NCBI RefSeq assembly: GCF_001571405.1
Contig: NZ_BCNX01000006.1
Coordinates: forward strand, 62,001 to 126,000
Reading direction: 5' to 3'
Length of the DNA: 64,000 nucleotides
Origin: Methanoculleus thermophilus
Lineage (GTDB): Archaea; Halobacteriota; Methanomicrobia; Methanomicrobiales; Methanoculleaceae
In this document: piece after piece, positions 1 to 64,000 of the stretch
Position numbering within the stretch: position 1 is the first letter of the stretch
Layout of the letters: the number at the start of each line of letters is the position of its first letter
The notes under the pieces: generated by a model
Database searches by the model: none
Told to the model about the DNA's origin: nothing
The model's input: only the letters and a program-made list of their open reading frames with translations
Made by a program: the position numbers and the translations under genes

Positions 1-381
1 CATGCAAACCCCATGGATATCATCGGGGACGCCGACGCCGCCAGGTTTGCTGCTCTCTTTGACGTCCTGATCCGGCACCAGGACTTCTGGGATATCGCGT
101 TCGTGATTGCCGTGCCGACGACGCTCGTCGACCCGGCGCATGTTGCAAACGAGATCGTCCGGTTCTCCCGGAACACCGAGAAGATGGTGGTGGGCTGCAT
201 GCTCGGCGGCGATAGCATGCGCAGCGGTCTAAGAATTTTACGCGGCTGCCGGATCCCGAATTTTGAGGAATTAGAGGACGCATTCAAAGCGGTGGGAAGC
301 GTTCTATCCGTCCCGAAGGCGCGGGGAGCGGGGCAGCGGCGCCCGCCCCGCGACGATCGGTGTCCGGGGGGCGAGGGGTGA
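1..381 (+). CDS. ADP-forming acetate/acyl-CoA synthetase, C-terminal end (partial)
   Basis: Open from the window edge to a stop at 381; codons 1-4 already read H-A-N-P before the first internal Met at 13, so the gene begins upstream. The N-P-M-D-I-I-G-D-A stretch and the following text on contested CoA-binding residues match the CoA-binding part of ADP-forming acyl-CoA synthetases, which make acetate plus ATP from acetyl-CoA, ADP and phosphate in the archaeal cytoplasm. The last 20 or so residues are rich in R, G and P and look like a non-conserved tail. The motif makes the family fairly secure. Substrate cannot be told from this fragment. Confidence 0.75.
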   Translation, partial: HANPMDIIGDADAARFAALFDVLIRHQDFWDIAFVIAVPTTLVDPAHVANEIVRFSRNTEKMVVGCMLGGDSMRSGLRILRGCRIPNFEELEDAFKAVGSVLSVPKARGAGQRRPPRDDRCPGGEG

Positions 382-471
382 TGCCTTCCCGGATTCCCGG
401 AAACCTTTTATATCCCTCTTCCACATCTCGGTCTGTCGGAACGGAGACAAACCCGTTCTCCGGGGAGATGG

Positions 472-1878
472 ATGGGGATGCTGTTTGAGAAGATAAGATC
501 CGAGATCCTTGCCCACAACTCGTATGTGGTTGGGGCGGAGGGGGAGGCGGTGGTCATCGATCCGAGGCGGGACTGCCAGATCTACGCGGAGATCGCCGAG
601 AGCAACGACTTTAAGATCACAACGATCTTTGAGACGCACAAGAACGAGGACTACGTCATCGGGTCCCGCGACCTTGCCCGCATAACAGGGGCCGAGATCC
701 TGCACGGGGCGCGGGAGAACTTCAGGTTCGGGACCAGCGTCCACGAGGGGGATACCTTCAGGCTCGGCCCCCTCGAGCTTGAGGTCATCGAGACCCCCGG
801 ACATACGGTCGAGAGCATATCGATACTGCTGCGCGACCGATCCGTCTCCGCCGACCCGCTGATGATCTTTACCGGTGATGCGCTCTTTGCAGGCGACGTC
901 GGGAGGACCGATCTTGCCGGGGAGAGCAAGCGCCGGGAGATGTCCGAGATGCTCTATGCAAGCCTGCACGAGAAGATCCTCCCGCTCCCGGACGGCGTGA
1001 TCGTCTGCCCCGCTCACGGCGCGGGCTCCGTCTGCGGCGGCAACATCAGCGACCGGGAGTATACGACGATTGGGTTTGAGAAGGCGGCAAATCCCATCCT
1101 CTCGATGAGCAAGGAGGAGTTCGTCGAGTACAAGATGAACGAGAAGATCTACGAGCCGCCGTACTTCGAGATGATGCGAAGACTCAACCGGGAGGGCCCG
1201 CCCCTTCTCTACAGCCTGCCGCACCTCTCGGCCTATTCCGCCCGGGAACTTCGCTCTCTCCTCGACGGAAAGGCCCAGATCATAGATATCCGGTCCCCGA
1301 CGAGTTTCGCCGGAGGGCATATCCCGGGGACGCTCAATATCTGGCGGGACGGTCTTCCGATCTACATGGGCTACTACCTGAACTACGACGACCCGATCGT
1401 CCTCGTCGACGACTTCAACCTGGACCTGGACCGCGTGGTCCGCTACTGTGTGAGGCTTGGCTACGACAACATCGCGGGATACCTCGCCGACGGGTTTGCG
1501 GCCTGGTTCAAGCAGGGCGAAGAGATCGAGCGGACCGGGACCTGGTCCCCGTCCGATCTCGCGGAGCACCTGGACGACCCTTCGGTCTATATCCTCGATG
1601 TCCGCAAGATCGGCCAGCGGGAGGAGAAGGGCTACATCCAGGGCTCCCACCACATCTACGTCGGGCACCTCGAGGAGCACCTTTCGGAGATCCCGGAGGA
1701 TAAGCGGATCGTCGTCCACTGCGATGTCGGGTACAAGGGAAGCATCGCAGCAAGCATCCTCCAGAAGCACGGGTTCTCAAACGTCATAAACCTCCTTGGA
1801 GGCACGATCGGGTGGGAGGCGGCGAACTACCCGATGATCAAAGAAGAGGAGGAACTTTACGCCGCGCCGGCGGCGTAG
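472..1878 (+). CDS. MBL-fold protein with two rhodanese domains
   Basis: A cytoplasmic protein of 468 aa. Residues 1-230 form a metallo-beta-lactamase fold: G-H111-T, T-G-D136 and P-A-H182-G are in the expected places, as in persulfide dioxygenase/glyoxalase-II relatives. The normal HxHxDH metal motif is replaced by H56-K-N-E-D60-Y61, so the metal site must differ. Rhodanese domain 1 (about 255-350) has no catalytic Cys; domain 2 (about 360-455) keeps a Cys loop at H-C417-D-V-G-Y-K-G. This layout suggests sulfane-sulfur or persulfide handling, which is an inference. The start could also be ATG 478, which lies further from the GGGGAG at 462-467 than ATG 472 does (10 nt versus 4 nt). It follows a 90 bp gap after the acyl-CoA synthetase gene. 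Confidence 0.85.
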   Translation: MGMLFEKIRSEILAHNSYVVGAEGEAVVIDPRRDCQIYAEIAESNDFKITTIFETHKNEDYVIGSRDLARITGAEILHGARENFRFGTSVHEGDTFRLGPLELEVIETPGHTVESISILLRDRSVSADPLMIFTGDALFAGDVGRTDLAGESKRREMSEMLYASLHEKILPLPDGVIVCPAHGAGSVCGGNISDREYTTIGFEKAANPILSMSKEEFVEYKMNEKIYEPPYFEMMRRLNREGPPLLYSLPHLSAYSARELRSLLDGKAQIIDIRSPTSFAGGHIPGTLNIWRDGLPIYMGYYLNYDDPIVLVDDFNLDLDRVVRYCVRLGYDNIAGYLADGFAAWFKQGEEIERTGTWSPSDLAEHLDDPSVYILDVRKIGQREEKGYIQGSHHIYVGHLEEHLSEIPEDKRIVVHCDVGYKGSIAASILQKHGFSNVINLLGGTIGWEAANYPMIKEEEELYAAPAA

Positions 1879-1959
1879 GGGTGGGGGCCCGGGATGACTC
1901 CCTATTCTTCATTTTTGTGCAAAAGCCCGGGGAATACGTGTGGTTCAGGACCCCTGCGA

Positions 1960-2303
1960 TCAAGCGTCCCCGTCATCAAGCATCTGCCTGACTGCAACCT
2001 GTAGTTCAGGGATCTTGTTCTTGATAGCGTCCCACAGGATCTCGTTATGAATGCCGAAGTATGCGTGAATGAGGATATCCCGCATCCCTGCAATCTTTCT
2101 CCAGGGGATATTGGGGTATTGGCATTTCAACGGTTCGGGGATGAGTATCACGGCCTCGCCGATGACCATGAGGTTCCGGATCACTCCGTCCTGCACCAGG
2201 TCGTTTGCCAAAAAATCTTCGTAGTCCATTCCCGGGTATACCGCTCAATTCTCTCGATGGCCTCGAGGATATCCCGGAGGTAGAGGTTATAATCCCGGGA
2301 CAT
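1960..2303 (-). pseudogene. hepT: HepT-like HEPN RNase toxin, frameshifted
   Basis: The minus strand from ATG 2303 reads M-S-R-D-Y-N-L-Y-L-R-D-I-L-E-A-I-E-R-I-E-R-Y-T-R, then the frame shifts by one base near 2228-2236 (a CCCGGGA run where CCCGGGGA would keep frame) and continues M-D-Y-E-D-F to the stop at 1960. The total of 344 nt is one base short of a whole number of codons. The C-terminal part keeps the HEPN RNase motif R-D-I-L-I-H-A-Y (RX4HXY). HepT is the RNase toxin of the MntA/HepT system. The first codons overlap the end of mntA by 17 nt. Either the toxin is inactivated or this is a homopolymer sequencing error. Confidence 0.8.
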
Positions 2304-2589
2304 ACCGGACGCTCCTGAGTATATACGGCTCGAGAGCCGGTTTTATGGTGTCGCGGTCGACGAGGTCGACCCTTCTCCCGAAGAGATCTTCGAGGAAGAA
2401 CTTGAGGTCCATGTACGTGTCGAAGGAGCGCCTCCCTTCCTCGAACTCGATGAGGATATCGATATCGCTCTCTTCACGCTCCTCGCCCCGGACAAACGAC
2501 CCAAAGACCCCGATCCGCCGGACCCCCAGGCTCCTGATCCGTTCCCGGTGTTTTGCGAGCGCATCGAGGATGCCATCGGCTGTAAGCAT
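2287..2589 (-). CDS. mntA: MntA-like nucleotidyltransferase antitoxin
   Basis: A 100-aa minimal nucleotidyltransferase. G30-S31 followed by D42-x-D44 forms the GSX10DXD signature, and a third acidic residue lies in R-R-V-D-L-V. In characterised MntA/HepT pairs the antitoxin adds AMP groups to a Tyr near the HEPN active site of HepT and so blocks its RNase activity. AGGAG lies 7 nt before ATG 2589. It is followed by hepT with a 17 nt overlap, the usual gene order. The reading frame is intact while hepT is not. It lies 200 bp upstream of, and divergent from, the cas operon, which places it in a defence neighbourhood. Confidence 0.88.
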   Translation of the reverse strand: MLTADGILDALAKHRERIRSLGVRRIGVFGSFVRGEEREESDIDILIEFEEGRRSFDTYMDLKFFLEDLFGRRVDLVDRDTIKPALEPYILRSVRYVPGL

Positions 2590-2751
2590 ATCATACTCCT
2601 GTTACCCGCCCGTCAGGATAACGCTTTTCTTCCTGCTACGATGATCGTAACCACAATTTCTGGAGTGCGCAGGAATTGACGCAAATAGCCTTGGTGTAAG
2701 ATAATCCCGTTGACAATCAGTCGTTCTCCATCCCTGCAGCCGGACGTAAAC

Positions 2752-2768
2752 GACTAAGTTTATCCATC
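2752..2768 (+). promoter_or_regulatory. Possible TATA region of the cas operon
   Basis: An AT-rich stretch containing AAGTTTATCC lies 35-45 nt before the probable cas3 start at 2802, in an otherwise gene-free 200 bp between divergent mntA and cas3. The position suits an archaeal TATA box with a short leader. No operator-like palindrome was noticed. Confidence 0.35.
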
Positions 2769-2801
2769 TTCTATCGAATTGTTAGATCGGTGGTCTGCCC
2801 C

Positions 2802-4982
2802 ATGTACTACGCCCATTCCACAAACAATTCCGATAAACAGAATTGGCAGTTGCTCAGAGTTCACCTCAAGAACGTTGCCGATATTGCGTCGCAGTTTGCT
2901 GGGGATTTTAATGCCGGTAAACTTGCTTACGCCGGAGGGTTGCTGCATGACATCGGGAAGTATTCGGCAGAGTTCCAGAGGCGCCTTGAGGGAGCAAACA
3001 TTCGGGTCGACCACTCGACCGCCGGGGCACTGGAGGCAAGGGCACTGTACCCAAAACAGTTCAGCCGTATCCTTGAGTACATCATCACCGGGCACCATGG
3101 AGGTCTATTGAACTATGGCAGCGAGGCGAGCGGGCTTGAAGAGCGCTTGGGAAACAGGTTTTTACCGGATTACTCGGCGTACCGGGACGAGATCCAGGCC
3201 CCTGATCTTAAGGGGTTCCGCCCGGTTCTGCAGCCGGTCCGAAACGGGATCGGATTTACGGTGGCCTTCTATACGCGCATGCTCTACTCGTGCCTCGTCG
3301 ATGCGGATTCTCTCGATACTGAAGCGTTCGCAGATCCCGGGGCATACTCCGTCCGGGGGCGATACGACTCGTTTGAGACCCTCTCCCGGAGGTTCGATGA
3401 GTATATGGCCGTCCTCCTCTCGGGTGCCGACGAAACTCTGATCAACAAGCAGAGAAGGGAGATCTACGAACAGTGCCGGGAGGCGGCATCCCTCCCACCG
3501 CAGGTCTTTACCCTGACTGTCCCGACCGGCGGGGGGAAGACACTCTCATCGATGGCATTTGCGCTTGAGCACCTAAAACGCCACAATCTAAAGAGGATAT
3601 TTTATGTCATCCCCTATACAAGCATCATCGAGCAGAACGCCGCAATATTCAGGAAGATCTTCGGGAACCGGAACGTGCTGGAGCACCATAGCAACTTCGA
3701 CCCGATGACGGTACCCGACGACGATGCTGACCCCGTGAGGTATCTCCTTGAACTCTCGGCCGAAAACTGGGATATGCCAATCATCGTGACGACAAATGTC
3801 CAGTTCTTCGAATCGCTCTTCTCAAACAAACGGTCGCGATGCAGAAAGATCCACAACCTTGCCCGGAGTGTGATCATACTCGATGAGGCCCAGATGCTGC
3901 CGACGGACTTCCTGCGGCCCTGCCTCCAGGCTCTCTCTGAACTTGTCCGAAACTACGGTTCCACAGTCGTCATCTGCACGGCGACCCAGCCCAGACTCAG
4001 TGATCTACTTGATGAAAGCATCAGGCCCGCCGAGATCATGCGTTCGCCTGCAGAACTTTATGAGGTGTTCCGGCGGGTCAACGTGCACGATCTCGGGCCA
4101 ATGAGCGACGAGGAACTCACCGCCAGGCTGCAGAAGCACCACCAAGTTCTCTGTATCGTCAATACCAGAGCCCACGCCCAGCACCTGCACGCCTCACTCT
4201 CGGAACACGGCCGGTGCTTCCACCTGAGCGCCAGAATGTGCCCCATCCACCGGAGGAAGCAACTGAAGGAGATCAAGGATCTGATTAAAGCGGGTGCAGA
4301 GTGCCGTGTCGTCTCGACCCAGCTGATCGAGGCCGGCGTGGATATCGACTTCCCTATTGTCTACCGGGGAGCAACCGGCATCGATTCCGTTGCCCAGGCT
4401 GCCGGACGGTGCAACCGTGAGGGAAAGGCAGAGCGGGGAGAGGTCTACGTCTTCCGGTCGACCGAGAGGTATGGTCAGGCTACGAGCTGGCAGCGGCTCA
4501 CAGCGGAGGTCGGCAGGATGGTCATGGATATATATGGCGATCCACTCTCACTTCGGGCTGTCGAGGCCTACTTCCAGAGACTCTACTCGTATAAGGGTGA
4601 CAAGGGGCTTGACCGGGAGGGGATACTGGAGTCGTTCGAGAAGAGGGCTCGTGAGTTTGCATTCCCGTTTGAGGATGTCGGGTGGAAGTTCTGCATCATT
4701 GAGCAGGGCACAAAGGACCTCATCGTCCCCTATGGCGACGAAGGGAGAGCACTCCTCGACGAACTCCGGGCCAGTGAATCACCGTGGAAGTATGCACGGC
4801 ATCTGCAAGGGTATACGATCAATATCTACCCTAACGAATTTCGGGAACTCGAACGCGCAGGAAAAATCGACCTCTTCGGCGACAGGTTCTGGATACTGAA
4901 TGATATGAGCCAATACTCCGAGGAAATTGGACTGATAAATCGAAAAGGTAATGAAGGGGAGGGATCACTACTGATCGTTTAG
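2802..4982 (+). CDS. cas3: CRISPR-associated nuclease/helicase Cas3 (type I-C)
   Basis: Cas3 unwinds and degrades the non-target strand after Cascade forms an R-loop. Numbered from ATG 2802: HD nuclease domain at the N-terminus with H49-D50 in L-L-H-D-I-G-K and a G-H-H-G-G motif near 97-101; helicase Walker A P-T-G-G-G-K-T near 241-247; DEAQ box at 361-364; and C-terminal helicase motifs including S-T-Q-L-I-E-A-G-V-D and the Q-A-A-G-R-C-N-R-E motif VI. At 726 aa it is a fused HD-helicase of normal length. An in-frame GTG at 2790 is an alternative start, but the conserved M-Y-Y-A-H begins at 2802. First gene of a seven-gene operon; cas5c starts 7 nt after its stop. Confidence 0.95.
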   Translation: MYYAHSTNNSDKQNWQLLRVHLKNVADIASQFAGDFNAGKLAYAGGLLHDIGKYSAEFQRRLEGANIRVDHSTAGALEARALYPKQFSRILEYIITGHHGGLLNYGSEASGLEERLGNRFLPDYSAYRDEIQAPDLKGFRPVLQPVRNGIGFTVAFYTRMLYSCLVDADSLDTEAFADPGAYSVRGRYDSFETLSRRFDEYMAVLLSGADETLINKQRREIYEQCREAASLPPQVFTLTVPTGGGKTLSSMAFALEHLKRHNLKRIFYVIPYTSIIEQNAAIFRKIFGNRNVLEHHSNFDPMTVPDDDADPVRYLLELSAENWDMPIIVTTNVQFFESLFSNKRSRCRKIHNLARSVIILDEAQMLPTDFLRPCLQALSELVRNYGSTVVICTATQPRLSDLLDESIRPAEIMRSPAELYEVFRRVNVHDLGPMSDEELTARLQKHHQVLCIVNTRAHAQHLHASLSEHGRCFHLSARMCPIHRRKQLKEIKDLIKAGAECRVVSTQLIEAGVDIDFPIVYRGATGIDSVAQAAGRCNREGKAERGEVYVFRSTERYGQATSWQRLTAEVGRMVMDIYGDPLSLRAVEAYFQRLYSYKGDKGLDREGILESFEKRAREFAFPFEDVGWKFCIIEQGTKDLIVPYGDEGRALLDELRASESPWKYARHLQGYTINIYPNEFRELERAGKIDLFGDRFWILNDMSQYSEEIGLINRKGNEGEGSLLIV

Positions 4983-4989
4983 GGAGGCG

Positions 4990-5655
4990 ATGGCGATAGG
5001 CTATGGAGTACGGCTGAAAGTATGGGGAGATTATGCCTGTTTTACCCGACCGGAGATGAAGACGGAGCGGGTGAGTTACGATGTGATGACCCCCTCGGCT
5101 GCACGGGGCATCCTTGAGGCAATCTACTGGAAACCTGCCATCCGCTGGAAGGTTGACAAGATCCACGTCTTAAACCCTATAAAGTTTGACAACGTCCGCC
5201 GAAACGAGAGGGCGGGTAAGATCCCGGCGACGAAGGTGATGAGCGCACTCCGCGGGAAGGATGTTGCTCTTTTTCAAGACTCTGCCCAGGGAGCCGTCCA
5301 GCGAGCATCATTGCTCTTGCGTGATGTCTGTTATGGTATCGAAGCGCACTTCGAGTTGACCGACCAGGCGGGCCCCGATGATACCGCCGAGAAACACTAC
5401 AACATCGCGCTCCGCAGAATGCGGAAGGGGCAGTGCTTCTACCAGCCTTATTTCGGCTGCCGTGAGTTCCCGGTCCGGTTCGAACTCGTGGAGGGAGAGA
5501 TGCCGAAGTCCTGCTACACGGGAGAGAAGGATCTCGGATTCATGCTCTACGACATCGATTTTGACGATGGCATGAAGGCCATCTTTTACCGGGCGGTCAT
5601 GGTGGACGGCGTCATCGATGTACAGCGGTGCTTAGAGTTCGGGGGCGTCTCATGA
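4990..5655 (+). CDS. cas5c: Type I-C Cascade subunit and crRNA-processing nuclease Cas5c
   Basis: A 221-aa RAMP protein. In type I-C systems Cas5 replaces Cas6: it cuts pre-crRNA in the repeat and stays bound to the 5' handle. Y46, K135 and H136 (E-K-H-Y-N) correspond to the Tyr-Lys-His catalytic set known from characterised Cas5d proteins, so processing activity is expected. No cas6 is present in the locus, consistent with this role. The stop overlaps the cas8c start (ATGA at 5652-5655), indicating translational coupling. Subtype assignment rests on gene order as well as sequence. Confidence 0.93.
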   Translation: MAIGYGVRLKVWGDYACFTRPEMKTERVSYDVMTPSAARGILEAIYWKPAIRWKVDKIHVLNPIKFDNVRRNERAGKIPATKVMSALRGKDVALFQDSAQGAVQRASLLLRDVCYGIEAHFELTDQAGPDDTAEKHYNIALRRMRKGQCFYQPYFGCREFPVRFELVEGEMPKSCYTGEKDLGFMLYDIDFDDGMKAIFYRAVMVDGVIDVQRCLEFGGVS

Positions 5656-7535
5656 TCATCCAGTCTCTCTGCCGGTATTATGACATCCTCGCGGAGGATG
5701 AGAGAGCAAAAATAGCTCGATTTGGATACGGTCCCGTTGACGTTTCCTTTGCCCTTGTTATTTCGGATGATGGTGAGATATCATACATTGTTGATCTCAG
5801 GAGTGACAATAAGAAACCAAGACCGAGAACTGAGGTTGTGCCACTGCACATGGGTCGCTCAGGGACGCAACCCCCGGCGTATTTCTTATGTGATAAGGCC
5901 AAGTATTTCTTTGGCGTGGAGAAGAAGAAAAAGGGTGCTATTTCTGCCGCAGACGACAATCAAGAAGTCATCATTCTAGAAAAAGGAGAAAAAGAGGATC
6001 TCTTGATTACAAAACATTCCCGAGATTGTTTTGAAGATTTCAAACGCCTTCATCGTAAGATCCTGGAGGATGTAGACGATCCATGTGTAAAGAGATTCTT
6101 GAAATTCCTTGATCGATGGAAGCCTGAATCGTTCCTTGACAACACGAAACTTCTAGAGTATAAAGATGAGATCCTCAACGACAGCAATTTAGTGATTGGT
6201 TGTGGAGGAATATATCTTCACGAGAACGATGCTGTCAGAGCTGCTTGGGAAAAGCACTTATCGCAGGGTATAGAAAAGAAGCAAACAAGTGCCCAATGCC
6301 TTGTAAGTGGACGGTCGGCTTCTGTAGCGCGGTTACATAATAAGGTTGTTGGAGTCGCTGGCACGCATTCCTCAGGTGCTCCGCTCGTCGCGTTCAATGA
6401 TGATTCTTTCTGCTCCTATGGTAAAAAGCAGGGCCTCAACGCCCCGGTCAGCGAGTTGGCGATGTTTAAGTATACCACCGCTCTGAACTATCTCCTTGCA
6501 CGCCCGGAGTATCACATGCGCATTGCCGATACAACGGTCGTCTTCTGGGCGGAGACAAGCGGGACGGCCTGCGAGGATCTTGCGCTTCTCTTCTTCGATC
6601 CTCGTGAAGAGGCCGATGAGGACAGTGAAGCAGAATCCTCTGGTCCGGCGAGGATTCAGGACTGGAAGAGAATCGAACTGATCTCCGATATCCTCGATAA
6701 GGTTCGGAGGGGCCAGAAGGTCCATACCGAGGATATCGGGGCAGACCCTGAGGCGAACTTCTACATACTTGGCCTCTCTCCCAACAACGCGAGACTTGCG
6801 GTCCGGTTCTGGCACGTTGATACCTTTGGCAACTTTATCGCAAGAGCCGCACGGCATCACCTGGACATGGAGATCGTCAGGGGCGATTACGATCCGCGGT
6901 ATGTCTCGATGTATCGTTTGTTGAGAGAGACGGTTGCGCCGAGTTCGGATAGCAAGGCCGCTTCCCCGCTCCTTGGCGGCCTTGTTATGCGGTCGATCCT
7001 GAACGGTGGACCATACCCTGTTCAGATGTACAGCGCGATCCTCAATCGGGCGAAGGTGGATCAGCCAATCAACTCGATCCGGGCGGGCTTCATCAAAGCC
7101 TACCTGCTCCGCCTTGCGAGAGCCGGTCTGACTAATTTAAGGGAGGATATGATTAGCGTGAGTCTAAACGAGGAGAATCAGAACGTGCCGTACCGCCTTG
7201 GGAGGCTCTTTGCAGTCCTCGAGAAGGTACAGGCCGATACGAACAGAGAGATGCAGAGCACGATCACCAGCAAGTACTTCAGCAGTGCGTCGACGACGCC
7301 GGCGGTGGTCTTCCCGGTTCTGCTGAAACTTGCACAGCACCATATCGCAAAGTCCGATTGGGGATTCAAGACGGTGCAGGCGATCGAAGAGACGCTGGAA
7401 GGTGTTGATGAGTTCCCGGCATACTTGAGCCTGGAGGAGCAGGGGATGTTCATGCTCGGCTACTACCACCAGCGTAAGGCGCTTTACACGAAGAAAGAGG
7501 GAAAAGAGGATTTGCAGGTGAGGGATCATGAGTGA
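5652..7535 (+). CDS. cas8c: Type I-C Cascade large subunit Cas8c (Csd1)
   Basis: A 627-aa large subunit that recognises the PAM and helps load target DNA and recruit Cas3. I chose ATG 5652 (M-I-I-Q-S-L-C-R-Y-Y-D-I-L) over an upstream in-frame start at 5628 because it forms the ATGA overlap with cas5c and begins with the family-typical text. The gene is compositionally split: about 5690-6360 is clearly AT-richer with A/T-ending codons, whereas the rest matches the GC-rich neighbours. That may reflect replacement of the N-terminal half by recombination. The end overlaps cas7 by 8 nt. Confidence 0.92.
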   Translation: MIIQSLCRYYDILAEDERAKIARFGYGPVDVSFALVISDDGEISYIVDLRSDNKKPRPRTEVVPLHMGRSGTQPPAYFLCDKAKYFFGVEKKKKGAISAADDNQEVIILEKGEKEDLLITKHSRDCFEDFKRLHRKILEDVDDPCVKRFLKFLDRWKPESFLDNTKLLEYKDEILNDSNLVIGCGGIYLHENDAVRAAWEKHLSQGIEKKQTSAQCLVSGRSASVARLHNKVVGVAGTHSSGAPLVAFNDDSFCSYGKKQGLNAPVSELAMFKYTTALNYLLARPEYHMRIADTTVVFWAETSGTACEDLALLFFDPREEADEDSEAESSGPARIQDWKRIELISDILDKVRRGQKVHTEDIGADPEANFYILGLSPNNARLAVRFWHVDTFGNFIARAARHHLDMEIVRGDYDPRYVSMYRLLRETVAPSSDSKAASPLLGGLVMRSILNGGPYPVQMYSAILNRAKVDQPINSIRAGFIKAYLLRLARAGLTNLREDMISVSLNEENQNVPYRLGRLFAVLEKVQADTNREMQSTITSKYFSSASTTPAVVFPVLLKLAQHHIAKSDWGFKTVQAIEETLEGVDEFPAYLSLEEQGMFMLGYYHQRKALYTKKEGKEDLQVRDHE

Positions 7536-8394
7536 GCCTATTAAAAACCGGTATGAGTTTGTCCTGTTGTTTGATGTCGAGAATGGAAATCCGAATGGTG
7601 ACCCGGATATGGGGAATATGCCACGGATCGATCCGCAGACGGGACATGGTATCGTAACAGATGTTTGCCTCAAGAGAAAAGTCAGAGATTATATCGACCT
7701 TGTTAAATCGGATGATTCTGGCCGCAATGTACCAGGATATAACATATATGTCAAGTCGGGTGTGGTTTTAAATGATTTACATGCAATGGCGTATAAAAGC
7801 ATAAACCGCCCCCCTAAAGGCAAGAAAGAACTGGCAGATCCCGCTGCTACCCAATTTATGTGCGAGAATTTTTATGATATCAGAACTTTTGGTGCTGTAA
7901 TGTCAACGGGTGTTAATTGCGGACAGGTCAGAGGACCGGTGCAGCTCAACTTTTCCCGTAGCATTGACCCGATCTTCCAGCAGGAGGTCACCATCACCCG
8001 TCTGGCAGTCACAACCGAGGGGGACCGTGAGAAAGGCCGGACGATGGGGAAGAAGCAGATCGTCCCCTACGCGCTCTATCGCACCGAAGGCTACGTCTCC
8101 GCCCATCTCGCTCAGAAGACGGGGTTCTCCGATGACGATCTGGAACTCTTCTGGGAAAGCCTTGTCAATATGTTCGAGCACGACCACTCGGCCTCGAGGG
8201 GCAAGTTGTCTGCCCGGAAACTGATCGTCTTCAAGCACGACACGGCCCTGGGATGCTGCCAGTCACACCTCCTCTTCGACAAGGTCAGGGTTGAACGCAT
8301 CTCCGGGGATCTGCCTCCGCGATCGTTTGGGGACTATCGTGTCACCGTCGATCGGGACGTGCCTGCCGGGGTCGAGATCATCGAGAAGTTGTGA
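7528..8394 (+). CDS. cas7c: Type I-C Cascade backbone Cas7 (Csd2)
   Basis: A 288-aa RAMP protein that polymerises along the crRNA to form the Cascade backbone. It has the family opening E-F-V-L-L-F-D-V-E-N-G-N-P-N-G-D-P-D, the central R-T-F-G-A-V motif and the G-Q-V-R-G-P-V-Q segment. The first 390 bp or so are AT-richer than the rest, as in the 5' part of cas8c. Start ATG 7528 overlaps the end of cas8c; the stop overlaps the GTG start of cas4 (GTGA at 8391-8394). Confidence 0.94.
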   Translation: MSEPIKNRYEFVLLFDVENGNPNGDPDMGNMPRIDPQTGHGIVTDVCLKRKVRDYIDLVKSDDSGRNVPGYNIYVKSGVVLNDLHAMAYKSINRPPKGKKELADPAATQFMCENFYDIRTFGAVMSTGVNCGQVRGPVQLNFSRSIDPIFQQEVTITRLAVTTEGDREKGRTMGKKQIVPYALYRTEGYVSAHLAQKTGFSDDDLELFWESLVNMFEHDHSASRGKLSARKLIVFKHDTALGCCQSHLLFDKVRVERISGDLPPRSFGDYRVTVDRDVPAGVEIIEKL

Positions 8395-9077
8395 GTACGG
8401 TGCGGTATACTGACGAAGAGCTGCTCGCGTTGTCGGGCATCCAGCACTTCTGTTTTTGCCGGCGTCAGTGGGCCCTCATCCACGTCGAGCGCCAGTGGGA
8501 GGAGAACCTCCAGACGGTGGAAGGCCACCTGGTCCATCAGAGGGTGGACGACCCGTTCTTCATGGAGAGCCGCGGCGATGTCATCATATCGCGGGCTGTC
8601 CCGATTGTCTCATACACCCTTGGCCTCTATGGCGTGGCCGACGTGGTCGAGTACATCCGCTCGGAAGATGGTATTTCCCTTCCGGGCCACGAAGGCCTCT
8701 GGACGGTAAGACCGGTGGAGTACAAGCGGGGGAGACCCAAGATTGACGAGCGCGATGAGGTCCAGCTATGCGCCCAGGCGATCTGTCTGGAAGAGGTGTT
8801 TAATTCCCGTATCAGCCGGGGCGACTTCTATTACAACGAGATCCGGCGAAGAGTGCCGCTGCTCCTCTCTGATGGGTTACGAGAGCGGGTTTATCGGTTG
8901 TCGGAGGAGATGCATGAACTCTTCGCCAGAGGTGTCACACCCCCTGCTGAAGTCTCGCGGAAGTGCGGCCTCTGTTCCCTCCAGAATGTCTGTATGCCGA
9001 AACTGACGAAAAAGCCCCAGTCTGTTCGCAAATATATACGCAAACACATCAAAGAGGCCTGTGTGGAGGATGTCTGA
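8391..9077 (+). CDS. cas4: Cas4 adaptation exonuclease
   Basis: A 228-aa RecB-family nuclease that, with Cas1-Cas2, trims prespacers and selects those with a correct PAM. The nuclease core is seen as A-D84-V, E110-Y-K112-R-G-R-P-K. The 4Fe-4S cluster ligands are C21 and/or C23 near the N-terminus plus C192, C195 and C201 (C-G-L-C...C-M-P). The start is GTG 8391, overlapping the cas7 stop, which implies coupled translation. A 53 nt gap separates it from cas1. Confidence 0.93.
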   Translation: MSTVRYTDEELLALSGIQHFCFCRRQWALIHVERQWEENLQTVEGHLVHQRVDDPFFMESRGDVIISRAVPIVSYTLGLYGVADVVEYIRSEDGISLPGHEGLWTVRPVEYKRGRPKIDERDEVQLCAQAICLEEVFNSRISRGDFYYNEIRRRVPLLLSDGLRERVYRLSEEMHELFARGVTPPAEVSRKCGLCSLQNVCMPKLTKKPQSVRKYIRKHIKEACVEDV

Positions 9078-9130
9078 ATACATGAGGTGGGTGGCAGCAT
9101 GTTGGACCTGTTTGCCCGGGGGCACTGTGG

Positions 9131-10162
9131 ATGAGGAAACTCCTGAACACACTCTACGTAACCACGCCGGAGTCCTACCTGGCCCGCGACGGTGAGAACG
9201 TCGTTGTCAGGGTCGAGAACGAGGAGAAGTTCCGTATTCCTATCCATAATCTTGAGGCCATTGTCTGTTTCGGCTACATGGGGGCCAGTCCTCAACTGAT
9301 GCAGCTCTGCACCGAGAATAATGTCAGCCTCTCATTTTTATCGCCGTCTGGAAGGTTTCTGGGACGGGTCAGCGGCCGGGTGCGCGGCAATGTTTTGCTG
9401 CGGCGGACTCAGTACCTGCGAGCGGACAATCGCGAGGAGTCTCTGGAAATAGCAAAGGCTTTCATCATTGGTAAACTCGTGAACTGCCGAACAGTCCTCG
9501 GGAGAGGTATTCGCGATCACGGGGCGGTCATCGATTGCGATAAGGTTCGAGCGGCGGATGCTCTGCTGATCGAGAACCTCTTAAAGATCGAGGATTGCAC
9601 CTCTGCAGATATGCTCCGGGGGATCGAGGGGAACTGCGCTAAATTCTACTTCGTCACTCTTGATGAGTTGATCCTCAAGCAGAAGGATGATTTTTACCTG
9701 GTTGAACGAAACCGGAGGCCGCCGCTGGACAATATGAATGCGCTGCTCTCTTTTCTGTATACGCTCCTTGCCCACGATCTTGAGTCCGCCCTGGAGACTG
9801 TGGGGCTCGATCCTTACGTTGGGTTCTTCCACACCGACAGGCCCGGGCGGCCGAGCCTGGCGCTCGATATGATGGAGGAGCTTCGCCCGTTCATGGCTGA
9901 CCGTCTGGCGCTGAACCTTGTGAATATGAAGCAGATCAGCGGCAGGGATTTCATGAAGAAAGAGAATGGTGGGGTCATTCTGACCGACGATGGGCGTAAG
10001 GCGGTGATTGCTGCCTGGCAAAAGCGCAAACGGGAGATGATCACGCACCCGTATCTGAACGAGAAGATACCCATCGGACTGCTACCGTACGTGCAGGCGA
10101 TGCTGATGGCCCGTTTCCTGCGGGGTGATATTGACGGCTATCCGCCGTTCTTCATGAACTGA
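9131..10162 (+). CDS. cas1: CRISPR integrase Cas1 (type I-C)
   Basis: A 343-aa integrase that, with Cas2, inserts new spacers at the leader end. The metal-binding triad is visible: E166 in R-G-I-E-G, H234 in G-F-F-H-T-D-R-P-G-R and D246 in L-A-L-D-M-M-E. Length and order of motifs are normal. It is separated by 11 nt from cas2 and shares the operon with cas4. All three adaptation genes are intact, so the array could still be acquiring spacers. Confidence 0.95.
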   Translation: MRKLLNTLYVTTPESYLARDGENVVVRVENEEKFRIPIHNLEAIVCFGYMGASPQLMQLCTENNVSLSFLSPSGRFLGRVSGRVRGNVLLRRTQYLRADNREESLEIAKAFIIGKLVNCRTVLGRGIRDHGAVIDCDKVRAADALLIENLLKIEDCTSADMLRGIEGNCAKFYFVTLDELILKQKDDFYLVERNRRPPLDNMNALLSFLYTLLAHDLESALETVGLDPYVGFFHTDRPGRPSLALDMMEELRPFMADRLALNLVNMKQISGRDFMKKENGGVILTDDGRKAVIAAWQKRKREMITHPYLNEKIPIGLLPYVQAMLMARFLRGDIDGYPPFFMN

Positions 10163-10173
10163 GGTGTTTCGCA

Positions 10174-10464
10174 ATGATGGTTCTGATCACGTACGATGTC
10201 AATACTGAGACTGAAGAGGGAAAAAAGCGCCTTCGCAAGGTGGCAAAGGAGTGTGTGAACTATGGTCAACGGGTTCAGAACTCAGTCTTTGAGTGTCTGG
10301 TCGATCCTGCCCAGTTTGCGAAACTTAAACATACCCTCTGTGAAATAATTGACGAAGAGAAAGACAGCCTCCGGTTCTACTACCTGGGTAAGAACTGGAA
10401 GAACCGGGTGGAGCACTACGGTGCAAAAGCGGGGTACGATCCAGAAGGTTTATTAATTACGTAA
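10174..10464 (+). CDS. cas2: Cas2 adaptation subunit
   Basis: A 96-aa ferredoxin-fold protein that bridges two Cas1 dimers in the spacer-integration complex. It starts M-M-V-L-I-T-Y-D-V with the conserved Asp after the first beta strand, and ends in the L-R-F-Y-Y-L-G strand typical of type I-C Cas2. Either of the two adjacent ATGs (10174, 10177) may be used. Last gene of the cas operon; the leader begins directly after the stop. Confidence 0.94.
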   Translation: MMVLITYDVNTETEEGKKRLRKVAKECVNYGQRVQNSVFECLVDPAQFAKLKHTLCEIIDEEKDSLRFYYLGKNWKNRVEHYGAKAGYDPEGLLIT

Positions 10465-10757
10465 CCCTGCGAACCTCAAGCGAACAGTATATCCCTGGAG
10501 GGTTCGCGGAGAAAATTCTCTGATATTATATTATTTTTGTGGTGCGGCTGCTCGGGTCTGTGTGTTGTGTGTTCGCCCTGTCGGAGGGATTGTTTTGAAG
10601 TAAATATATGATATAAATTATATTTTTAGTTTCATTATGGTTGGATCGTCAAATTTGTTAAAAGGAACATTTATCTACCCGCGGATTGAATACCAACTAA
10701 ACCCCGATCGTCCTCTCTCATGAATGGGTGGGGTGGATGATCCGGGTTGTCTTTGCA
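10465..10757 (+). promoter_or_regulatory. CRISPR leader
   Basis: A gene-free 293 bp between cas2 and the first repeat. The section 10520-10680 is strongly AT-rich (runs such as ATATTATTTTTGTG and ATATGATATAAATTATATTTTTAG) compared with the GC-rich surroundings, as expected of a leader carrying the array promoter and integration signals. The repeat next to it is canonical and the opposite end of the array is degenerate, which fixes the polarity: newest spacers should be at this end. Confidence 0.85.
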
Positions 10758-13700
10758 GTCGCACCCTTCACGGGTGCGTGGATTGAAATTCGACCCACTC
10801 GTCGATAAGAGAGGCGGGATCAGGGTCGCACCCTTCACGGGTGCGTGGATTGAAATCAGATGGTTCCTCCGGTCGAAACAGAAACTTATTGTCGCACCCT
10901 TCACGGGTGCGTGGATTGAAATTCCCAGACCTCGACGGCACCGGCTGCCGGGGCGAGGTCGCACCCTTCACGGGTGCGTGGATTGAAATTGATTCTTGGA
11001 GCAATCATGGTCGCCGGGGCCATGTCGCACCCTTCACGGGTGCGTGGATTGAAATGTGACCCCGGCCCCGCTTTCCCCTTTGGGGGAGGAGTCGCACCCT
11101 TCACGGGTGCGTGGATTGAAATTCATACAGAAACCTCCAAACTTGTTGCTCGGAGGCAGTCGCACCCTTCACGGGTGCGTGGATTGAAATGCGGTTTATA
11201 CAAGCGCAAACCGTTAATGGAACAAGTCGCACCCTTCACGGGTGCGTGGATTGAAATACTATCCAGGTATCCTGGACTCGTCGCATAGACGGTCGCACCC
11301 TTCACGGGTGCGTGGATTGAAATATCGCTGAGCGGGTTCTCGGCCCGGACTCCCTCCGTCGCACCCTTCACGGGTGCGTGGATTGAAATGTGATTGATTT
11401 CTGCGGGCTCACCGGCGACGTGGTCGTCGCACCCTTCACGGGTGCGTGGATTGAAATCACCTGCTCGCCTCGTCCACGAACGGGAAGTCCCGTCGCACCC
11501 TTCACGGGTGCGTGGATTGAAATCCGGTCGGGACCGGCGTCGTCCGGTTCAAGATCCGGTCGCACCCTTCACGGGTGCGTGGATTGAAATAAGGAGAGAT
11601 GAGGAATGAGCGTTACGGAACGTCAAAGTCGCACCCTTCACGGGTGCGTGGATTGAAATACTCGCCCCTTGGTCATCCGATCATGCCTCCGGGAGTCGCA
11701 CCCTTCACGGGTGCGTGGATTGAAATCCCCTCCTGATGGGGGTCGCGATGGAGCAGGTCATGTCGCACCCTTCACGGGTGCGTGGATTGAAATACCCCTA
11801 CCGAGGTCATCCTCGGTGCCACTGTCCCGTCGCACCCTTCACGGGTGCGTGGATTGAAATACGATAAATGGATACGCACAAAAGAAGAGCAGTGGTCGCA
11901 CCCTTCACGGGTGCGTGGATTGAAATCTCAGCGGCGGTCAGCGCCAAGGGCGGCGGCCGCAGTCGCACCCTTCACGGGTGCGTGGATTGAAATTCTCAGA
12001 GAGTGAGCAAGACCCCCGGTACGGAACGTCGCACCCTTCACGGGTGCGTGGATTGAAATTCTTTAAACGTGCCGTAGAACAGGATCGGCTCGCGTCGCAC
12101 CCTTCACGGGTGCGTGGATTGAAATCACTCGTAGAGGGTGATTGTGCTCCTGGTGACCTCCGTCGCACCCTTCACGGGTGCGTGGATTGAAATTACGGCG
12201 ATTTTATCATGGAGATCTACGGCGCCGTGTCGCACCCTTCACGGGTGCGTGGATTGAAATAGCATCATACGACTCTCACCCTGTCTCCTCTCTGAGTCGC
12301 ACCCTTCACGGGTGCGTGGATTGAAATATTCCGGCCAATCTCGACGACAACCCTGCGCTGACGTCGCACCCTTCACGGGTGCGTGGATTGAAATTGCTCA
12401 TAGTAGGATTGTATATCGGGCATCGATACGTCGCACCCTTCACGGGTGCGTGGATTGAAATACCGGCGTGGTAGACACTACGAAACCGGCAGGGGGTCGC
12501 ACCCTTCACGGGTGCGTGGATTGAAATTGCGAGAACGATGCGGCGCTGACGCTGTCGGTGCCGTCGCACCCTTCACGGGTGCGTGGATTGAAATTTCACC
12601 GAGGAGGTCTGGAACTGCTCCGCCTGCATGTCGCACCCTTCACGGGTGCGTGGATTGAAATAGATTCGAAAAGCACGTCTATACCGGGTCCACAGAGGTC
12701 GCACCCTTCACGGGTGCGTGGATTGAAATTAGGTCGTAGGTGACTTCGCCCGGCGCGCTCGAAGTCGCACCCTTCACGGGTGCGTGGATTGAAATATTGG
12801 ACCGACGACGCGGAAGAAGTGCGCCGGGGTCGCACCCTTCACGGGTGCGTGGATTGAAATTCGTTGCAAATCGACCTGTAGGCTCGCCATCAGATCGTCG
12901 CACCCTTCACGGGTGCGTGGATTGAAATCAGGGTATACCGGACGCCACTATCACCTCCGTTTCGTCGCACCCTTCACGGGTGCGTGGATTGAAATAACCC
13001 CACAAGTTAACTTTCCCGGCGCCTTCAGCAGTCGCACCCTTCACGGGTGCGTGGATTGAAATTACAACATGAAATATCGCTACTATGCTGAATCCACGTC
13101 GCACCCTTCACGGGTGCGTGGATTGAAATAATCCCGATACTTTAAAGGTAAATGGTCGCGCTCCGTCGCACCCTTCACGGGTGCGTGGATTGAAATGATG
13201 TCCCCGTCGAATTTATAAGAGACAACACCAGCGTCGCACCCTTCACGGGTGCGTGGATTGAAATCTGATGGGCGAAGACGGCCTCGTCGTGATGCTGCTG
13301 TCGCACCCTTCACGGGTGCGTGGATTGAAATCCGTTCGGCCGCCTGCCGCCGTACAAACTCCGCGAGTCGCACCCTTCACGGGTGCGTGGATTGAAATTT
13401 ACCCATGCCGTAGAGGATCGCCATGATCTGCTCGTCGCACCCTTCACGGGTGCGTGGATTGAAATTCCCGGCCGGTCGCAAAGATGTCGCATTCAGACCG
13501 TCGCACCCTTCACGGGTGCGTGGATTGAAATCGCTCTGCAACCACTTGTACACCACCTCTCGGTTGTCGCACCCTTCACGGGTGCGTGGATTGAAATCAG
13601 GCGTCCCGGATAATACAGTACACCTGCAACCGTCGCACCCTTCACGGGTGCGTGGATTGAAATTACATGCGTGGCGGCGGGGTGCCCGCCCCGTACGTCG

Positions 13701-16072
13701 CACCCTTCACGGGTGCGTGGATTGAAATCTGGCGAGACTCTCCCGGCTCTCGCCCCTGATGCGTCGCACCCTTCACGGGTGCGTGGATTGAAATCGGAGG
13801 CGCGAGTCTGCAACCGTTCGCCTGATACCGTCGCACCCTTCACGGGTGCGTGGATTGAAATACGGTCGTCCGGAGGGTCTCATTGCGCTCCGGGAAGTCG
13901 CACCCTTCACGGGTGCGTGGATTGAAATATCGAGTGCGGGCCGGATGTGCGGCCGGGCGGCCGTCGCACCCTTCACGGGTGCGTGGATTGAAATTCCCAC
14001 CGATCGATGATCACCTGACAATACTGCGGTCGCACCCTTCACGGGTGCGTGGATTGAAATTCGGGGTAGAACCCTATGCGCAGGATCTCCTTACGTCGCA
14101 CCCTTCACGGGTGCGTGGATTGAAATACAATGGAGGGAGGCCATATCCTACAACAAGTTCGAGTCGCACCCTTCACGGGTGCGTGGATTGAAATAGGGAG
14201 AGATACCGCGCCTGACCTACTCCCTTCGGCCGTCGCACCCTTCACGGGTGCGTGGATTGAAATGAGTATGTCGCGCTCAAGAAGGTCGCAATGAAGATGT
14301 CGCACCCTTCACGGGTGCGTGGATTGAAATCAAAGGGATCTGTTTCCCATGAGACAAATGCATATGTCGCACCCTTCACGGGTGCGTGGATTGAAATAAG
14401 TGCGGGGTGATTGCCGCCCACCCTTTCTCCCAGGTCGCACCCTTCACGGGTGCGTGGATTGAAATAAATCCGTGGGGTCCTGCCGCGACATCTGGCGGGG
14501 TCGCACCCTTCACGGGTGCGTGGATTGAAATCTCTCATCGCCCTGGTGCTCCTCGCGGCCGTGCTCGTCGCACCCTTCACGGGTGCGTGGATTGAAATCG
14601 TTCACCATCTGCATCCTGTGCGCCAACTCTCTGTCGCACCCTTCACGGGTGCGTGGATTGAAATCCAATAGTCGGCTCTGACGATCGCCTGACCGTCCCT
14701 GTCGCACCCTTCACGGGTGCGTGGATTGAAATCGCGCACATCGCGTACGCGCAGTCTCGGCAGATCGTCGCACCCTTCACGGGTGCGTGGATTGAAATTT
14801 CCCAAGTTTGTACACCAGATTTCGAGGTGTCGAGTCGCACCCTTCACGGGTGCGTGGATTGAAATAAGCGGAACCGGGAGGAGCCCCTTGCGGTGCTCCG
14901 GGTCGCACCCTTCACGGGTGCGTGGATTGAAATAAGAGGCGCTTGAAATTGCAGAAGAGTTTTACAGTCGCACCCTTCACGGGTGCGTGGATTGAAATGT
15001 GTATCCACCACTATCTCCGGCTGAATTTCAAGCTGTCGCACCCTTCACGGGTGCGTGGATTGAAATACCGCTTTGACCTCAAAGCCTCTAATCGTCGTGC
15101 CGTCGCACCCTTCACGGGTGCGTGGATTGAAATCCTCGCGGGATATGGCGAAAATCCAGACAGCCATAGTCGCACCCTTCACGGGTGCGTGGATTGAAAT
15201 GTGATCACCTGAGCCTGGAGCGAGGCGTCCGCTTGTCGCACCCTTCACGGGTGCGTGGATTGAAATACGGACCCGCAGGTATCGCCGGGAATCCCGATGA
15301 AGTCGCACCCTTCACGGGTGCGTGGATTGAAATGTCTCCGTCACGCCTCTACCTCCATCATCCGCGCCTCGTCGCACCCTTCACGGGTGCGTGGATTGAA
15401 ATACCGATGTCCATCGCGAGCATTGAGAACTCGAGGTGTCGCACCCTTCACGGGTGCGTGGATTGAAATACCGATGTCCATCGCGAGCATTGAGAACTCG
15501 AGGTGTCGCACCCTTCACGGGTGCGTGGATTGAAATTGGTGGCTGGCCCCACTCCCCTGCAGCGGGCCGCGTCGCACCCTTCACGGGTGCGTGGATTGAA
15601 ATCAACATATTCGCGCGCCAAAACTAACGGCATCGTTGGAGTCGCACCCTTCACGGGTGCGTGGATTGAAATCAACACGTCGGTATAGTCATCTGCGACC
15701 GACATCGTCGCACCCTTCACGGGTGCGTGGATTGAAATTCCAGGTTGGGACGCTAAAGGGGGTGCTCCCCATGTCGCACCCTTCACGGGTGCGTGGATTG
15801 AAATTCAAGCAGTCTAGGACTGAGTAAACACATTAAAAAGTCGCACCCTTCACGGGTGCGTGGATTGAAATCGTTCCAGTTCGTCGTTAATCAGCCTCTC
15901 CATCGCCGTCGCACCCTTCACGGGTGCGTGGATTGAAATTCGCGGCCTCGAAGGATTCCCTGGAGGCAAAGATGTCGCACCCTTCACGGGTGCGTGGATT
16001 GAAATTAAACCGGCTTGCTCCATCCTCGAACAAAATGAGGGTCGCACCCTTCACGGGTGCGTGAGTTGAAAT
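10758..16072 (+). CRISPR. Type I-C CRISPR array, 80 repeats, 79 spacers
   Basis: I located 80 repeats of 32 nt starting at 10758, 10825, 10891 and so on to 15974 and 16041. Units are spaced 66-69 nt, giving spacers of about 34-37 nt. The repeat begins GTCGCACCCTTCACGGGTGC, holds a short hairpin (GCACCC/GGGTGC around TTCAC) and ends GTGGATTGAAAT, which is typical of subtype I-C. The first 79 read as identical; the 80th (16041-16072) has GAGTTGAAAT instead of GGATTGAAAT, a normal decay at the leader-distal end. One spacer occurs twice in succession (15403-15437 and 15470-15504). Open frames across this region on both strands are repeat artefacts. Confidence 0.99.
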
Positions 16073-16185
16073 CGCCGGACCACGGGCAGGTCCGGGCCGA
16101 GGGTGTGTGGATTGAGGTATCCCCCTCCGTTCATCCTGCCCAACTCAAAGATTGTCGCACCCTTCACAAGCGCACGGATATGATC
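16073..16185 (+). repeat. Decayed CRISPR repeat remnants beyond the array
   Basis: After the last recognisable repeat, GGGTGTGTGGATTGAGGT at 16101-16118 matches the 3' half of the repeat with three changes. GTCGCACCCTTCAC at 16154-16167 matches the 5' half exactly and then diverges. The 35 nt between these two remnants (16119-16153) has the length of a normal spacer, so at least two further units once existed. Only about 14 nt separate repeat 80 from the first remnant, suggesting an internal deletion. Confidence 0.8.
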
Positions 16186-16207
16186 CATGCTTCTGGCGGG
16201 ACGTCCC

Positions 16208-16729
16208 TCACTCCGCCCTCGTCTCCTCCCACCCGATACAGACCCTGATCGGGACCCTCTCCGCAAGCGCCGCCGCGACCGGCGAGCGCCGGTAGGCCCG
16301 GTTCACGAGGTCCTCGATCGTCTCCCGCGGTGCGTCGGCATCCACCCGGACGGTCAGGCGGACCTCGTCAAGGCCCGGCCGGGTGTTGCCGATCTCAAAA
16401 AAGCCCGCGAGGTCGAGGTCGCCCGCAACATCGATCTCGATCAGGTCGACCTCGATCCCCTCCTCCGCGGCGCTGTAGGCGATAGAAGCCGCGATGCAGG
16501 CCGAAAGCCCCGTCAGCACCAGTTCCGTCGGGCTTGGGCCCCGGTTGCTCCCGCCGAGCATCGCCGGCTCGTCGGCCGGGACGGCGAAGTCCCGGACGAT
16601 CGTCGTCGTGTGCGCACCCCCGTTCCAGGTTGTGAGGGCGGAGAGGGTCCTCTCGCCCGCTGCAGGATCCCTTGTTATCCGCTCCACGAGGGCGTTTGCC
16701 CGCTCCATATCGAGCCCGTTTTTCATCAT
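16208..16729 (-). CDS. OsmC family protein
   Basis: A cytoplasmic protein of 173 aa from ATG 16729, which has GGAG 8 nt upstream (an in-frame TTG at 16735 is less likely). It shows the OsmC/Ohr-like core: R-D-F-A-V-P-A-D-E-P...G-G-S-N-R-G-P-S-P-T-E-L-V-L-T-G-L-S-A-C-I-A-A-S. One Cys sits at the start of the central helix and a second in R-V-C-I-G-W near the C-terminus. Members reduce organic hydroperoxides using paired cysteines. The second Cys here is not in the usual strand context, so peroxidase activity is uncertain. It follows the DUF255 gene on the same strand with a 15 nt gap, probably co-transcribed. Confidence 0.82.
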   Translation of the reverse strand: MMKNGLDMERANALVERITRDPAAGERTLSALTTWNGGAHTTTIVRDFAVPADEPAMLGGSNRGPSPTELVLTGLSACIAASIAYSAAEEGIEVDLIEIDVAGDLDLAGFFEIGNTRPGLDEVRLTVRVDADAPRETIEDLVNRAYRRSPVAAALAERVPIRVCIGWEETRAE

Positions 16730-16744
16730 ACGCAAGACTCCGCA

Positions 16745-18901
<2,157 letters not shown>

Positions 18902-19056
18902 ATGTCTCTCGTGCGGATGCAGGCTAATAAAGGTGACTCATCCCGGCGGAAGGGGAGCTTTTCGGAGCGGGCCCGTTCGCCCATCCACCGCCGGGATCAA
19001 GAGCGCCTGACGGCGGCCCGGGTGAAAAAGGGCGGGTATCCGGGCCGCGGTCCTCC

Positions 19057-19359
19057 TCACTCTGCGATTGGGATCTCTTTCGTCTCCTCCGCGGTCGGCC
19101 GGACGTAGGGGACGTCTACAGTCAAAAGACCATTTTTAAATGTTGCTTTCGCCCGATTGGGATCGACGGGGCAGCCGATCGCGTAGGTCCCGACGTAGCG
19201 GACGTCGCCGCGGGGTGCGTCGATGGAGAAACTCGTCTCCTGCATCTTGAAGGTGATATCCTTCTTGTCGACGCCGGGGAGTTCGATCTCGATGTGAAGG
19301 TTCTCTTCGTTCTCATCCGAGTAGGCACAGACATAGGGTGCGACTCTCAATGCAGCCAT
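19057..19359 (-). CDS. Hsp20/alpha-crystallin small heat-shock protein
   Basis: A 100-aa protein made almost entirely of the alpha-crystallin domain: I-E-I-E-L-P-G-V-D-K-K-D-I-T-F near 23-37 and F-K-N-G-L-L-T-V-D-V-P near 73-83, the two family signatures. Small heat-shock proteins hold unfolding proteins in a refoldable state in the cytoplasm. The N-terminal arm is very short and there is no clear I-x-I tail (the end is E-I-P-I-A-E), so oligomers may be small. AGGAGGT lies about 9 nt before ATG 19359. Confidence 0.88.
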   Translation of the reverse strand: MAALRVAPYVCAYSDENEENLHIEIELPGVDKKDITFKMQETSFSIDAPRGDVRYVGTYAIGCPVDPNRAKATFKNGLLTVDVPYVRPTAEETKEIPIAE

Positions 19360-19396
19360 CTCAATAACCTCCTAGACGGCAACAGGAGTGCGGGTG

Positions 19397-19410
19397 TGCT
19401 ATATAACGTT
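19397..19410 (-). promoter_or_regulatory. TATA box of the hsp20 gene
   Basis: On the minus strand AACGTTATATAGCAC lies about 40-50 nt before the hsp20 ATG. A start about 25 nt downstream would give a leader of roughly 15-20 nt that keeps the AGGAGGT Shine-Dalgarno sequence. Confidence 0.5.
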
Positions 19411-19518
19411 TACCTCCAGTTCGGCACCACGCAGGTGCGGCTGATTGCGGGCAACCGGGTCATGCAGAGCGAAGGCCCCACTTCCACGGAGGTTTTATCG
19501 TGAGGGCGCTAAGGTCTC

Positions 19519-19953
19519 ATGCATGACCGAGCGGTTCATCTTCACCCGGAATCGCACCTTGCGGTGCTCACACTCAGGTTCTACCCAACCTTCGTGCACC
19601 GGACCCGCTGCTACCACTGCGGCAAAGAGGCCGACCAGATCGTAAAGGCGGTATCAGCACAGGCGCAGGTGATCTGCTCTGCCTGTGCCGCGACCCGGAT
19701 CTTCGTCCCGCGGTTTGAGAACAGCAGGGGGCCCGGAGTCTGCACACCGATCGGGTGCTACGACGTATGGACGATCGAGGCCGACGGCCGATGCAAAAAA
19801 TGTGGGGTCGAGGGGTCGCACGGCCTTGTCATCGGGTGCAACCACTTCACGACCCGGTGCCGCAACTGCGATATGCACTTTTACCGGTTCAATCTCGAGT
19901 ATACGGCGACCTCTCCCATCGAGGACGTCAACGCTCCTCGCGGACCATCTTGA
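19519..19953 (+). CDS. Hypothetical multi-zinc-ribbon protein
   Basis: A 144-aa protein that I do not recognise by name. It carries four Cys pairs: C-Y-H-C, C-S-A-C, C-K-K-C and a final C-x7-C-R-N-C, spaced like two zinc ribbons. It is therefore probably a metal-binding adaptor or nucleic-acid-binding protein. The 5' end has no obvious Shine-Dalgarno sequence. Its last 26 bp overlap the 3' end of the convergent porD gene. Cys periodicity and the codon pattern support it as a real gene. Confidence 0.6.
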   Translation: MHDRAVHLHPESHLAVLTLRFYPTFVHRTRCYHCGKEADQIVKAVSAQAQVICSACAATRIFVPRFENSRGPGVCTPIGCYDVWTIEADGRCKKCGVEGSHGLVIGCNHFTTRCRNCDMHFYRFNLEYTATSPIEDVNAPRGPS

Positions 19954-20173
19954 TGGCCCCTTTCGGGCACTCGTTTGAGCAGATGCCGCACCCCTTGCAG
20001 TAATCGAGGTCGATCTCGAGTTCTTCGTCGATGACCCCGTCGGGGCAGTACTGGGCGCAGAGCCCGCAGGCGTTGCACGTCTCCTTATCGACCACGGGCC
20101 GGAACGTCCGCCAGGACCCGGTCTTTCCCGATGAGGCCTCTTTGGGCCTGCTGAGCGCAAGTCTCTCTCTCAT
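19928..20173 (-). CDS. porD: Pyruvate:ferredoxin oxidoreductase delta subunit (2[4Fe-4S] ferredoxin)
   Basis: An 81-aa dicluster ferredoxin with C-N-A-C-G-L-C-A-Q-Y-C-P and C-K-G-C-G-I-C-S-N-E-C-P, two complete CxxCxxCxxxCP motifs. It passes electrons from the thiamine-diphosphate core of the oxidoreductase to external ferredoxin. The start overlaps the porC stop by 4 nt and it is the last gene of the porBACD operon. The 3' end overlaps a convergent zinc-ribbon gene. Confidence 0.9.
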   Translation of the reverse strand: MRERLALSRPKEASSGKTGSWRTFRPVVDKETCNACGLCAQYCPDGVIDEELEIDLDYCKGCGICSNECPKGAIKMVREER

Positions 20174-20697
20174 GCCTTCAACTCCTCGTATGCCGCCTCA
20201 GCAGCCTTCACGTTCCGCTCGTCGGAAAACATCTCCCGGATCGCCGTCCGTGCCGACGGTAGGGTGACGATGCCCATCTTTGCAAGCGCCCCGAGGACCG
20301 GGGTATTCAGGATGGGGCTTCCGGCAACCACCAGGTTCTCGGCAAGCGCGATCCCGGTCAGGTCGACGTGGTGGCAGGTCCCGTTGCACCCGGCAATCGG
20401 GTGAGGGCTGTTTAAGAGGACTTCCCCGTTGGGCTTTAGGCCCTGGAGGACGTCCACCACGTCCATGATGCTCGTATCAAGCACGATCACGAGATCGGGC
20501 TCGTGGATCTGGCTGTAGATCTTGATCGGCTCATCGTCGATCCGGACGAACGAGACGACCGGCGCCCCGCGCCTCTCCGCCCCGTAGAACGGGCAGGCCG
20601 TTGCATGCTTGCCGTCCCTGAATGCCGCTAGAGCTATGAGCTTTGCGGCGGTGACGCCGCCCTGCCCGCCCCGGGAGTGAATCCGTATCTCATACAT
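20170..20697 (-). CDS. porC: Pyruvate:ferredoxin oxidoreductase gamma subunit
   Basis: A 175-aa gamma subunit, the CoA-binding part of the four-subunit archaeal 2-oxoacid:ferredoxin oxidoreductase. The opening I-R-I-H-S-R-G-G-Q-G-G-V-T-A-A-K and the segment A-C-P-F-Y-G-A-E-R-R-G-A-P-V are diagnostic. It overlaps porA by 8 nt and porD by 4 nt, so the operon is tightly coupled. In methanogens the enzyme mainly runs in the reductive direction to make pyruvate from acetyl-CoA and CO2. Confidence 0.92.
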   Translation of the reverse strand: MYEIRIHSRGGQGGVTAAKLIALAAFRDGKHATACPFYGAERRGAPVVSFVRIDDEPIKIYSQIHEPDLVIVLDTSIMDVVDVLQGLKPNGEVLLNSPHPIAGCNGTCHHVDLTGIALAENLVVAGSPILNTPVLGALAKMGIVTLPSARTAIREMFSDERNVKAAEAAYEELKA

Positions 20698-21802
20698 GCT
20701 CGCTCACCCCAAACCACATCTCCTCGCCGGGACGCCGGTTGCGGACGAAGTCGGCGATATCGTTGTAGGTGACCTCCTGGCCGCCGAGCCCGGCGATGAC
20801 GTTGTAGGGTTCGACGCCGGTCTTTGACTTGATGGAGTGCGCCACAACACCTCCAAACCCGAAGGAGTAGTCGCGGTCGATCACGACGACCTCCCGGCCG
20901 GCGAGATCGAGGTCCGGGAAGGGCCTGAACCAGCGCAAGCGCATCGACCCGGCCTTTATTCCCTCGTCGCGGAGGCGGTCGACCGCGACTTCAGCCTCTT
21001 TGCCGAGCGTTCCCATCGCGACGACGACGACATCGGCGTCCTCGCACCGGTAGTCCTCGGTGGGGCCGTAGGACCGGCCGAACCGCTCTGCAAACTCGCG
21101 CTCGACCTCCTCGATTACGCCCCGTGCGTCGCGCATCGAGCGCTCGATATCCCAGCGGAACTTGTAGTATTCGTCCGGTCCGGTCATCGGGCCGTAGACG
21201 CAGGGGTTCTCCGGGTCGATGGCGTGCGGGAGGTGGTAGGGTGGGATGAAGTCGCCGGGGTCGACGGTCTCAAGCGACTGGGTGATGTGGCTGAGCGAAA
21301 ACCCGTCGAGGTTGACCATCACCGGAAGGAGGACCCGCTCGTCCTCGGCGATCCTAAACGCCATCAGGGTGGCGTCGTAGGCCTCCTGGACCGTGCCCAC
21401 AAAGACCTGCAGCCAGCCCGTGTCGCGCTGGGAGAAGGCGTCGGTGTGCTCCGCCCAGGTGTTCCACCCGGGTCCGAGAGCGCGGTTGACGTTCACCATC
21501 ACGATCGGGAGGCGCGCGCCCGCCGCCCAGTGGATCATCTCGTGCATGTAGAGGAGGCCGTGGGAACTCGTCGCCGTGAAGGTCCGGACCCCGCCTGCGC
21601 TCGCTCCGATGCAGGCGGCCATCGCCGAGTGCTCGCTCTCCACCGGGATGTACCGGCTCTCAAGCTCGCCGGAAGTCACGTACTCGGCGATCTGCTCCAC
21701 GATCTCGGTCTGGGGGGTGATCGGGTATGCGGCGATGACGCCGGGTTTCGCGGCCTTCACCGCGTCGGCGATCGCCTTGTTGCCGGTTGCAATCGTTAGC
21801 AT
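20690..21802 (-). CDS. porA: Pyruvate:ferredoxin oxidoreductase alpha subunit
   Basis: A 370-aa alpha subunit with the N-terminal Y-P-I-T-P-Q-T-E-I-V-E motif, the core E-S-E-H-S-A-M-A-A-C-I-G-A-S-A-G-G-V-R and the W-N-T-W-A-E-H-T-D-A-F-S-Q-R-D-T-G-W segment typical of pyruvate-type enzymes. The C-terminal domain (about 245-370) ends in the usual D-R-D-Y-S-F-G-F-G-G-V-V loop. It overlaps porB by 7 nt. A 2-oxoisovalerate enzyme is less likely but not excluded by reading alone. Confidence 0.92.
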   Translation of the reverse strand: MLTIATGNKAIADAVKAAKPGVIAAYPITPQTEIVEQIAEYVTSGELESRYIPVESEHSAMAACIGASAGGVRTFTATSSHGLLYMHEMIHWAAGARLPIVMVNVNRALGPGWNTWAEHTDAFSQRDTGWLQVFVGTVQEAYDATLMAFRIAEDERVLLPVMVNLDGFSLSHITQSLETVDPGDFIPPYHLPHAIDPENPCVYGPMTGPDEYYKFRWDIERSMRDARGVIEEVEREFAERFGRSYGPTEDYRCEDADVVVVAMGTLGKEAEVAVDRLRDEGIKAGSMRLRWFRPFPDLDLAGREVVVIDRDYSFGFGGVVAHSIKSKTGVEPYNVIAGLGGQEVTYNDIADFVRNRRPGEEMWFGVSEHV

Positions 21803-22677
21803 TGGCCTTCCTCCTCGCGGGCGAACCGCTGGATGTTCTGCTCCACCTGCTGTCGCATCAGGTCGAGGATCTCCGGTTTTAAGTTCTTGAACCTGCCCTG
21901 ACCCTTGATGTATTCCTCGAGCGGCGCGGGCTTCTTCATTGCCGCCTTCGACGGGCCGCTGATCGAGAGTTTCCCGTACTCGCGCTCATACAGGATCCAG
22001 GTCCCAGTCTTCACCGCGAGTTTGCCCATCTCAATCGTCTTCTCCGTCGGGTAGCGCCACCCCGGCGGGCACGGCGCAAGGATATGGATGAACTTGGGCC
22101 CCGGGATCGAGAGCGCCTTCTTCACCTTCTTGTAGAGATCAAGGGGATACGCACTGCAGGCGGTCGCCATGTAGGGCGGGTTATGCGCCTCGACGATCCG
22201 GTCGAGGTCCTTCTTCGCCGTCGGCTTGCCGCCGGGGGTTGTCGTGGTGCGCGCCCCGAGCGGCGTTGCGCCCGACCGCTGCATCCCGGTGTTGCCGTAG
22301 GCCTCGTTGTCGTAGCAGATGTAGAGGAAATCGGTCCCACGCTCAAAAGCGCCCGAGAGCGCCTGTATCCCGATATCAACCGTTCCACCGTCCCCTGCAT
22401 AGACGATGACGTTGGTATCCTTCCCGCGCGCCCTAAGCGCGTTGCTGAGACCTGAGGCGCAGGCAGCGGCCGCTGCGAAGGCTATATTGTATACCGGCAC
22501 GCTCATCGCTGTGCCGGGGTAGATCCCCTGGATGACGCTGGTGCAGCAGGCCGGCACGACGAGAACGGTATCGGGGCCGGCCGCTTTGAGCACGTAGCGC
22601 AGACAGAGGGAAGAGCTGCACCCCGCACAGGCCGACGTGCACTTATAGAGATACTCCTCCTTAGGAATCGTTGACAA
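21796..22677 (-). CDS. porB: Pyruvate:ferredoxin oxidoreductase beta subunit
   Basis: A beta subunit that binds thiamine diphosphate and the proximal 4Fe-4S cluster. Cluster cysteines are in S-A-C-A-G-C-S-S near the N-terminus. The ThDP motif is G-D-G-G-T-V-D-I-G near the middle, followed by Y-D-N-E-A-Y-G-N-T-G-M-Q-R-S-G-A-T. I place the start at TTG 22677 (293 aa): AAGAGGAGT lies 9 nt upstream, and the longer in-frame extension to 22785 has no family resemblance and crosses the AT-rich promoter region. First gene of porBACD, an order that differs from the porCDAB order known in some methanogens. Confidence 0.88.
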   Translation of the reverse strand: MSTIPKEEYLYKCTSACAGCSSSLCLRYVLKAAGPDTVLVVPACCTSVIQGIYPGTAMSVPVYNIAFAAAAACASGLSNALRARGKDTNVIVYAGDGGTVDIGIQALSGAFERGTDFLYICYDNEAYGNTGMQRSGATPLGARTTTTPGGKPTAKKDLDRIVEAHNPPYMATACSAYPLDLYKKVKKALSIPGPKFIHILAPCPPGWRYPTEKTIEMGKLAVKTGTWILYEREYGKLSISGPSKAAMKKPAPLEEYIKGQGRFKNLKPEILDLMRQQVEQNIQRFAREEEGQC

Positions 22678-22843
22678 AGCGTTTACACTCCTCTTACTAT
22701 AATTGTCATCAATTGTAATGATAGTTTTGTGGTCTCGATCCCGGGATCTTGAAGGGTTTTTGGGGAAAGATGGCTGAAATTCCACGAGATTTGAGGATAA
22801 GGGAAAAATTATCCCGGGGCCGGGTTTGGCCCCGGGTACCTAA

Positions 22844-23104
22844 TCAGATCTCGGCGTCGCTTCCAGGCATGCGCCTTCGTTTGGCCTCTTCCGGGCCAAA
22901 CGCCAGTCGGATCAGACCAGCATAGAACTTCAGGCAGAACGGCCTGAAGAAACGGACACCCATCTCCAGAAGAGGGAGGAGACCCTTGCGGCGTATCCGA
23001 TACTGGCCACTCTCGTGGTCCATCTTCATGTAGACCGGCGCGATCTCCCCAAACGGGTATCTGTTGTCTGCCGCCCGTACCCAGGTATCACCAACACCTG
23101 ACAG
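22844..23104 (-). pseudogene. Unrecognised gene remnant
   Basis: The minus strand is open from just after a stop (23105-23107) to 22844: 87 codons reading ...G-V-G-D-T-W-V-R-A-A-D-N-R-Y-P-F-G-E-I-A-P-V-Y-M-K-M and ending in R-R-R-M-P-G-S-D-A-E-I. Protein-like text continues upstream of the only ATG (23029), and no start codon with a Shine-Dalgarno sequence fits the open region. It therefore looks like the C-terminal remnant of a longer protein. A hydrophobic-basic segment G-V-R-F-F-R-P-F-C-L-K-F-Y-A-G-L-I-R is near the end. I do not recognise the family. It sits at the edge of the CapK block, where rearrangement is evident. Confidence 0.45.
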
Positions 23105-23118
23105 TCAGATCTCGTTTT

Positions 23119-24537
23119 TTATACCATCTCACATTCATGGTAGCCCCATCGATCCAGCGGCAGTTTCTGTATCAGAAACTGGTATTTCCCGCGCCGCGTG
23201 CGGGGAATTTTTCCGACAAAGCGGATAGTCACATCTACGTCGCCTTCAAACTTCTCTTCGAGTTCGCGGAGTATCTGCTCCGTGTCGCGTCCGGTATACC
23301 CCGGTCTTTTCACGATCCGCATCAGAACCTCCCCGACCTTCTCCTGGTAGAACTGGAACTGCGCAACGTTGTCAAAGACGCCCGAGTGCATGTTCACCGA
23401 CGTCATCGGTATGAGCCGGTGGTCCTTGGTTACGATGAACTCCTGGAGCCTCCCCTCCACTTTCTCGAGCAGCGGATAGGCACGGCCACAGGAACACGAA
23501 CCGTCTCCGAGGACTGCGGCATCCATCGTCCGGTACCGGATGAGAGGGCAGATGTAGTTGGTGAGGCCCGTTGTGACCACCTCACCCATCACCCCCGGGG
23601 TCGTTATGGGCCTGCCGTCTCTCCCGATCAGTTCAACGATGCTGTACTCGGGGAAGATGTGGTAGTGCGTGCTCTCCTCGCACTCCCCGGCAAGCACCGT
23701 CTGCTCGGAGTTCCCGTACCAGGAGAATACCCGGCACCCGAAGGCCTTGGTGAGCAGGTCCCGCTGCCAGGGGTAGAGGTTCTCGGACCCGCAGAGGATT
23801 GCCTTGACGGTTGGAAACCGCGGGACGTCATGCTCCACCATGTATCGAGCGAGGATCACGGCCGCTGAGGGGTAAGCCTGGATGAACCGGGGCCGGAACC
23901 GCCGGATCCGGTCGATGTAGGCCGGGAGGGTCTCTTCGGTCATGTGATGGGAGGACATCAGCAGCCACCGGCCAAAGAGCGCTTTCTTCCAGTAGGTGCC
24001 GTTTGAGGCCGTCTCCACCGCATGGCCCCGAAGGATGACGCAGCGGTCGCGAAACCGGTAGCCGACACGATCCCACTGGGTCTTCATGAAGGCCCACTCC
24101 CGGGCCCGAGAGGCTCCTTTCTCGTAGTAGAACCCGACCGGGATGCCGGTGGACCCCCCGGTGGTGACGTACTCGAATGCCGACTCCGGGTAATTCCTGG
24201 CCTTCAGGTCGGGGAGGTTGGCCTGGACAATCTCCTTTGTCAGGAAGGGAAGAAGTTCGAGGTCTGCCGGGCTCGCGATGTCCTCCGGGACAAGTCTCCG
24301 CTCCCGGAAGACTCGACGGTAGTAGGGGACGTTTTCATAGGCGTGATCAAGCAGATGCGAGAGCGCCTCCATCTGATATGCCTCGAGTTTCTCCCGGCTC
24401 CACGTACGGGACCGGCGGAGGAACTCATAGGTCTTTCTGTAGACTGAGTATGCAGGTAGGATGTGAAGCGCCCGCATTGTCACTGAATGTTCGGGCAGGA
24501 GATCCTTCAATCCCCAACGAGTCATCCGCACACCCAT
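23119..24537 (-). CDS. PaaK/CapK-family adenylate-forming enzyme, copy 1
   Basis: A 472-aa relative of phenylacetate-CoA ligase, as found in capsule gene clusters (CapK). The nucleotide-binding loop is T-T-G-G-S-T-G-I-P-V-G near 145-155; adenylate motifs Y-G-N-S-E-Q-T and Y-R-T-M-D follow. It should activate a carboxylic acid as an acyl-AMP; the acceptor (CoA, a sugar amine or a carrier) is unknown. From about residue 55 to 370 it is almost identical to copies 2 and 3. The first 50 or so and last 100 residues differ. Its strand matches copies 2 and 3, but a FemAB-like gene in the opposite direction lies between. Confidence 0.82.
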   Translation of the reverse strand: MGVRMTRWGLKDLLPEHSVTMRALHILPAYSVYRKTYEFLRRSRTWSREKLEAYQMEALSHLLDHAYENVPYYRRVFRERRLVPEDIASPADLELLPFLTKEIVQANLPDLKARNYPESAFEYVTTGGSTGIPVGFYYEKGASRAREWAFMKTQWDRVGYRFRDRCVILRGHAVETASNGTYWKKALFGRWLLMSSHHMTEETLPAYIDRIRRFRPRFIQAYPSAAVILARYMVEHDVPRFPTVKAILCGSENLYPWQRDLLTKAFGCRVFSWYGNSEQTVLAGECEESTHYHIFPEYSIVELIGRDGRPITTPGVMGEVVTTGLTNYICPLIRYRTMDAAVLGDGSCSCGRAYPLLEKVEGRLQEFIVTKDHRLIPMTSVNMHSGVFDNVAQFQFYQEKVGEVLMRIVKRPGYTGRDTEQILRELEEKFEGDVDVTIRFVGKIPRTRRGKYQFLIQKLPLDRWGYHECEMV

Positions 24538-24647
24538 CGGGACTGCTCATATCAGTACTCAGCATTAAACGTTTTGCTTATGTGATAGCAATATCGCAAA
24601 ATTGCTGGTGAGGTCCGTTGAGATTTAACACGCTTAAACGAACTCTC

Positions 24648-24839
24648 TTAGAAGAAATCCTTAGAATATGGTATATTCACCTGATCCTGTCCAGTAGTCT
24701 GATAGAAATGCTTTAAAAACTCGGGAAATAGGCTCTTTTCCGAAAAAATGACCCATATGTCGCTGCATGTATTTGTATTATTGCCTTCCAATGACTGAAA
24801 CGAGATATCATCCAGGGCATGAAGGCGGAGCGCGACCAT
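24648..24839 (-). CDS. Short hypothetical protein, 63 aa
   Basis: ATG 24839 is preceded by GGGAGGTAGGGG, a good Shine-Dalgarno match with about 6-7 nt spacing, and the frame runs 63 codons to TAA at 24648. It reads M-V-A-L-R-L-H-A-L-D-D-I-S-F and ends K-D-F-F. The codons are AT-richer than those of the neighbours. A TATA-like ATATCTATATATCC lies 17-33 nt upstream of the ATG, so transcript start and Shine-Dalgarno sequence nearly coincide. No family recognised; it may be a small accessory protein or the 3' part of a decayed gene. An in-frame extension upstream to 25094 runs antisense to the FemAB gene and is not credible. Confidence 0.4.
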   Translation of the reverse strand: MVALRLHALDDISFQSLEGNNTNTCSDIWVIFSEKSLFPEFLKHFYQTTGQDQVNIPYSKDFF

Positions 24840-24853
24840 GCCCCTACCTCCCG

Positions 24854-24926
24854 TGTTTGGATATATAGATATTACGGCTGGTCCGCTGTGAGTTCTCCAG
24901 GCGGCCTGAAGAAAGGTATATAGGCC
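24854..24926. promoter_or_regulatory. Divergent promoter region
   Basis: Two TATA-like elements face apart. GGATATATAGATAT (24858-24871, read as its complement on the minus strand) lies before the 63-aa ORF. AAGGTATATAGGCC at 24913-24926 lies before the plus-strand FemAB-like gene, giving a leader of about 35 nt for the latter. Confidence 0.45.
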
Positions 24927-24983
24927 TGTGGGGTGATTGGAGGTCGCCGAATGACGAACGCGATAGCGAGACGTGGTGATTGA

Positions 24984-26000
24984 ATGACCGTGAGTAAAAT
25001 TGACGACAAGGATACCTGGGACACCTTCATCGACGAGAGCCCCTCCGGGCTCCTCTTTCATAAGTGGGATTACCTCCACCTGACGGCAAAACATACTGGG
25101 AGTACACTCCTTCCCTACGCGGTCTACAATGGGGATGAGATAATCTCCCTATTCCCGCTCTTCTATCGGCGGATACATGGCATTAATGCAATCTTCTCCC
25201 CGCCCCCTCTCACTGTGATACCCCATCTTGGGTGCGTAACGAGCAGAGAGTTTCAGGGATTCAAGCAGAGCAAGAAGGAGTTCCTGCTTGGGATGATGGC
25301 AAAAGAGATTCGGGAAGAAATCCAGGGACTTTCGCCGAATTACCTCTCGATAGCCTTTGTCCCGGAGTTTCGTGATATACGCCATTACCTCTGGGACCAG
25401 TGCAGCCCTATGGTCCGGTACACGTACACCATCAACCTCGAGCGCCCCCTTGAGGAGATCTGGAAGAATTTCCACTCCCTACTCCGAAAAAAACTAAAAA
25501 AAGAAGAAAAGGCCGGTCTAAGGCTGGAGAGAAGCAACGATACCGCAACACTCCACCGGCTCATCTCCGATCGCTACCGTGACCCATCGCTTGCGATTCC
25601 GCCGATAAAGCGAGAGTACCTCGACGACCTTGTTCGTGCCTATCCTGACAGGATCAGCGTCTATACACTTTACGATGCAGAGGATGAGATCACAGCCGTG
25701 GTGGCGGCCCAGGAGTACAAGCGGTTCCTGCTCTGGGTAGGTGCGCCGAAGATCGAGACTTCTCATGACGGAAACGCGTATCTCCAGTGGCTGCTTATTC
25801 AGCGTGCACAGGCCGAAGGCTACCGGACCTTCGAGAACATGGGTGCCAACAACCCGGATCTCATCTTCTTCAAGTCGAAGTTCAACCCCGATCTCCGGAC
25901 GTACTTCGAGATCGTGAAGAAAGATACCCTTGGTGCATTCTCCGAATGGGCGTATCTCTCCTTTGCCAAGCGGTTGATGATGACGACCGGCAGGATCTAA
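24984..26000 (+). CDS. FemAB-like GNAT-fold acyl/aminoacyltransferase
   Basis: A cytoplasmic protein of 338 aa in the FemAB/BioF2-type acetyltransferase group. The N-terminal half has the F-H-K-W-D-Y-L segment and L-F-P-L-F-Y-R-R strand typical of these proteins. The central basic stretch L-R-K-K-L-K-K-E-E-K-A-G-L matches the R-x2-[IV]-[KR]-K-A-x-[KR]-x-G-[VL] pattern of FemAB-like enzymes. The C-terminal half has A-Y-L-Q-W-L-L-I-Q-R-A-Q-A-E-G-Y and F-K-S-K-F-N-P. Known members add amino acids or acyl groups to peptidoglycan or cell-surface sugars. Sitting between CapK-type activating enzymes suggests it could transfer an activated acyl or amino-acid group, but that is inference. Confidence 0.78.
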   Translation: MTVSKIDDKDTWDTFIDESPSGLLFHKWDYLHLTAKHTGSTLLPYAVYNGDEIISLFPLFYRRIHGINAIFSPPPLTVIPHLGCVTSREFQGFKQSKKEFLLGMMAKEIREEIQGLSPNYLSIAFVPEFRDIRHYLWDQCSPMVRYTYTINLERPLEEIWKNFHSLLRKKLKKEEKAGLRLERSNDTATLHRLISDRYRDPSLAIPPIKREYLDDLVRAYPDRISVYTLYDAEDEITAVVAAQEYKRFLLWVGAPKIETSHDGNAYLQWLLIQRAQAEGYRTFENMGANNPDLIFFKSKFNPDLRTYFEIVKKDTLGAFSEWAYLSFAKRLMMTTGRI

Positions 26001-26146
26001 GAGGACTGCGGACTCTCGATTGGACCGGGGTACAGGGTCATAGGCCCGTCCCGGTCGGCACACTCCATATACTCGCCGAACGCATCCGGCGAAAAGATCC
26101 TCCCACCGTCCGCAGACACCGGCTGAAACACCGGTTCGCCTCCTGT

Positions 26147-27535
26147 CTAAAGATCCCCGAGCGTTATTGGGAGTTTCTGGATGAGGTAGCGGAACTTCCC
26201 ACCCTCGGTGCGCGGGATCTCGTCGACGAAGTGAACATGGACGTTCACATCATCCCCAAGTTGCCACCGGAGCTCCTGGGTCAACTGCAGGGTATCCTTC
26301 TCGGTGTAGGTCGGCTTTCTGACGATCTTCATGATCAGTTCGCCGATCTCTTCCTGGTACATCTGGAACTGTTTGATGTTCTCAAAGGCTCCTGACTCGT
26401 AGTTGATTGGGGTGACGGAGATCAGGTGCCCTCCCCGGGTCACGATGAACTCCTGAAGCCTTCCTTCCACTTTCTCAAGCAGCGGATACTCCCTTCCGCA
26501 CGAGCAGCGCTTCTCCGTCGCAACCGCGACATCCATGGTGCGGTAACGGATGAGGGGGCAGACGTAGTTCGTGAGGTTCGTGGTGACCACTTCCCCCATC
26601 GCCCCCGAACCCCTGACTGGCCTGCCGTCTCTCCCGATCAGTTCAACGATGCTGTACTCGGGGAAGATGTGGTAGTGCGTGCTCTCCTCGCATTCCCCGG
26701 CAAGCACCGTCTGCTCGGAGTTCCCGTACCAGGAGAAGACCCGGCACCCGAAGACCTCGGTGAGCAGACTCCGCTGCCAGGGATAGAGGTTCTCGGATCC
26801 GCAGAGGATTGCTTTGACGGTCGGGAACGGTTTAATCTCGTGTTCTCGCATGTATCGGGCGAGGATCACGGCCGTCGATGGATAGGCGTGGATGAACCGG
26901 GGCCGGAACCTCCGGATCCGGTCGATGTAGGCCGGGAGGGTCTCTTCGGTCATGTGATGGGAGGACATGACCAGCCACCGGCCAAAGAGTGCTTTCTTCC
27001 AGTAGATCCCGTTTGAGGCCGTCTCCACCACATGGCCCCGGAGGATGACGCAGCGATCGGTGAACCGGTAGCCGATGCGGTCCCATTGGGTCTTCATGAA
27101 GGCCCACTCCCGGGCCCGGGAGGCGCCTTTCTCGTAGTAAAAACCCATGGGAGTCCCGGTGGACCCGGATGTACGCACGTACTCGAATGCCGACTCGGGG
27201 TAGTTTCTGGCCTTCAGGTCGGGGAGGTTGGCCTGGACAATCTCCTTTGTCAGGAAGGGAAGAAGTTCGAGGTCTGACAGGGTGGCGATATCCTCGGGGA
27301 CAAGCCCCCGCTCCCGGAAGACCCGACGGTAGTAGGGGACGTTCTCGTAGGCGTGATCAAGCAGACGCGAGAGCGCCTCCATCTGGTAGGCCTCAAGTTC
27401 CTCCCGGCTCCACCACTGGGACTCCTGGAGGAACGTATACAGTTTGCGGTATGCATGGTAGGATGGCACCAGGCTGAGCGCTTTCATGGTGAGTGGGTTT
27501 GCACGCAGTGCCGCTGTTATGAAATCAGCCTTCAT
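26147..27535 (-). CDS. PaaK/CapK-family adenylate-forming enzyme, copy 2
   Basis: A 462-aa paralogue of copies 1 and 3. The loop here reads T-S-G-S-T-G-T-P-M-G-F-Y-Y-E-K, the form nearest to canonical PaaK; copies 1 and 3 have T-T-G-G-S-T-G-I-P-V. GGAGGT lies 5 nt before ATG 27535. The central region is nearly identical at DNA level to copy 1 (for example around 26631-26750 versus 23631-23750). The last 90 or so residues diverge, which in this family is the mobile C-terminal domain. It starts 15 nt after copy 3, so the two are surely co-transcribed. Substrate unknown. Confidence 0.82.
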   Translation of the reverse strand: MKADFITAALRANPLTMKALSLVPSYHAYRKLYTFLQESQWWSREELEAYQMEALSRLLDHAYENVPYYRRVFRERGLVPEDIATLSDLELLPFLTKEIVQANLPDLKARNYPESAFEYVRTSGSTGTPMGFYYEKGASRAREWAFMKTQWDRIGYRFTDRCVILRGHVVETASNGIYWKKALFGRWLVMSSHHMTEETLPAYIDRIRRFRPRFIHAYPSTAVILARYMREHEIKPFPTVKAILCGSENLYPWQRSLLTEVFGCRVFSWYGNSEQTVLAGECEESTHYHIFPEYSIVELIGRDGRPVRGSGAMGEVVTTNLTNYVCPLIRYRTMDVAVATEKRCSCGREYPLLEKVEGRLQEFIVTRGGHLISVTPINYESGAFENIKQFQMYQEEIGELIMKIVRKPTYTEKDTLQLTQELRWQLGDDVNVHVHFVDEIPRTEGGKFRYLIQKLPITLGDL

Positions 27536-27550
27536 TGCGCACCTCCGGCG

Positions 27551-28978
27551 TTAAGCCACGATATTCGGGGATATGTGCTCAAACTTGGCCATCTCCTCTT
27601 CGCCAAAACGCACAGGAAGGTTCTGGACGAAGTAGCGGTGCTTCCCCCGGGCGGTAAGTGGGATATGCTCAACGTATCGTATGGTGATGGTGACGTCGCT
27701 TCCGCAGCTTCGGCTCACTTCCTGGTAGAGGTACTCTGCATCCTGGCTGTTGAATCCGGGCTTTCTCACGATGTTCAGGATGACCTCCCCGACCTTCTCC
27801 TGGTAGAACTGGAACTGTTTAACATTATCGAAGGCGTCGGTATCGATGTTCATGGTAACCCCTGAGAGGAGTTCACCTCTGCAGGTCACGATGAAGTCCT
27901 GAACCCTCCCGTCAACCCGTTCGAGCAGTTGATATGAGCGGCCGCAGGTACAGGGTCCTTCGGCCTCCGTTGCAAGGTCCATTGTCCGGTAACGGATGAG
28001 GGGGCAGATGTAGTTGGTGAGGCCCGTTGTGACCACCTCACCCATCACCCCCGGTCTCGTTACAGGCCGACCGTCTCTCCCGATCAGTTCAACGATCCCG
28101 TACTCGGGGAAGATGTGGTAGTGCGTGCTCTCCTCGCACTCTCCGGCAAGCACCGTCTGCTCGGAGTTCCCGTACCAGGAGAAGACCCGGCATCCGAATG
28201 CCTCGGAAAGCAGGCTTCGCTGCCAGGGATAGAGGTTCTCGGACCCGCAGAGGATTGCTTTGAGGGTCGGGAACGGCTTGATCTCGTGCTCCATCATGTA
28301 TCGGGCGAGGATCACGGCCGTCGAGGGATAGGCCTGAATGAACCGGGGCCGGAACCTTCGGATCTCATCGATGTAGGCCGGGAGGGTCTCTTCGGTCATG
28401 TGATGGGAGGACATGACCAGCCACCGGCCAAAGAGCGTCTTCTTCCAGTAGATCTTGTCTTCCGGCGAGCCGACGATGTAGCCCCGGAGAATGACGCAGC
28501 GGTCGATGAACCGGTAGCCGACACGGTCCCAGAGGGTCTTCATGAAGGCCCACTCCCGGGCCCGGGAGGCTCCTTTTTCGTAGTAGAACCCGACCGGGAT
28601 GCCGGTGGACCCCCCGGTGGTGACGTACTCAAAGGCCGACTCGGGGTAGTTTTTAGCCTTCAGGTCGGGGAGATTGTTCTGCAGGTCTTCCCGGGTCAGG
28701 AATGGGAGGAGTTTGAGGTCATTTAAGGTGGCGATATCCTCGGGGACAAGTTCCCGCTCCCGAAAGACCCGGCGGTAGTAGGGGACGTTCTCGTAAGCGT
28801 GGTCGAGCAGGCGTCCGAGCGCCTCTACCTGGTAGGCCTCGATCTCCTCCCGGTTCCATGTGCGGGACTGGCAAAGAAGCGCATAGGTCTTTTTATACTC
28901 ATTATAGAATGGGAGGATGCTGAGAGCCCTTGTTGTGAATGAATCCCGGGTGCAGTTCATCGATCCAGAGTATACCAT
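27551..28978 (-). CDS. PaaK/CapK-family adenylate-forming enzyme, copy 3
   Basis: A 475-aa paralogue, first in the tandem on the minus strand. GAGGAG lies about 7 nt before ATG 28978. It shares the core with copies 1 and 2 (Y-E-N-V-P-Y-Y-R-R-V-F-R-E-R near 65 and the S-W-Y-G-N-S-E-Q-T motif near 285). In the segment after the A-F-M-K-T motif it reads I-V-G-S-P-E-D-K-I-Y-W where copies 1 and 2 read V-E-T-A-S-N-G-x-Y-W. Its C-terminal domain is unique. C-T-C-G-R in place of C-S-C-G-R keeps the two conserved cysteines that may bind metal. Confidence 0.82.
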   Translation of the reverse strand: MVYSGSMNCTRDSFTTRALSILPFYNEYKKTYALLCQSRTWNREEIEAYQVEALGRLLDHAYENVPYYRRVFRERELVPEDIATLNDLKLLPFLTREDLQNNLPDLKAKNYPESAFEYVTTGGSTGIPVGFYYEKGASRAREWAFMKTLWDRVGYRFIDRCVILRGYIVGSPEDKIYWKKTLFGRWLVMSSHHMTEETLPAYIDEIRRFRPRFIQAYPSTAVILARYMMEHEIKPFPTLKAILCGSENLYPWQRSLLSEAFGCRVFSWYGNSEQTVLAGECEESTHYHIFPEYGIVELIGRDGRPVTRPGVMGEVVTTGLTNYICPLIRYRTMDLATEAEGPCTCGRSYQLLERVDGRVQDFIVTCRGELLSGVTMNIDTDAFDNVKQFQFYQEKVGEVILNIVRKPGFNSQDAEYLYQEVSRSCGSDVTITIRYVEHIPLTARGKHRYFVQNLPVRFGEEEMAKFEHISPNIVA

Positions 28979-29432
28979 TGCTTATCTCCTCTTTTCGGGC
29001 ACTCTGTCCATACGCACCGGTACGGCACCCCAATCCCCCCGGCCCGCCAGCGAGCTGTCATGCTTCCCCCGAATATCGATTGCCGGGCGATGCACCTCGC
29101 TTGAGTGGTCCGGGGTTCGGTCCTGAGTGCATCGGGGTTTGTATACTCCCAAATGAGGTATAAATAAATTATGATGGCACACCTCCCACTACTCCAGGTT
29201 CGGGGTCTTGTGAGTGCACCGGAAGCCCCGGCGGGAGTTCTTAGTGGAGTTCAAATTTGGCTCTGTTTTTCAAATTGCCAGATTCCCTGCCTTTTCGATC
29301 TCAGAATACCTTTGGGCAAACCCAATCTCGTGGTGGACGTATCTGGATAAACTATAAATATCCACAGCCCTATGGGCATATGTCTCGGTGAGATAAGGCG
29401 ACGATCGCCGGGCTCTTGTCTCCGTCGGAGTC
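28979..29432. promoter_or_regulatory. Intergenic promoter region between copy 3 and the radical SAM gene
   Basis: A 454 bp stretch without a convincing gene. TATA-like elements are GGTATAAATAAATTATG near 29154-29170 and AAACTATAAATATCC near 29348-29362; the latter is well placed to drive the plus-strand radical SAM gene at 29433. T-runs near 29258-29270 could end a transcript. Nothing else recognised. Confidence 0.45.
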
Positions 29433-30650
29433 ATGTGTGCCCGGGTTGGGGGGGAGATAATTATTCTAGAGAAGGCTATTCCAGATACCAGTAGCAGTGC
29501 GGACGTCTTTACGGGTGTCCCAAGTGAACATGATGTCCTAAATGAAGTCCGAGCACTGGCCGGAGAGTTGCGCAGACAGAACGGGGTCGCTCCACAGGAT
29601 CTCGATTTTACAATTCCCATCGGTTGGGAAGAGCGGGTAGGTTACCTCGATGGTCAGCCGGTTCGACGGCTGATTATCTTTCTCCGATCCACTGGTTGTG
29701 AATGGGTCGAGAAGACCGGGGGCTGCACGATGTGCGGGTTTTACTGTGCGACGTCCCGGGGCAGAGCGGTCTCTGCGGAGGAGTATATCGCGCAGTTCGA
29801 GTACGTGATGGACGCCGTCGATCTCGGAGATTACCCGATCATCTCGATCTACAACGACGGGAATCTCTTCAACGAGCACGAGATGCCGGTCGCAGCCATC
29901 GAGAAGATCTGCTCATACATCAACAATTATCAAAACATCAAGAAGGTGGTCGTCGAATCAAGGATCGATTACTCGCCGGACGAACATGTGCTGAGGATGA
30001 AGAAGGCATTAGGAGGCCGGCAGCTCGAGGTGGCGTTCGGGTTTGAGTCCGCAAACCCCCTGGTGATGAACCTCTGCATCAACAAGGGGTTCTCTACGAA
30101 CAACTTCGATCACTTCCACTCAAGGATGCAGAGTATGGGTGTGCTGACAAAACCGCTTCTGCTCGTTAAACCGCCGTTCCTCACCGAGGCGGAGGCGGTA
30201 CGTGATATCGTCGAGACCGTCGCCTACTGTGTATCAAAGGGTATCGATTACGTGGATCTTGAGGTGACGACGGTCGAGAAGAACACCGTCGTGCACGAAC
30301 TCTGGAAGAACAACCTTTACCGCCCGTCGTGGCTCTGGAGCCTCGTCGACATCCTGCAGCAGTGCCGGGAGCGGTTCGGGGACCGTGCTCATGTCTACGT
30401 CAGCCCCTGGACCTACTCGGTCGAGTCGCTCGACTGGGCCAGGAACTGCGGGAAATGCGATGACGAGGTCATCAGGGCAATCGACCGCTACAACTGCCGC
30501 TTTGATGTAACGGAGTTCGATGGGCTGGACTGCTCGTGCCGCGACAGTGAGTGGAAAGAAGCCGTCACAAAGGCGGATCCCCGCAAGATCCCGGAGAGGA
30601 TCCGCGAGCAGCTGGCGTATGTCCGTAGTACCCGGATCTCATCACTGTAA
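29433..30650 (+). CDS. Radical SAM protein, RaSEA-like
   Basis: A 405-aa radical SAM enzyme. Cluster cysteines are C89, C98 and C101 (S-T-G-C-x8-C-x2-C-G-F), the spacing seen in archaeosine synthase partner RaSEA and Elp3-like relatives rather than the common Cx3Cx2C. Following text Y-N-D-G-N-L-F and F-G-F-E-S-A-N-P-L-V-M also fits that family. C-terminal cysteines in N-C-G-K-C-D and D-C-S-C could bind a second metal. RaSEA proper works on archaeosine in tRNA. This could be that enzyme or a paralogue modifying another substrate; its place beside the CapK block is the reason to consider the latter. Confidence 0.72.
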   Translation: MCARVGGEIIILEKAIPDTSSSADVFTGVPSEHDVLNEVRALAGELRRQNGVAPQDLDFTIPIGWEERVGYLDGQPVRRLIIFLRSTGCEWVEKTGGCTMCGFYCATSRGRAVSAEEYIAQFEYVMDAVDLGDYPIISIYNDGNLFNEHEMPVAAIEKICSYINNYQNIKKVVVESRIDYSPDEHVLRMKKALGGRQLEVAFGFESANPLVMNLCINKGFSTNNFDHFHSRMQSMGVLTKPLLLVKPPFLTEAEAVRDIVETVAYCVSKGIDYVDLEVTTVEKNTVVHELWKNNLYRPSWLWSLVDILQQCRERFGDRAHVYVSPWTYSVESLDWARNCGKCDDEVIRAIDRYNCRFDVTEFDGLDCSCRDSEWKEAVTKADPRKIPERIREQLAYVRSTRISSL

Positions 30651-30689
30651 CTACTTTTTCCATATCGACTGTGAACTGAGAACCCCATC

Positions 30690-30900
30690 CTAGGCTTTTT
30701 TCACCGGTTTCGCACTTCGCACCTCGCGGTGCGTCTGAGGAGGCCGAAGGCCGGGTGGGGTGCGACGGACGGGACGTCCGAAGTTTGAGAAGATCGAAGG
30801 TCTTCGAGAGGGGCTACAGACAGCAACCTATGAGCCAAGGATAGTGGGGAACTGGGATGAGGGTTCCCCTCCTGATAGCGGCTTTTTGAAACGTCCATGT
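30690..30900. repeat. Hairpin-rich intergenic element
   Basis: The gene-free 298 bp after the radical SAM gene holds several short hairpins in a row: CGCACC/GGTGCG (30718-30733), GGCC-GAA-GGCC (30742-30752), CGGAC/GTCCG (about 30765-30779) and GAAGATC/GGTCTTC (about 30789-30805, one mismatch). T-runs at 30653-30657 and 30695-30701 could end transcription. The serial hairpins look like a degenerate dispersed element or a structured RNA rather than plain spacer; no coding capacity seen. Confidence 0.4.
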
Positions 30901-30948
30901 ATCAAGATCTTAAACGACCTCTAGCCCTCATAAAGATCGGTTTAAACG

Positions 30949-33096
30949 TCACAACCCGACCCGCCCAAGATCGATCGTCCGGGGTGTTCCGGTATCGATC
31001 GAGTCCCACGCCGCAAACGTCGCAAGCGTCGTTGCGACGCTCGCCGGGAAGTCGGGCTCTTCGCCCTTCACGAACGCCAGGAGTTCCTCGAAAAACCCCT
31101 TCTCCTGGGTAAGCCACCGCCTCTCACGCGATGCCTTCCCGTCCCGCCGGAGTTCAAGGTCGCGAAAGTCGGTGATCCGCCCGACGGCGTTGCCGCAGAA
31201 GACCTCGATCATCTCTTTTGGGTAGGACCGATCCCCGAGGGTCGTGTAGGTGACTGTCCCGACCGACCCGTCGTCGAAGGCCAGGGTCGCCTGGAAATTG
31301 TCGTACTTTGGAAGATCCCCGGTCGGCTCGATAGCCCGGGCATAGACCTGGACCGGCCGCGCACCGGTGATGTACTGCATAAAGTCGATGAAGTGGCAGC
31401 ACTCCGAGATCAGCATCCCGCCGCCCTGCTCGCCGTCATGCACCCAGTGCCCGGACGGGATCTGCCCGGCGTTGACGCGGTAGTGCAGGACGGTCGGCGT
31501 CGTCCGGTTCGAAAAGAACTCCTTCATCCTCCGGGCAAGAGGGGAGTAGCGCCGATTGAACCCGACCATCAGCCGCTGCCCGGACTCGTTCCATGCGGAA
31601 ACGACCTCCTTAAGTTCCTCGATGCTGGTGGCAAGAGGCTTCTCCACGAAGACATCTTTTCCGGCACGGAGAGCCTCGGCCGCAAGGCTAGCATGCAGGT
31701 CGTTGCGGGTCGCGATCAGCACCGCATCGATCGCAGGATCGCTTAGAATCTCGCGGTAGTCGGTGGTGCAGTAGGAGAATCCGTACTTCTTCGCGACCGA
31801 TTGCGCCGAGAGCCCCGTCGCGGTCGCGACCGCCGCAAGGTCCGCCGGGAGTGCCGAAAGATGCGGGTAGAGAGAGGAGAGGGCGTGAACTCCGGCGCCG
31901 ATGCACCCTATTCTTCGAAGACCGGTGGAAGCCTTCCGCGGCTGCCTCCCGGACTCCGGGAGGCGAACGACGGTGCCGGAAGGGCCTGCACCGTTCGGGC
32001 TGTACTGGAGGAGGACCCCGATGAACCGTTCTCTACCTGTGCTGATGAGGTTGTAGGCCTCCGGTGCATCGTCAAGAGGGAAGGTGTGGGTGATCAGGGG
32101 AGCGAGATCGATCTTCTTCTGCTGTATCAGAGAGAGGAACGCCTCCATGTTCCTTCGCTCGGTCCAGCGGACGTATATCGGGTAATCGAGCCCCTTCTCC
32201 TCGTAGTTTCGATCGTAGCGTCCAGGGCCGTAGGACCGGGAGACGACGACCTCCGCCTCTTTCGCGTAGAAGACATCCCGGGGCAGGTTCATCCCCACAT
32301 TCCCGACGACCACGACCCTGCCCTGTTCCCGAACGAGGTGCCCGGCGGCCTCGACGGGGGCGCTTGACCGTGTGGCCGCGGTGATGATGACCGCGTCCGC
32401 CCCGAACGGCGAGAGGCTCTTCACCCTCTCGACGAGGCCGTCGTAGTTCGAGACGAGATCGGCCCCGAGTTTTTGAGCGAGCGAAAGCTTTCCCGGATCA
32501 ATATCGATCCCGATCACCCGGCACCCGGCGGCCTTGAGGATCTGGACGGATAGCAGCCCGATCAGCCCTAGCCCTATTACTGCGACGTTCTCGCCGACCG
32601 TGACCTTCGCGTTCCGGACTCCGTGCATCGCGATCGATCCGACGGTCGTAAACGCTGCTTCTCTGAGGCTGACGCCGTCCGGAACCTTGACACAGAGGTT
32701 TCGCGGTACCGCGACGTACTCCGCGTGCACCGCATACCCCGCTCCGCCGCAGGCGACACGGTCGCCGACCTCAAACTCATCGGACGCGGTCTGGACCACC
32801 GTGCCTGCACAACTGTAGCCGAGCGGCTCCGGCTTTGAGAGACGACCCATCGCCTGCCGGTACGCCGAGAGGGGGCCGTCGGTGCCGATTTTCTGGAGAA
32901 TTCTCTTCACGTCGTCGGGGCGTGCCTTCGCCTTGCCGACGAGCGACTGCTGTGCGAGGTTGATCAGCGACGACTCCGTGCCGGCGCTGATGAGGGAGTA
33001 AGCGTTCTCGACGACCACCCCCCGTGTTACGGTGGGAACGGGAACGTTCTCCACCCGGATAGACCCTGACTGCAAGTCGAGCAGTACCTGTTTCAT
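30949..33096 (-). CDS. Fused zinc-type dehydrogenase and Gfo/Idh/MocA oxidoreductase
   Basis: A bi-domain oxidoreductase of 715 aa. Residues 1-370 or so are a medium-chain dehydrogenase with the NAD(P) loop G-L-G-L-I-G-L-L near 165. Residues 390-715 are a Gfo/Idh/MocA domain with the nucleotide loop G-C-I-G-A-G-V-H and the E-K-P-L-A motif. Such fusions occur in polysaccharide clusters and probably oxidise or epimerise a sugar or sugar nucleotide. ATG 33096 is chosen: GGTGGAGA lies upstream and it overlaps the previous stop as ATGA. Last gene of the six-gene operon that starts at 39217. Confidence 0.85.
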   Translation of the reverse strand: MKQVLLDLQSGSIRVENVPVPTVTRGVVVENAYSLISAGTESSLINLAQQSLVGKAKARPDDVKRILQKIGTDGPLSAYRQAMGRLSKPEPLGYSCAGTVVQTASDEFEVGDRVACGGAGYAVHAEYVAVPRNLCVKVPDGVSLREAAFTTVGSIAMHGVRNAKVTVGENVAVIGLGLIGLLSVQILKAAGCRVIGIDIDPGKLSLAQKLGADLVSNYDGLVERVKSLSPFGADAVIITAATRSSAPVEAAGHLVREQGRVVVVGNVGMNLPRDVFYAKEAEVVVSRSYGPGRYDRNYEEKGLDYPIYVRWTERRNMEAFLSLIQQKKIDLAPLITHTFPLDDAPEAYNLISTGRERFIGVLLQYSPNGAGPSGTVVRLPESGRQPRKASTGLRRIGCIGAGVHALSSLYPHLSALPADLAAVATATGLSAQSVAKKYGFSYCTTDYREILSDPAIDAVLIATRNDLHASLAAEALRAGKDVFVEKPLATSIEELKEVVSAWNESGQRLMVGFNRRYSPLARRMKEFFSNRTTPTVLHYRVNAGQIPSGHWVHDGEQGGGMLISECCHFIDFMQYITGARPVQVYARAIEPTGDLPKYDNFQATLAFDDGSVGTVTYTTLGDRSYPKEMIEVFCGNAVGRITDFRDLELRRDGKASRERRWLTQEKGFFEELLAFVKGEEPDFPASVATTLATFAAWDSIDTGTPRTIDLGRVGL

Positions 33097-34283
33097 AAAT
33101 CTCCACCCCAGATTTGTGCTTGAGTGAGACAATCGAGAATTTCTGATGTCATGAAGAGATCGGGGAAGTTCTTCGACGGTTCCACGGTCGAGGACCGGAT
33201 CCCGAGCAGTCGACGGAGGACCTCAAACGACCGGGTCTCCGCGGTCTTTGCATAGCGCCTGCGGGCAAGCTCGCGGTAGACCGCGTAGCCGAACCGGAAC
33301 GTTCGATGCCGCAACGGATAGTCCCCGAGCGCTGCCGTCTTCGCCGCCGCCCTGACCGATGGGACGAGATCGGCCCACCGGCCCGGCTCCCACCTGGGGG
33401 CGATTCCTACCACGTTCTCTGCAAGCCACGCAAGAGCGAGATCGGCGTTCTCCCGGTAGCGGTCGTCCATCCTGGCCGCATAGGCAAAGGACGCGTGGGC
33501 GAAGGCGTAGGCGCCCGAGAGGCAGTATGCGAATGGAAGGCCGCTCCTCGACCAGTCGAACCGCCCGTCGGGGTATTGAGCGGCGGCGAGCCACCGTGCC
33601 CCCCGATCGATGCTCTCGTCGATCCGCTCGTCGCAGAGCACCTCGTTTGCCTTGGCGAGGTAATAGATCGTCACCCCCTGGTAGTGCACGCAAGGGATGT
33701 CGAAGACGAACGGGTACGTCCCCTTATCGACCGCATAGGGGTAGACGCCGTCTGGGCGCTGGTGGCGGACGACGTTCTCCGCCGCCCGGAGAGCGGCCGC
33801 CCGGGCAACCGGATCGTCGTAGCGCTCCGCGTACCGGGCAAGAAACGCTCCGCACGAGGCATCGACGTTCAGGTGGTCGGCGGTGTAGCCCGAGGACTTC
33901 AGGAAGTAGCCGGGCCGTTTTTCGGCCTCGATGACGTAGTCGCGGGCCCATTGGAGATTCTCCTCGTGCGGATACCGGTCCGCCGCCTCAAGGAGCGCAT
34001 CGCCGACAAAAGCCGTGATCAGGGCCGAGGGCTGGTTGTAGTTGACGTGGATCTCGTTGTAGGAGCCGTCGGGGTTCTGGCAAGCCGTAACGTACTCGAG
34101 GATAGGGCCCACGAGGGGATCGCCGCCGGACCGGAGCATCGCCTTTGTGACCTCGGCGTGGACGCGGTTGCGGACGATCGGAAAGACCGGGTCACGGATG
34201 TACGCAATCCCGCCGTCGACGACCGCAAGATCCCGGACCGCCCTGAGAGTCCGGGAGAGGAGCGATTTTATGGCTCCGTCCAT
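33093..34283 (-). CDS. Alpha-toroid (six-hairpin/prenyltransferase-like fold) protein
   Basis: A 396-aa protein with repeating helical hairpins, each ending in a Q-x-P-D-G-x-(Y/F) type turn: C-Q-N-P-D-G-S-Y near 68-76, H-Q-R-P-D-G-V-Y near 174-181 and A-Q-Y-P-D-G-R-F near 236-243. This pattern is typical of alpha/alpha toroids such as polysaccharide lyases, glycosidases and terpene cyclases. No signal peptide. In comparable bacterial clusters the equivalent slot beside the bi-domain oxidoreductase and GT4 often holds a heparinase-type protein, so a role in polysaccharide modification is plausible but not shown. It overlaps both neighbours (16 nt and 4 nt). Confidence 0.6.
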   Translation of the reverse strand: MDGAIKSLLSRTLRAVRDLAVVDGGIAYIRDPVFPIVRNRVHAEVTKAMLRSGGDPLVGPILEYVTACQNPDGSYNEIHVNYNQPSALITAFVGDALLEAADRYPHEENLQWARDYVIEAEKRPGYFLKSSGYTADHLNVDASCGAFLARYAERYDDPVARAAALRAAENVVRHQRPDGVYPYAVDKGTYPFVFDIPCVHYQGVTIYYLAKANEVLCDERIDESIDRGARWLAAAQYPDGRFDWSRSGLPFAYCLSGAYAFAHASFAYAARMDDRYRENADLALAWLAENVVGIAPRWEPGRWADLVPSVRAAAKTAALGDYPLRHRTFRFGYAVYRELARRRYAKTAETRSFEVLRRLLGIRSSTVEPSKNFPDLFMTSEILDCLTQAQIWGGDL

Positions 34284-35476
34284 GCCATCATCTCGATATG
34301 TTGCTTCAGTTTCTGAGCGATTGAGCGCCGGTCGTAGTGTTTCACGACATACTCGCGTCCACGCCGTCCCATCTCCTCTCTCCTCTCCGGGTCCTCAAGG
34401 AGCGATATGAGCGCCGCAGCGATCGCCTCCGGGGTATTCTCCGCAATGATCCCCGCACCCGACTTCTCGGCGAGATGGGCGATCTCGCCGCTTCCGCAGC
34501 CGACGAAGGGTATCCCGCAGGCCATATACTCGTATGCCTTGGTGGGTGCTGCGTACTCGAGGTTCTCGAGTTTCTTTAAGGGTGCCACACCGATCAGGGA
34601 CTCGGAGAGGAGCCGGGGAATCTCTTCACGTGGGAGGATGCCCGTGAAGATGACCGAGTCACTTATACTCTCAGCCTTCACGAGGTCTTTGAGGCGCTCC
34701 TCGATATCGCCGTCGCCGACGATGAGAAACTTCAGGTTGTATGTGCCGTTCATCGACTTGACGGCAAGGGCAACCTTATCAAGATCCTGGGCATGCCCGA
34801 CGTTGCCGGCATAGATGATCTGCTGCTTCTTTCCGTTGCCCCTTGGAGAGAAGAAGTCCGTGTTGACACCGTTTGGCATCAACTCCATCGGGGCCGTGAC
34901 CCGGTAGCGCGACGAGATCCTCCGCCCGAGTTCTTCTGTCGTGACCCCGACGAGATCGGCGCGCAGAAGGCACATCTGCTCGAACCTGCGGCTCAACCTC
35001 TCAAAAAGACTCCCCTCCCTAAGGAAGCCGAGGCTTATCGATGCATCGATCCAGAGGTCGCGGATATCGAGGATCCATTTCACCCGGCTTGTCCGCTTCA
35101 GGATGTAGCCCGGGATCCCGGTAAAGAGGGGCGGTGCCGAGGTCATGATCGCATCGAACCGGTTCCGGGCGAGCAGGAGCCAGAGTGCGGCATGGATGGG
35201 GAAGATCAGGTAATACCCCATCCTGCTTGCGAACCCCGGGTCCCTGGTGACCGGTTGCCACGTCCAGAGCCGCACGACCCGGACACCGTCGATCTCCTGC
35301 ACGTCCGACCGCTTCCAGGTGCGGCGAAACGATCCTGTGGGGAACGTGGGGTGAGGCGCAATCACGGTCACGTCGAGGCCGAGCCGTGCAAGGTGCACGG
35401 CGGTGTCGTATATCCGTGATGCGTTTCCCGACTTTTCTGGCGGATAATGTTGTGATACGATACAGACCCGTTTCAT
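34268..35476 (-). CDS. Glycosyltransferase family 4
   Basis: A 402-aa GT-B fold enzyme. The N-terminal S-Q-H-Y-P-P-E-K-S-G-N-A-S-R loop and the central I-Y-A-G-N-V-G-H-A-Q-D-L motif fit WecA-independent GT4 transferases. The donor-site segment is P-T-K-A-Y-E-Y-M-A-C-G-I-P near 320-332. It adds a sugar from a nucleotide donor to a growing glycan at the cytoplasmic face. ATG 35476 is preferred over 35488 because GAGGAG lies 4-5 nt before it. It follows wecC after 73 nt and overlaps the toroid gene by 16 nt. Confidence 0.88.
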   Translation of the reverse strand: MKRVCIVSQHYPPEKSGNASRIYDTAVHLARLGLDVTVIAPHPTFPTGSFRRTWKRSDVQEIDGVRVVRLWTWQPVTRDPGFASRMGYYLIFPIHAALWLLLARNRFDAIMTSAPPLFTGIPGYILKRTSRVKWILDIRDLWIDASISLGFLREGSLFERLSRRFEQMCLLRADLVGVTTEELGRRISSRYRVTAPMELMPNGVNTDFFSPRGNGKKQQIIYAGNVGHAQDLDKVALAVKSMNGTYNLKFLIVGDGDIEERLKDLVKAESISDSVIFTGILPREEIPRLLSESLIGVAPLKKLENLEYAAPTKAYEYMACGIPFVGCGSGEIAHLAEKSGAGIIAENTPEAIAAALISLLEDPERREEMGRRGREYVVKHYDRRSIAQKLKQHIEMMAWTEP

Positions 35477-35549
35477 GGAACTCCTCATGCAGTTCGAGTG
35501 CAGCCGTCGACGATGATCGATCCTCCCCGTGTTACGCCGTCATTGGGGA

Positions 35550-36923
35550 CTAGATAAAGCCCTCCCGCCCGTTCTGGGTGAGCAGGGTGAGTGACGGCGG
35601 CGATGTGGGCGCGATTGATTGTGCAGTATCTGTAGGATAGACGCTTGCCGGTGGAACGATCTCACCTGTGGGCACCGGTTGCACCGATGAACCGTCTCCG
35701 AGAACCCGGACGGCAAAACCCTGGTTGGCCCACCTCTCGTGGTCGAGAATGTTTCTGGTATCGATGACGAGCCTGGTTCTCACCTGGAGTCCCGCGGGCT
35801 CGAGCGTGCGAAACGCGTCATGGTCGGCGAGTACGACGATGCAGTCGCTTCCTGCGGCCGCGTCCGCCGCATCCATGAGGGGGTACGGGAACTCGCTCAC
35901 GTAAGGGTCGTGGCACCGGATGGCATACCCTTCATTCTCAGCAAGCTGGATAAACTTGAATGCCGGGCTCTCCCGGGTATCCCCGACGTTGCCTTTGTAG
36001 GCAACGCCAAAGATGCTGATTACCGGGTCTCTCACGCTGGCAAGCAGACCACGGACGATGTGCAGGAGATAATTCGGCATGGAGTCGTTGACTTCCCGCG
36101 CCGTAGAGACCATCCTGCACCGTGTCGAGTTCTCGGTCAGGAACCAGGGATCGATGGCGATGCAGTGTCCTCCCACACCAGGACCGGGGTTGAGGATAGA
36201 GACACGGGGATGCTTGTTTGCGAGGGTGATCGCCTCCCAGACGTTGATCCCGCACTCCTCGGCGAGCTGGGCGAACTCGTTTGCAAGCGCGATGTTTACG
36301 TCACGGCAGGTGTTCTCCATCAACTTGACGAACTCCGCCGTCCGTATATCGGTCTGGTAGATCTGGCCGCGGACGAAGGTCTGGTAGATCGATGTCGCCC
36401 TGTCGATAGAGTCCCGGTCGTATCCGCCAATGATACGGGAGTTTTCTGACATCTCCTGTATTGTGTGTCCGGGGATTGCTCGTTCGGGGCAATGGGCATA
36501 CAGGAATTCCCCGATCCTGACGCCGCTCTTCTCGAGTCTTGGGATGACGACCCGTTCGCTCGTTCCGGGCGGGACGGTCGATTCAAGAATGACAAGATTT
36601 CCTTTGCGAAGGTGGGGAACGATCGCGTCGGCGGCCGATTTGACGTATGTGAGGTTCGAGACCTTGGTTGCCGGATCCAGGGGCGTCGGGACGGCCATCA
36701 GAAATACATCTGCGGGTTCAGGCTCAATGCTTGCGGTAAATCGGTCTTTCGCCTCGCGATACAGATCCTCGATCCCGGGCTCCTTGAACGGGAGGTTCCC
36801 ATGGTTTAAGCAGTCTACCACATCCTGCTTCACATCGACACCCACGACATCTGCTCCATGGGCGGCAAAGAGCAGCGCGGTCGGCAGTCCAATATATCCT
36901 AATCCCAGTACACAGATCTTCAT
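35550..36923 (-). CDS. wecC: UDP-N-acetyl-D-mannosaminuronate dehydrogenase
   Basis: A nucleotide-sugar dehydrogenase that oxidises UDP-ManNAc to UDP-ManNAcA with NAD. NAD loop V-L-G-L-G-Y-I-G-L-P at the N-terminus; catalytic Cys in P-G-P-G-V-G-G-H-C-I-A-I-D-P-W-F; C-terminal UDP-binding domain with G-V-A-Y-K-G-N-V-G-D-T-R-E-S-P. ATG 36923 is favoured (GAGGAG 7 nt upstream); ATG 36929 lies one base after that sequence. The last 45 residues or so, rich in P, T and S, go beyond the usual end. It follows wecB by 19 nt, matching the biochemical order. Confidence 0.9.
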   Translation of the reverse strand: MKICVLGLGYIGLPTALLFAAHGADVVGVDVKQDVVDCLNHGNLPFKEPGIEDLYREAKDRFTASIEPEPADVFLMAVPTPLDPATKVSNLTYVKSAADAIVPHLRKGNLVILESTVPPGTSERVVIPRLEKSGVRIGEFLYAHCPERAIPGHTIQEMSENSRIIGGYDRDSIDRATSIYQTFVRGQIYQTDIRTAEFVKLMENTCRDVNIALANEFAQLAEECGINVWEAITLANKHPRVSILNPGPGVGGHCIAIDPWFLTENSTRCRMVSTAREVNDSMPNYLLHIVRGLLASVRDPVISIFGVAYKGNVGDTRESPAFKFIQLAENEGYAIRCHDPYVSEFPYPLMDAADAAAGSDCIVVLADHDAFRTLEPAGLQVRTRLVIDTRNILDHERWANQGFAVRVLGDGSSVQPVPTGEIVPPASVYPTDTAQSIAPTSPPSLTLLTQNGREGFI

Positions 36924-36942
36924 GCGCATTCTCCTCGTAGGG

Positions 36943-38022
36943 TTATCGGGACCGTGCGGCGGCGCAGACCATCACGATCATCTTTCCGGCGATTCCATCG
37001 CCGTAAGGGTTCATCCAGCCGGATTCCCTGGTTGCTGCGGCGCGAACCCCGGCAAGGATACTCGTCGAGTCGGCACCGACCAGAATGTTCGAGCCGACAT
37101 CCAGCGTCTCCGGGCGCTCCGTGTCATACCGCATCGTGGCGCACGGAACGCCGAGAATACATGTCTCCTCCTGAACACCGCCGGAGTCGGTCAGCACGAG
37201 TCTTGCCTGGGACTCCAGCTGCAGGAACTCTAAAAATCCGAATGGTTTGGTGAGATTCAGTCCGTTGACCCCGATGCCCAGTTCCTTGATCCTCTTTTCA
37301 GTCCTCGGATGAACCGGGAAGACGACCGGCATGGAGAACTCCTTCTGGACGCTCTCAAGACCCTTGAGGATTTCTTTGAGCCGTCCCCGGTTGTCCACGT
37401 TCTCCTGACGGTGAGCGGTGACGAGGAAGTATTCCCGGGGCTTGAGGTCGAGATCTTTTAAGACGTTGACTTTCCTCTTCGAGATCTCGAGATTCTGGTA
37501 CACCGCATCGACGATGGTGTTGCCGGTCGTGCAGATCTTAGAGCCTTCAATCCCCTCGGATATGAGGTTCTTTCTGGCATTCTCCGTCGGGGCAAAGAGG
37601 TAGTCTGAGATATGGTCGATGAGCACCCTGTTGATCTCCTCCGGCATCTGTCGATTGAAACTCCGAAGGCCAGCCTCGATATGGCCCACCCGCACATGGA
37701 GTTTCGATGCTGCGAGAGCCCCGGCCATAGCAGTGTTTGTATCCCCTTGCACCAGAACGATCTCGGGAGACTCCTTCATCAGGACGTCCTCGACGCCGGT
37801 CATGATCTTCGCTGTCTGGCTGGCATGGGTCCCGGGACCCACGTCGAGGTTGTAGTCCGGATCTGGCAGTTCAAGTTCCTCAAAGAAGACCCGGTCCATC
37901 TCGGGGGAATAATGCTGCCCGGTATGGAGGATGAAATAGTCCAGACCTCTGCGTTCACATTCCCGGATGACGGGAGACATCTTGATGATCTCCGGCCGCG
38001 TACCAAGTATGATTCCAATCAT
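36943..38022 (-). CDS. wecB: UDP-N-acetylglucosamine 2-epimerase (non-hydrolysing)
   Basis: Converts UDP-GlcNAc to UDP-ManNAc in the cytoplasm. The N-terminus I-I-L-G-T-R-P-E-I-I-K-M-S-P, the middle H-I-E-A-G-L-R-S and T-A-H-R-Q-E-N-V-D-N segments and the C-terminal D-S-G-G-V-Q-E-E loop are all intact. I start at ATG 38022, since homologues begin right at this point and GGAG precedes it by 6 nt; ATG 38034 is an alternative. Together with wecC it supplies UDP-ManNAcA, a building block of archaeal N-glycans and capsules. Confidence 0.92.
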   Translation of the reverse strand: MIGIILGTRPEIIKMSPVIRECERRGLDYFILHTGQHYSPEMDRVFFEELELPDPDYNLDVGPGTHASQTAKIMTGVEDVLMKESPEIVLVQGDTNTAMAGALAASKLHVRVGHIEAGLRSFNRQMPEEINRVLIDHISDYLFAPTENARKNLISEGIEGSKICTTGNTIVDAVYQNLEISKRKVNVLKDLDLKPREYFLVTAHRQENVDNRGRLKEILKGLESVQKEFSMPVVFPVHPRTEKRIKELGIGVNGLNLTKPFGFLEFLQLESQARLVLTDSGGVQEETCILGVPCATMRYDTERPETLDVGSNILVGADSTSILAGVRAAATRESGWMNPYGDGIAGKMIVMVCAAARSR

Positions 38023-38059
38023 TCTACGCTCCATCTCGTTGTTGTGCCCCTCATCCCTC

Positions 38060-39217
38060 TCACTCCTGCATTCTTGCAATAAGAGCGAGGGCTAGACCCA
38101 GTATGAGTGCAATTGTCCCCGGGATCAGGAAGAGCGACGCGAGCATACCCAGCTCGACCGGGACAAGACCCGTCGCACTGAAGTCCCAAAAGAACTGGAG
38201 CAGGACGAAGACGCCTGCGAAGATCGCGACGAGCCCGGGAAGACCAATACACAGGAGAGGTTTTCTCTCGATTGTGAGCCAGAATATCGACCCAAGTACC
38301 TCTATTCCATGGGATAGGGGGTTTTTCGTGGATGTGTGAAGGTCGTCACCATACTTACAGTTGATCGGTGTCTCTCCAACCCGCAGGTGCTTTTCCTGCG
38401 CGATCCGGAGCATCTCTGATTCGGTTGAGAAATCATCTTTTCGTAACGTATCAAGCATCGACTCCATTGTCTTCCGGTTCAGCGCCCGAAATCCGCACTG
38501 CGAGTCGGTGATCGAACTCCCGTTGCTGGTGGCCAGATCGAGCACAGCCCGCCCAAGCCTCCGATACAGGGGCATCTGGCCGAAGGTTCGAAACCCTATG
38601 ACGATGTCAGCAGTATCGGCGAGGATCGGTTCGGTCAGGAGAGGTATCTCCCTCGGGTTATGCTGACCGTCTCCATCCATGAAGACCAGACAGTCGTAAC
38701 CGTGTTCGATTGCGTATCTGAGAGCGTTCTTGATGCCCCGTCCTTTCCCCATCCGGCGGCCATGCGAGATGACGGTCGCACCGGCTTCCCGGGCGACCTT
38801 TGCGGTGCTGTCCGTACACCCATCATCGATCACCAGAACTTCGTCTGCATACAATCGGGCCGTCAGAACAACCGAGCCGATTGCAATCTCCTCATTAAAA
38901 CAGGGGATAGCGACAAGCGTTCTTATCCGGCCCGATCTTTTGGAGGGGAGGACTGCAGTCTCTGTGGTCTCGCTCACTATCCGCCAATGCTCCCTGGCTG
39001 TCGGCGTTCTCAATGGGGTAATCTGCTCCTGGACCTCGCAGTGGAGGGCAGGGATCTCGATCTGGCTCTCTTGCCCGACAAACCGGGGTGTATGTTCTTC
39101 CAACAATCTCTTATTCTGCGTATCTGTGTACTGCGGCGATGGTACCGTTGTTGCTTCGGTGAACCACCCCTCCAGGTGAGCGGGTGGACCCACCTGAACT
39201 GGATCCTTGTTGTACAT
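38060..39217 (-). CDS. Family 2 glycosyltransferase with C-terminal membrane anchor
   Basis: A 385-aa polyprenyl-phosphate sugar transferase-like protein. The GT-A domain starts near residue 100 (L-V-A-I-P-C-F-N-E-E), with D-D-G-C-T-D-S-T at 131-138 and the metal-binding D-G-D-G at 181-184. Two membrane segments at about 325-347 and 352-382 anchor it. The first 97 residues are polar, weakly conserved-looking and unusual for this family. Start ATG 39217 has GGGGGAAAG upstream. First gene of the glycan operon; it probably charges a lipid carrier (dolichyl phosphate in archaea) with a sugar. Confidence 0.85.
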   Translation of the reverse strand: MYNKDPVQVGPPAHLEGWFTEATTVPSPQYTDTQNKRLLEEHTPRFVGQESQIEIPALHCEVQEQITPLRTPTAREHWRIVSETTETAVLPSKRSGRIRTLVAIPCFNEEIAIGSVVLTARLYADEVLVIDDGCTDSTAKVAREAGATVISHGRRMGKGRGIKNALRYAIEHGYDCLVFMDGDGQHNPREIPLLTEPILADTADIVIGFRTFGQMPLYRRLGRAVLDLATSNGSSITDSQCGFRALNRKTMESMLDTLRKDDFSTESEMLRIAQEKHLRVGETPINCKYGDDLHTSTKNPLSHGIEVLGSIFWLTIERKPLLCIGLPGLVAIFAGVFVLLQFFWDFSATGLVPVELGMLASLFLIPGTIALILGLALALIARMQE

Positions 39218-39692
39218 CCACTTTCCCCCCTTGACGTACTGAAACGGGACTGTTCTGGCATATATTAATAAGTTATTATTAATGATAATGATTTAACAAA
39301 TACAATCTGTTAATGTTAATATGTTGATTTTGGTGACCTTAAAATAGTATCTGGCTAATTAAGCATTTCGGTTGAAGGGTAGAAGCGTACTAATTCCCCA
39401 AATAGATGGCAGGATTGTCTGAATATCCGGATTTGTCCAGGACTTGATCCCCTCGGGGATCGTTGTCCGAAATGATTATATGTTGTGTTCTTGACAGATG
39501 AGCAATATGGCTGATTTTTCTTGCCGCACCATCTTTGGCAGATCTATTGCTCGTGGTCGGATCCTTTTAAATCGGCGATAATATGAGAGACCTGTTTTTC
39601 CGATCATATCTTTACCCGATTGCCGCATAAGGTATATTTATATCTATGTTCCGTCTATCCCCTGGCTTTGCCTGATGGGGGACAGGAACCGC
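39218..39692. promoter_or_regulatory. Gene-free AT-rich region upstream of the glycan operon
   Basis: 475 bp with no supported gene. TATA-like sequence sits close to the GT2 start (ATATTAATAAGTTATTATTAAT, about 39262-39284). A second strong candidate, AGATATAAATATACC on the minus strand (about 39638-39652), could begin a leader of 400 nt or more. An inverted repeat GAGCAATA (39500-39507) / TATTGCTC (39545-39552) encloses 37 nt. This may be a long regulated leader or a non-coding RNA. Confidence 0.45.
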
Positions 39693-40487
39693 TTATATCT
39701 CTCCTGGCGTAAGGCGTGCAGAGATCTCTGCCATGATGGCGTGGCGGCGGTGGCGATCTGCAATGTATCGGCGGCTTTTTTCATCGATCTGGACCGGCGT
39801 GAAGGTAATTCCATAATCAATGTCCCAGAGGACAAGCCCCTCTGGAGGAGCGGCGGGGACCCTCTGGCCCGCTGGCTTCGCAAGGAGACGGGCGATATCT
39901 CCGGATCCTGCCTCTCCTCTCCCCACACGCTCGAGTGCTGTCGCCATGCACCGTACCATATTCCAGAGGAAACTCTCTCCTGTCACCTCAAAGACGGCGA
40001 ACGGTCCGTCCTCAAAGACTCGTGCCGCAAGAATCCTCCGCACCGGGCTTCGGTCGCTAGGGCGGGAAAACGCCGAGAAGTTGTGCTCCCCGATGAACTC
40101 CTGTGCAGCATCATGCATGGAGGGAACATCCTCCGGAGCGGGGAAGAAGTAGTAGCGGTAGGTCCTTGATAGCGCTCCATACCGGGGATTGAACTCGTCC
40201 GGCACGCTCGCCCACCCGGTACACCAGATGTCGGCCGGGAGGAGATGGTTCAGTGCAGAGACTGCCCGGTCGGGTGCCTCGGTTCGAAACGAGCAGACCT
40301 GGTTTCGGGCGTGCACCCCGCGGTCGGTGCGGCCGGCGGTGACAAAATGCGCCTCCCGCCAGTCGTCGAAGACCTGGAGGCGTCTGCAGGCCTCAATGAA
40401 TTCGCCTTCCACGGTCCGAAGCCCCGGCTGCATCTGTGAGCCGTAGAAACGGTCTCCAAAGTACGAGAAACGGATTGCTAGGTTCAT
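39693..40487 (-). CDS. truA: tRNA pseudouridine(38-40) synthase TruA
   Basis: A 264-aa enzyme that isomerises uridines 38-40 of the tRNA anticodon arm. The catalytic Asp is D55 in [10 protein letters not shown]. The C-terminal F-L-W-N-M-V-R-C-M motif, which binds RNA near the active site, is present. The tail ([11 protein letters not shown]) is basic. The start overlaps the end of the PHP gene by 4 nt, so the pair forms an operon. Normal length for an archaeal TruA. Confidence 0.93.
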
Positions 40488-41176
40488 AGACCCCGTCCAG
40501 GCGGGAAGATTGGCCGGTGCATCGTTCGCCGTATCCTGCGCAGAGCACCTTTGATTGACTGGCGCGTGTAGGTGTGCAGCGGCGTCATCCTGCCCCCCGC
40601 CATCGTTCGTCCCTCCCGGATCGCGGAGAGGATCGAGTCTACATCCGGCTCGGCCGTGACGTAGGTGACTCCGAACCCGACATACCGGGCGTTATGAGCG
40701 TCGCTCCCGGCAACACCGGGTTTTCCGAACTTTCGCGCAATGACTGCGGCCTTCCGGTTCGCCGACCCGGTGATGTAGCGGCTGTTGAAGACCTCCACAG
40801 CGTCCACCGCTTCGATACCCGCGGCAAGCCGTCTCCCGACGCCGTGGCGCCAGCGGTGGTAGGGGTGCGGGAGGATCAGCAGGGCACCCAGATCCCTGGC
40901 TAACGCGACGGTCTCAAAGAAGTCCCGACCGGCCGGAATGGGCTCGGTGACCCCGAGAGCGAGCAGGTGACCCTGCTTTGTCGATATCTCAATCCCGGGG
41001 ATCACGGTCACGGAGGAGTCGCACTCCAGGGCGTAGCGGGCCCCTTCGACCGTGTCGTGGTCGGTGATTGCCACGGCGTCGAGGCCGACGGACTCCGCCC
41101 GCCGGAGAATTTCCTCCACGCTGCTCTCCCCGTCTTTGGAGAATCTGGTGTGGACGTGCAGATCGCACCGTAACAT
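40484..41176 (-). CDS. PHP-domain phosphoesterase
   Basis: A 230-aa PHP protein: metal-binding [12 protein letters not shown] at the N-terminus, [10 protein letters not shown] near 35-45, P-G-I-E-I-S-T near 59-65, L-P-H-P-Y-H-R near 102-108 and G-S-D-A-H-N near 157-162. Such proteins hydrolyse phosphoesters (histidinol-phosphate or nucleotide-like substrates); the substrate here is unknown. It is first in the operon with truA and divergent from the DHPS-like gene across a 43 bp promoter region. Confidence 0.87.
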
Positions 41177-41219
41177 GAGATCAGATTATTTGTCATCCTC
41201 TGCCTAATAAGTGAAGTGT

Positions 41220-42644
41220 ATGCGCATTCTTCTCCCGACGGGATCGGCAACGGTGGAGATCGTCAAAGCCGTTGCTGAGCGGTTCCGCGACCGCTACACG
41301 ATAGATGTGGTCGTCACCGGCGAGATCGCCTCGTTTCTTACCCCCGGGGTTCTCCGAAGGCTTCTAGCCGGCGGCAACTACGATATGGCGATCGTCTCTG
41401 GGATGTGCACGGCATCTTTCGCGGATGTCGAGCGCGAAACCGGTGTCCCGGTCTACCGTGGCCCGCGGCATGCGGCTGACCTCCCGATTGTCCTCTCGGT
41501 GCTCGACCATGTTACCCTCTCAAAGACCGTCCCCGCCGATGAGTTCCTTGCAGAGACCCGGCGTGAGGAGGCCTGCCGGCAGGTGGCGCTCCGGGAGGTG
41601 GAGGCAGACGCCGATTTCGTCATACGGGGTGTAAAGATCGGCGGGAACTCGAGGATGAAGGTGCTTGCGGAGATCATGGATGCGCACAGGCGCGACGATC
41701 TGGTCTTTGAGGTCGAACGGTTCTTTGCCGACGGGGCCGATATCGTGGACCTGGGATTCGGGTTCGATGCGACCCCTGATGATGTCAAAAGGGTTTTTTC
41801 GGTTCTCGAGGGGATTGATGGCCCTCTCGCGGTCGATACACAGGATCCCCGTCTCATCGCTGCGGCGCTCTTTCGCGCCGATCTGGTCCTCTCCCTGCAT
41901 GAGGAAAACATCCCGGCCGTCGGGAAGGCGGTCGCCGATGCCGGGGCGGCCGCGGTCGTTGTGCCCCGCGAGCGGACGCTTGAAGAGAATATCGCCGCCG
42001 CAAGAGAGGCCGGGATCTCCCGCCTCATCGCCGACCCTCTCCTCCAGCCGGTGGGATCGGGGCTCGTCGATTCGCTTGCCAATTTCAAGGCGGCTCCACA
42101 CCCCCTCTTTTTTGGGGCGGGAAACGTCGTGGAACTGATGGACGCCGATTCGCCCGGGGCGAACGCCCTGCTTGCGGGGATGGCCCACGAGGTCGGTGCC
42201 GCCGTCGTCTTCACGAGCGAGCACAGTGATAAGACCAGAGGATCGGTGGCGGAGATGCGGCGTGCGACCGAGATGGTGGCCCTCATGACCGGTCGGCCGT
42301 ATCCGAAAGATCTGGGGCTCGACCTCCTGATCCTCAAAGAGAAGCGGCGGCGACGCGAACCCCCGCTCGCGTATGAGAGTATCGTTGATGCGCACCCCGC
42401 CCCCGACGAGATCGTCTACGATCCTCTCGGGTGCATCCGTATCGGGATCGAGGACGACTGGATCGTCGCGGTTCACCGGGGCCGGGCCGTGCGGGGAAGA
42501 TCCTGGGAAGACGTCTTTTATACGCTTCTCTCAAACGGGAGTCTCTCCCGGCTCGACCACGCCGCATACCTCGGCAAAGAACTCTTCAAGGCGGAACTCG
42601 CCATCCGGCATAAGAGAAGTTTTGAGCAGGACGGGCCATTCTGA
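41220..42644 (+). CDS. Dihydropteroate-synthase-like protein (archaeal type)
   Basis: A 474-aa protein. Residues 150-350 have the TIM-barrel text of dihydropteroate synthases (G-G-N-S-R-M-K near 143, D-I-V-D-L-G-F-G-F-D near 180, A-V-D-T-Q-D-P near 208), preceded by an archaea-specific N-terminal domain and followed by a C-terminal extension. In methanogens this family is linked to the arylamine condensation step of tetrahydromethanopterin synthesis; that role is known only by genetics and analogy. I prefer ATG 41220 to GTG 41211 because M-R-I-L-L-P-T-G is the natural start. Divergent from the PHP/truA operon. Confidence 0.8.
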   Translation: MRILLPTGSATVEIVKAVAERFRDRYTIDVVVTGEIASFLTPGVLRRLLAGGNYDMAIVSGMCTASFADVERETGVPVYRGPRHAADLPIVLSVLDHVTLSKTVPADEFLAETRREEACRQVALREVEADADFVIRGVKIGGNSRMKVLAEIMDAHRRDDLVFEVERFFADGADIVDLGFGFDATPDDVKRVFSVLEGIDGPLAVDTQDPRLIAAALFRADLVLSLHEENIPAVGKAVADAGAAAVVVPRERTLEENIAAAREAGISRLIADPLLQPVGSGLVDSLANFKAAPHPLFFGAGNVVELMDADSPGANALLAGMAHEVGAAVVFTSEHSDKTRGSVAEMRRATEMVALMTGRPYPKDLGLDLLILKEKRRRREPPLAYESIVDAHPAPDEIVYDPLGCIRIGIEDDWIVAVHRGRAVRGRSWEDVFYTLLSNGSLSRLDHAAYLGKELFKAELAIRHKRSFEQDGPF

Positions 42645-42883
42645 GCGGTCTGTTTTGGTAGATCGTCATGCTCACGGGGGGCGGCTCCCGTCTGGAACTT
42701 CACTCCTCACAAATTATAATAATATTTATATATTCATAATATTATTTCTCATGCCCGTGGCAGCGGCGAGTAGTGCCTGACCCTCCTGGTGAGTATCCCG
42801 ATACCATGGACTGCTGGAAACTGGAAGGCTGTTTGGAATTTTGACTCCTCTCCCTGCCTGGACGCAAATTGTGGTGAGACTGC
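42645..42883 (+). promoter_or_regulatory. Promoter region of the cupredoxin/fasciclin gene
   Basis: 239 bp without a gene. A strongly AT-rich block AATATTTATATATTCATAAT (42721-42740) is a good TATA candidate and would leave a leader of about 110-130 nt before ATG 42884. No palindromic operator recognised. Confidence 0.5.
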
Positions 42884-44083
42884 ATGAGGATGAATCCAAT
42901 CATCGGGTTTGCCGTGATCCTGGCCGTCGGTCTGGTCGCCTTGCCGGCCCTCGCGGCGACCGCCGAAGTTGAGATACGTGGTGGGGCGTACCATCCCGCC
43001 GCGCTCACGGTCGAGAGCAACACGACGGTAACCTGGACAAATTATGACGGGGTGAGCCATTCCGTCACCAGCGCGGGAGGGCTCTTTGACTCCGGGCCGA
43101 TAGAGCAGAACGAGACGTTCGACTACACCTTCATCGATCCGGGGACGTACCCGTACGGGTGCACGATCAATGCTTCAACGCAACGGACACCCATGCAGGG
43201 CGTCGTCATCGTCGTCCCGGAGGGTATGGCCGTCGAACCCGGGGAGAATGTGACCGGGAACATGACGCTCGCCGATCTGGTCGGAGAGAATGAGAATCTG
43301 ACCACCTTCGCGGGGCTTGTCGAGACGGCCGGGCTTACGGAGACGGTGCTCTCCACCGGTGGGCCGTATACGGTCTTTGCTCCCAGCGATGCTGCCTTTG
43401 AGGGCCTTGACGAAGGCCTCTTTAATCTGGTTTCAAATGATACCGAGATGCTTGACGCTCTCCTGATGCACCATGTGGTGAGAGGGAATTATACCGTGGA
43501 AGACCTGAATGCTGCCGGAAACGAGACGGCTCTTGAGACGCTCTCCGGGGAGAACCTCACGGTTGAGGCGGCCGACGGCAGCCTCGCGGTGGAGAACGCC
43601 ACCATCGCGGTATCCGATCTGGTAGCCGAGAACGGCGTCATCCATATCATCGATGTGGTCCTTCTCCCGCCGGGTCTTGCCCCGCCGGCCGGTGAGGTGA
43701 ACGTCACGATCATTGAGCCCATGGAGGGCGCCGGCGTCCCCGCCGGGAACGTCACGGTGAGCGTGAATGTGACAAACTTCACGCTGGTCGAACCGACCGG
43801 GCAGCCGAACGCGCCGGGCGAGGGACATCTGCACTACTACCTGGACGCCCCGATACCGACGAATGAGAGCGTTCCGGCCATCCCGCCGACCGGCGGTTAC
43901 GTCGTCTCCACAAACCTCACCCACACCTGGGGGAACGTGACGGCGGGCGAGCACAACCTCTCGGTCCAGGTGGTCAACAACGACCACACACCGCTCATTC
44001 CGCTCGTCTTTGATACGGTGAATATCACCGTCGAGGGGAACGAGACGTCCGGAGAGGCACTGGAAGCACGGGTCATCCCCTGA
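42884..44083 (+). CDS. Secreted cupredoxin-fasciclin protein
   Basis: A 399-aa exported protein. Signal peptide 1-24 (cleavage near A-L-A-A). Cupredoxin-like domain about 28-112: one ligand His in S-H59-S, Cys in Y-G-C93 and Met104, but the second His expected at C-x2-H is N96, so a normal type 1 copper site is unlikely. Fasciclin (FAS1) domain about 126-258 (T-V-F-A-P-S-D-A-A-F; H-H-V-V). A third beta-rich domain about 262-392 has the G-H-L-H-Y-Y-L-D motif of DUF4399-like modules. Many N-x-T/S sites fit an N-glycosylated surface protein. No C-terminal anchor seen, so it may be held by interactions with the S-layer. Confidence 0.8.
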   Translation: MRMNPIIGFAVILAVGLVALPALAATAEVEIRGGAYHPAALTVESNTTVTWTNYDGVSHSVTSAGGLFDSGPIEQNETFDYTFIDPGTYPYGCTINASTQRTPMQGVVIVVPEGMAVEPGENVTGNMTLADLVGENENLTTFAGLVETAGLTETVLSTGGPYTVFAPSDAAFEGLDEGLFNLVSNDTEMLDALLMHHVVRGNYTVEDLNAAGNETALETLSGENLTVEAADGSLAVENATIAVSDLVAENGVIHIIDVVLLPPGLAPPAGEVNVTIIEPMEGAGVPAGNVTVSVNVTNFTLVEPTGQPNAPGEGHLHYYLDAPIPTNESVPAIPPTGGYVVSTNLTHTWGNVTAGEHNLSVQVVNNDHTPLIPLVFDTVNITVEGNETSGEALEARVIP

Positions 44084-44091
44084 AGACCCCA

Positions 44092-44098
44092 TTTTTTT
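44092..44098 (+). terminator. Probable T-run terminator
   Basis: Seven T residues 9 nt after the stop of the cupredoxin/fasciclin gene, in a GC-rich context. Archaeal transcription often ends at such T-runs without a hairpin. Confidence 0.5.
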
Positions 44099-44117
44099 CC
44101 GTTGCGGGATCTCGGAG

Positions 44118-44137
44118 GTCCGGCATACATGCCGGAC
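44118..44137. promoter_or_regulatory. Perfect palindrome upstream of the JAMM/ribL operon
   Basis: GTCCGGCAT-AC-ATGCCGGAC, arms of 9 bp with a 2 bp centre, lies 10 nt before the first possible start of the JAMM gene. The position suits a repressor operator overlapping the promoter. A tight hairpin terminator of the preceding gene is the other reading, but the T-run lies upstream, not downstream, of it. Confidence 0.5.
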
Positions 44138-44147
44138 GCGAGGGCTT

Positions 44148-44549
44148 ATGTCCCCTCCTCTCCTACTATTCAGGAGAATGGCCATACGCGGGATCAGCAG
44201 GGATCTACTTACGATGCTCTTTGAACTCGGGCGGGAGCATCATCCAAACGAGTTTGTTGCCGTATTGCGCGAGAGAGACGGCATCATCCAGGACCTCGAC
44301 CTGGTGCCGGGCACCGTCGTCGGGGAAGAGAGCGCCTCATTCTTCGTCGATATGCTCCCGCTGGATATCCACCAGGCCGGCAGCGCCCATAGCCACCCGA
44401 ACGGCGTCCTCTCGCCGTCTTCAGCGGATCTGCGGTTCTTCCCCGGCGTGGGCCGCTACCACATCATCATCGGTTATCCCTACGGGGAGCGGGACTGGCG
44501 ATGCTACCGGGCGGACGGCAGCCCGGTGCACCTTGAGGTGGTCGAATGA
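44148..44549 (+). CDS. JAMM/MPN-type isopeptidase
   Basis: A 133-aa protein with a full JAMM zinc motif: H81-S-H83-x7-S91-x2-D94, plus an upstream Glu (E35 in H-H-P-N-E-F). Archaeal JAMM proteins can remove ubiquitin-like SAMP modifiers from proteins or release sulfur carriers; which applies here is open. The start is either ATG 44148 (GAGG upstream) or ATG 44178, which gives M-A-I-R-G-I-S but has AGGAG only one base before it. The stop overlaps the ribL start (ATGA), so the two are coupled. Confidence 0.82.
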   Translation: MSPPLLLFRRMAIRGISRDLLTMLFELGREHHPNEFVAVLRERDGIIQDLDLVPGTVVGEESASFFVDMLPLDIHQAGSAHSHPNGVLSPSSADLRFFPGVGRYHIIIGYPYGERDWRCYRADGSPVHLEVVE

Positions 44550-44998
44550 CCCGCGTGGTCGCGACGGGAACGTTCGATATCCTCCACCCCGGGCACCTCT
44601 ACTACCTGGAAGAGTCCCGGAACCTCGGTGACGAACTCTATGTGATCGTGGCCCGGGACGTGAACGTGAAGCACAAACCAAGGCCCATCCTCCCGGAGGA
44701 GCAGAGGCTCCGGATGGTCCGGGCTCTGCGTCCGGTCGACCACGCGCTTCTCGGCGACCTGGATGATATGTTCAGGCCGATCGAGGAGATCCGGCCCGAT
44801 ATCATCACGCTCGGGTTCAACCAGCACTTCAACGAGGAGGACCTCCGCCAAAAACTCCGCGATCGCGGGCTTGATATTGACGTCGTCAGGATCCCCGGAT
44901 ATCCCGGCCCGCTTGCCAGTTCATCGAAGATCGTCGAGCATATCTTGAAGACCCGGGGTCCCCACCGTCTCGTTGGCCGTGCCGGAGAGGGGGAGTGA
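44546..44998 (+). CDS. ribL: FAD synthase (archaeal cytidylyltransferase type)
   Basis: A 150-aa nucleotidyltransferase that adenylates FMN to FAD. It has G-T-F-D-I-L-H14-P-G-H17 at the N-terminus and the G-F-N-Q-H-F segment near 90. The R-I-P-G-Y-P-G-P-L-A-S-S-S-K-I motif takes the place of the ISST signature in the C-terminal part. These fit the archaeal RibL family described from Methanocaldococcus. Glycerol-3-phosphate cytidylyltransferase is the main alternative, but the archaeal context favours RibL. Coupled to the JAMM gene by a 4 nt overlap. Confidence 0.85.
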   Translation: MTRVVATGTFDILHPGHLYYLEESRNLGDELYVIVARDVNVKHKPRPILPEEQRLRMVRALRPVDHALLGDLDDMFRPIEEIRPDIITLGFNQHFNEEDLRQKLRDRGLDIDVVRIPGYPGPLASSSKIVEHILKTRGPHRLVGRAGEGE

Positions 44999-45031
44999 TC
45001 CCGGGGACGCATCCGCGGGTGACGGCGGTTC

Positions 45032-45703
45032 ATGCAGCAGACGGATGAATGGGGCGGCGACGGAACCAGCAGCTGGCTGAAGGTCTCGTTCCCGTTCCTG
45101 CTCTGCGGGTTTTATCTTGCTGCTGTATGGTTCGTCCTGCCCCCGGAACAGTGGCTCCTCCTCTTCGGGGCGATGGTCGCCTACATCGTCCCGCCGCTTG
45201 GCCGGGAGACGATCATCCCGGCCTGCATCCTTCTCGGGATTCCCTGGTGGCTGACTGCGTTCACCCTGGCGTTCCTCGATTTCGCCGGCGGGCTATTTAT
45301 GGCCTGGAACTTCCCGCTGCTCCTGCGGATCCCCCGTCTAGGTCCCTGGGTCCGGCGGTTCATGGAGGCCGGCAGGACCTTCCTCGACCGGCGGCCGTGG
45401 CTTGAGCGGCTCTACTTCGTCGGCCTCATTGCTTTTGTGGCCCTCCCCTTTGACGGGTCGGGGAGCATCGTCGGTTCCATCATCGGAAGAATGCTCGGGA
45501 TGACAAAGGCCGAGGTCCTCTCCTGCATCACCATCGGCGGCATCATCGGCAGTTTCTCGATCGCTCTCGGCATCGACTACGTCACCCACCTCATCCCGGC
45601 TGAGGCCGGGCTCTGGATCTCGGTCATAATTCTCCTCGTGATCGGCACCGCTCTCGCTGTGGCGTACCGGGCCCATTCCTGGAGAAAGGAGTCGAATGCC
45701 TGA
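45032..45703 (+). CDS. Small multidrug export-like membrane protein
   Basis: A 223-aa membrane protein with about six hydrophobic segments: near 18-36, 40-62, 66-92, 127-142, 160-180 and 190-212. The text P-P-L-G-R-E-T-I-I-P and the inner G-S-I-V-G-S-I-I-G-R motif are characteristic of the COG2426 family, which is annotated as putative small multidrug export proteins. Substrate and direction of transport are unknown. It follows ribL by 33 nt and may share its transcript. Confidence 0.75.
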   Translation: MQQTDEWGGDGTSSWLKVSFPFLLCGFYLAAVWFVLPPEQWLLLFGAMVAYIVPPLGRETIIPACILLGIPWWLTAFTLAFLDFAGGLFMAWNFPLLLRIPRLGPWVRRFMEAGRTFLDRRPWLERLYFVGLIAFVALPFDGSGSIVGSIIGRMLGMTKAEVLSCITIGGIIGSFSIALGIDYVTHLIPAEAGLWISVIILLVIGTALAVAYRAHSWRKESNA

Positions 45704-45835
45704 TCTCTTTCCCAATCCCCTATTCTGAGGCCCGGGACGGGACGGTTGATGCACGCGGGTCCGGCACCGCTGCAGTCCAAATGGAAAAGGTAATATCGGA
45801 ACCCGGGGATTGATCAACCAACCGATCGGGTCATC

Positions 45836-47497
45836 ATGGATCTGGATGAGTGTTTGGTGACTCTGCTTGCCCGGGGTGGGCCAGAAGATATGGATCCGCA
45901 TACAGCAAACGGTTCGCCAAAGGATGCGCCTGCACAGCAGCCTGGCGGCCGTCGGGACTGCGAGAGAGGAGCGGATGCTCTCACCAGCGCGACTGGATCC
46001 GTCCTCCCGGGTCTGACTGCTACGATGCTATGGGAGGTGATCAAGACCTCGCTCTCCGGGATCTGCATTGCCGACGGGGAGGGACGTATCGTATTCGTCA
46101 ACGCTTCGCTGCTTGGCATGTGGGGATATGGCCGGCAGGAGATGATCGGAAGGCCTCTCGACCACCTCTGGTCCACCCCGGGCGAAGGTCTCGACTGCAT
46201 CGGCCGCGCCCTCTCAGCCGGGCAGTGGAGCGGGCGGATTACAGCCCGACGAAGAGACTCAACCGTCTTTGATGCCCGGATCTCGATCAGCACCTTCCAG
46301 GATCCAGGGACAGCCGCTCCCTGGCTTATCATCTCATGCCTTGACGTCTCCGCGCGACGGGTTCCGCACCGTCAGCGGAGCCTTGAGGAGGCCCTTGCGG
46401 CGATGCCCGAGCGTTTCCTTGACCTCAAAGAGATGGATAGGGCCATAGAGCAGTCACTCGAGGACCTTGGCCGCGGGTGCGGGGCATGCAGGGCCTACCT
46501 CTCCCTCTTCAACAGTTCGAGGACACTGCTTGGCACGACGCACGAGTGGCGTACACCCGAACAGAGGTCCCGGCGCGGAGAGTTCCAGAAGTTCCTCTCA
46601 ACCGATCTCCCCTGGTGGGTCGAGCAGATTCTGGACGGCGAGACCGTGCACCTGGGTGAGGCGGCCGGAAGGAGGCGGTCGGGAAGGGATGAGCGGGATC
46701 TCCTGAAACGGAGCGGTGCGACGGAGATACTGATGATCCCGATCCTGCTGAGAGAGGCGGTCGTCGGCTTTGTCGGGTTCGACCGGAACACTGAGAATGT
46801 CAGGTTTACCGACGATGAGATCCTGCTCCTCACTGCGGCCGCCCATCTGATCGCGAGCGCGCTTGACCGAAAACAGTCGGAGTACACGTTCCGTGAGTCG
46901 GAGGGTCTCTACCAGATTGTCCTGGACTCCATCACCGATACCGTCACCGTCGTCGATACCGGGCTTACTCTTCTCCTTGCAAACGAGGCTTTCATCGCCT
47001 GGTGCGAGGATCTCGGTCTCTCGACGGATGTCGTCGGTAGAAACCTCTTTGATGTCCTGCCGTTCCTCCCTCCCTCCGCAAGGCAGCAATACGAGCGGGT
47101 TATACGGACCGGGCGACCGCTGACGTCGGAACGGTCTCTCACCCTCAACGGCCAGGTTGTGGTCCTCCGGGAGATGCGGATCCCGATCTTCGAGGAGGGC
47201 GAGGTCGCTATGGTCATCACGATCACAAGGGACATTACCGCTCAGAAGGAGGTCGAAGAACTCAAATCAAAGGCGTACGGTCAGATCGAGCGGAATATGG
47301 AACAGTTTGCCCTGCTCGCCGACCATATCAGAAACCCTCTCCAGGCGATCATGGGGCGTGCGGAGTTGCTCGACGATGCCGAGACGACCGAGAAGATCCG
47401 CCAGCAGGTGCAGCGGATCAACGCGATCATCGACCAGCTCGATGAGCGGTGGGCGGAATCGAGGAAACTCTCGATGTTCTGGCGGAAGTACTCGTGA
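45836..47497 (+). CDS. PAS/GAF sensor with DHp-like helix but no kinase domain
   Basis: A soluble protein of 553 aa. Two PAS domains at about 60-170 (I-C-I-A-D-G-E-G-R-I-V-F-V-N) and 350-470 flank a GAF domain at about 190-335. The C-terminus is a single DHp-like helix pair with H497-I-R-N-P-L-Q, matching the His box of histidine kinases, yet the protein ends 56 residues later with no ATP-binding domain. Such truncated sensors are common in Methanomicrobia and probably act through partner kinases. A TATA-like AAGGTAATAT lies about 45 nt upstream of ATG 45836. It ends directly against a convergent peptidase gene (no gap). Confidence 0.8.
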   Translation: MDLDECLVTLLARGGPEDMDPHTANGSPKDAPAQQPGGRRDCERGADALTSATGSVLPGLTATMLWEVIKTSLSGICIADGEGRIVFVNASLLGMWGYGRQEMIGRPLDHLWSTPGEGLDCIGRALSAGQWSGRITARRRDSTVFDARISISTFQDPGTAAPWLIISCLDVSARRVPHRQRSLEEALAAMPERFLDLKEMDRAIEQSLEDLGRGCGACRAYLSLFNSSRTLLGTTHEWRTPEQRSRRGEFQKFLSTDLPWWVEQILDGETVHLGEAAGRRRSGRDERDLLKRSGATEILMIPILLREAVVGFVGFDRNTENVRFTDDEILLLTAAAHLIASALDRKQSEYTFRESEGLYQIVLDSITDTVTVVDTGLTLLLANEAFIAWCEDLGLSTDVVGRNLFDVLPFLPPSARQQYERVIRTGRPLTSERSLTLNGQVVVLREMRIPIFEEGEVAMVITITRDITAQKEVEELKSKAYGQIERNMEQFALLADHIRNPLQAIMGRAELLDDAETTEKIRQQVQRINAIIDQLDERWAESRKLSMFWRKYS

Positions 47498-48178
47498 TTA
47501 TACCTTCGCAAGTTCGCTCCAGACCCGGTTTCGCTCGATGATGACCCAGTAGCGTCGGAGTTCGGCCTCCGCCGCCCGGTGTTCGGGATACGATCTGCTC
47601 ACGAGGCGCCAGAACCGCTCCGAGTGGTTCAATTCCTGGAGATGAGCGGCCTCGTGGACGATGACGTACTCCCGCAGGGGTTTTGGGAGGGCCACGATGC
47701 GCAGGTTGAAGTTCAGGTTCCCGCGCACAGAGCAGCTTCCCCACCTGGTCCTCTGCAGTCTCACCGTAGTCCGCCCGGACCAATTACGGGCAAGGTCCGG
47801 GTATGCTTCCAGGCGGTCTCTGATCTCCTCCTTGAGCAGCTGGGAGAGGTTTCTCCGAAGAGCCGGGGCGGATGGATAGGCGACGGTTTTGCGCGCCTCA
47901 TCAACCGTAAACCGGGTGCCGGGAACCCTCCGGTAGAAGTTACCGTGCAGGAGGAGCATCTCTTCTTTTCCGCGCCCTTCGGCGGCGAGGCTATCGAGGA
48001 CCCTGCGCCGCTTCTCGATCCAGGCTGCGTTGCGCTGCAGGAACCCCCTGACATCGAAGGACGGCGGGGCGACCACCCGCAGAGTCCCGTCCGGCCTCAC
48101 CTGGAGCCTGGCGGAACGAACGGCCTTGCGGATGACGGTCGTTTCGGCCAGGAGCCTGCTTGTCTCTCCCTGGTCCAT
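47498..48178 (-). CDS. YgjP-type zinc metallopeptidase
   Basis: A 226-aa DUF45/M48-related protein. Zinc motif H175-E-A-A-H179 with a further His in L-N-H185-S-E-R-F-W. The family signature W-G-S-C-S-x-R-G-N-L-N-F-N near 147-159 is intact. YgjP-like enzymes are cytoplasmic WLM-type peptidases related to Wss1/SprT, which cleave DNA-protein crosslinks in eukaryotes; the archaeal role is undefined. Its stop is adjacent to the stop of the convergent sensor gene. Confidence 0.85.
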   Translation of the reverse strand: MDQGETSRLLAETTVIRKAVRSARLQVRPDGTLRVVAPPSFDVRGFLQRNAAWIEKRRRVLDSLAAEGRGKEEMLLLHGNFYRRVPGTRFTVDEARKTVAYPSAPALRRNLSQLLKEEIRDRLEAYPDLARNWSGRTTVRLQRTRWGSCSVRGNLNFNLRIVALPKPLREYVIVHEAAHLQELNHSERFWRLVSRSYPEHRAAEAELRRYWVIIERNRVWSELAKV

Positions 48179-48304
48179 CTATACTATTTACTAGGGTGAC
48201 GGAGAGAAAAATTACATGATCCGGCACGAACCTATACCCGATGGCAACAGAGAAGTACGGCAAGGCTCCTCTTTGGGGGTCTCCCCGGGTGCAGTGGTGG
48301 TCCC

Positions 48305-48883
48305 ATGAAGGATAAAGAGCTCAAGATCGGCGATATCGCAAGCCTCACCGGGATCTCCGAACGAGATGTCCGGAGACTCGTCCAGACCTATGACAGCCTC
48401 TTCACCTACCGGACCGTCGGCCCGGTGAAACTCTTCCCGCCGAAGGCGGTCGATATAGTCAGGGAACTCATAGAACTCTCTGGGAAAGATCTCACGCCCG
48501 AAGAGGTCGCTGAAGAGATCCGCTCCGGCAAAAAACCTGAGCCACAGGGGGAGCCTGCGGAGGCGATCGAGAGAGCCGCCGCCCCGCTCCCGCCGGAGGT
48601 GGTGTTCGAGATCAGAGCGATGCAGGAGACCCTGGCCCGGCAGGAACGCCAGATTGCTCGTCTGGTGGCTGAACTCGAGCAGGAGCGGGAAGAGAGGCGA
48701 GAAGAGGCCGCCAAACTCCAGGAGCGGCTGGATGCACAGCAGAGGGAGCTTGCGGTCGTGGCAGAGTGGGTGGATTACTTCGATCGCCGGATGGACGAGG
48801 TCACGCTCCCGGTCTTCGAGCGGGTCCGGCGAACCCTCGGGCGGGGTGACGTGTCCGGTCGGTCGGCCGGCCGTTCCGGGTGA
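48305..48883 (+). CDS. MerR-like DNA-binding protein with coiled coil
   Basis: A 192-aa protein. The N-terminal 70 residues (K-I-G-D-I-A-S-L-T-G-I-S-E-R-D-V-R-R-L-V) form a winged helix of the MerR type. Residues about 105-160 form a strongly charged coiled coil (long E/R/Q heptads), and the C-terminal tail is basic. Coiled-coil dimerisation fits a transcription factor or a plasmid-segregation-like adaptor. No metal-binding cysteines are present. Its target is not visible from the context. Confidence 0.68.
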   Translation: MKDKELKIGDIASLTGISERDVRRLVQTYDSLFTYRTVGPVKLFPPKAVDIVRELIELSGKDLTPEEVAEEIRSGKKPEPQGEPAEAIERAAAPLPPEVVFEIRAMQETLARQERQIARLVAELEQEREERREEAAKLQERLDAQQRELAVVAEWVDYFDRRMDEVTLPVFERVRRTLGRGDVSGRSAGRSG

Positions 48884-49009
48884 CTGGTAGGGTTCTCTCC
48901 GGGAACGCATTACGCTCAAGCCAGGTGGGTAGTAATATATATTACGAATATACTACCCGATAACAAATTTTATATGTGATCTTCACCTCCAGGCATCCGA
49001 GGTGATAGA

Positions 49010-49288
49010 ATCCATCAGCAGAAAACGGCCACCGTACTGACCCTTGCCATTCAGGCTCTGGTCGTTGGCGGGCTGGTAGCCTGCATAGTCGTTGGAACAT
49101 CGGATCGGCCGTCTTCCGTCTCGCCAGGCCATGACGCATCGCGTGTCGTTGACCTGCCCGAGAGCGCCTCACCGGCTGCATACGCGATCGTCGCAAATCG
49201 GCCGGATCCTTTGGTGATGAGAACTCTGGGTGGGGAGGAACACCCTCTCTCTTTTCACCCCATCATGATCTGCACGGCCGTCGGATAG
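49010..49288 (+). CDS. Candidate small membrane/secreted protein without a standard start codon
   Basis: An open frame of 92 codons. Its only plausible 5' end is ATC 49010, which lies exactly 6 nt after the Shine-Dalgarno-like GAGGT (48999-49003); AAATTTTATATG about 35-45 nt before ATC 49010 is a TATA candidate. The frame begins H-Q-Q-K-T, then a hydrophobic helix (about 20 residues, V-L-T-L-A-I-Q-A-L-V-V-G-G-L-V-A-C), then a polar S/P-rich tail, which is a classic signal-anchor layout. Either ATC is used, or an ATG has mutated and this is a recent pseudogene. The 3' end overlaps the antisense DUF61 gene by 34 nt. Confidence 0.35.
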   Translation: MHQQKTATVLTLAIQALVVGGLVACIVVGTSDRPSSVSPGHDASRVVDLPESASPAAYAIVANRPDPLVMRTLGGEEHPLSFHPIMICTAVG

Positions 49289-49686
49289 CGGTTCATGATG
49301 GTGTATGCGAGGGGCTTTGATATCCAGAGCCGACCGTTCTGCATCCTCCGGAGAGGGCTGATCTCCTTTAGGATCTGGAGAGCCTGGACTGCGGCCTCGT
49401 CCGCGAGGAAGAAACTGCCCGGGACTGTCGAGTCGAAGTAGAAGAGGATCGGAAGCCGGAGTCGGCGCTGCAGGTCCCTCGGCAGGGCTTCCTGCATCCG
49501 GAGGAGGACATCACGGTTAAAGTCGTAGCGGTCTCCACCCTTCGTGACGGACGAGGGGTGCTCCTCTGTGAGAAGCCGTGAGAGGCGCTTACGCTCTTCG
49601 ACAACGCCGTCATTGATCCTGCCGATCTCAAGCCGCATCCATCGCAGGAGGGTCGACTCGTCGCTTGCTGATGGTCGGTTGGACAT
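49255..49686 (-). CDS. DUF61 (UPF0216) archaeal protein
   Basis: A 143-aa protein from ATG 49686 (M-S-N-R-P-S-A-S-D-E-S); the longer frame to 49770 reads across a promoter-like ATATATTACATG and is not used. The text L-E-I-G-R-I-N-D-G-V-V-E-E-R-K-R-L near the N-terminus and D-R-Y-D-F-N-R-D-V-L are recognisable as the archaeal UPF0216 family. Function unknown; cytoplasmic. It is divergent from the M28 peptidase pair, with the two promoters overlapping in about 49730-49850. Confidence 0.8.
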   Translation of the reverse strand: MSNRPSASDESTLLRWMRLEIGRINDGVVEERKRLSRLLTEEHPSSVTKGGDRYDFNRDVLLRMQEALPRDLQRRLRLPILFYFDSTVPGSFFLADEAAVQALQILKEISPLRRMQNGRLWISKPLAYTIMNRYPTAVQIMMG

Positions 49687-49830
49687 ATCTGTAGTGATCC
49701 TTTGCTGGGTACATAGACCAGTCTCTGCCATGTAATATATATCTGGCCCCCATGATCGCCCCGGCAACATCCGGGAGATCCAGAGGGAATGTGCTCTCTG
49801 TCTTGCTCGTGGGCTCCATTGGAGCGGGAG

Positions 49831-49844
49831 AAGGTATATGTATT
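49831..49844 (+). promoter_or_regulatory. TATA box of the first M28 peptidase gene
   Basis: AAGGTATATGTATT lies 29-38 nt before ATG 49869. There is no Shine-Dalgarno sequence at that start, so the mRNA is probably leaderless or nearly so; this also decides the choice of start. Confidence 0.55.
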
Positions 49845-49868
49845 CTTACTCCATATCAGGCGTTCCCT

Positions 49869-50849
49869 ATGCAACCATTTGAATGCAACTCGACCCGGTA
49901 TGGCTGCCGACGCTTCTTGGTTCACTACGCTCTCCTGCTCCTTGTCGGCGTTGCAGTCCTCCTTATGATCATCCCGGCGGGCGCCGCCGAGACGTTTGGG
50001 ATGGACTACGACCCCGCCATCGCCTCGATGATTGCGGAGATCGATGAGTCCGAACTTCGCAACACGACGTCCGATCTTTCGAGCATCCCGACACGTGCCT
50101 ACGGGTCCGATGGGAACCGGGTGGCGGGCGAGTATATCTTCCAGAGGCTATCCGCCATCCCGGGGCTTGAGGTCGAGTTCCAGGGCGGAGAGGTGAACAA
50201 CGTCATCGCACGGCTCCCCGGAGCCAACACGTCGTTGAACGAGGTCGTGGTCGTCGGGGCGCACTACGACAGCCTGTCGTCCGATCCTGCCCGTGCGCCC
50301 GGTGCTACCGATAACGGGTGCGGGGTCGCGATCGTCCTGGAACTCGCCCGGGTGATGAGCGGCCACTCGTTTGACCGGACCGTCGAGTTCGCGTTCTGGA
50401 ACGCGGAAGAGGACGGGAGCTACGGCAGCTCCGCCTACGTCGAGAATGCCACCGCTCCGGTCGCGCTCTACTTCAACTACGACTCGGCCTGCTACGACCC
50501 TGAAAACTGGTCCGTCCTCGATATCATCTACGACAATCGCTCCCGGGAGGCTGCGGCGCTTCTTGCGGGTTATAACGTCCTCTATGGCACAAACTTCAGC
50601 CTGACCCTGAACAACTATCAGACCTGCTCCTCCGACCATATCCCCTTCCAGGCCCGGGGGTATCCGGCCGTGGCGACCCATAGCGATGGGCACGGTCCGG
50701 CGCATACCCCGGACGACACCCCCGAGCACGTCTCGTTTGAATACGCAAAGAGAAACGCGGGGCTTGGCCTCTCGCTCATCGCAAAGGTGGCTGGAATTAG
50801 GGAAGACGGAAGCGACCTCTTTGTCCAGAAGGCCCGGCCTGCAGGGTGA
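49869..50849 (+). CDS. M28 family aminopeptidase-like protein, copy 1 (membrane-anchored or secreted)
   Basis: A 326-aa protein with an N-terminal hydrophobic segment (about 20-40) acting as signal or anchor, then an M28 zinc-peptidase domain. Ligands seen: V-V-G-A-H-Y-D-S, A-T-D-N-G-C-G, N-A-E-E-D-G and C-S-S-D-H-I-P-F with A-H-T-P-D-D-T. It should cleave N-terminal amino acids outside the cell. I start at ATG 49869 rather than 49752. Its middle third is nearly identical at DNA level to the next gene, 6 nt downstream. Confidence 0.85.
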   Translation: MQPFECNSTRYGCRRFLVHYALLLLVGVAVLLMIIPAGAAETFGMDYDPAIASMIAEIDESELRNTTSDLSSIPTRAYGSDGNRVAGEYIFQRLSAIPGLEVEFQGGEVNNVIARLPGANTSLNEVVVVGAHYDSLSSDPARAPGATDNGCGVAIVLELARVMSGHSFDRTVEFAFWNAEEDGSYGSSAYVENATAPVALYFNYDSACYDPENWSVLDIIYDNRSREAAALLAGYNVLYGTNFSLTLNNYQTCSSDHIPFQARGYPAVATHSDGHGPAHTPDDTPEHVSFEYAKRNAGLGLSLIAKVAGIREDGSDLFVQKARPAG

Positions 50850-50855
50850 GCATCC

Positions 50856-51905
50856 ATGCCGTCCCGCAGCTGCCTGCAGGTTGCGTTCCTTGCGGCCTAT
50901 GGGATCGTTTTCATCCTTGCCCCGGCCGCGGCTGCGCCCTCAGACGCTCCGGGATACGATCCCGGGATTGCGGCGTTGCTTGATGAGGTGGACGGGAGTG
51001 AGATCCGAAAGACCGCGTATGACCTGCAGAACTTCTCGACCCGGGCTTACGGGTCCGATGGGAACCGGGAGGCGGGCGAGTATATCTACCAGAGGCTATC
51101 CGCCATCCCAGGGCTTGAGGTCGAGTTCCAGGGCGGAGAGGTGCACAATGTCATCGCACGGCTCCCCGGAACCAACGCGTCGTCGGCTGAGATTGTGGTT
51201 GTCGGAGCGCACTACGACAGCCGATCGTCTGATCCTGCCCGTGCCCCCGGGGTTACCGATAACGGCTGCGGGGTCGCGGTCGTCCTGGAACTTGCCCGGG
51301 TGATGAGCGGCCACTCGTTCGACCGGACGGTCGAGTTCGCATTCTGGAATGCTGAGGAGAACGGGAGGCACGGCAGCCGCAGGTACGTCGAGAACCCGCC
51401 GGCCCCGATCGCGCTCTATCTCAATTACGACTCAACCTGCCGCGGGGAAGGGGACCGACCGCGCCTCAACCTCCTCTACGACCAGGGGGCCCGGAGCGCG
51501 GCAGAGCTCGTGGTGCACCACAACACCCTCTACGGGACCAACTTCACCCTGACCCGGAGTGCAGCCCCGTTCATCTCGGACCACATCTCGTTCTGGTCCC
51601 GGGGCTATCCGGCACTCATGGCGCATGCTCTACCGCAGTGGCCGGCCCATACGCCGGACGATACCATCGATCAGGCGTCGTTTGAGTTTGCCGAGAGAAA
51701 CGCCCGGCTGGGGCTCTCGGTCCTTGCGAGGGTCGCAAGGATGGAGGGTCTCGTCTCCCCACCCCCGGAGGGTGGAAGCGATCCCGGGGTTTCCTGGCCT
51801 ATGATGCCAAACTGGGGCGCTAACAATCGCGCAGAAGGGAATAGATGCTCTCTTACGTCCCTTCAACTCTCGATCAATCCAACTGAACTCTGTGGCTGCT
51901 CGTAA
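50856..51905 (+). CDS. M28 family aminopeptidase-like protein, copy 2 (secreted)
   Basis: A 349-aa paralogue of the preceding gene. Signal peptide 1-27 (A-P-A-A-A-A). All zinc and catalytic motifs are kept: G-A-H-Y-D-S, D-N-G-C-G, N-A-E-E-N-G, S-D-H-I-S-F and A-H-T-P-D-D-T. Between 51045 and 51370 the DNA is almost the same as 50110-50435 in copy 1, whereas the ends differ, which suggests gene conversion after duplication. The last 45 residues or so, after V-S-P-P-P-E-G, have no equivalent in copy 1 and look like an unrelated read-through tail. Confidence 0.83.
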   Translation: MPSRSCLQVAFLAAYGIVFILAPAAAAPSDAPGYDPGIAALLDEVDGSEIRKTAYDLQNFSTRAYGSDGNREAGEYIYQRLSAIPGLEVEFQGGEVHNVIARLPGTNASSAEIVVVGAHYDSRSSDPARAPGVTDNGCGVAVVLELARVMSGHSFDRTVEFAFWNAEENGRHGSRRYVENPPAPIALYLNYDSTCRGEGDRPRLNLLYDQGARSAAELVVHHNTLYGTNFTLTRSAAPFISDHISFWSRGYPALMAHALPQWPAHTPDDTIDQASFEFAERNARLGLSVLARVARMEGLVSPPPEGGSDPGVSWPMMPNWGANNRAEGNRCSLTSLQLSINPTELCGCS

Positions 51906-51975
51906 TGCCGGTGAAATGCCTTCCCGGAGCCTGAATTTGGATCTTTCGCCACACCGGATGCGGGGATAAGAACAC

Positions 51976-51988
51976 GCTTTTTATAGCG
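51976..51988 (+). promoter_or_regulatory. TATA box of the glutamine-synthetase-family gene
   Basis: CTTTTTATAGC lies 24-34 nt before ATG 52011, with no Shine-Dalgarno sequence in between, which suggests a leaderless or near-leaderless transcript. Confidence 0.5.
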
Positions 51989-52010
51989 TCATGACCAACG
52001 TAAGACAGTT

Positions 52011-53516
52011 ATGAAAGATTCTGAGATCCTGATGAACCCCAACGATCTGGTCCGTTTTCTCAAGAAGGATCCCGCGGAGTTTACCAAGGAGGATATCATC
52101 CGGTTCTGCGAGGCGAACGGGATTGAGATGGTCAACTTCCGCTACGCAGCCGAGGACGGCAAGCTCAAGACCCTTAACTTCGTCATCTCCTCAAAGGACC
52201 ACCTTGACGCCATCCTCTCGGACGGCGAACGCGTCGACGGCAGCAACCTCTTTTCATTCATTGAGGCCGGGAGCAGCGACCTGTACGTGATTCCCCGCTA
52301 CCGGACGGCCTTTGTCAATCCCTTTGCCGAGGTGCCGACACTGGAGCTCCTCTGCTCGTTCTACGGTGCCGATGGGAAGCCGCTTGAGAGCTCCCCCGAG
52401 TACGTGCTCCGCAAGGCCAACGAGGAGTTCACCCGCCGGACCGGGTACACCTTCAAGACCCTTGGCGAGCTCGAATACTACGTCATCGCTCCCCGCGAGG
52501 ACCTCTACCCGGGCCGCGACCAGAAAGGCTACCACTCGGCCGAACCCTTCGTCAAGTTCGCGGATCTGCGGGATGAGGCGATGCGCCTTATCGCCCGTGC
52601 CGGCGGAAAGATCAAGTACGGCCACTCGGAGGTCGGCTGTTTCTATGCCGACGACCTCTACTACGAGCAGCACGAGATCGAGTTCCTGCCGATGCCGGCG
52701 GAGCAGGCGGTCGAGCAGTTGATCGTCGCCAAGTGGATCCTGCGGATGCTCGGCTACCAGTACGGCGTCGATATCAGCTTCGCCCCGAAGATCACCGTCG
52801 GCAAGGCAGGGAGCGGCATGCACTTCCATATGCTCGTCGAGAAGGACGGCCAGAACCTGACCGTCGAGGGCGGCAAGTTGAGTCCGCTCGCCCGGAAGAT
52901 GATCGCCGGCATCCTTGACGTTTCCGATGCCCTGACGGCCTTCGGAAACACCATCCCGACCTCCTATCTCCGTCTCGTCCCCCACCAGGAAGCCCCGACG
53001 ACGATCTGCTGGGGCGACCGCAACCGCTCGGTCGTTGTCCGCGTGCCCCTCGGCTGGATCGGTGCCGAAGACATGGCCCACGATGCCAATCCCTGCGAGG
53101 AAGCGTGGCAGGAGAAGCGGCCGTCGAAGCAGACGTTCGAGTACCGGGTCGCCGACGGTTCGGCCGATCCCTACCTGACCGTCGCCGGCCTCATCGTGGC
53201 GTCGCTGCACGGGATCGAGATGCCCAATGCGCTCGAGATGGCTGAGCGGCTCTACGTCAGCGGCAACATCTTCCGGCCCGAGTTCCGTGAACGCCTCGCG
53301 GAGCTCAAGCAGCTCCCGGCCTCCTGTGTCGAGTCCGCCGAGGCGCTCGAGGCAAAGCGTGCGATCTTTGAGAAGGACGGTGTCTTCCCGGCAGGGATGA
53401 TCGACAGCCGGATCGCCAACTTGAAGGCCTACAATGACCGCGGGCTGAGCGAGAGGCTCTACGGCAACAACGAAGCCATCCGGGAACTGGTCAACCAGTA
53501 CCTCCATGTGGCATGA
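52011..53516 (+). CDS. Glutamine-synthetase-family protein
   Basis: A 501-aa member of the GlnA superfamily: beta-grasp N-terminal region about 20-130, then a catalytic domain with L-E-Y-Y-V near 157 and G-S-G-M-H-F-H near 265-271. Further on are N-R-S-V-V-V-R-V-P near 341-349 and E-Y-R-V-A-D-G-S-A-D-P-Y-L near 378-390. The last motif differs from canonical E-x-R-x-P-D-x3-N-P-Y. It is longer than GlnA-I. It may therefore be a gamma-glutamyl ligase acting on another amine, or a second glutamine synthetase. It binds ATP and acts in the cytoplasm. The gene stands alone with its own promoter. Confidence 0.78.
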   Translation: MKDSEILMNPNDLVRFLKKDPAEFTKEDIIRFCEANGIEMVNFRYAAEDGKLKTLNFVISSKDHLDAILSDGERVDGSNLFSFIEAGSSDLYVIPRYRTAFVNPFAEVPTLELLCSFYGADGKPLESSPEYVLRKANEEFTRRTGYTFKTLGELEYYVIAPREDLYPGRDQKGYHSAEPFVKFADLRDEAMRLIARAGGKIKYGHSEVGCFYADDLYYEQHEIEFLPMPAEQAVEQLIVAKWILRMLGYQYGVDISFAPKITVGKAGSGMHFHMLVEKDGQNLTVEGGKLSPLARKMIAGILDVSDALTAFGNTIPTSYLRLVPHQEAPTTICWGDRNRSVVVRVPLGWIGAEDMAHDANPCEEAWQEKRPSKQTFEYRVADGSADPYLTVAGLIVASLHGIEMPNALEMAERLYVSGNIFRPEFRERLAELKQLPASCVESAEALEAKRAIFEKDGVFPAGMIDSRIANLKAYNDRGLSERLYGNNEAIRELVNQYLHVA

Positions 53517-53741
53517 GAGACGGAGAGCCGACTCTCGATATACTTTTTAATCAGCAGAATACGGGCTCCTCTCCGGGGGAGTATTCTCTCTTTTGACCGA
53601 TGGTTCGGCACGGGCAAGTTATTATTACGGGGGAATCCAGAGAGGGTGACTCCCGGGAGTGAGCGGGATCCCCGGCCGATGCCGTTGAGGTCGTGCGAAA
53701 CCGCGGTGGTCCGCGCACGCCCGGGCGATGGAGGAACGCGT

Positions 53742-54053
53742 ATGCGAGGTGGAGCAGAAGAGAGTATGGCAGGAGAGGCGGGACCGGTCACGTTTACCTG
53801 CTACCGCATCACCCCCGGGGAAGAAGAGGTTCCCGAGGAAGGTATGAACACCTATAGCGTCGTTGTGCTGCTGCCCGATGGGGATGTCAGGCATCAGATC
53901 GTCTGGGCCCGGGCCCCGGAGGATATAGGTGATGCGATCCGGGTACCTCCCGGCTCACGGGTGATCATGACCGAGATGAAGAGCCCCATAATCTGGGACA
54001 GCGAGCCGATGGAAGAGAAAGAGGCGGCTGTCAAGGCCGCACCGACTCCCTGA
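53742..54053 (+). CDS. Hypothetical protein, 103 aa
   Basis: I do not recognise this protein. ATG 53742 is favoured because GGAGG lies 7 nt upstream; the frame is open further back to 53646 but the added text is R/P-rich and unlike protein. The sequence has a strand-rich core (N-T-Y-S-V-V-V-L-L-P-D-G-D-V-R-H-Q-I-V-W-A, then R-V-I-M-T-E-M) and acidic ends. No membrane segment or motif is seen; it is probably a small soluble protein. Confidence 0.55.
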   Translation: MRGGAEESMAGEAGPVTFTCYRITPGEEEVPEEGMNTYSVVVLLPDGDVRHQIVWARAPEDIGDAIRVPPGSRVIMTEMKSPIIWDSEPMEEKEAAVKAAPTP

Positions 54054-54160
54054 CCATTTTTAGGTGCGCTGTCTGGATCTCTTAAGTACGCAGGCTCGAC
54101 GGTAGCGCTTTTGACCCTGCCGTGGACCCGAGGATGCCCTGAGAGGACGGCGCGTCATCC

Positions 54161-54330
54161 TCAGAGTCTCCTGGCGTTGAGGAGCATGGAGACCACCCCG
54201 ACCATGGAGACCCCGATGATCGCGAACGTGACCTGTCTATTGAACCCTCCAGTACGGATGGGTGCCGCCCCTCCCGGCTTCGTCCGGGATATCCCGCAAG
54301 GTAGATGCGGACAGCAGTTCCACTCCAGGT
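54161..54330 (-). pseudogene. Possible C-terminal membrane-anchor remnant
   Basis: On the minus strand the frame ending at TGA (54161-54163) reads ...T-G-G-F-N-R-Q, then a hydrophobic helix of about 17 residues (V-T-F-A-I-I-G-V-S-M-V-G-V-V-S-M-L-L) and ends N-A-R-R-L. A short motif, one membrane helix and a basic tail is the plan of archaeosortase-type sorting tails. Upstream text is Cys/Pro-rich and has no start, so only a fragment is left. A chance hydrophobic frame is a real alternative. Confidence 0.25.
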
Positions 54331-54417
54331 ATCGAGACGGCCGGAGAGTTCACAAGGCTGCCCGCGCCATCGAGAGGTATATGTGGGATGACGTCCCCCG
54401 TTCCGCAGGTGATCGGA

Positions 54418-55112
54418 TGGTGAATGTTGCTGGGCAGCAGATGGAAAGACCCACGGAGTACAGCGCAGTCAACCTGCTGAAGGATGCCGGGGTGGACGCC
54501 GAACGGTGGAACCGGATCCCGGATGAGGCGACGATCAAAAGGACGGTCGAAGCGATTGAAGCACGAAACATCAGGGTGATTATTGTTGATACGGCAGATG
54601 AGGCGCTTCAAGCGGTCATTGACCTGATCCCCGGAGGGGCCGAGGTCATGAACGGCTACTCGACGACCCTGATCGAGATGGGTTTTGACCGGGTCCTTGA
54701 GGAGAACCCGAAAGGGTGGCGGGACTACCATGCGGTCATCACGGCCGAGAACGACACCGAGAAGCGGCACGCACTCCGCCGAAAGAGCGTCGCGGCCGAG
54801 TACTTCCTCTCCGGCGTCCAGGCGATCGCAGAGACCGGGGAATTCGTCGCGTGCGACAAGACCGGGAGCCGGACGGGGGCCTGGCCTCACGCGGCGGCAC
54901 ACCTCGTCCTCGTCTCGGGGGCAAATAAGATCGTGCCGACCCTTGAGGACGCCCTCCGGCGGTGCCGGGAGTACTGCCTGCCGCTTGAGAACCAGCGTGC
55001 GCAGCGTGCCTACGGGATCGGGAGTTATATCGGCAAGTACGTCATCCTCGACCGTGAGGAGACCGACGGGAGAGTCACGCTCATCCTGATCCGCCAGCCG
55101 CTCGGGTACTGA
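54418..55112 (+). CDS. LUD-domain (LutC-like) protein
   Basis: A cytoplasmic protein of 231 aa. The LUD domain (DUF162) is seen in V-M-N-G-Y-S-T-T-L-I-E-M-G-F near 79-92, V-Q-A-I-A-E-T-G-E-F-V-A-C-D near 136-149 and V-S-G-A-N-K-I-V-P near 165-173. Relatives take part in lactate oxidation (LutABC) as accessory proteins. No lutA or lutB neighbour is present here, so another role is likely. Start is ATG 54418 or 54442; the frame extends to 54111 but that text is not protein-like. Confidence 0.8.
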
Positions 55113-55462
55113 AATCCGGCCGTCCTGCCAGGGGAGAGGATCGACGTCCTCATGACAGGCGTTTGCCCGACCACCCTTTTTTGGGTCAACCGCATCCCTC
55201 CCTCTCCTCGTGGTCCTGCAGATCTTCGCGAGAGAAGATTGAGGCGCGCCGGGACTCTGGAGCCGAGCGGTGAAACTTCCAGCCGCCGTTTACTCCCAAA
55301 CTCCCTACGCCCTCACCGGAGATGGCGGACGGCTTTGAGCGGCGGCATCGTGGTGAACGGAGGTGGCCCATCCCTCATCCCGGTCACGCTGGACCCGATG
55401 AGCGGCGGATCTTTTTCATCTTTTCGGGTTTGGTATATCAAAACACGCGTGCCAGTTTGATC
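55113..55462 (+). promoter_or_regulatory. Intergenic region with terminator-like hairpin and mscS promoter
   Basis: 350 bp without a supported gene. ACCC-TTTTTT-GGGT at 55173-55186 could end the LUD transcript. GGTATATCA at 55432-55440 is a TATA box 23-30 nt before ATG 55463; no Shine-Dalgarno sequence follows, so mscS is probably leaderless. Confidence 0.5.
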
Positions 55463-56284
55463 ATGGAGATCGCAGAGATCCTCGACTTCACTGTTCCGCT
55501 CTCCAGTATCACGCTTGAGAGGGTTGTTCTTGCCATACTCGTCGCGATCATCGGATGGATTGTGGTGAAGGTGCTCACGTCCACCTTCACAACAGCGCTC
55601 TCGCGGGCGTCAAACCTCCCCGGCCTGGTCGTCGAGTTCCTGGCCAGGTTCTTCTCGGTCCTGCTCTATGTAATTCTCGCCCTCATCGTCCTTGCGGCGT
55701 TAGGGGTTGACATCTCCTCCATGGTGCTCGGGCTCTCGGCGGTGATCGGGCTGATCCTCGGTTTCGGCCTCCAGGATTCAATCAACAACCTCGCTGCCGG
55801 GGTCTGGCTTGCGGCATTCCGCCCCATCGATAAGGATGAGTTCGTCGAGGTCAAAGGCATATCCGGCAAAGTAGTCTCGGTCGGCATCTTGGCGACCGAA
55901 CTGCTCAAGCCCGACAACACCTACATCACCATCCCGAACTCCCTTGTCTGGGGAAACCCTGTGATCAACTCCTCCAGGATGGAGACCCGCCGCGTCGAGG
56001 TCAAGGTCGGGGTTGCCTATGACAGCGATCTCGATACGGCAATCCGGGTCGCCACCGATCTCGCGGCGGCCCACGAGAAGGTGCTCCCGTCGCCGAAACC
56101 TGCGGTCGTCGTCACAGAACTCGGCGACTCTTCGGTGGTCCTTGCTCTGCGGGCGTGGACGAAGACGTCCGATGTGGGGGGCGTGCAGGGGGACTTAAAC
56201 CGCGGTATCCTCCGGGCGTTTCGAGAGGCCGGCATCGAGATCCCCTTCCCGCAACTGGACGTTCACCTGACGGGGGCAGAATAG
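55463..56284 (+). CDS. MscS-type mechanosensitive channel
   Basis: A 273-aa channel with three membrane segments: about 18-42, 58-80 and 85-115. The pore-lining TM3 is seen in L-S-A-V-I-G-L-I-L-G-F-G-L-Q-D-S-I-N-N-L-A-A-G. A beta domain (V-K-G-I-S-G-K-V-V-S-V-G, I-P-N-S) and an alpha/beta C-terminus follow. It releases solutes on hypo-osmotic shock. The longer frame from 55322 is rejected: the TATA box at 55432 lies inside it and the extra text is not channel-like. Confidence 0.9.
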   Translation: MEIAEILDFTVPLSSITLERVVLAILVAIIGWIVVKVLTSTFTTALSRASNLPGLVVEFLARFFSVLLYVILALIVLAALGVDISSMVLGLSAVIGLILGFGLQDSINNLAAGVWLAAFRPIDKDEFVEVKGISGKVVSVGILATELLKPDNTYITIPNSLVWGNPVINSSRMETRRVEVKVGVAYDSDLDTAIRVATDLAAAHEKVLPSPKPAVVVTELGDSSVVLALRAWTKTSDVGGVQGDLNRGILRAFREAGIEIPFPQLDVHLTGAE

Positions 56285-56299
56285 GCCCTCCTTTCCCCC

Positions 56300-57766
56300 T
56301 CACCGGGTGCGTGCGAAGTCGATGAAACCGTTGTAGGGGTCGGTCGAAAGCAGGCGGACCAGGATCCTCTGCCCGACCCTGAGCCCCTGCTCGCCGAGGA
56401 CCACTTTTCCCTCGGCCGGCGGGTCGATCAGCCGAACGTAGGTTCCTTTCTCCGAAGCCCCGGTGACGAACGCCTCAAACGTCTCCCCGATCCTCTCCCG
56501 GAGGAGGACTGCGGCCGCAGCCTTCCGGACGAAGCGTTCGACCTTCTGCGATGCCTTATCCCGGTCGGTGAGGTGGAGGGCGAGGTCGTCGAGTTCTTCA
56601 CCGGTATACGGGCATTCATCCCCCTCGATGACCGATTTGATCAGCCGCTGGATGATGATGTCGACGTAGCGCCGGTTCGGGGCGGTGCCGTGGGTGTAGT
56701 CGGTGACGGCGAGGGCGAAGTGGCCGATCGGTTGGTCGCCGGGCCGGAACGCGACGTACTCCCCTGCCCCCATAAGTTTCACGACCGTAAGAGAGAGGTC
56801 CGGAAAGCGGTCGGGGTCGGCTGTTTTCTGCCGGAGAAGGAACCTGGTGAGCGCTCGAGCGTCCGGCTCAGCCGGCAGGGCCTCACCGCGATCCGCCGCT
56901 TCCCGGACGATCCCGTCCCAGTTCTTCGGTGTGCGGACGACCCGGTGGATCATGGGTAGACCGGCACCGTTCAGGAATGCGGTTATGGTGCCGTTTGCCG
57001 CGACCATGAACTCCTCGATGAGGCACCGGGCAAGGTTCTGCTCCTGGACGACAAGCCCCCGGACCTGGCCGTCCACCACGAGCGGTTCTGCCTCGATTGT
57101 CTCGAGGGCGAGCGCCCCCCTCTCCGTCCGGCGCCTCCTCATCCGTACCGCAGCCTCGTGCTGGAGGAGGATCTGCTCTTCGAGGCCCGGCGTCTCTGCG
57201 ACTGTGCTGGGGACGGGCCCCTTCCCTTCCAGCCAGTCGCCGACCTCTTCGTAGACGAGCTTTGCGTGGTTTGCGACGATCGCCCGGTAGATCTCGCCGG
57301 GTCTCGTGCTCCCGTCGGGGAGGACGGTATACTCGATGACGATCGCCAGTCTCTCCCGGCCGGGGAGGAGCGAGGTGAGGTCGGCCGAGAACCGGTCGGG
57401 GAGCATGGGGAACGTCGTCACACCGGTGTAGACCGATGTCCCGTTGTGGGCGGCGTGCCGGTCGGTCGCCGAGTCTTTCGGGACGCGGGAGTCGACGTCG
57501 GCGATCGCGACCCGGACGTGGATCTCCCCACCCTGCCCCTCCTCGCAGACCTCGATCTGGTCAAGGTCCATGGAGTCGTGGTTGTCGATCGAGGACCAGA
57601 GGAGCGAGCGGAGATCCCGGAGATTGCCGCCCGGGTCAAAAGGCGCTTTTTCGCTAAGAGCGGAAACTTCCCGGAGGACAGCCGGCGGGAATGCCGGGGC
57701 AAAGCCGTACTGCTGCATCGCCGTCCACGCGATGCCCTTGAGATTGACGGGGGGCTGGTCCTGCAT
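56300..57766 (-). CDS. RNase II/R-family exoribonuclease (RNB domain)
   Basis: A 488-aa 3'-5' exoribonuclease. The RNB signature is S-I-D-N-H-D-S-M-D-L-D-Q near 60-71, with the four Asp residues at usual spacing. V-A-D-V-D-S-R and the later H-F-A-L-A-V-T-D-Y-T-H-G-T-A-P-N-R-R-Y-V-D motif support it. An S1-like beta domain ends the protein (about 425-488). The N-terminal cold-shock domains of bacterial RNase II/R are absent. ATG 57766 is chosen: a minus-strand TATA (CCTATATATGCC, 57788-57799) lies 22-33 nt upstream. Confidence 0.87.
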   Translation of the reverse strand: MQDQPPVNLKGIAWTAMQQYGFAPAFPPAVLREVSALSEKAPFDPGGNLRDLRSLLWSSIDNHDSMDLDQIEVCEEGQGGEIHVRVAIADVDSRVPKDSATDRHAAHNGTSVYTGVTTFPMLPDRFSADLTSLLPGRERLAIVIEYTVLPDGSTRPGEIYRAIVANHAKLVYEEVGDWLEGKGPVPSTVAETPGLEEQILLQHEAAVRMRRRRTERGALALETIEAEPLVVDGQVRGLVVQEQNLARCLIEEFMVAANGTITAFLNGAGLPMIHRVVRTPKNWDGIVREAADRGEALPAEPDARALTRFLLRQKTADPDRFPDLSLTVVKLMGAGEYVAFRPGDQPIGHFALAVTDYTHGTAPNRRYVDIIIQRLIKSVIEGDECPYTGEELDDLALHLTDRDKASQKVERFVRKAAAAVLLRERIGETFEAFVTGASEKGTYVRLIDPPAEGKVVLGEQGLRVGQRILVRLLSTDPYNGFIDFARTR

Positions 57767-57815
57767 CGTGTGAAGATCTCTTTTATGGCATATATAGGAG
57801 ATGAAGTGCGCCCGG

Positions 57816-58655
57816 TCACCCCACCTCTTTCTCCCACCAGACCGCCGCGGTCGGCCGGACGGTCCTCTCGACGTACTTCCCGGACTCGGTCCGGCGAAGC
57901 GTTCGGCCAAAGTGGTCCACGACCACCGAGAGGTCCTCCATCCCTGGGTTGTGCATCGCCGCCCAGGTCCGGGCGGCCTCTTCGACGGAGTCGTAGACCG
58001 CATCCCAGACGGCGTGATAGATCCGGACGTTCGGGTAGATCCCGGCGTCGTGGAGGATGTTGACGAGGTAGATATAGTCCGGGTAGCCCCGTCCGGCAGC
58101 CGCCTCCTCCCCAAAGACCGCTCGATAGAGCGCCATCTCCTCGGGGCCCCGCCACTCGCCTGCGTGCCAGAAGAGGTAGACCGCCCGGCGGGCCGCAGCG
58201 TCGAGTTTTTCCAGAGCTGCTGCAAGATCGTAGAACCCGAGTGAGAACGCCGCAATGACGACGTCGTGCGGCTCGACGTCCCTCCCGATCACGGTCTCCT
58301 CCCAGCGCATCGTGACCGTGGAGTAGTTTGTAAGCCCCTCCGCCGCCATCCGCTCCCGGAGGATGGAGAGCATCCCCTCCGAGGGGTCGAGTGCCGTAAC
58401 ATGGGCGGCGGTCCGGGCGATCGGCACGGCAAGCCTCCCGGTTCCTGCGCCCACATCGAGTACGGTCTCGCCCGGCCGCACCCGAAGGATCGCGAGTTCC
58501 TGCTTGGTCGCCTCTTTCTCGTCGCGGCTGACCCTTTGGTAGGATGCGGCGCGCCTGTCCCAGTGGGCTGCGGGATCGCGCCCTTTCTCGACGCGTTCGG
58601 GCGAGCTTGAGTATATTGCCTTCCAGAGCTCGTTCCAGTCGATGATCCGATGCAT
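57816..58655 (-). CDS. Class I SAM-dependent methyltransferase
   Basis: A 279-aa Rossmann-fold methyltransferase. Motif I is V-L-D-V-G-A-G-T-G-R-L near 65-75; the acidic residue of motif II is in A-L-D-P-S near 89-93; the post-motif V-V-I-A-A-F-S-L-G-F is near 131-140. The N-terminal 50 residues and a Tyr/Trp-rich C-terminal half are probably for substrate binding. Substrate unknown. It lies 50 bp upstream of the RNase gene on the same strand but that gene has its own TATA box. Confidence 0.83.
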   Translation of the reverse strand: MHRIIDWNELWKAIYSSSPERVEKGRDPAAHWDRRAASYQRVSRDEKEATKQELAILRVRPGETVLDVGAGTGRLAVPIARTAAHVTALDPSEGMLSILRERMAAEGLTNYSTVTMRWEETVIGRDVEPHDVVIAAFSLGFYDLAAALEKLDAAARRAVYLFWHAGEWRGPEEMALYRAVFGEEAAAGRGYPDYIYLVNILHDAGIYPNVRIYHAVWDAVYDSVEEAARTWAAMHNPGMEDLSVVVDHFGRTLRRTESGKYVERTVRPTAAVWWEKEVG

Positions 58656-58807
58656 GAATGTTCACTCTCCCCGGAGCGGCATAAACACTCGGGATCTGTC
58701 CCTCTCTGGCCACAGAGCAGCCCCCGTACCGGGCTGATGCCGGCCGATCATCCTGGCGGGAGTAGCCTTATGTAGGGTGAACCGCTCCTTGCAGGACAGT
58801 GGTGCCG

Positions 58808-59560
58808 ATGAAGACTGCCAGAAGAACGAGGTCTGTGGAGCTCTTCTTCCTGCTGGTCTTTCTGCTCTCCCTTCCCGTATACCTGCTCCGTCTCGTTCCT
58901 CCGTACAGCCTTCTCATGGTCTTTAATCCCTTCATCGCGGCCTCGATCCTCACCAGCCGGGAGGAGGGGTTGAGCGGTGTGCGGCGCCTGTGGAAGAGAA
59001 CCTTTGATTACAGAAGGATCCGGCGAAAGGTCTGGTACATCCCCATCCTTCTCCTGATGCCGGCAGCGATGGCCCTGCAGTATGGGTTGATGAGACTGAT
59101 GGGCGAATCCATCCCCCGTCTGCAGTTTCCGCTCCTGATGATACCCGTCTATTTTGTGGCCTTCTTCATCCTCGCGATCGGTGAAGAGGTGGGCTGGTCG
59201 GGATACGCCCTCGATCCGCTGCAGGAGCGGTGGGGTGCTCTCCCTGCGGGCGTCATCCTCGGGGCGGTCTGGGCCCTGTGGCACCTCGTACCCTACGCCC
59301 TCCTGCATCCGCCCCTCTGGGTGGCGGGCCAGTGCCTTGCGACGGTGATGGCACGCGTCCTCATGGTCTGGATCTACAATAACACCGGGGGAAGCGTCTT
59401 TGGCATGATCCTCTTCCATGCCATGATCAACATGGGTTCGGTTCCCGACTACGGCTTCCGGTATGATCCCGTCCTGGTCGGCCCCATCCTGGCTCTCATG
59501 GCCGCGGTTGTGGTCTTCCTGTGGGGTCCAGAGACCCTGGCCCGTTATTGGTATGGCTGA
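58808..59560 (+). CDS. CPBP-family intramembrane protease
   Basis: A 250-aa membrane protein with about seven hydrophobic segments and the Abi/CAAX protease motifs: G-E-E-V-G-W-S-G near 133-140, W-H-L-V-P-Y near 158-163, and F-H-A-M-I-N near 201-206. The usual E-E-x3-R has Trp in place of Arg, as in one known subgroup. Members cleave CAAX-type or bacteriocin-like substrates in the membrane; the archaeal target is unknown. ATG 58808 is taken over the GTGs at 58799 and 58802. Confidence 0.82.
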   Translation: MKTARRTRSVELFFLLVFLLSLPVYLLRLVPPYSLLMVFNPFIAASILTSREEGLSGVRRLWKRTFDYRRIRRKVWYIPILLLMPAAMALQYGLMRLMGESIPRLQFPLLMIPVYFVAFFILAIGEEVGWSGYALDPLQERWGALPAGVILGAVWALWHLVPYALLHPPLWVAGQCLATVMARVLMVWIYNNTGGSVFGMILFHAMINMGSVPDYGFRYDPVLVGPILALMAAVVVFLWGPETLARYWYG

Positions 59561-59661
59561 GCTGACCCGTGGAGTAAGTAATATCCACCGGCACCCGGAA
59601 TCGGTTACCTCGCCTTCTCGGCATTGCGCCTGGCGGGATGGGTCTAGGGTTGAACGGGGTG

Positions 59662-60351
59662 CTATCTCTCCTCGAAACGCTTTTTAACGGCCGCCAGCTC
59701 CTTGGTGCTCAGCATGCTCTCTGTAAGTGCATAGAGCATTTCCCTCGCTTCTTTCGGGGCGCCCTCCGCTCGTTCAAAGACTGTGCGGAGCTCGTCAGGA
59801 TCGTATGCCGGGACCATGATCTTGAGCAGATATCCGGCATCTTCTGGAGTGATATCCCGCATGCCGCTCAGGTAGCCACCGAGAGCTCCCAGCAGTTCGT
59901 CCTCGGTGGCCAGCCTCCACAACGCGGGCTGAATATCCTCTTCCTCTCTATCGAGGTGGGCGAGATACCCTGCGATGAACCTGTTCAAGGCCCGGTAGTG
60001 CTCTAGACCTATCTCCCCAAGCCTCTCGAAGTCTTCAGGCAGGGCCCTGATCTCCTCTAAATGATTTATCAGGTTCTCGAACTGCTCGGAATGCAGGCGG
60101 TGCTCTTCCTCCAGATCTCTCGCCCCTCCTGGAATCCGCCTCGACAAAAGGGGGTGGATGAACGTCTCTTCAGCCTCTATATGGATCCGGAGTTGCTCTC
60201 GAAACGCCGCAAGGAGGTCGTTGAGCCTCTCCAATGAACTCTCCTCGCTATAATCGGTCCTCCCGGCTTGAATTGCCATCGTGTAGAGAGCATAGCGGTG
60301 GGCTTTGTGAATTGATGTGTACAGGTCGGTCTGCCGGACCATTTTTGCCAC
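59662..60351 (-). CDS. Hemerythrin-like HHE-domain protein
   Basis: A 229-aa all-helical protein. It has I-H-K-A-H-R-Y near the N-terminus, H-I-E-A-E-E-T-F-I-H-P-L near 64-75, E-E-E-H-R-L-H-S-E-Q near 87-96, and H-L-D-R-E-E-E-D-I near 135-143: His/Glu pairs able to hold a di-iron site. Such proteins bind oxygen or nitric oxide or sense redox state. GTG 60351 is preferred: GGAGGT lies 9 nt upstream (60361-60366), while ATG 60342 is further away. The longer frame to 60459 crosses that site. Confidence 0.82.
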   Translation of the reverse strand: MAKMVRQTDLYTSIHKAHRYALYTMAIQAGRTDYSEESSLERLNDLLAAFREQLRIHIEAEETFIHPLLSRRIPGGARDLEEEHRLHSEQFENLINHLEEIRALPEDFERLGEIGLEHYRALNRFIAGYLAHLDREEEDIQPALWRLATEDELLGALGGYLSGMRDITPEDAGYLLKIMVPAYDPDELRTVFERAEGAPKEAREMLYALTESMLSTKELAAVKKRFEER

Positions 60352-60459
60352 CCCGGGGTGACCTCCCTTGAGTGCATACGCCTTAAAACCATGGGTTCGG
60401 CATCCGTCTGCGTATGCCGTCACCAAATTGGAGAAAAAGAGATTGACTCTCCCCGCCAC

Positions 60460-61824
60460 TCAGTTCCTGAAGCTATGAACCGGTGCGGGGATCCGTCCGC
60501 CGCGGTTGATGAAGTCGGCGCAGCCGAACCTGTTCACCGGCTGGATCGGTGCGCGGCCGAGAAGCCCCCCGAACTCGACGATATCGCCGACATTCTTCCC
60601 GATCACCGGGATCAGCCTGACAGCAGTGGTTTTATTGTTGATCATCCCGATCGCGGCCTCGTCCGCGATGATCCCGGATATCGTCGAGGCAGGTGTGTCG
60701 CCCGGGATCGCGATCATATCGAGGCCGACCGAGCATACGCAGGTCATCGCCTCGAGTTTCTCGAGCGTGAGGGCGCCTCGGTTCACCGCATCGATCATCC
60801 CCTGGTCCTCGCTGACCGGGATGAACGCACCCGAGAGTCCGCCGACAAAGGAACTTGCCATGATCCCGCCCTTCTTCACCTGGTCGGTCAGGAGGGCAAG
60901 CGCGGCCGTCGTCCCCGGTGCACCGGCCGATTCAAGCCCCATCTCCTCGAGGATCCCGGCGACGCTGTCCCCGACGGAGGGTGTCGGAGCGAGGGAGAGG
61001 TCGACGATCCCGAACGGGATCCCGAGCCGCCTCGAGGCCTCCAGGGCGACGAGCTGCCCGGCGCGGGTGACCTTGAAGGCCGTCTTCTTGACAGTCTCGC
61101 AGAGGACCTCGAAGTTTTCTCCCCGGACGCTCTCGAGCGCGTGCTTGATGACCCCCGGGCCGCTCACGCCGACGTTGATGACCGCGTCCGCCTCGGAGAC
61201 CCCGTGAAACGCTCCCGCCATGAACGGGTTGTCGTCGGGGGCGTTGCAGAAGACGACCAGTTTCGTGCAGCCGATGGAGTTCTGCTCCTTCGTCGCCTCG
61301 GCCGTCTCCCGCACGATCTCCCCCATCAGTTTCACGGCGTCCATGTTGATCCCGGTCTTTGTCGAGCCGACGTTGACCGAGCTGCAGACCCTCTCGGTCG
61401 AGGCGAGGGCTGCCGGGATCGAGCGGATGAGGGCTTCATCGATCGGGGTCATGCCCTTCGAGACGATCGCCGAGTAACCCCCTATGAAGTTCACCCCTGT
61501 GTCCCGTGCAGCCCGATCGAGCGTCTTTGCGACCTCTACAAAGTCTTCCTGAGTCTCGCAGGCCCGCCCGCAGACCAGTGCGATGGGGGTCACGGCGATC
61601 CGCTTGTTCACGATCGGGATCCCGTACTCGATCTCGATCTCCCTCCCGGTCGAGACGAGGTCTCTTGCCAGCCGGGTGATCTTTTCGTATATATTCTGGT
61701 TTAGGGTGTCGAGATCGGCGTCGCAGCAGTCGAGGAGGCTGATGCCGAGCGTGATCGTCCGGACATCGAGCTTCTCCTGCTCGATCATCTGATTTGTCTC
61801 GTTCACCTCAAAGAACGTGACCAT
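60460..61824 (-). CDS. PFL-family protein (UPF0210/DUF711)
   Basis: A 454-aa protein of the pyruvate-formate-lyase-like UPF0210 family. It has [10 protein letters not shown] near 25-34, the long glycine-rich core ([17 protein letters not shown]) and the C-terminal [13 protein letters not shown] near 368-380. The enzymatic role is unknown; no glycyl-radical motif is evident. It is paired with an ACT-domain gene 9 nt upstream, an arrangement conserved in many bacteria and archaea, which suggests ligand-controlled activity. Confidence 0.88.
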
Positions 61825-61833
61825 GGCGATACC

Positions 61834-62106
61834 TCAGATTCGGTGCATTTTCGTAAAGATCTCTTCCCGCTGGCACCGGATCTTGACCCCGATCGCATCG
61901 CCGAGTTCTTCGAGTTCGGTCACCATCTCGGCGTACGGTTTTGACGACCTGCTTGTATCGACGATCATCATCATATTGAAGTAGCCCTGGACGATCGTCT
62001 GCGAAATATCTTCGACATTGACCTGGTTATCGGCGAGGTAGGTGCAGACCTTCGCGATGATCCCGATGGCGTCCTTTCCGACGACAGTAATGATAGTCTT
62101 ACTCAT
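61834..62106 (-). CDS. ACT-domain regulatory protein (UPF0237)
   Basis: A 90-aa protein that is essentially one ACT domain: T-V-V-G-K-D-A-I-G-I-I-A-K-V near 7-20, and the helix-strand pair Y-L-A-D-N-Q-V-N-V-E-D-I. ACT domains bind amino acids and regulate a partner. The 9 nt gap to the PFL-family gene points to that protein as the partner. Complete, no anomaly. Confidence 0.88.
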   Translation of the reverse strand: MSKTIITVVGKDAIGIIAKVCTYLADNQVNVEDISQTIVQGYFNMMMIVDTSRSSKPYAEMVTELEELGDAIGVKIRCQREEIFTKMHRI

Positions 62107-62174
62107 GCTCTTGCCCTGTTATGGTATTGGCTCTCCCCAGGGATTAATCCAGTTCTAACAATATGGAAGGAACT

Positions 62175-62225
62175 GGTCGGCCCTCCCTGAAACTGAGGAG
62201 GTATGGTTACTCCTTTGGGCCGACC
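62175..62225 (+). ncRNA. Nested inverted repeats upstream of ubiA-like gene
   Basis: GGTCGGCCC (62175-62183) and GGGCCGACC (62217-62225) are perfect 9-bp arms. Between them AGGAG(G)TA and TACTCCT can form a second stem with a 4 nt loop and one bulge. The element lies in the 231 bp gap between divergent genes, about 113 nt before ATG 62338. It could be a leader structure or a small RNA; transcription is not shown. Confidence 0.4.
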
Positions 62226-62337
62226 ACTCCTCGCATCCGAGATCATCACCTGACCGCCTGGGATTGCAGTTGCCATTTTGGGCCCCCCGATCCCCGGAGA
62301 ATAGTCCAAATACGTTTGCAGCGGATCAGTATCTCGT

Positions 62338-63207
62338 ATGGTATCCGGCATCGGAATAAAGGCGCGGGCATTTGCCGAACTGATACGGCTTGACCTGGCC
62401 TTTGGTGCCGGTTTCTTCCTCGTGGCCGGACTGGTCCTTGCCCTTGGAATGATGCCCCCGCCGGAGATGGCCCTTGCCGGTTTTATCATGCTCTTTTGCA
62501 TTTCAGGGGCAGCAAATATCTCAAACGATTATTTCGACCGGGAAGTCGACCGGATCAATCGGCGAGACCGCCCTCTTCCCTCGGGGAGGGTGACCACACA
62601 CGAACTCTGGGGCCTGTTCTCTATCTCCACCCTCTTTGGGCTTGTTGCCACTGCATTCTTCGGTCTTTCAGTGCTGGCTCTTGTCATTCTCCTCTGGTTT
62701 GTTTCGCTACTCTACAATGTCAAAATAAAGGATTACGGCCTCGCAGGCAACCTTGTCGTCGCATTCTGCGTCGGCATGACCATCGTTACCGGGGGGATAA
62801 CGGTAGGGGCGGTGAGCGGCCCCGTGCTGCTCTTTGGGGTCCTGGCATTCATCTTCGACCTCGGCGAGGAGATCGCGTCCGATGCCATGGATCTTGAAGG
62901 AGATAGCCTGCAAGCCTCGCAGAGCCTTGCGAAGACAAGGGGCAGGAAGTTCGCGCTCCGGACCGCAGGCATCCTTTTTGCAACGTTCTTTCTGCTGACC
63001 CTGGTTCCTTTCTTCACCGGCTGGTTCGGGTACGGGTACCTGCTCCTTGCCGTCATCCTGGATCTCTGGATGATCCGGTGCACCGTCCGTCTTCTCACGG
63101 ACCGTTCAATCGAAGAGGGCCGTATGCAGGTCCGGCGGCTCTATCTCTCGTGGGGAGCCTTCGTGATTGCGCTGGTTATTTACCGGATCCTTATAGGGCC
63201 CTCCTGA
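62338..63207 (+). CDS. UbiA-family prenyltransferase
   Basis: A 289-aa membrane protein with eight or so hydrophobic segments and both Asp-rich motifs: N63-D-Y-F-D-R-E-V-D71 and D-L-G-E-E-I-A-S-D-A-M-D near 177-188. In archaea close relatives transfer the second geranylgeranyl group to make DGGGP, a core lipid precursor; others make heme or quinone-like products. Sequence alone cannot pick between these. ATG 62338 is the natural start; no Shine-Dalgarno sequence is evident. Confidence 0.82.
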   Translation: MVSGIGIKARAFAELIRLDLAFGAGFFLVAGLVLALGMMPPPEMALAGFIMLFCISGAANISNDYFDREVDRINRRDRPLPSGRVTTHELWGLFSISTLFGLVATAFFGLSVLALVILLWFVSLLYNVKIKDYGLAGNLVVAFCVGMTIVTGGITVGAVSGPVLLFGVLAFIFDLGEEIASDAMDLEGDSLQASQSLAKTRGRKFALRTAGILFATFFLLTLVPFFTGWFGYGYLLLAVILDLWMIRCTVRLLTDRSIEEGRMQVRRLYLSWGAFVIALVIYRILIGPS

Positions 63208-63343
63208 GAGCCTCCGGAACTGACAGCAACCCGGGCTGCAAACTTAGCCGAACGCGGGCTCCTGCTCTTTGAGTTGACCAGCTCGTCTGCGGCGAACGCG
63301 TGTGCGGCCGTGCCGGGGCCGAACGCCGCTGGTGTCCCTCCCC

Positions 63344-63556
63344 CTAAACGCATCTCGTTTTGCTGCCGATGACGGCGAGAGCCGGTTGTGTGATGCGCTC
63401 TGCCTCAGCCTCGCCAAACCTCCATTCCAGCAGTGCCTGCACTTCCAGCTCGAACGAGGTCCCGGCATCGATAATCGCCTGTTCGAACATTCCAGGCGCC
63501 ACCCTGTCGAGCAGAGGGCGATACCCGGCTCCAAAGCGTGCGAACGTATCCGGCAT
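63344..63556 (-). pseudogene. Alpha/beta-hydrolase fragment
   Basis: 70 codons reading V-A-P-G-M-F-E-Q-A-I-I-D-A-G...F-E-L-E-V-Q-A-L-L-E-W-R-F-G...R-I-T-Q-P-A-L-A-V-I-G-S-K, which matches the segment before the catalytic Asp in alpha/beta hydrolases. It stops just after that strand; the nucleophile half before and the catalytic Asp/His half after are missing. Probably a decayed gene, with no function expected. GAGG directly precedes ATG 63556, so translation is conceivable. Confidence 0.55.
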
Positions 63557-63613
63557 CCTCTATGTTTGGGTCAGAGGACTGGATTTATGCAACACGGCAC
63601 CGCCTCAGATAGG

Positions 63614-63654
63614 CATAAATATCCGGCGTGTTATGGGCACGCTCTCAAAGGAGG
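63614..63654 (+). promoter_or_regulatory. Promoter and strong ribosome binding site
   Basis: CATAAATAT (63614-63622) is a TATA candidate, and AAAGGAGG (63647-63654) is a very strong Shine-Dalgarno sequence 10 nt before GTG 63665. Together they fix the start of the gene at the window edge. Confidence 0.6.
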
Positions 63655-63664
63655 GGATCACGCT

Positions 63665-64000
63665 GTGAGGAAAAGAGTTATTTTGAGAGGGTTTGTCTGC
63701 GTTTGTCTTGCCCTGCTGGCTGTTACATCCGGTGTGGCGGCGCAGCAGACACAACCTTCTGTAATGAATAATACTACCGCCCCATTGGTCTATTCCCAGG
63801 AGGAGTTCGAACTCAGGACAGCCATGGACAAGCTATGGACCGAGCATGTTGTCTGGACACGTATGTACATCATATCATCGCTTGAGGACGCTCCGGATAC
63901 CAATGCCACCGCAGCACGGCTCCTCTCGAATCAGGAGGATATTGGCGATGCCATCAAGCCCTTTTACGGAGAGGAGGCCGGGGATAACCTGACCGCATTG
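63665..64000 (+). CDS. Secreted protein of unknown function (5' part only)
   Basis: 112 codons to the window edge, starting at GTG 63665. A signal peptide is clear (basic M-R-K-R, then about 17 hydrophobic residues, cleavage near V-A-A). The mature part is helical and rich in L/E: R-T-A-M-D-K-L-W-T-E-H-V-V-W-T-R-M, then A-A-R-L-L-S-N-Q-E-D-I-G-D-A-I-K-P-F-Y-G. I have an impression of similar sequences annotated only as hypothetical in other prokaryotes, but cannot confirm this. Continues past the window. Confidence 0.7.
   Translation, partial: MRKRVILRGFVCVCLALLAVTSGVAAQQTQPSVMNNTTAPLVYSQEEFELRTAMDKLWTEHVVWTRMYIISSLEDAPDTNATAARLLSNQEDIGDAIKPFYGEEAGDNLTAL

Follow-up and report, generated by a model that had tools for sequence, protein, structure and literature searches.

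A second RaSEA-family radical SAM protein in a candidate surface-glycan decoration island of Methanoculleus thermophilus

What brings three acid-activating ligases, a FemAB-like transferase and a radical SAM protein of a tRNA-modification family together beside an operon for glycan synthesis? The question was raised by a preliminary description of the M. thermophilus window (the whole stretch of 64 000 nucleotides analysed here), and open reading frames and family matches confirm that three CapK-type ligases, the FemAB-like protein and the RaSEA-type protein lie where it had placed them (Table 1). The gene content required correction in that the supposed gene starting at 22844 is a capA remnant with an internal deletion, and in that a small-protein gene had been missed. 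Comparison of the remnant with an intact homologue (L137:1490-2623, 201.6 bits against PF09587) revealed that both protein ends are retained and that residues about 35-308 are deleted; M. thermophilus has lost capA. An Rfam search returned nothing at gathering scores. Conservation of the neighbourhood, the check named beforehand, was borne out: the same order recurs across Methanoculleus, joined to a GT2-WecB-WecC-GT-396aa-dehydrogenase glycan operon, and the intact CapK1-3, FemAB and RaSEA-B genes are under purifying selection (dN/dS 0.12-0.22, with 0.13 for both FemAB and RaSEA-B), so that the five-gene arrangement is more than a chance one.

Table 1. Features of the island and of the adjoining glycan operon (positions in the window).
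Feature	Positions	Strand	Basis
capA (PGA_cap) remnant	about 22853-23125	-	tblastn with intact homologue
CapK1 (position c), PaaK/CapK-type AMP-forming ligase	23119-24537	-	profile, alignment, solved-structure matches
63-aa small-protein gene, conserved, previously unlisted	24648-24839	-	kept in related loci, dN/dS
FemAB-like transferase (PF13480; TIGR03019-like)	24984-26000	+	profile matches
CapK2 (position b), PaaK/CapK-type AMP-forming ligase	26147-27535	-	profile, alignment, solved-structure matches
CapK3 (position a), PaaK/CapK-type AMP-forming ligase	27551-28978	-	profile, alignment, solved-structure matches
RaSEA-B, TIGR01210-family radical SAM protein, second paralogue, 405 aa	29433-30650	+	TIGR01210 above cut-off
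Bi-domain oxidoreductase (zinc dehydrogenase + GFO/IDH/MocA)	30949-33132	-	profile match
396-aa protein	33093-34283	-	only weak squalene cyclase model matches, below cut-off
Glycosyltransferase (Glycos_transf_1)	34268-35488	-	PF00534 92.4 bits
WecC-type UDP-sugar dehydrogenase	35550-36929	-	PF03721/PF00984/PF03720
WecB-type UDP-GlcNAc 2-epimerase	36943-38079	-	PF02350 387 bits
GT2-type glycosyltransferase	38060-39217	-	PF00535 69.2 bits

Judged by their families, WecB, WecC, the two glycosyltransferases and the dehydrogenase would make and assemble sugars of the N-acetylmannosaminuronic type, and the adjacent WecB suggests that the WecC-type enzyme is specific for UDP-ManNAc. The bi-domain dehydrogenase occurs in 39 of the 232 genomes of the order and RaSEA-B in 35, the former accompanying the latter in all 31 genomes outside Methanofollis that carry it; island and operon are syntenic in those family loci that cover the operon. 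In two near-complete Methanoculleus genomes that have no RaSEA-B (G011 and G031), the dehydrogenase, the CapK clade and the FemAB relative are missing too. The case for a surface glycan is better than had been supposed: three RaSEA-B-free genomes of other families (G047, G108 and G125) have a CapK gene within the glycan operon itself, with no FemAB beside it and with CapA adjoining it in G047 only.

The island may well be a decoration module for a uronic-acid-containing surface glycan, equipped with a radical step carried out by a re-specialised RaSEA paralogue. Counting against this reading are the strand of RaSEA-B, opposite to that of the glycan operon, the variable retention of CapK and FemAB (one to three FemAB copies among related islands, with one in M. 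thermophilus, where the loss of capA is a further instance), and three genomes (G017, G018 and G033) in which RaSEA-B is present with neither a close FemAB nor the 63-aa gene, although contigs break inside the CapK repeats there. The opposite strand would also suit a RaSEA-B functionally unrelated to its neighbours and retained through the inherited gene order of the genus, within which synteny can outlast function. This is nevertheless unlikely, given that in four Methanofollis genomes RaSEA-B, whose protein identity is about 50% and whose surroundings otherwise differ, again lies near FemAB and a glycosyltransferase, together with a VimE-like deacetylase and AsnB-like ligases.

A further point against the decoration reading is that no CapK of the island clade adjoins RaSEA-B in Methanofollis, where the AsnB-like ligases stand in, the carboxylate-activating partner there thus being a different protein. 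Matches to the TIGR03019, NF053580 and AsnB models lie well under the respective cut-offs, and the VimE-like deacetylases of Methanofollis reach 113 bits against a cut-off of 440; no VimE-type deacetylase was recognised in the M. thermophilus island block. None of the eight AsnB-like proteins contains Cys2.

The three CapK proteins match models of the PaaK/F390-synthetase type (for example NF045666, at 138-148 bits) and miss the cut-off of every one, fitting none of the named equivalogs (phenylacetate, F390, FlxY, DVU_1553). All three display TGGSTG/TSGSTG, YGNSE and a C-terminal-proximal GK in the alignment, of which GSTG is the A3-like motif of the adenylation fold and GK contains the late catalytic lysine. 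They differ from one another at both ends, and these differences are maintained by position across the genus, which makes three distinct specificities probable. As members of this family, they would convert carboxylic acids, of which amino or acylamino acids are the likeliest, into adenylates or thioesters.

The FemAB-like protein passes the cut-off of PF13480 (44.6 bits versus 22) and falls under those of TIGR03019 (52.3 versus 260.35) and of FemAB PF02388 (16.3 versus 24); a sequence search of solved structures with this protein yielded nothing significant. By analogy with the role proposed for VimA, FemAB/GNAT-like enzymes may move the activated groups onto a sugar amine. The nature of these groups could be different: the closest solved relatives of the CapKs are phenylacetate-CoA ligases (4r1l, E 1.6e-31; 2y4o) and an acetyltransferase model, PF13480, outscores FemAB as the Pfam match of the transferase, as expected if CapK formed aryl- or fatty-acyl-CoA and a GNAT-like enzyme acylated the glycan, with RaSEA-B tailoring the acyl group or acting elsewhere. 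Such acyl decoration is rather unlikely, as RaSEA-B adjoins AsnB-like ligases and not CoA ligases in Methanofollis, and the TIGR03019/VimA line of FemAB transferases in the Wbp/Vim pathway is tied to serine/glycine transfer (PMC7468200). Around a FemAB paralogue elsewhere in the genome (C16), no glycan neighbours were recognised.

RaSEA-B scores 228.4 bits against TIGR01210, above the cut-off of 212.15. The concern that it might be the genome's only RaSEA, with the normal tRNA role, falls away because a canonical copy with a better match to the model (322 bits) is encoded elsewhere in the genome, as is ArcS. Of the 35 genus genomes, 31 encode a canonical RaSEA (309-333 bits) regardless of the presence of RaSEA-B, and another two (G020 and G022) contain pieces of one. 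RaSEA-B forms a clade apart from the canonical enzymes, with a tree support of 100/100, and is 26-29% identical to two aligned canonical copies. The motif C89-x8-C98-x2-C101 and the C-terminal NC..C / C.C are conserved in RaSEA-B and, across 21 RaSEA-B and 49 canonical rows, C89, C98, C101, C339, C342, C367 and C369 are near-invariant in both paralogues. On the other hand, 28 positions in the same rows are conserved in both RaSEA-A and RaSEA-B but as different residues, and RaSEA-B lacks residues that are near-invariant in canonical enzymes (FTSGS, DPV..GPHNC and others). As a consequence of these 28 positions, RaSEA-B is assigned to the RaSEA family but not classed as an archaeosine enzyme; it is probably not the tRNA enzyme of the genome. 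The score above the cut-off and the retained cluster and C-terminal cysteines would also befit a second archaeosine enzyme, acting on another RNA or under another condition and simply sited in a glycan locus. This explanation has a low probability in view of the independent occurrence of canonical RaSEA, the switched positions, which include stretches conserved in the canonical rows, and the linkage, seen in two lineages, of the RaSEA-B locus to FemAB and to glycosyltransferases.

Searching solved structures by sequence gave nothing significant for RaSEA-B and, for canonical RaSEA, a weak match to queuine lyase (6p78, E 0.00069). With a structural model of RaSEA-B built from 8 sequences (mean pLDDT 77.1), Foldseek retrieved general radical SAM folds only, Elp3 being the top match, and VIA retrieved HydE, biotin synthase, RlmN, queuine lyase (Z 14.1) and others within a narrow range of Z; the fold search is therefore uninformative on the reaction. 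Cleavage of C-N bonds is common to RaSEA and queuine lyase. As an archaeosine-enzyme paralogue that family membership and the changed conserved positions suggest was re-specialised for the glycan locus, RaSEA-B may act on the aminoacyl group or on the sugar in a radical SAM step, most likely the cleavage of a C-N bond, comparable to that of RaSEA on preQ0-lysine.

The 63-aa gene lies upstream of CapK1, is preceded by a Shine-Dalgarno-like GAGGT and is found in 29 of the 232 genomes of the order, the protein being full-length at all 15 other loci tested and the gene showing a median dN/dS of 0.10 (45 pairs). The protein has no match in Pfam and its fold prediction is not confident (mean pLDDT 53.8). 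That one locus encodes a conserved small protein alongside a radical SAM enzyme and adenylating enzymes, and that the Methanofollis AsnB-like proteins weakly resemble lasso cyclases, would suit a pathway of the ribosomal-peptide kind, with the 63-aa protein as a putative precursor modified by RaSEA-B, FemAB and the ligases. This is highly improbable: conservation of the protein runs from end to end and takes in the C-terminal FF, leaving no core that clearly varies, the search of the island block recognised neither a peptidase nor a transporter, and the gene was not found in Methanofollis, where a scan of the locus for small ORFs gave short ones only, not taken as genes. It may instead assist CapK1 or the FemAB enzyme.

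The preliminary description knew of no named pathway with this set, a view that needs narrowing. According to an excerpt of PMC3684757, the psc1 EPS locus of Rubrivivax gelatinosus, of the PEP-CTERM/XrtA type, combines CapK, FemAB, a deacetylase and AsnB/WbpS with WecB and glycosyltransferases; unlike the Methanoculleus island, it has no RaSEA-family radical SAM protein listed in that excerpt. By family and neighbourhood, the FemAB part also appears to parallel the Wbp/Vim system (VimA, VimE, WbpS) of Porphyromonas gingivalis and Tannerella forsythia, with which the island shares a FemAB-like transferase and a uronic-acid sugar pathway, and the Methanofollis loci additionally a VimE-like deacetylase and AsnB-like ligases, these without Cys2. 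The Methanoculleus island differs in being archaeal, in scoring far under the family cut-offs and in containing CapK and RaSEA-B. An archaeal precedent for the predicted product is the N-glycan of Methanococcus voltae/maripaludis, a methanogen surface glycan in which threonine is carried at position 6 of N-acetylmannuronic acid (PMC2952790). The CapK and FemAB part is thus of a known kind, and the RaSEA-family member is the only odd addition. A literature search gave no description of RaSEA-B joined to a CapK and FemAB glycan module, nothing on FemAB with CapK in archaea, nothing combining at least four of PaaK, FemAB, asparagine synthase, exopolysaccharide and archaea and, judged by title, nothing on archaeosine in Methanoculleus. 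A sortase (archaeosortase/PEP-CTERM) link in Methanoculleus was rejected, the weak PF09721 matches (23 of 35 genus genomes) not tracking the island: they include the island-free G011 and G031 and are absent from several island-bearing genomes.

Assuming that the decoration reading is right, a radical SAM enzyme of tRNA modification would have been recruited to cell-surface glycan chemistry, widening the substrates of the RaSEA family and adding a radical step to archaeal glycan biology. CapK, FemAB, RaSEA-B and the 63-aa protein would be a candidate set for how methanogens place amino acids on uronic sugars. A bolder proposal, to which little probability is given, is that RaSEA-B transfers to sugars the route from lysine to nitrogen used by RaSEA: a ligase (CapK, or the Methanofollis AsnB-like proteins lacking the glutaminase Cys2) would couple a uronic acid or an acylamino group to an amine donor such as lysine, and N-C cleavage by RaSEA-B would leave a primary uronamide or amidine. 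Archaea would then need neither glutamine nor ammonia to amidate the sugars of their surface. Since RaSEA-B passes the TIGR01210 cut-off, automatic annotation is likely to name it 'archaeosine biosynthesis RaSEA', a label that is probably wrong for the RaSEA-B clade.

The preliminary description of this region as an assemblage of three CapK/PaaK-type ligases, a FemAB-like protein and a radical SAM enzyme, encoded in a genome of 2.2 Mb whose contig C6 supplies the window (62001-126000), was borne out by ORF calls and family searches (PF13480, TIGR01210). It had also considered that the radical SAM gene might be the only RaSEA of the genome, with its normal tRNA role, which is not so: a canonical RaSEA (322.6 bits against TIGR01210) lies on contig C3 and ArcS (634 bits) on contig C10, while the second paralogue, RaSEA-B, scores 228.9 bits. 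TIGR01210 matches are present in 34 of the 35 genus genomes, where complete canonical copies reach 309-333 bits and the second copy, of about 400-430 residues, about 220-240 bits if complete. In a phylogenetic tree, RaSEA-B (21 rows) and canonical RaSEA (25 rows) fall into separate groups, the former as one clade with a support of 100/100, although some long branches meet. An alignment of 21 RaSEA-B and 49 canonical rows contains 41 positions common to both and 28 that are conserved yet different; the canonical FTSGS is YNDGN in RaSEA-B, and the DPV...GPHNC stretch is SP..YSV.SLD.ARNC. The scores obtained with a RaSEA-B profile in a 392-genome sample of the phylum fall from 730 bits (RaSEA-B) to 212 bits (canonical RaSEA), with none between. 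RaSEA-B is probably not the tRNA copy.

Features of the locus and of another contig of the same genome
Feature	Location	Strand	Remark
CRISPR-like array	window, about 10750-16000		about 80 direct repeats, 66-68 nt spacing
capA (PGA_cap) remnant	window, 22853-23125	-	two ends kept, internal deletion
CapK1	window, 23119-24537	-	
63-residue ORF	window, 24648-24839	-	found by intergenic alignment; missed in the earlier reading
FemAB	window, 24984-26000	+	
CapK2	window, 26147-27535	-	
CapK3	window, 27551-28978	-	
RaSEA-B	window, 29433-30650	+	
Glycan operon	window, 30949-39217	-	
396-residue protein	window, 33093-34283	-	within the glycan operon
Orphan FemAB paralogue and apparent YcaO-TfuA pair	L139 (contig C16), 7119-8171 and 9275-11138		YcaO-TfuA pair picked out by eye
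241-residue protein	L139 (contig C16), 14036-14761		53.5 bits

With the RaSEA-B profile (E<=1e-60), the gene was detected in 35 of the 232 genomes of the order, namely 28 of the 35 Methanoculleus genomes, three other family members and four Methanofollis. Among the seven Methanoculleus genomes with no match, G020 carries a RaSEA-B fragment at a contig end, the bi-domain dehydrogenase adjoins a contig end in G015, G032 and G034, and fragments of CapK are spread over short contigs in G024; from G011 and G031, RaSEA-B, the dehydrogenase, the CapK clade and the close FemAB are all absent.

Conservation of the neighbourhood across the Methanomicrobiales, proposed earlier as a check, was found in Methanoculleus, with the order GT2, WecB, WecC, GT, 396-residue protein, bi-domain dehydrogenase, RaSEA-B, CapK, CapK, one to three FemAB, 63-residue gene, CapK, capA and an oxidoreductase operon; the island also occurs in two genomes of a sister genus, with two CapK and two FemAB (G080, G081). 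In three genomes without a RaSEA-B match (G047, G108 and G125, the contig of the last stopping at CapK), CapK lies within the glycan operon with no RaSEA-B or FemAB alongside, and in G047 is followed by capA. From this gene order, CapK is part of the glycan operon, and FemAB, the 63-residue gene and RaSEA-B seem to have joined it later. Counting against a joint role of these genes are the variable copy number of FemAB, the strand of RaSEA-B, opposite to the operon, and the presence of RaSEA-B in G017, G018 and G033 without a close FemAB or the 63-residue gene, although contig breaks may account for these absences. Sortases did not track with the island in the genus genomes, which argues against a sortase link.

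Comparison of the window with locus L053 gave dN/dS values of 0.13 for RaSEA-B, 0.13 for FemAB and 0.12-0.22 for the CapKs. The 63-residue ORF (median dN/dS 0.10; 45 pairs, ten loci) is full-length in all 15 other loci searched, is preceded by a GAGGT motif in 12 of the 12 loci listed and occurs in 29 of the 232 genomes, all of which carry the island in whole or in part; its product had no Pfam match at E<=5, and structure prediction gave no confident fold. Intact capA copies are present in other Methanoculleus genomes; with capA down to its two ends and a single FemAB left in the island, the module is partly reduced in the window species.

The CapK paralogues are 71-75% identical to CapK1. 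In the 11 genomes in which all three are complete enough, same-position likeness across species at residues 1-40 and 361-480 is 0.77-0.93, versus 0.38-0.55 across paralogues, whereas at residues 241-320 within-genome likeness (0.96-0.97) exceeds that of orthologues (0.91-0.92). This pattern fits three old paralogues with distinct ends, their core evened out by gene conversion. Genus assemblies frequently break in this stretch (23119-28978).

In the four Methanofollis loci (L128-L131; family searches on L129, the others assigned via clustering), RaSEA-B adjoins one or two AsnB-like ligases, together with a glycosyltransferase, FemAB and a VimE-like deacetylase. All eight AsnB-like proteins of this cluster lack the Met-Cys start and the glutaminase cysteine, and retain the ATP-binding SGGLDSR. 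A comparable locus lacking RaSEA-B is present in Methanofollis G090. In loci of three further genomes (L183-L185; family searches on L184), which lack RaSEA-B too, FemAB is accompanied by a distant CapK and a VimE-like protein.

According to PMC7468200, VimA matches FemAB family TIGR03019 and is held to add serine or glycine to a uronic sugar, and WbpS was shown to be necessary for the uronamide. The Rubrivivax psc1 EPS locus groups WecB, a deacetylase, FemAB, WbpS and CapK (PMC3684757). In M. voltae an N-acetylmannuronic acid bears threonine at position 6, and the enzyme attaching threonine in M. maripaludis was not known as of 2010 (PMC2952790); RaSEA converts tRNA preQ0-lysine to archaeosine (PMC11298593). 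The CapK/FemAB glycan part is of an already known kind. Combined with the gene families, their conservation and the separation of RaSEA-B from canonical RaSEA, all directly observed, these precedents suggest that the locus probably decorates a uronic-acid glycan with aminoacyl groups and that one step is radical SAM chemistry; we infer all substrates and the reaction. The Vim-type matches lie far below cut-off, which counts against this reading. No report of a RaSEA-family enzyme fixed in CapK/FemAB glycan loci was found in the open-licence PMC literature.

The window's genome has a FemAB paralogue (52% identity) on contig C16, where the orphan copy at locus L139 lies near an apparent YcaO-TfuA pair; a 241-residue protein there resembles the middle part of ArcS, below cut-off. 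The 396-residue protein, which is kept together with the operon, shows weak similarity to squalene cyclase models. Elsewhere in the window, large ORFs precede the CRISPR-like array.

Follow-up and report, generated by a model that had tools for sequence, protein, structure and literature searches.

Evidence for recurrent gene conversion limited to the core of three PaaK-like adenylate-forming enzymes in Methanoculleus

Results

Three PaaK-like genes at one locus

The window analyzed here, a stretch of 64,000 nucleotides from Methanoculleus thermophilus (contig NZ_BCNX01000006.1), contains three complete open reading frames for PaaK-like adenylate-forming enzymes, all on the reverse strand: copy 1 (c1; 23119..24537, 472 amino acids), copy 2 (c2; 26147..27535, 462 amino acids), and copy 3 (c3; 27551..28978, 475 amino acids). 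The triplet consists of adenylate-forming enzymes of the PaaK branch of the ANL superfamily, and the corresponding claim of the original prediction is borne out both by the fold of the c2 model and by invariant motifs. The structural model of c2 (mean pLDDT 88) has the PaaK-branch fold, its best structural matches being PaaK1 (2y27), PaaK2 (2y4o), and BT_0428 (4rvn) with Z of 30–33 and ~25–29% identity, and a profile search matched 4r1l with an E of 3e-59. Motifs A3 (GSTG), A5 (YGxxE), A7 (YRTxD), and A8 (GR), together with the lysine of A10, show no variation in 61 of 61 complete copies, and by this motif content c1, c2, and c3 all look catalytically competent. Among the three, only c2 matches the Pfam AMP-binding profile above its cut-off.

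While fold and motifs are shared with PaaK1, PaaK2, and BT_0428, the ligases differ from PaaK in an extra N-terminal extension of ~35–40 residues and in their setting, which is a glycan cluster and not aromatic degradation. Every curated NCBIfam equivalog stays far under its cut-off for c1, c2, and c3, the matches to the PaaK, DVU1553, and F390-synthetase models all being sub-threshold. Phenylacetate-CoA ligase proper (PaaK) was rejected with 91–115 bits against a cut-off of 646 and 98–112 bits against 700 (TIGR02155/NF041878; c2 reaches 115 against 646), and coenzyme F390 synthetase (TIGR03335) with 71–91 bits against a curated cut-off of 459. The DVU_1553 family AMP-dependent CoA ligase (NF045666) is the nearest NCBIfam model, but at 138–148 bits against a cut-off of 300 it was rejected as well.

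Gene neighborhood and a probable link to surface glycans

The usual gene order is c3, c2, one or more FemAB genes, and c1; in most loci a radical-SAM gene lies on one side of this array and a ketoacid-oxidoreductase operon on the other. In the window, profile matches identify a FemAB/GNAT-type gene (Acetyltransf_6; 24984..26000, forward strand) between c1 and c2. Among the relatives (loci L035–L046) there are one to three such genes per species between c2 and c1; the one next to c1 is conserved, being 72–80% identical to that of the window, while the others are about 45–52% identical. Upstream of c3 lies a RaSEA-family radical SAM gene (29433..30650, forward strand; match to TIGR01210 above the curated cut-off), and an archaeosine RaSEA-family gene stands beside the ligases on the opposite strand in the sister genus and in all sufficiently long Methanoculleus loci.

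By profile matches, the region 30949..39217 on the reverse strand is a surface-glycan type cluster encoding a bi-domain oxidoreductase, an alpha/alpha-toroid-like protein, a GT4, a UDP-sugar dehydrogenase, a UDP-GlcNAc 2-epimerase, and a GT2. The uncharacterized protein at 33093–34283 has weak squalene-cyclase-like (alpha/alpha toroid) similarity, and in Methanocalculus and Methanolobus, as in the window, such a gene is conserved next to that of the bi-domain oxidoreductase. Elsewhere in the window, positions 2790–10464 hold a CRISPR-Cas system with Cas3, Csd1 (Cas8c type), Cas4, and Cas1 genes.

The ligases, together with the adjacent FemAB-type transferases, probably modify a surface glycan. 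We propose this role because of the sugar-gene neighborhood and because ligases, FemAB genes, and toroid genes are absent jointly: the two Methanoculleus genomes, each ~99% complete (G002 and G023 types), that are without the ligases are also missing the FemAB and toroid genes. In the literature we found no usable description of a function for a PaaK-like/FemAB pairing in glycan clusters.

An alike core between distinct ends

The three genes are mosaics of an alike core and distinct N- and C-terminal ends, as originally described, and both DNA identity and synonymous sites confirm this. Identity and edge fit together place the homogenized core at c2 residues 42–335, which corresponds to 23521..24402 in c1, 26531..27412 in c2, and 27977..28858 in c3 (all reverse strand). 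Over these 882 nt the DNA identity in the window is 88.2% for c1–c2, 84.9% for c1–c3, and 85.3% for c2–c3, while outside the core it is 46–52% across the first ~41 codons and 57–59% across the last 127. Synonymous divergence in windows along the genes is not uniform but breaks at the core edges, with a pS of 0.07–0.5 in most core blocks and 0.55–1.1 outside. A three-part gene model yields likelihood ratios of 140–175, with best-fit edges at residues 31–42 on the left and 334–335 on the right, and uninterrupted stretches of identical polymorphic third positions exceed those of shuffled sequences in length (p 0.001–0.012). The C-terminal parts, from the end of the core to the stop (23119..23520 in c1, 26147..26530 in c2, and 27551..27976 in c3, reverse strand), each belong to one of three monophyletic kinds.

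Some dimensions of the mosaic need correction. The N-terminal end is nearer 40 than 50 residues long and the C-terminal end comprises ~127 residues and not 90–100, and the description of the cores as near-identical does not hold for the window genome (85–88%), although it does for c1–c3 in five other genomes (95–98% in G003, G020, G029, G030, and G032). Three complete single-contig genomes (G003, G020, and G029) have the same core/end pattern, which is therefore not an assembly artifact; draft contigs are frequently broken within the core, as expected of near-identical repeats.

Concerted evolution across the genus

The three genes, or fragments of them, are found in most Methanoculleus genomes, with partial sets in about 30 species, and divergence was compared in the 15 genomes with complete triplets. 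Ortholog pS is level along the gene, mostly at 0.3–0.45 and with segment values of 0.32–0.52. Paralog pS within a genome is 0.12–0.36 in the core (0.12–0.19 for c1/c3) versus 0.49–0.82, near saturation, outside it, so that in the core, and only there, paralogs within a genome are closer at synonymous sites than orthologs are, which is the pattern of concerted evolution. Trees repeat this division. In the core DNA tree, c1 and c3 of one genome are sisters in 13 of the 15 genomes, and a tree of residues 235–326 has genome-triplet clades in 11 of 15; trees of the ends consist of three orthogroups, the nearest neighbor being the ortholog in 45 of 45 cases. AU tests on the core tree rejected a c1 clade (p-AU 2e-29) and a c3 clade (1e-36) but not c2 monophyly (p-AU 0.47), which indicates that the conversion of c2 is patchier; on the C-terminal tree, genome triplets were rejected in all four genomes tested. 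Single runs tests included some that were non-significant (in G011, G013, G014, and G025). The c1–c3 cores of G029 and G032 are 98% identical and their C-terminal parts 61–69%, from which we take conversion to be recent in some lineages.

Recurrent ectopic gene conversion limited to the core is well supported by these comparisons, and the original prediction that gene conversion keeps the core alike stands on synonymous sites, core trees, AU tests, and tract edges. That the core is alike merely through stronger purifying selection there, with rate variation and no recombination, would agree with its catalytic motifs and with the somewhat lower ortholog pN in parts of it, but selection alone is refuted by synonymous sites and tree incongruence and is extremely improbable, given that ortholog pS is similar in core and ends, that paralog pS is mostly 2–5 fold lower in the core, and that paralogs group by genome in core trees. 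A scenario of recent duplications, arising independently species by species and with ends that then diverged rapidly or were replaced, fits the within-genome similarity of the core taken alone, but it is refuted by orthogroup monophyly at both ends and we give it practically no credence: the same three N- and C-terminal orthogroups, in the same gene order, extend genus-wide, two of them are already in the sister genus, and about 15 parallel events would each need the same three ends.

Age and origin of the copies

The duplication is older than the species, since the N- and C-terminal orthogroups are monophyletic across the genus and two of the three are shared with the sister genus. The two sister-genus genomes (G061 and G062) contain c1- and c2-type copies only, in the same surroundings; the split between c1 and c2 is therefore older than the genus Methanoculleus, and either c3 is a younger copy or the sister genus has lost it. 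The core is homogenized there too, the third-position difference in the first core segment being 0.09–0.11 within a genome versus 0.41–0.45 between orthologs. Methanocalculus (L096) and Methanolobus (L098) have, in a related cluster, a single PaaK homolog immediately following the bi-domain oxidoreductase gene.

The C-terminal kinds stay in place

In the ANL superfamily in general, the C-terminal domain controls how the acceptor gains access, since its rotation from one half-reaction to the other opens the acceptor tunnel; dimerization of PaaK enzymes is via the N-terminal region (PMC8388817). The original prediction had a constant core with exchanged C-terminal acceptor modules diversifying the enzymes, and the ends do differ strongly between copies. 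This reading is nevertheless very unlikely, and the claim of module swapping is not supported: among 85 C-terminal domains, drawn from 32 genomes, there are exactly three kinds, each monophyletic, with no case of exchange, the kind agreeing with gene position wherever position is known and the gene order remaining constant. No other C-terminal variants on the same core were present in relatives within this set, and residues 361–455 evolve under purifying selection between species (dN/dS 0.09–0.16). Judged from the sequences, it is the ends that are old, fixed, and vertically inherited and the core that is the mobile part.

Tract edges and a protected ATP loop in c2

The tract edges recur across species, mostly at about residues 29–42 on the left and 333–337 on the right. 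The left edge matches the onset of similarity to bacterial PaaK (about residue 37–40). The right edge lies just past the YRTxD motif and ~25 residues short of the hinge, which by motif is at about residue 361, so that the mobile domain begins at a different point from the edge. Four residues, C282, H289, C344, and C346 (c2 numbering; gene at 26147–27535), are invariant across the family, the first two lying inside the converted core and the last two just past the tract edge; they are a candidate for a metal site that would join the core and the C-terminal part, which we regard as possible.

Inside the core, c2 has an ATP loop that appears resistant to conversion (residues 121–130; 27146..27175, reverse strand), reading RTSGSTGTPM in c2 versus TTGGSTGIPV in c1 and c3, a feature that the original prediction had not noted. 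At four columns of this loop the 26 c2 sequences and the 35 c1/c3 sequences have no residue in common, the strictly private c2 residues being R/C121, S123, T128, and M130, and c2-type copies of the sister genus carry R121, S123, and M130. Columns 171, 175, 189, 194, and 216 distinguish c2 more softly. Among residues 41–326 we found no c1- or c3-diagnostic columns, and since c2 does have private ones, only the c1 and c3 cores are interchangeable. In the window, c1 appears from its alignment to have received c2 sequence at about residues 165–190, but it keeps the ATP loop of c1.

These observations also bear on the view that homogenization is a neutral by-product of the tandem layout, the ends having escaped once they were too diverged, in which case the pattern would be uninformative on function. 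Direct repeats of ~880 bp and high identity are expected to recombine readily, and the edges fall where identity drops, so that the boundary could be self-reinforcing. On the other hand, the adjacent FemAB paralogs diverge freely and are not homogenized, their third-position difference being 0.51 within a genome versus 0.25–0.30 between orthologs; c2 and c3 lie 15 bp apart, yet in most genomes their cores are less alike than those of the distant c1 and c3 (the window genome, with 85.3% versus 84.9%, is an exception); and the ATP loop of c2 is private within the converted region genus-wide, three of its four residues being found in the sister genus as well. The FemAB genes and the lower similarity of the c2–c3 cores lead us to reject tandem proximity as the sole cause, and the neutral by-product view as a whole is unlikely.

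Discussion

We consider it highly probable that the locus holds an old triplet of carboxylate-activating ligases (PaaK type, forming an acyl-adenylate with ATP) that has evolved in concert in the core only, a pattern that suggests one common catalytic unit combined with three fixed, specialized ends. The core (about residues 42–335, the ATP- and substrate-binding domain up to YRTxD) has been copied between direct repeats in one lineage after another, most fully between c1 and c3; homologous recombination between the ~880-bp repeats, resolved without crossing over, would produce such a pattern. The N-terminal ~40 and the last ~125 residues are paralog-specific and vertically inherited, and c2 retains a private ATP loop, along with a few further residues as far as 216, although the sequence on either side is converted. 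Conversion would halt where divergence blocks the exchange of strands and where selection acts against changes. Since crossing-over would delete genes between the repeats, the steady three copies suggest that each end type is needed or selected for.

For the enzymes themselves, c1 and c3 may activate one and the same acid in an identical first half-reaction, with ends that differ in acceptor, partner, or location, and the active site of c2 may be tuned differently. An extension that could be called "one engine, three heads" would have conversion actively keep a shared activation and dimerization core, with c1 and c3 interchangeable or forming mixed dimers, the three end modules sending the same acyl group to different acceptors or sites, and c2 opting out via its protected ATP loop; we regard this as quite unlikely.

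The nearest precedent comes from the same archaeal order. The tandem paralogs mtrA-1 and mtrA-2, described in 2015, have one domain under long-lasting gene conversion and another that is distinct (PMC4632066), and thus share with the ligases a domain-limited homogenization of tandem paralogs. In mtrA, however, there are two copies and the distinct part is a different transmembrane domain gained by fusion (PMC4632066), whereas the ligases number three (or two), are homologous in all their parts, and show protection at both ends and, in one copy, also at the ATP loop within the converted core; they are also enzymes of a surface-glycan type and are missing from some species. A 2018 survey of long-lasting concerted evolution in prokaryotes reported 26 genes (PMC6053082), and the ligases resemble its cases in that, across at least one genus, paralogs from a single species resemble each other more than genes from different species do. 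The main text of that survey contains neither "ligase" nor "Methanoculleus", and the ligase family therefore appears to lie outside its 26 genes. In the adenylation domains of NRPS, intragenomic recombination swaps cores between paralogs while interfaces are kept (PMC9205934). Exchange of adenylation cores between paralogs is common to both systems, but in NRPS it changes substrate specificity inside a multidomain assembly line, whereas the ligases are free-standing and recurrently homogenized. New in the present case are the recurring tract edges, the private residues of c2 in and downstream of the ATP loop, and the same process acting on two copies in the sister genus.

Taken as a whole, the evolutionary side of the case is well supported, whereas its biochemical side is speculative. 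One practical consequence is that core-based trees of c1, c2, and c3 are misleading. The 15 complete triplets and the partial sets in about 30 species amount to a replicated natural experiment, in which recombination has repeatedly tested which parts can be exchanged: for c1 and c3 the core in its entirety, and for c2 everything except the ATP loop and a few residues close to it, with both ends as the parts that recombination cannot exchange between paralogs. From the outcome, module boundaries and residues that set specificity can be predicted for an uncharacterized group of enzymes. By adding another example of domain-limited concerted evolution to the one from this methanogen order, it also makes the cause of such evolution testable.
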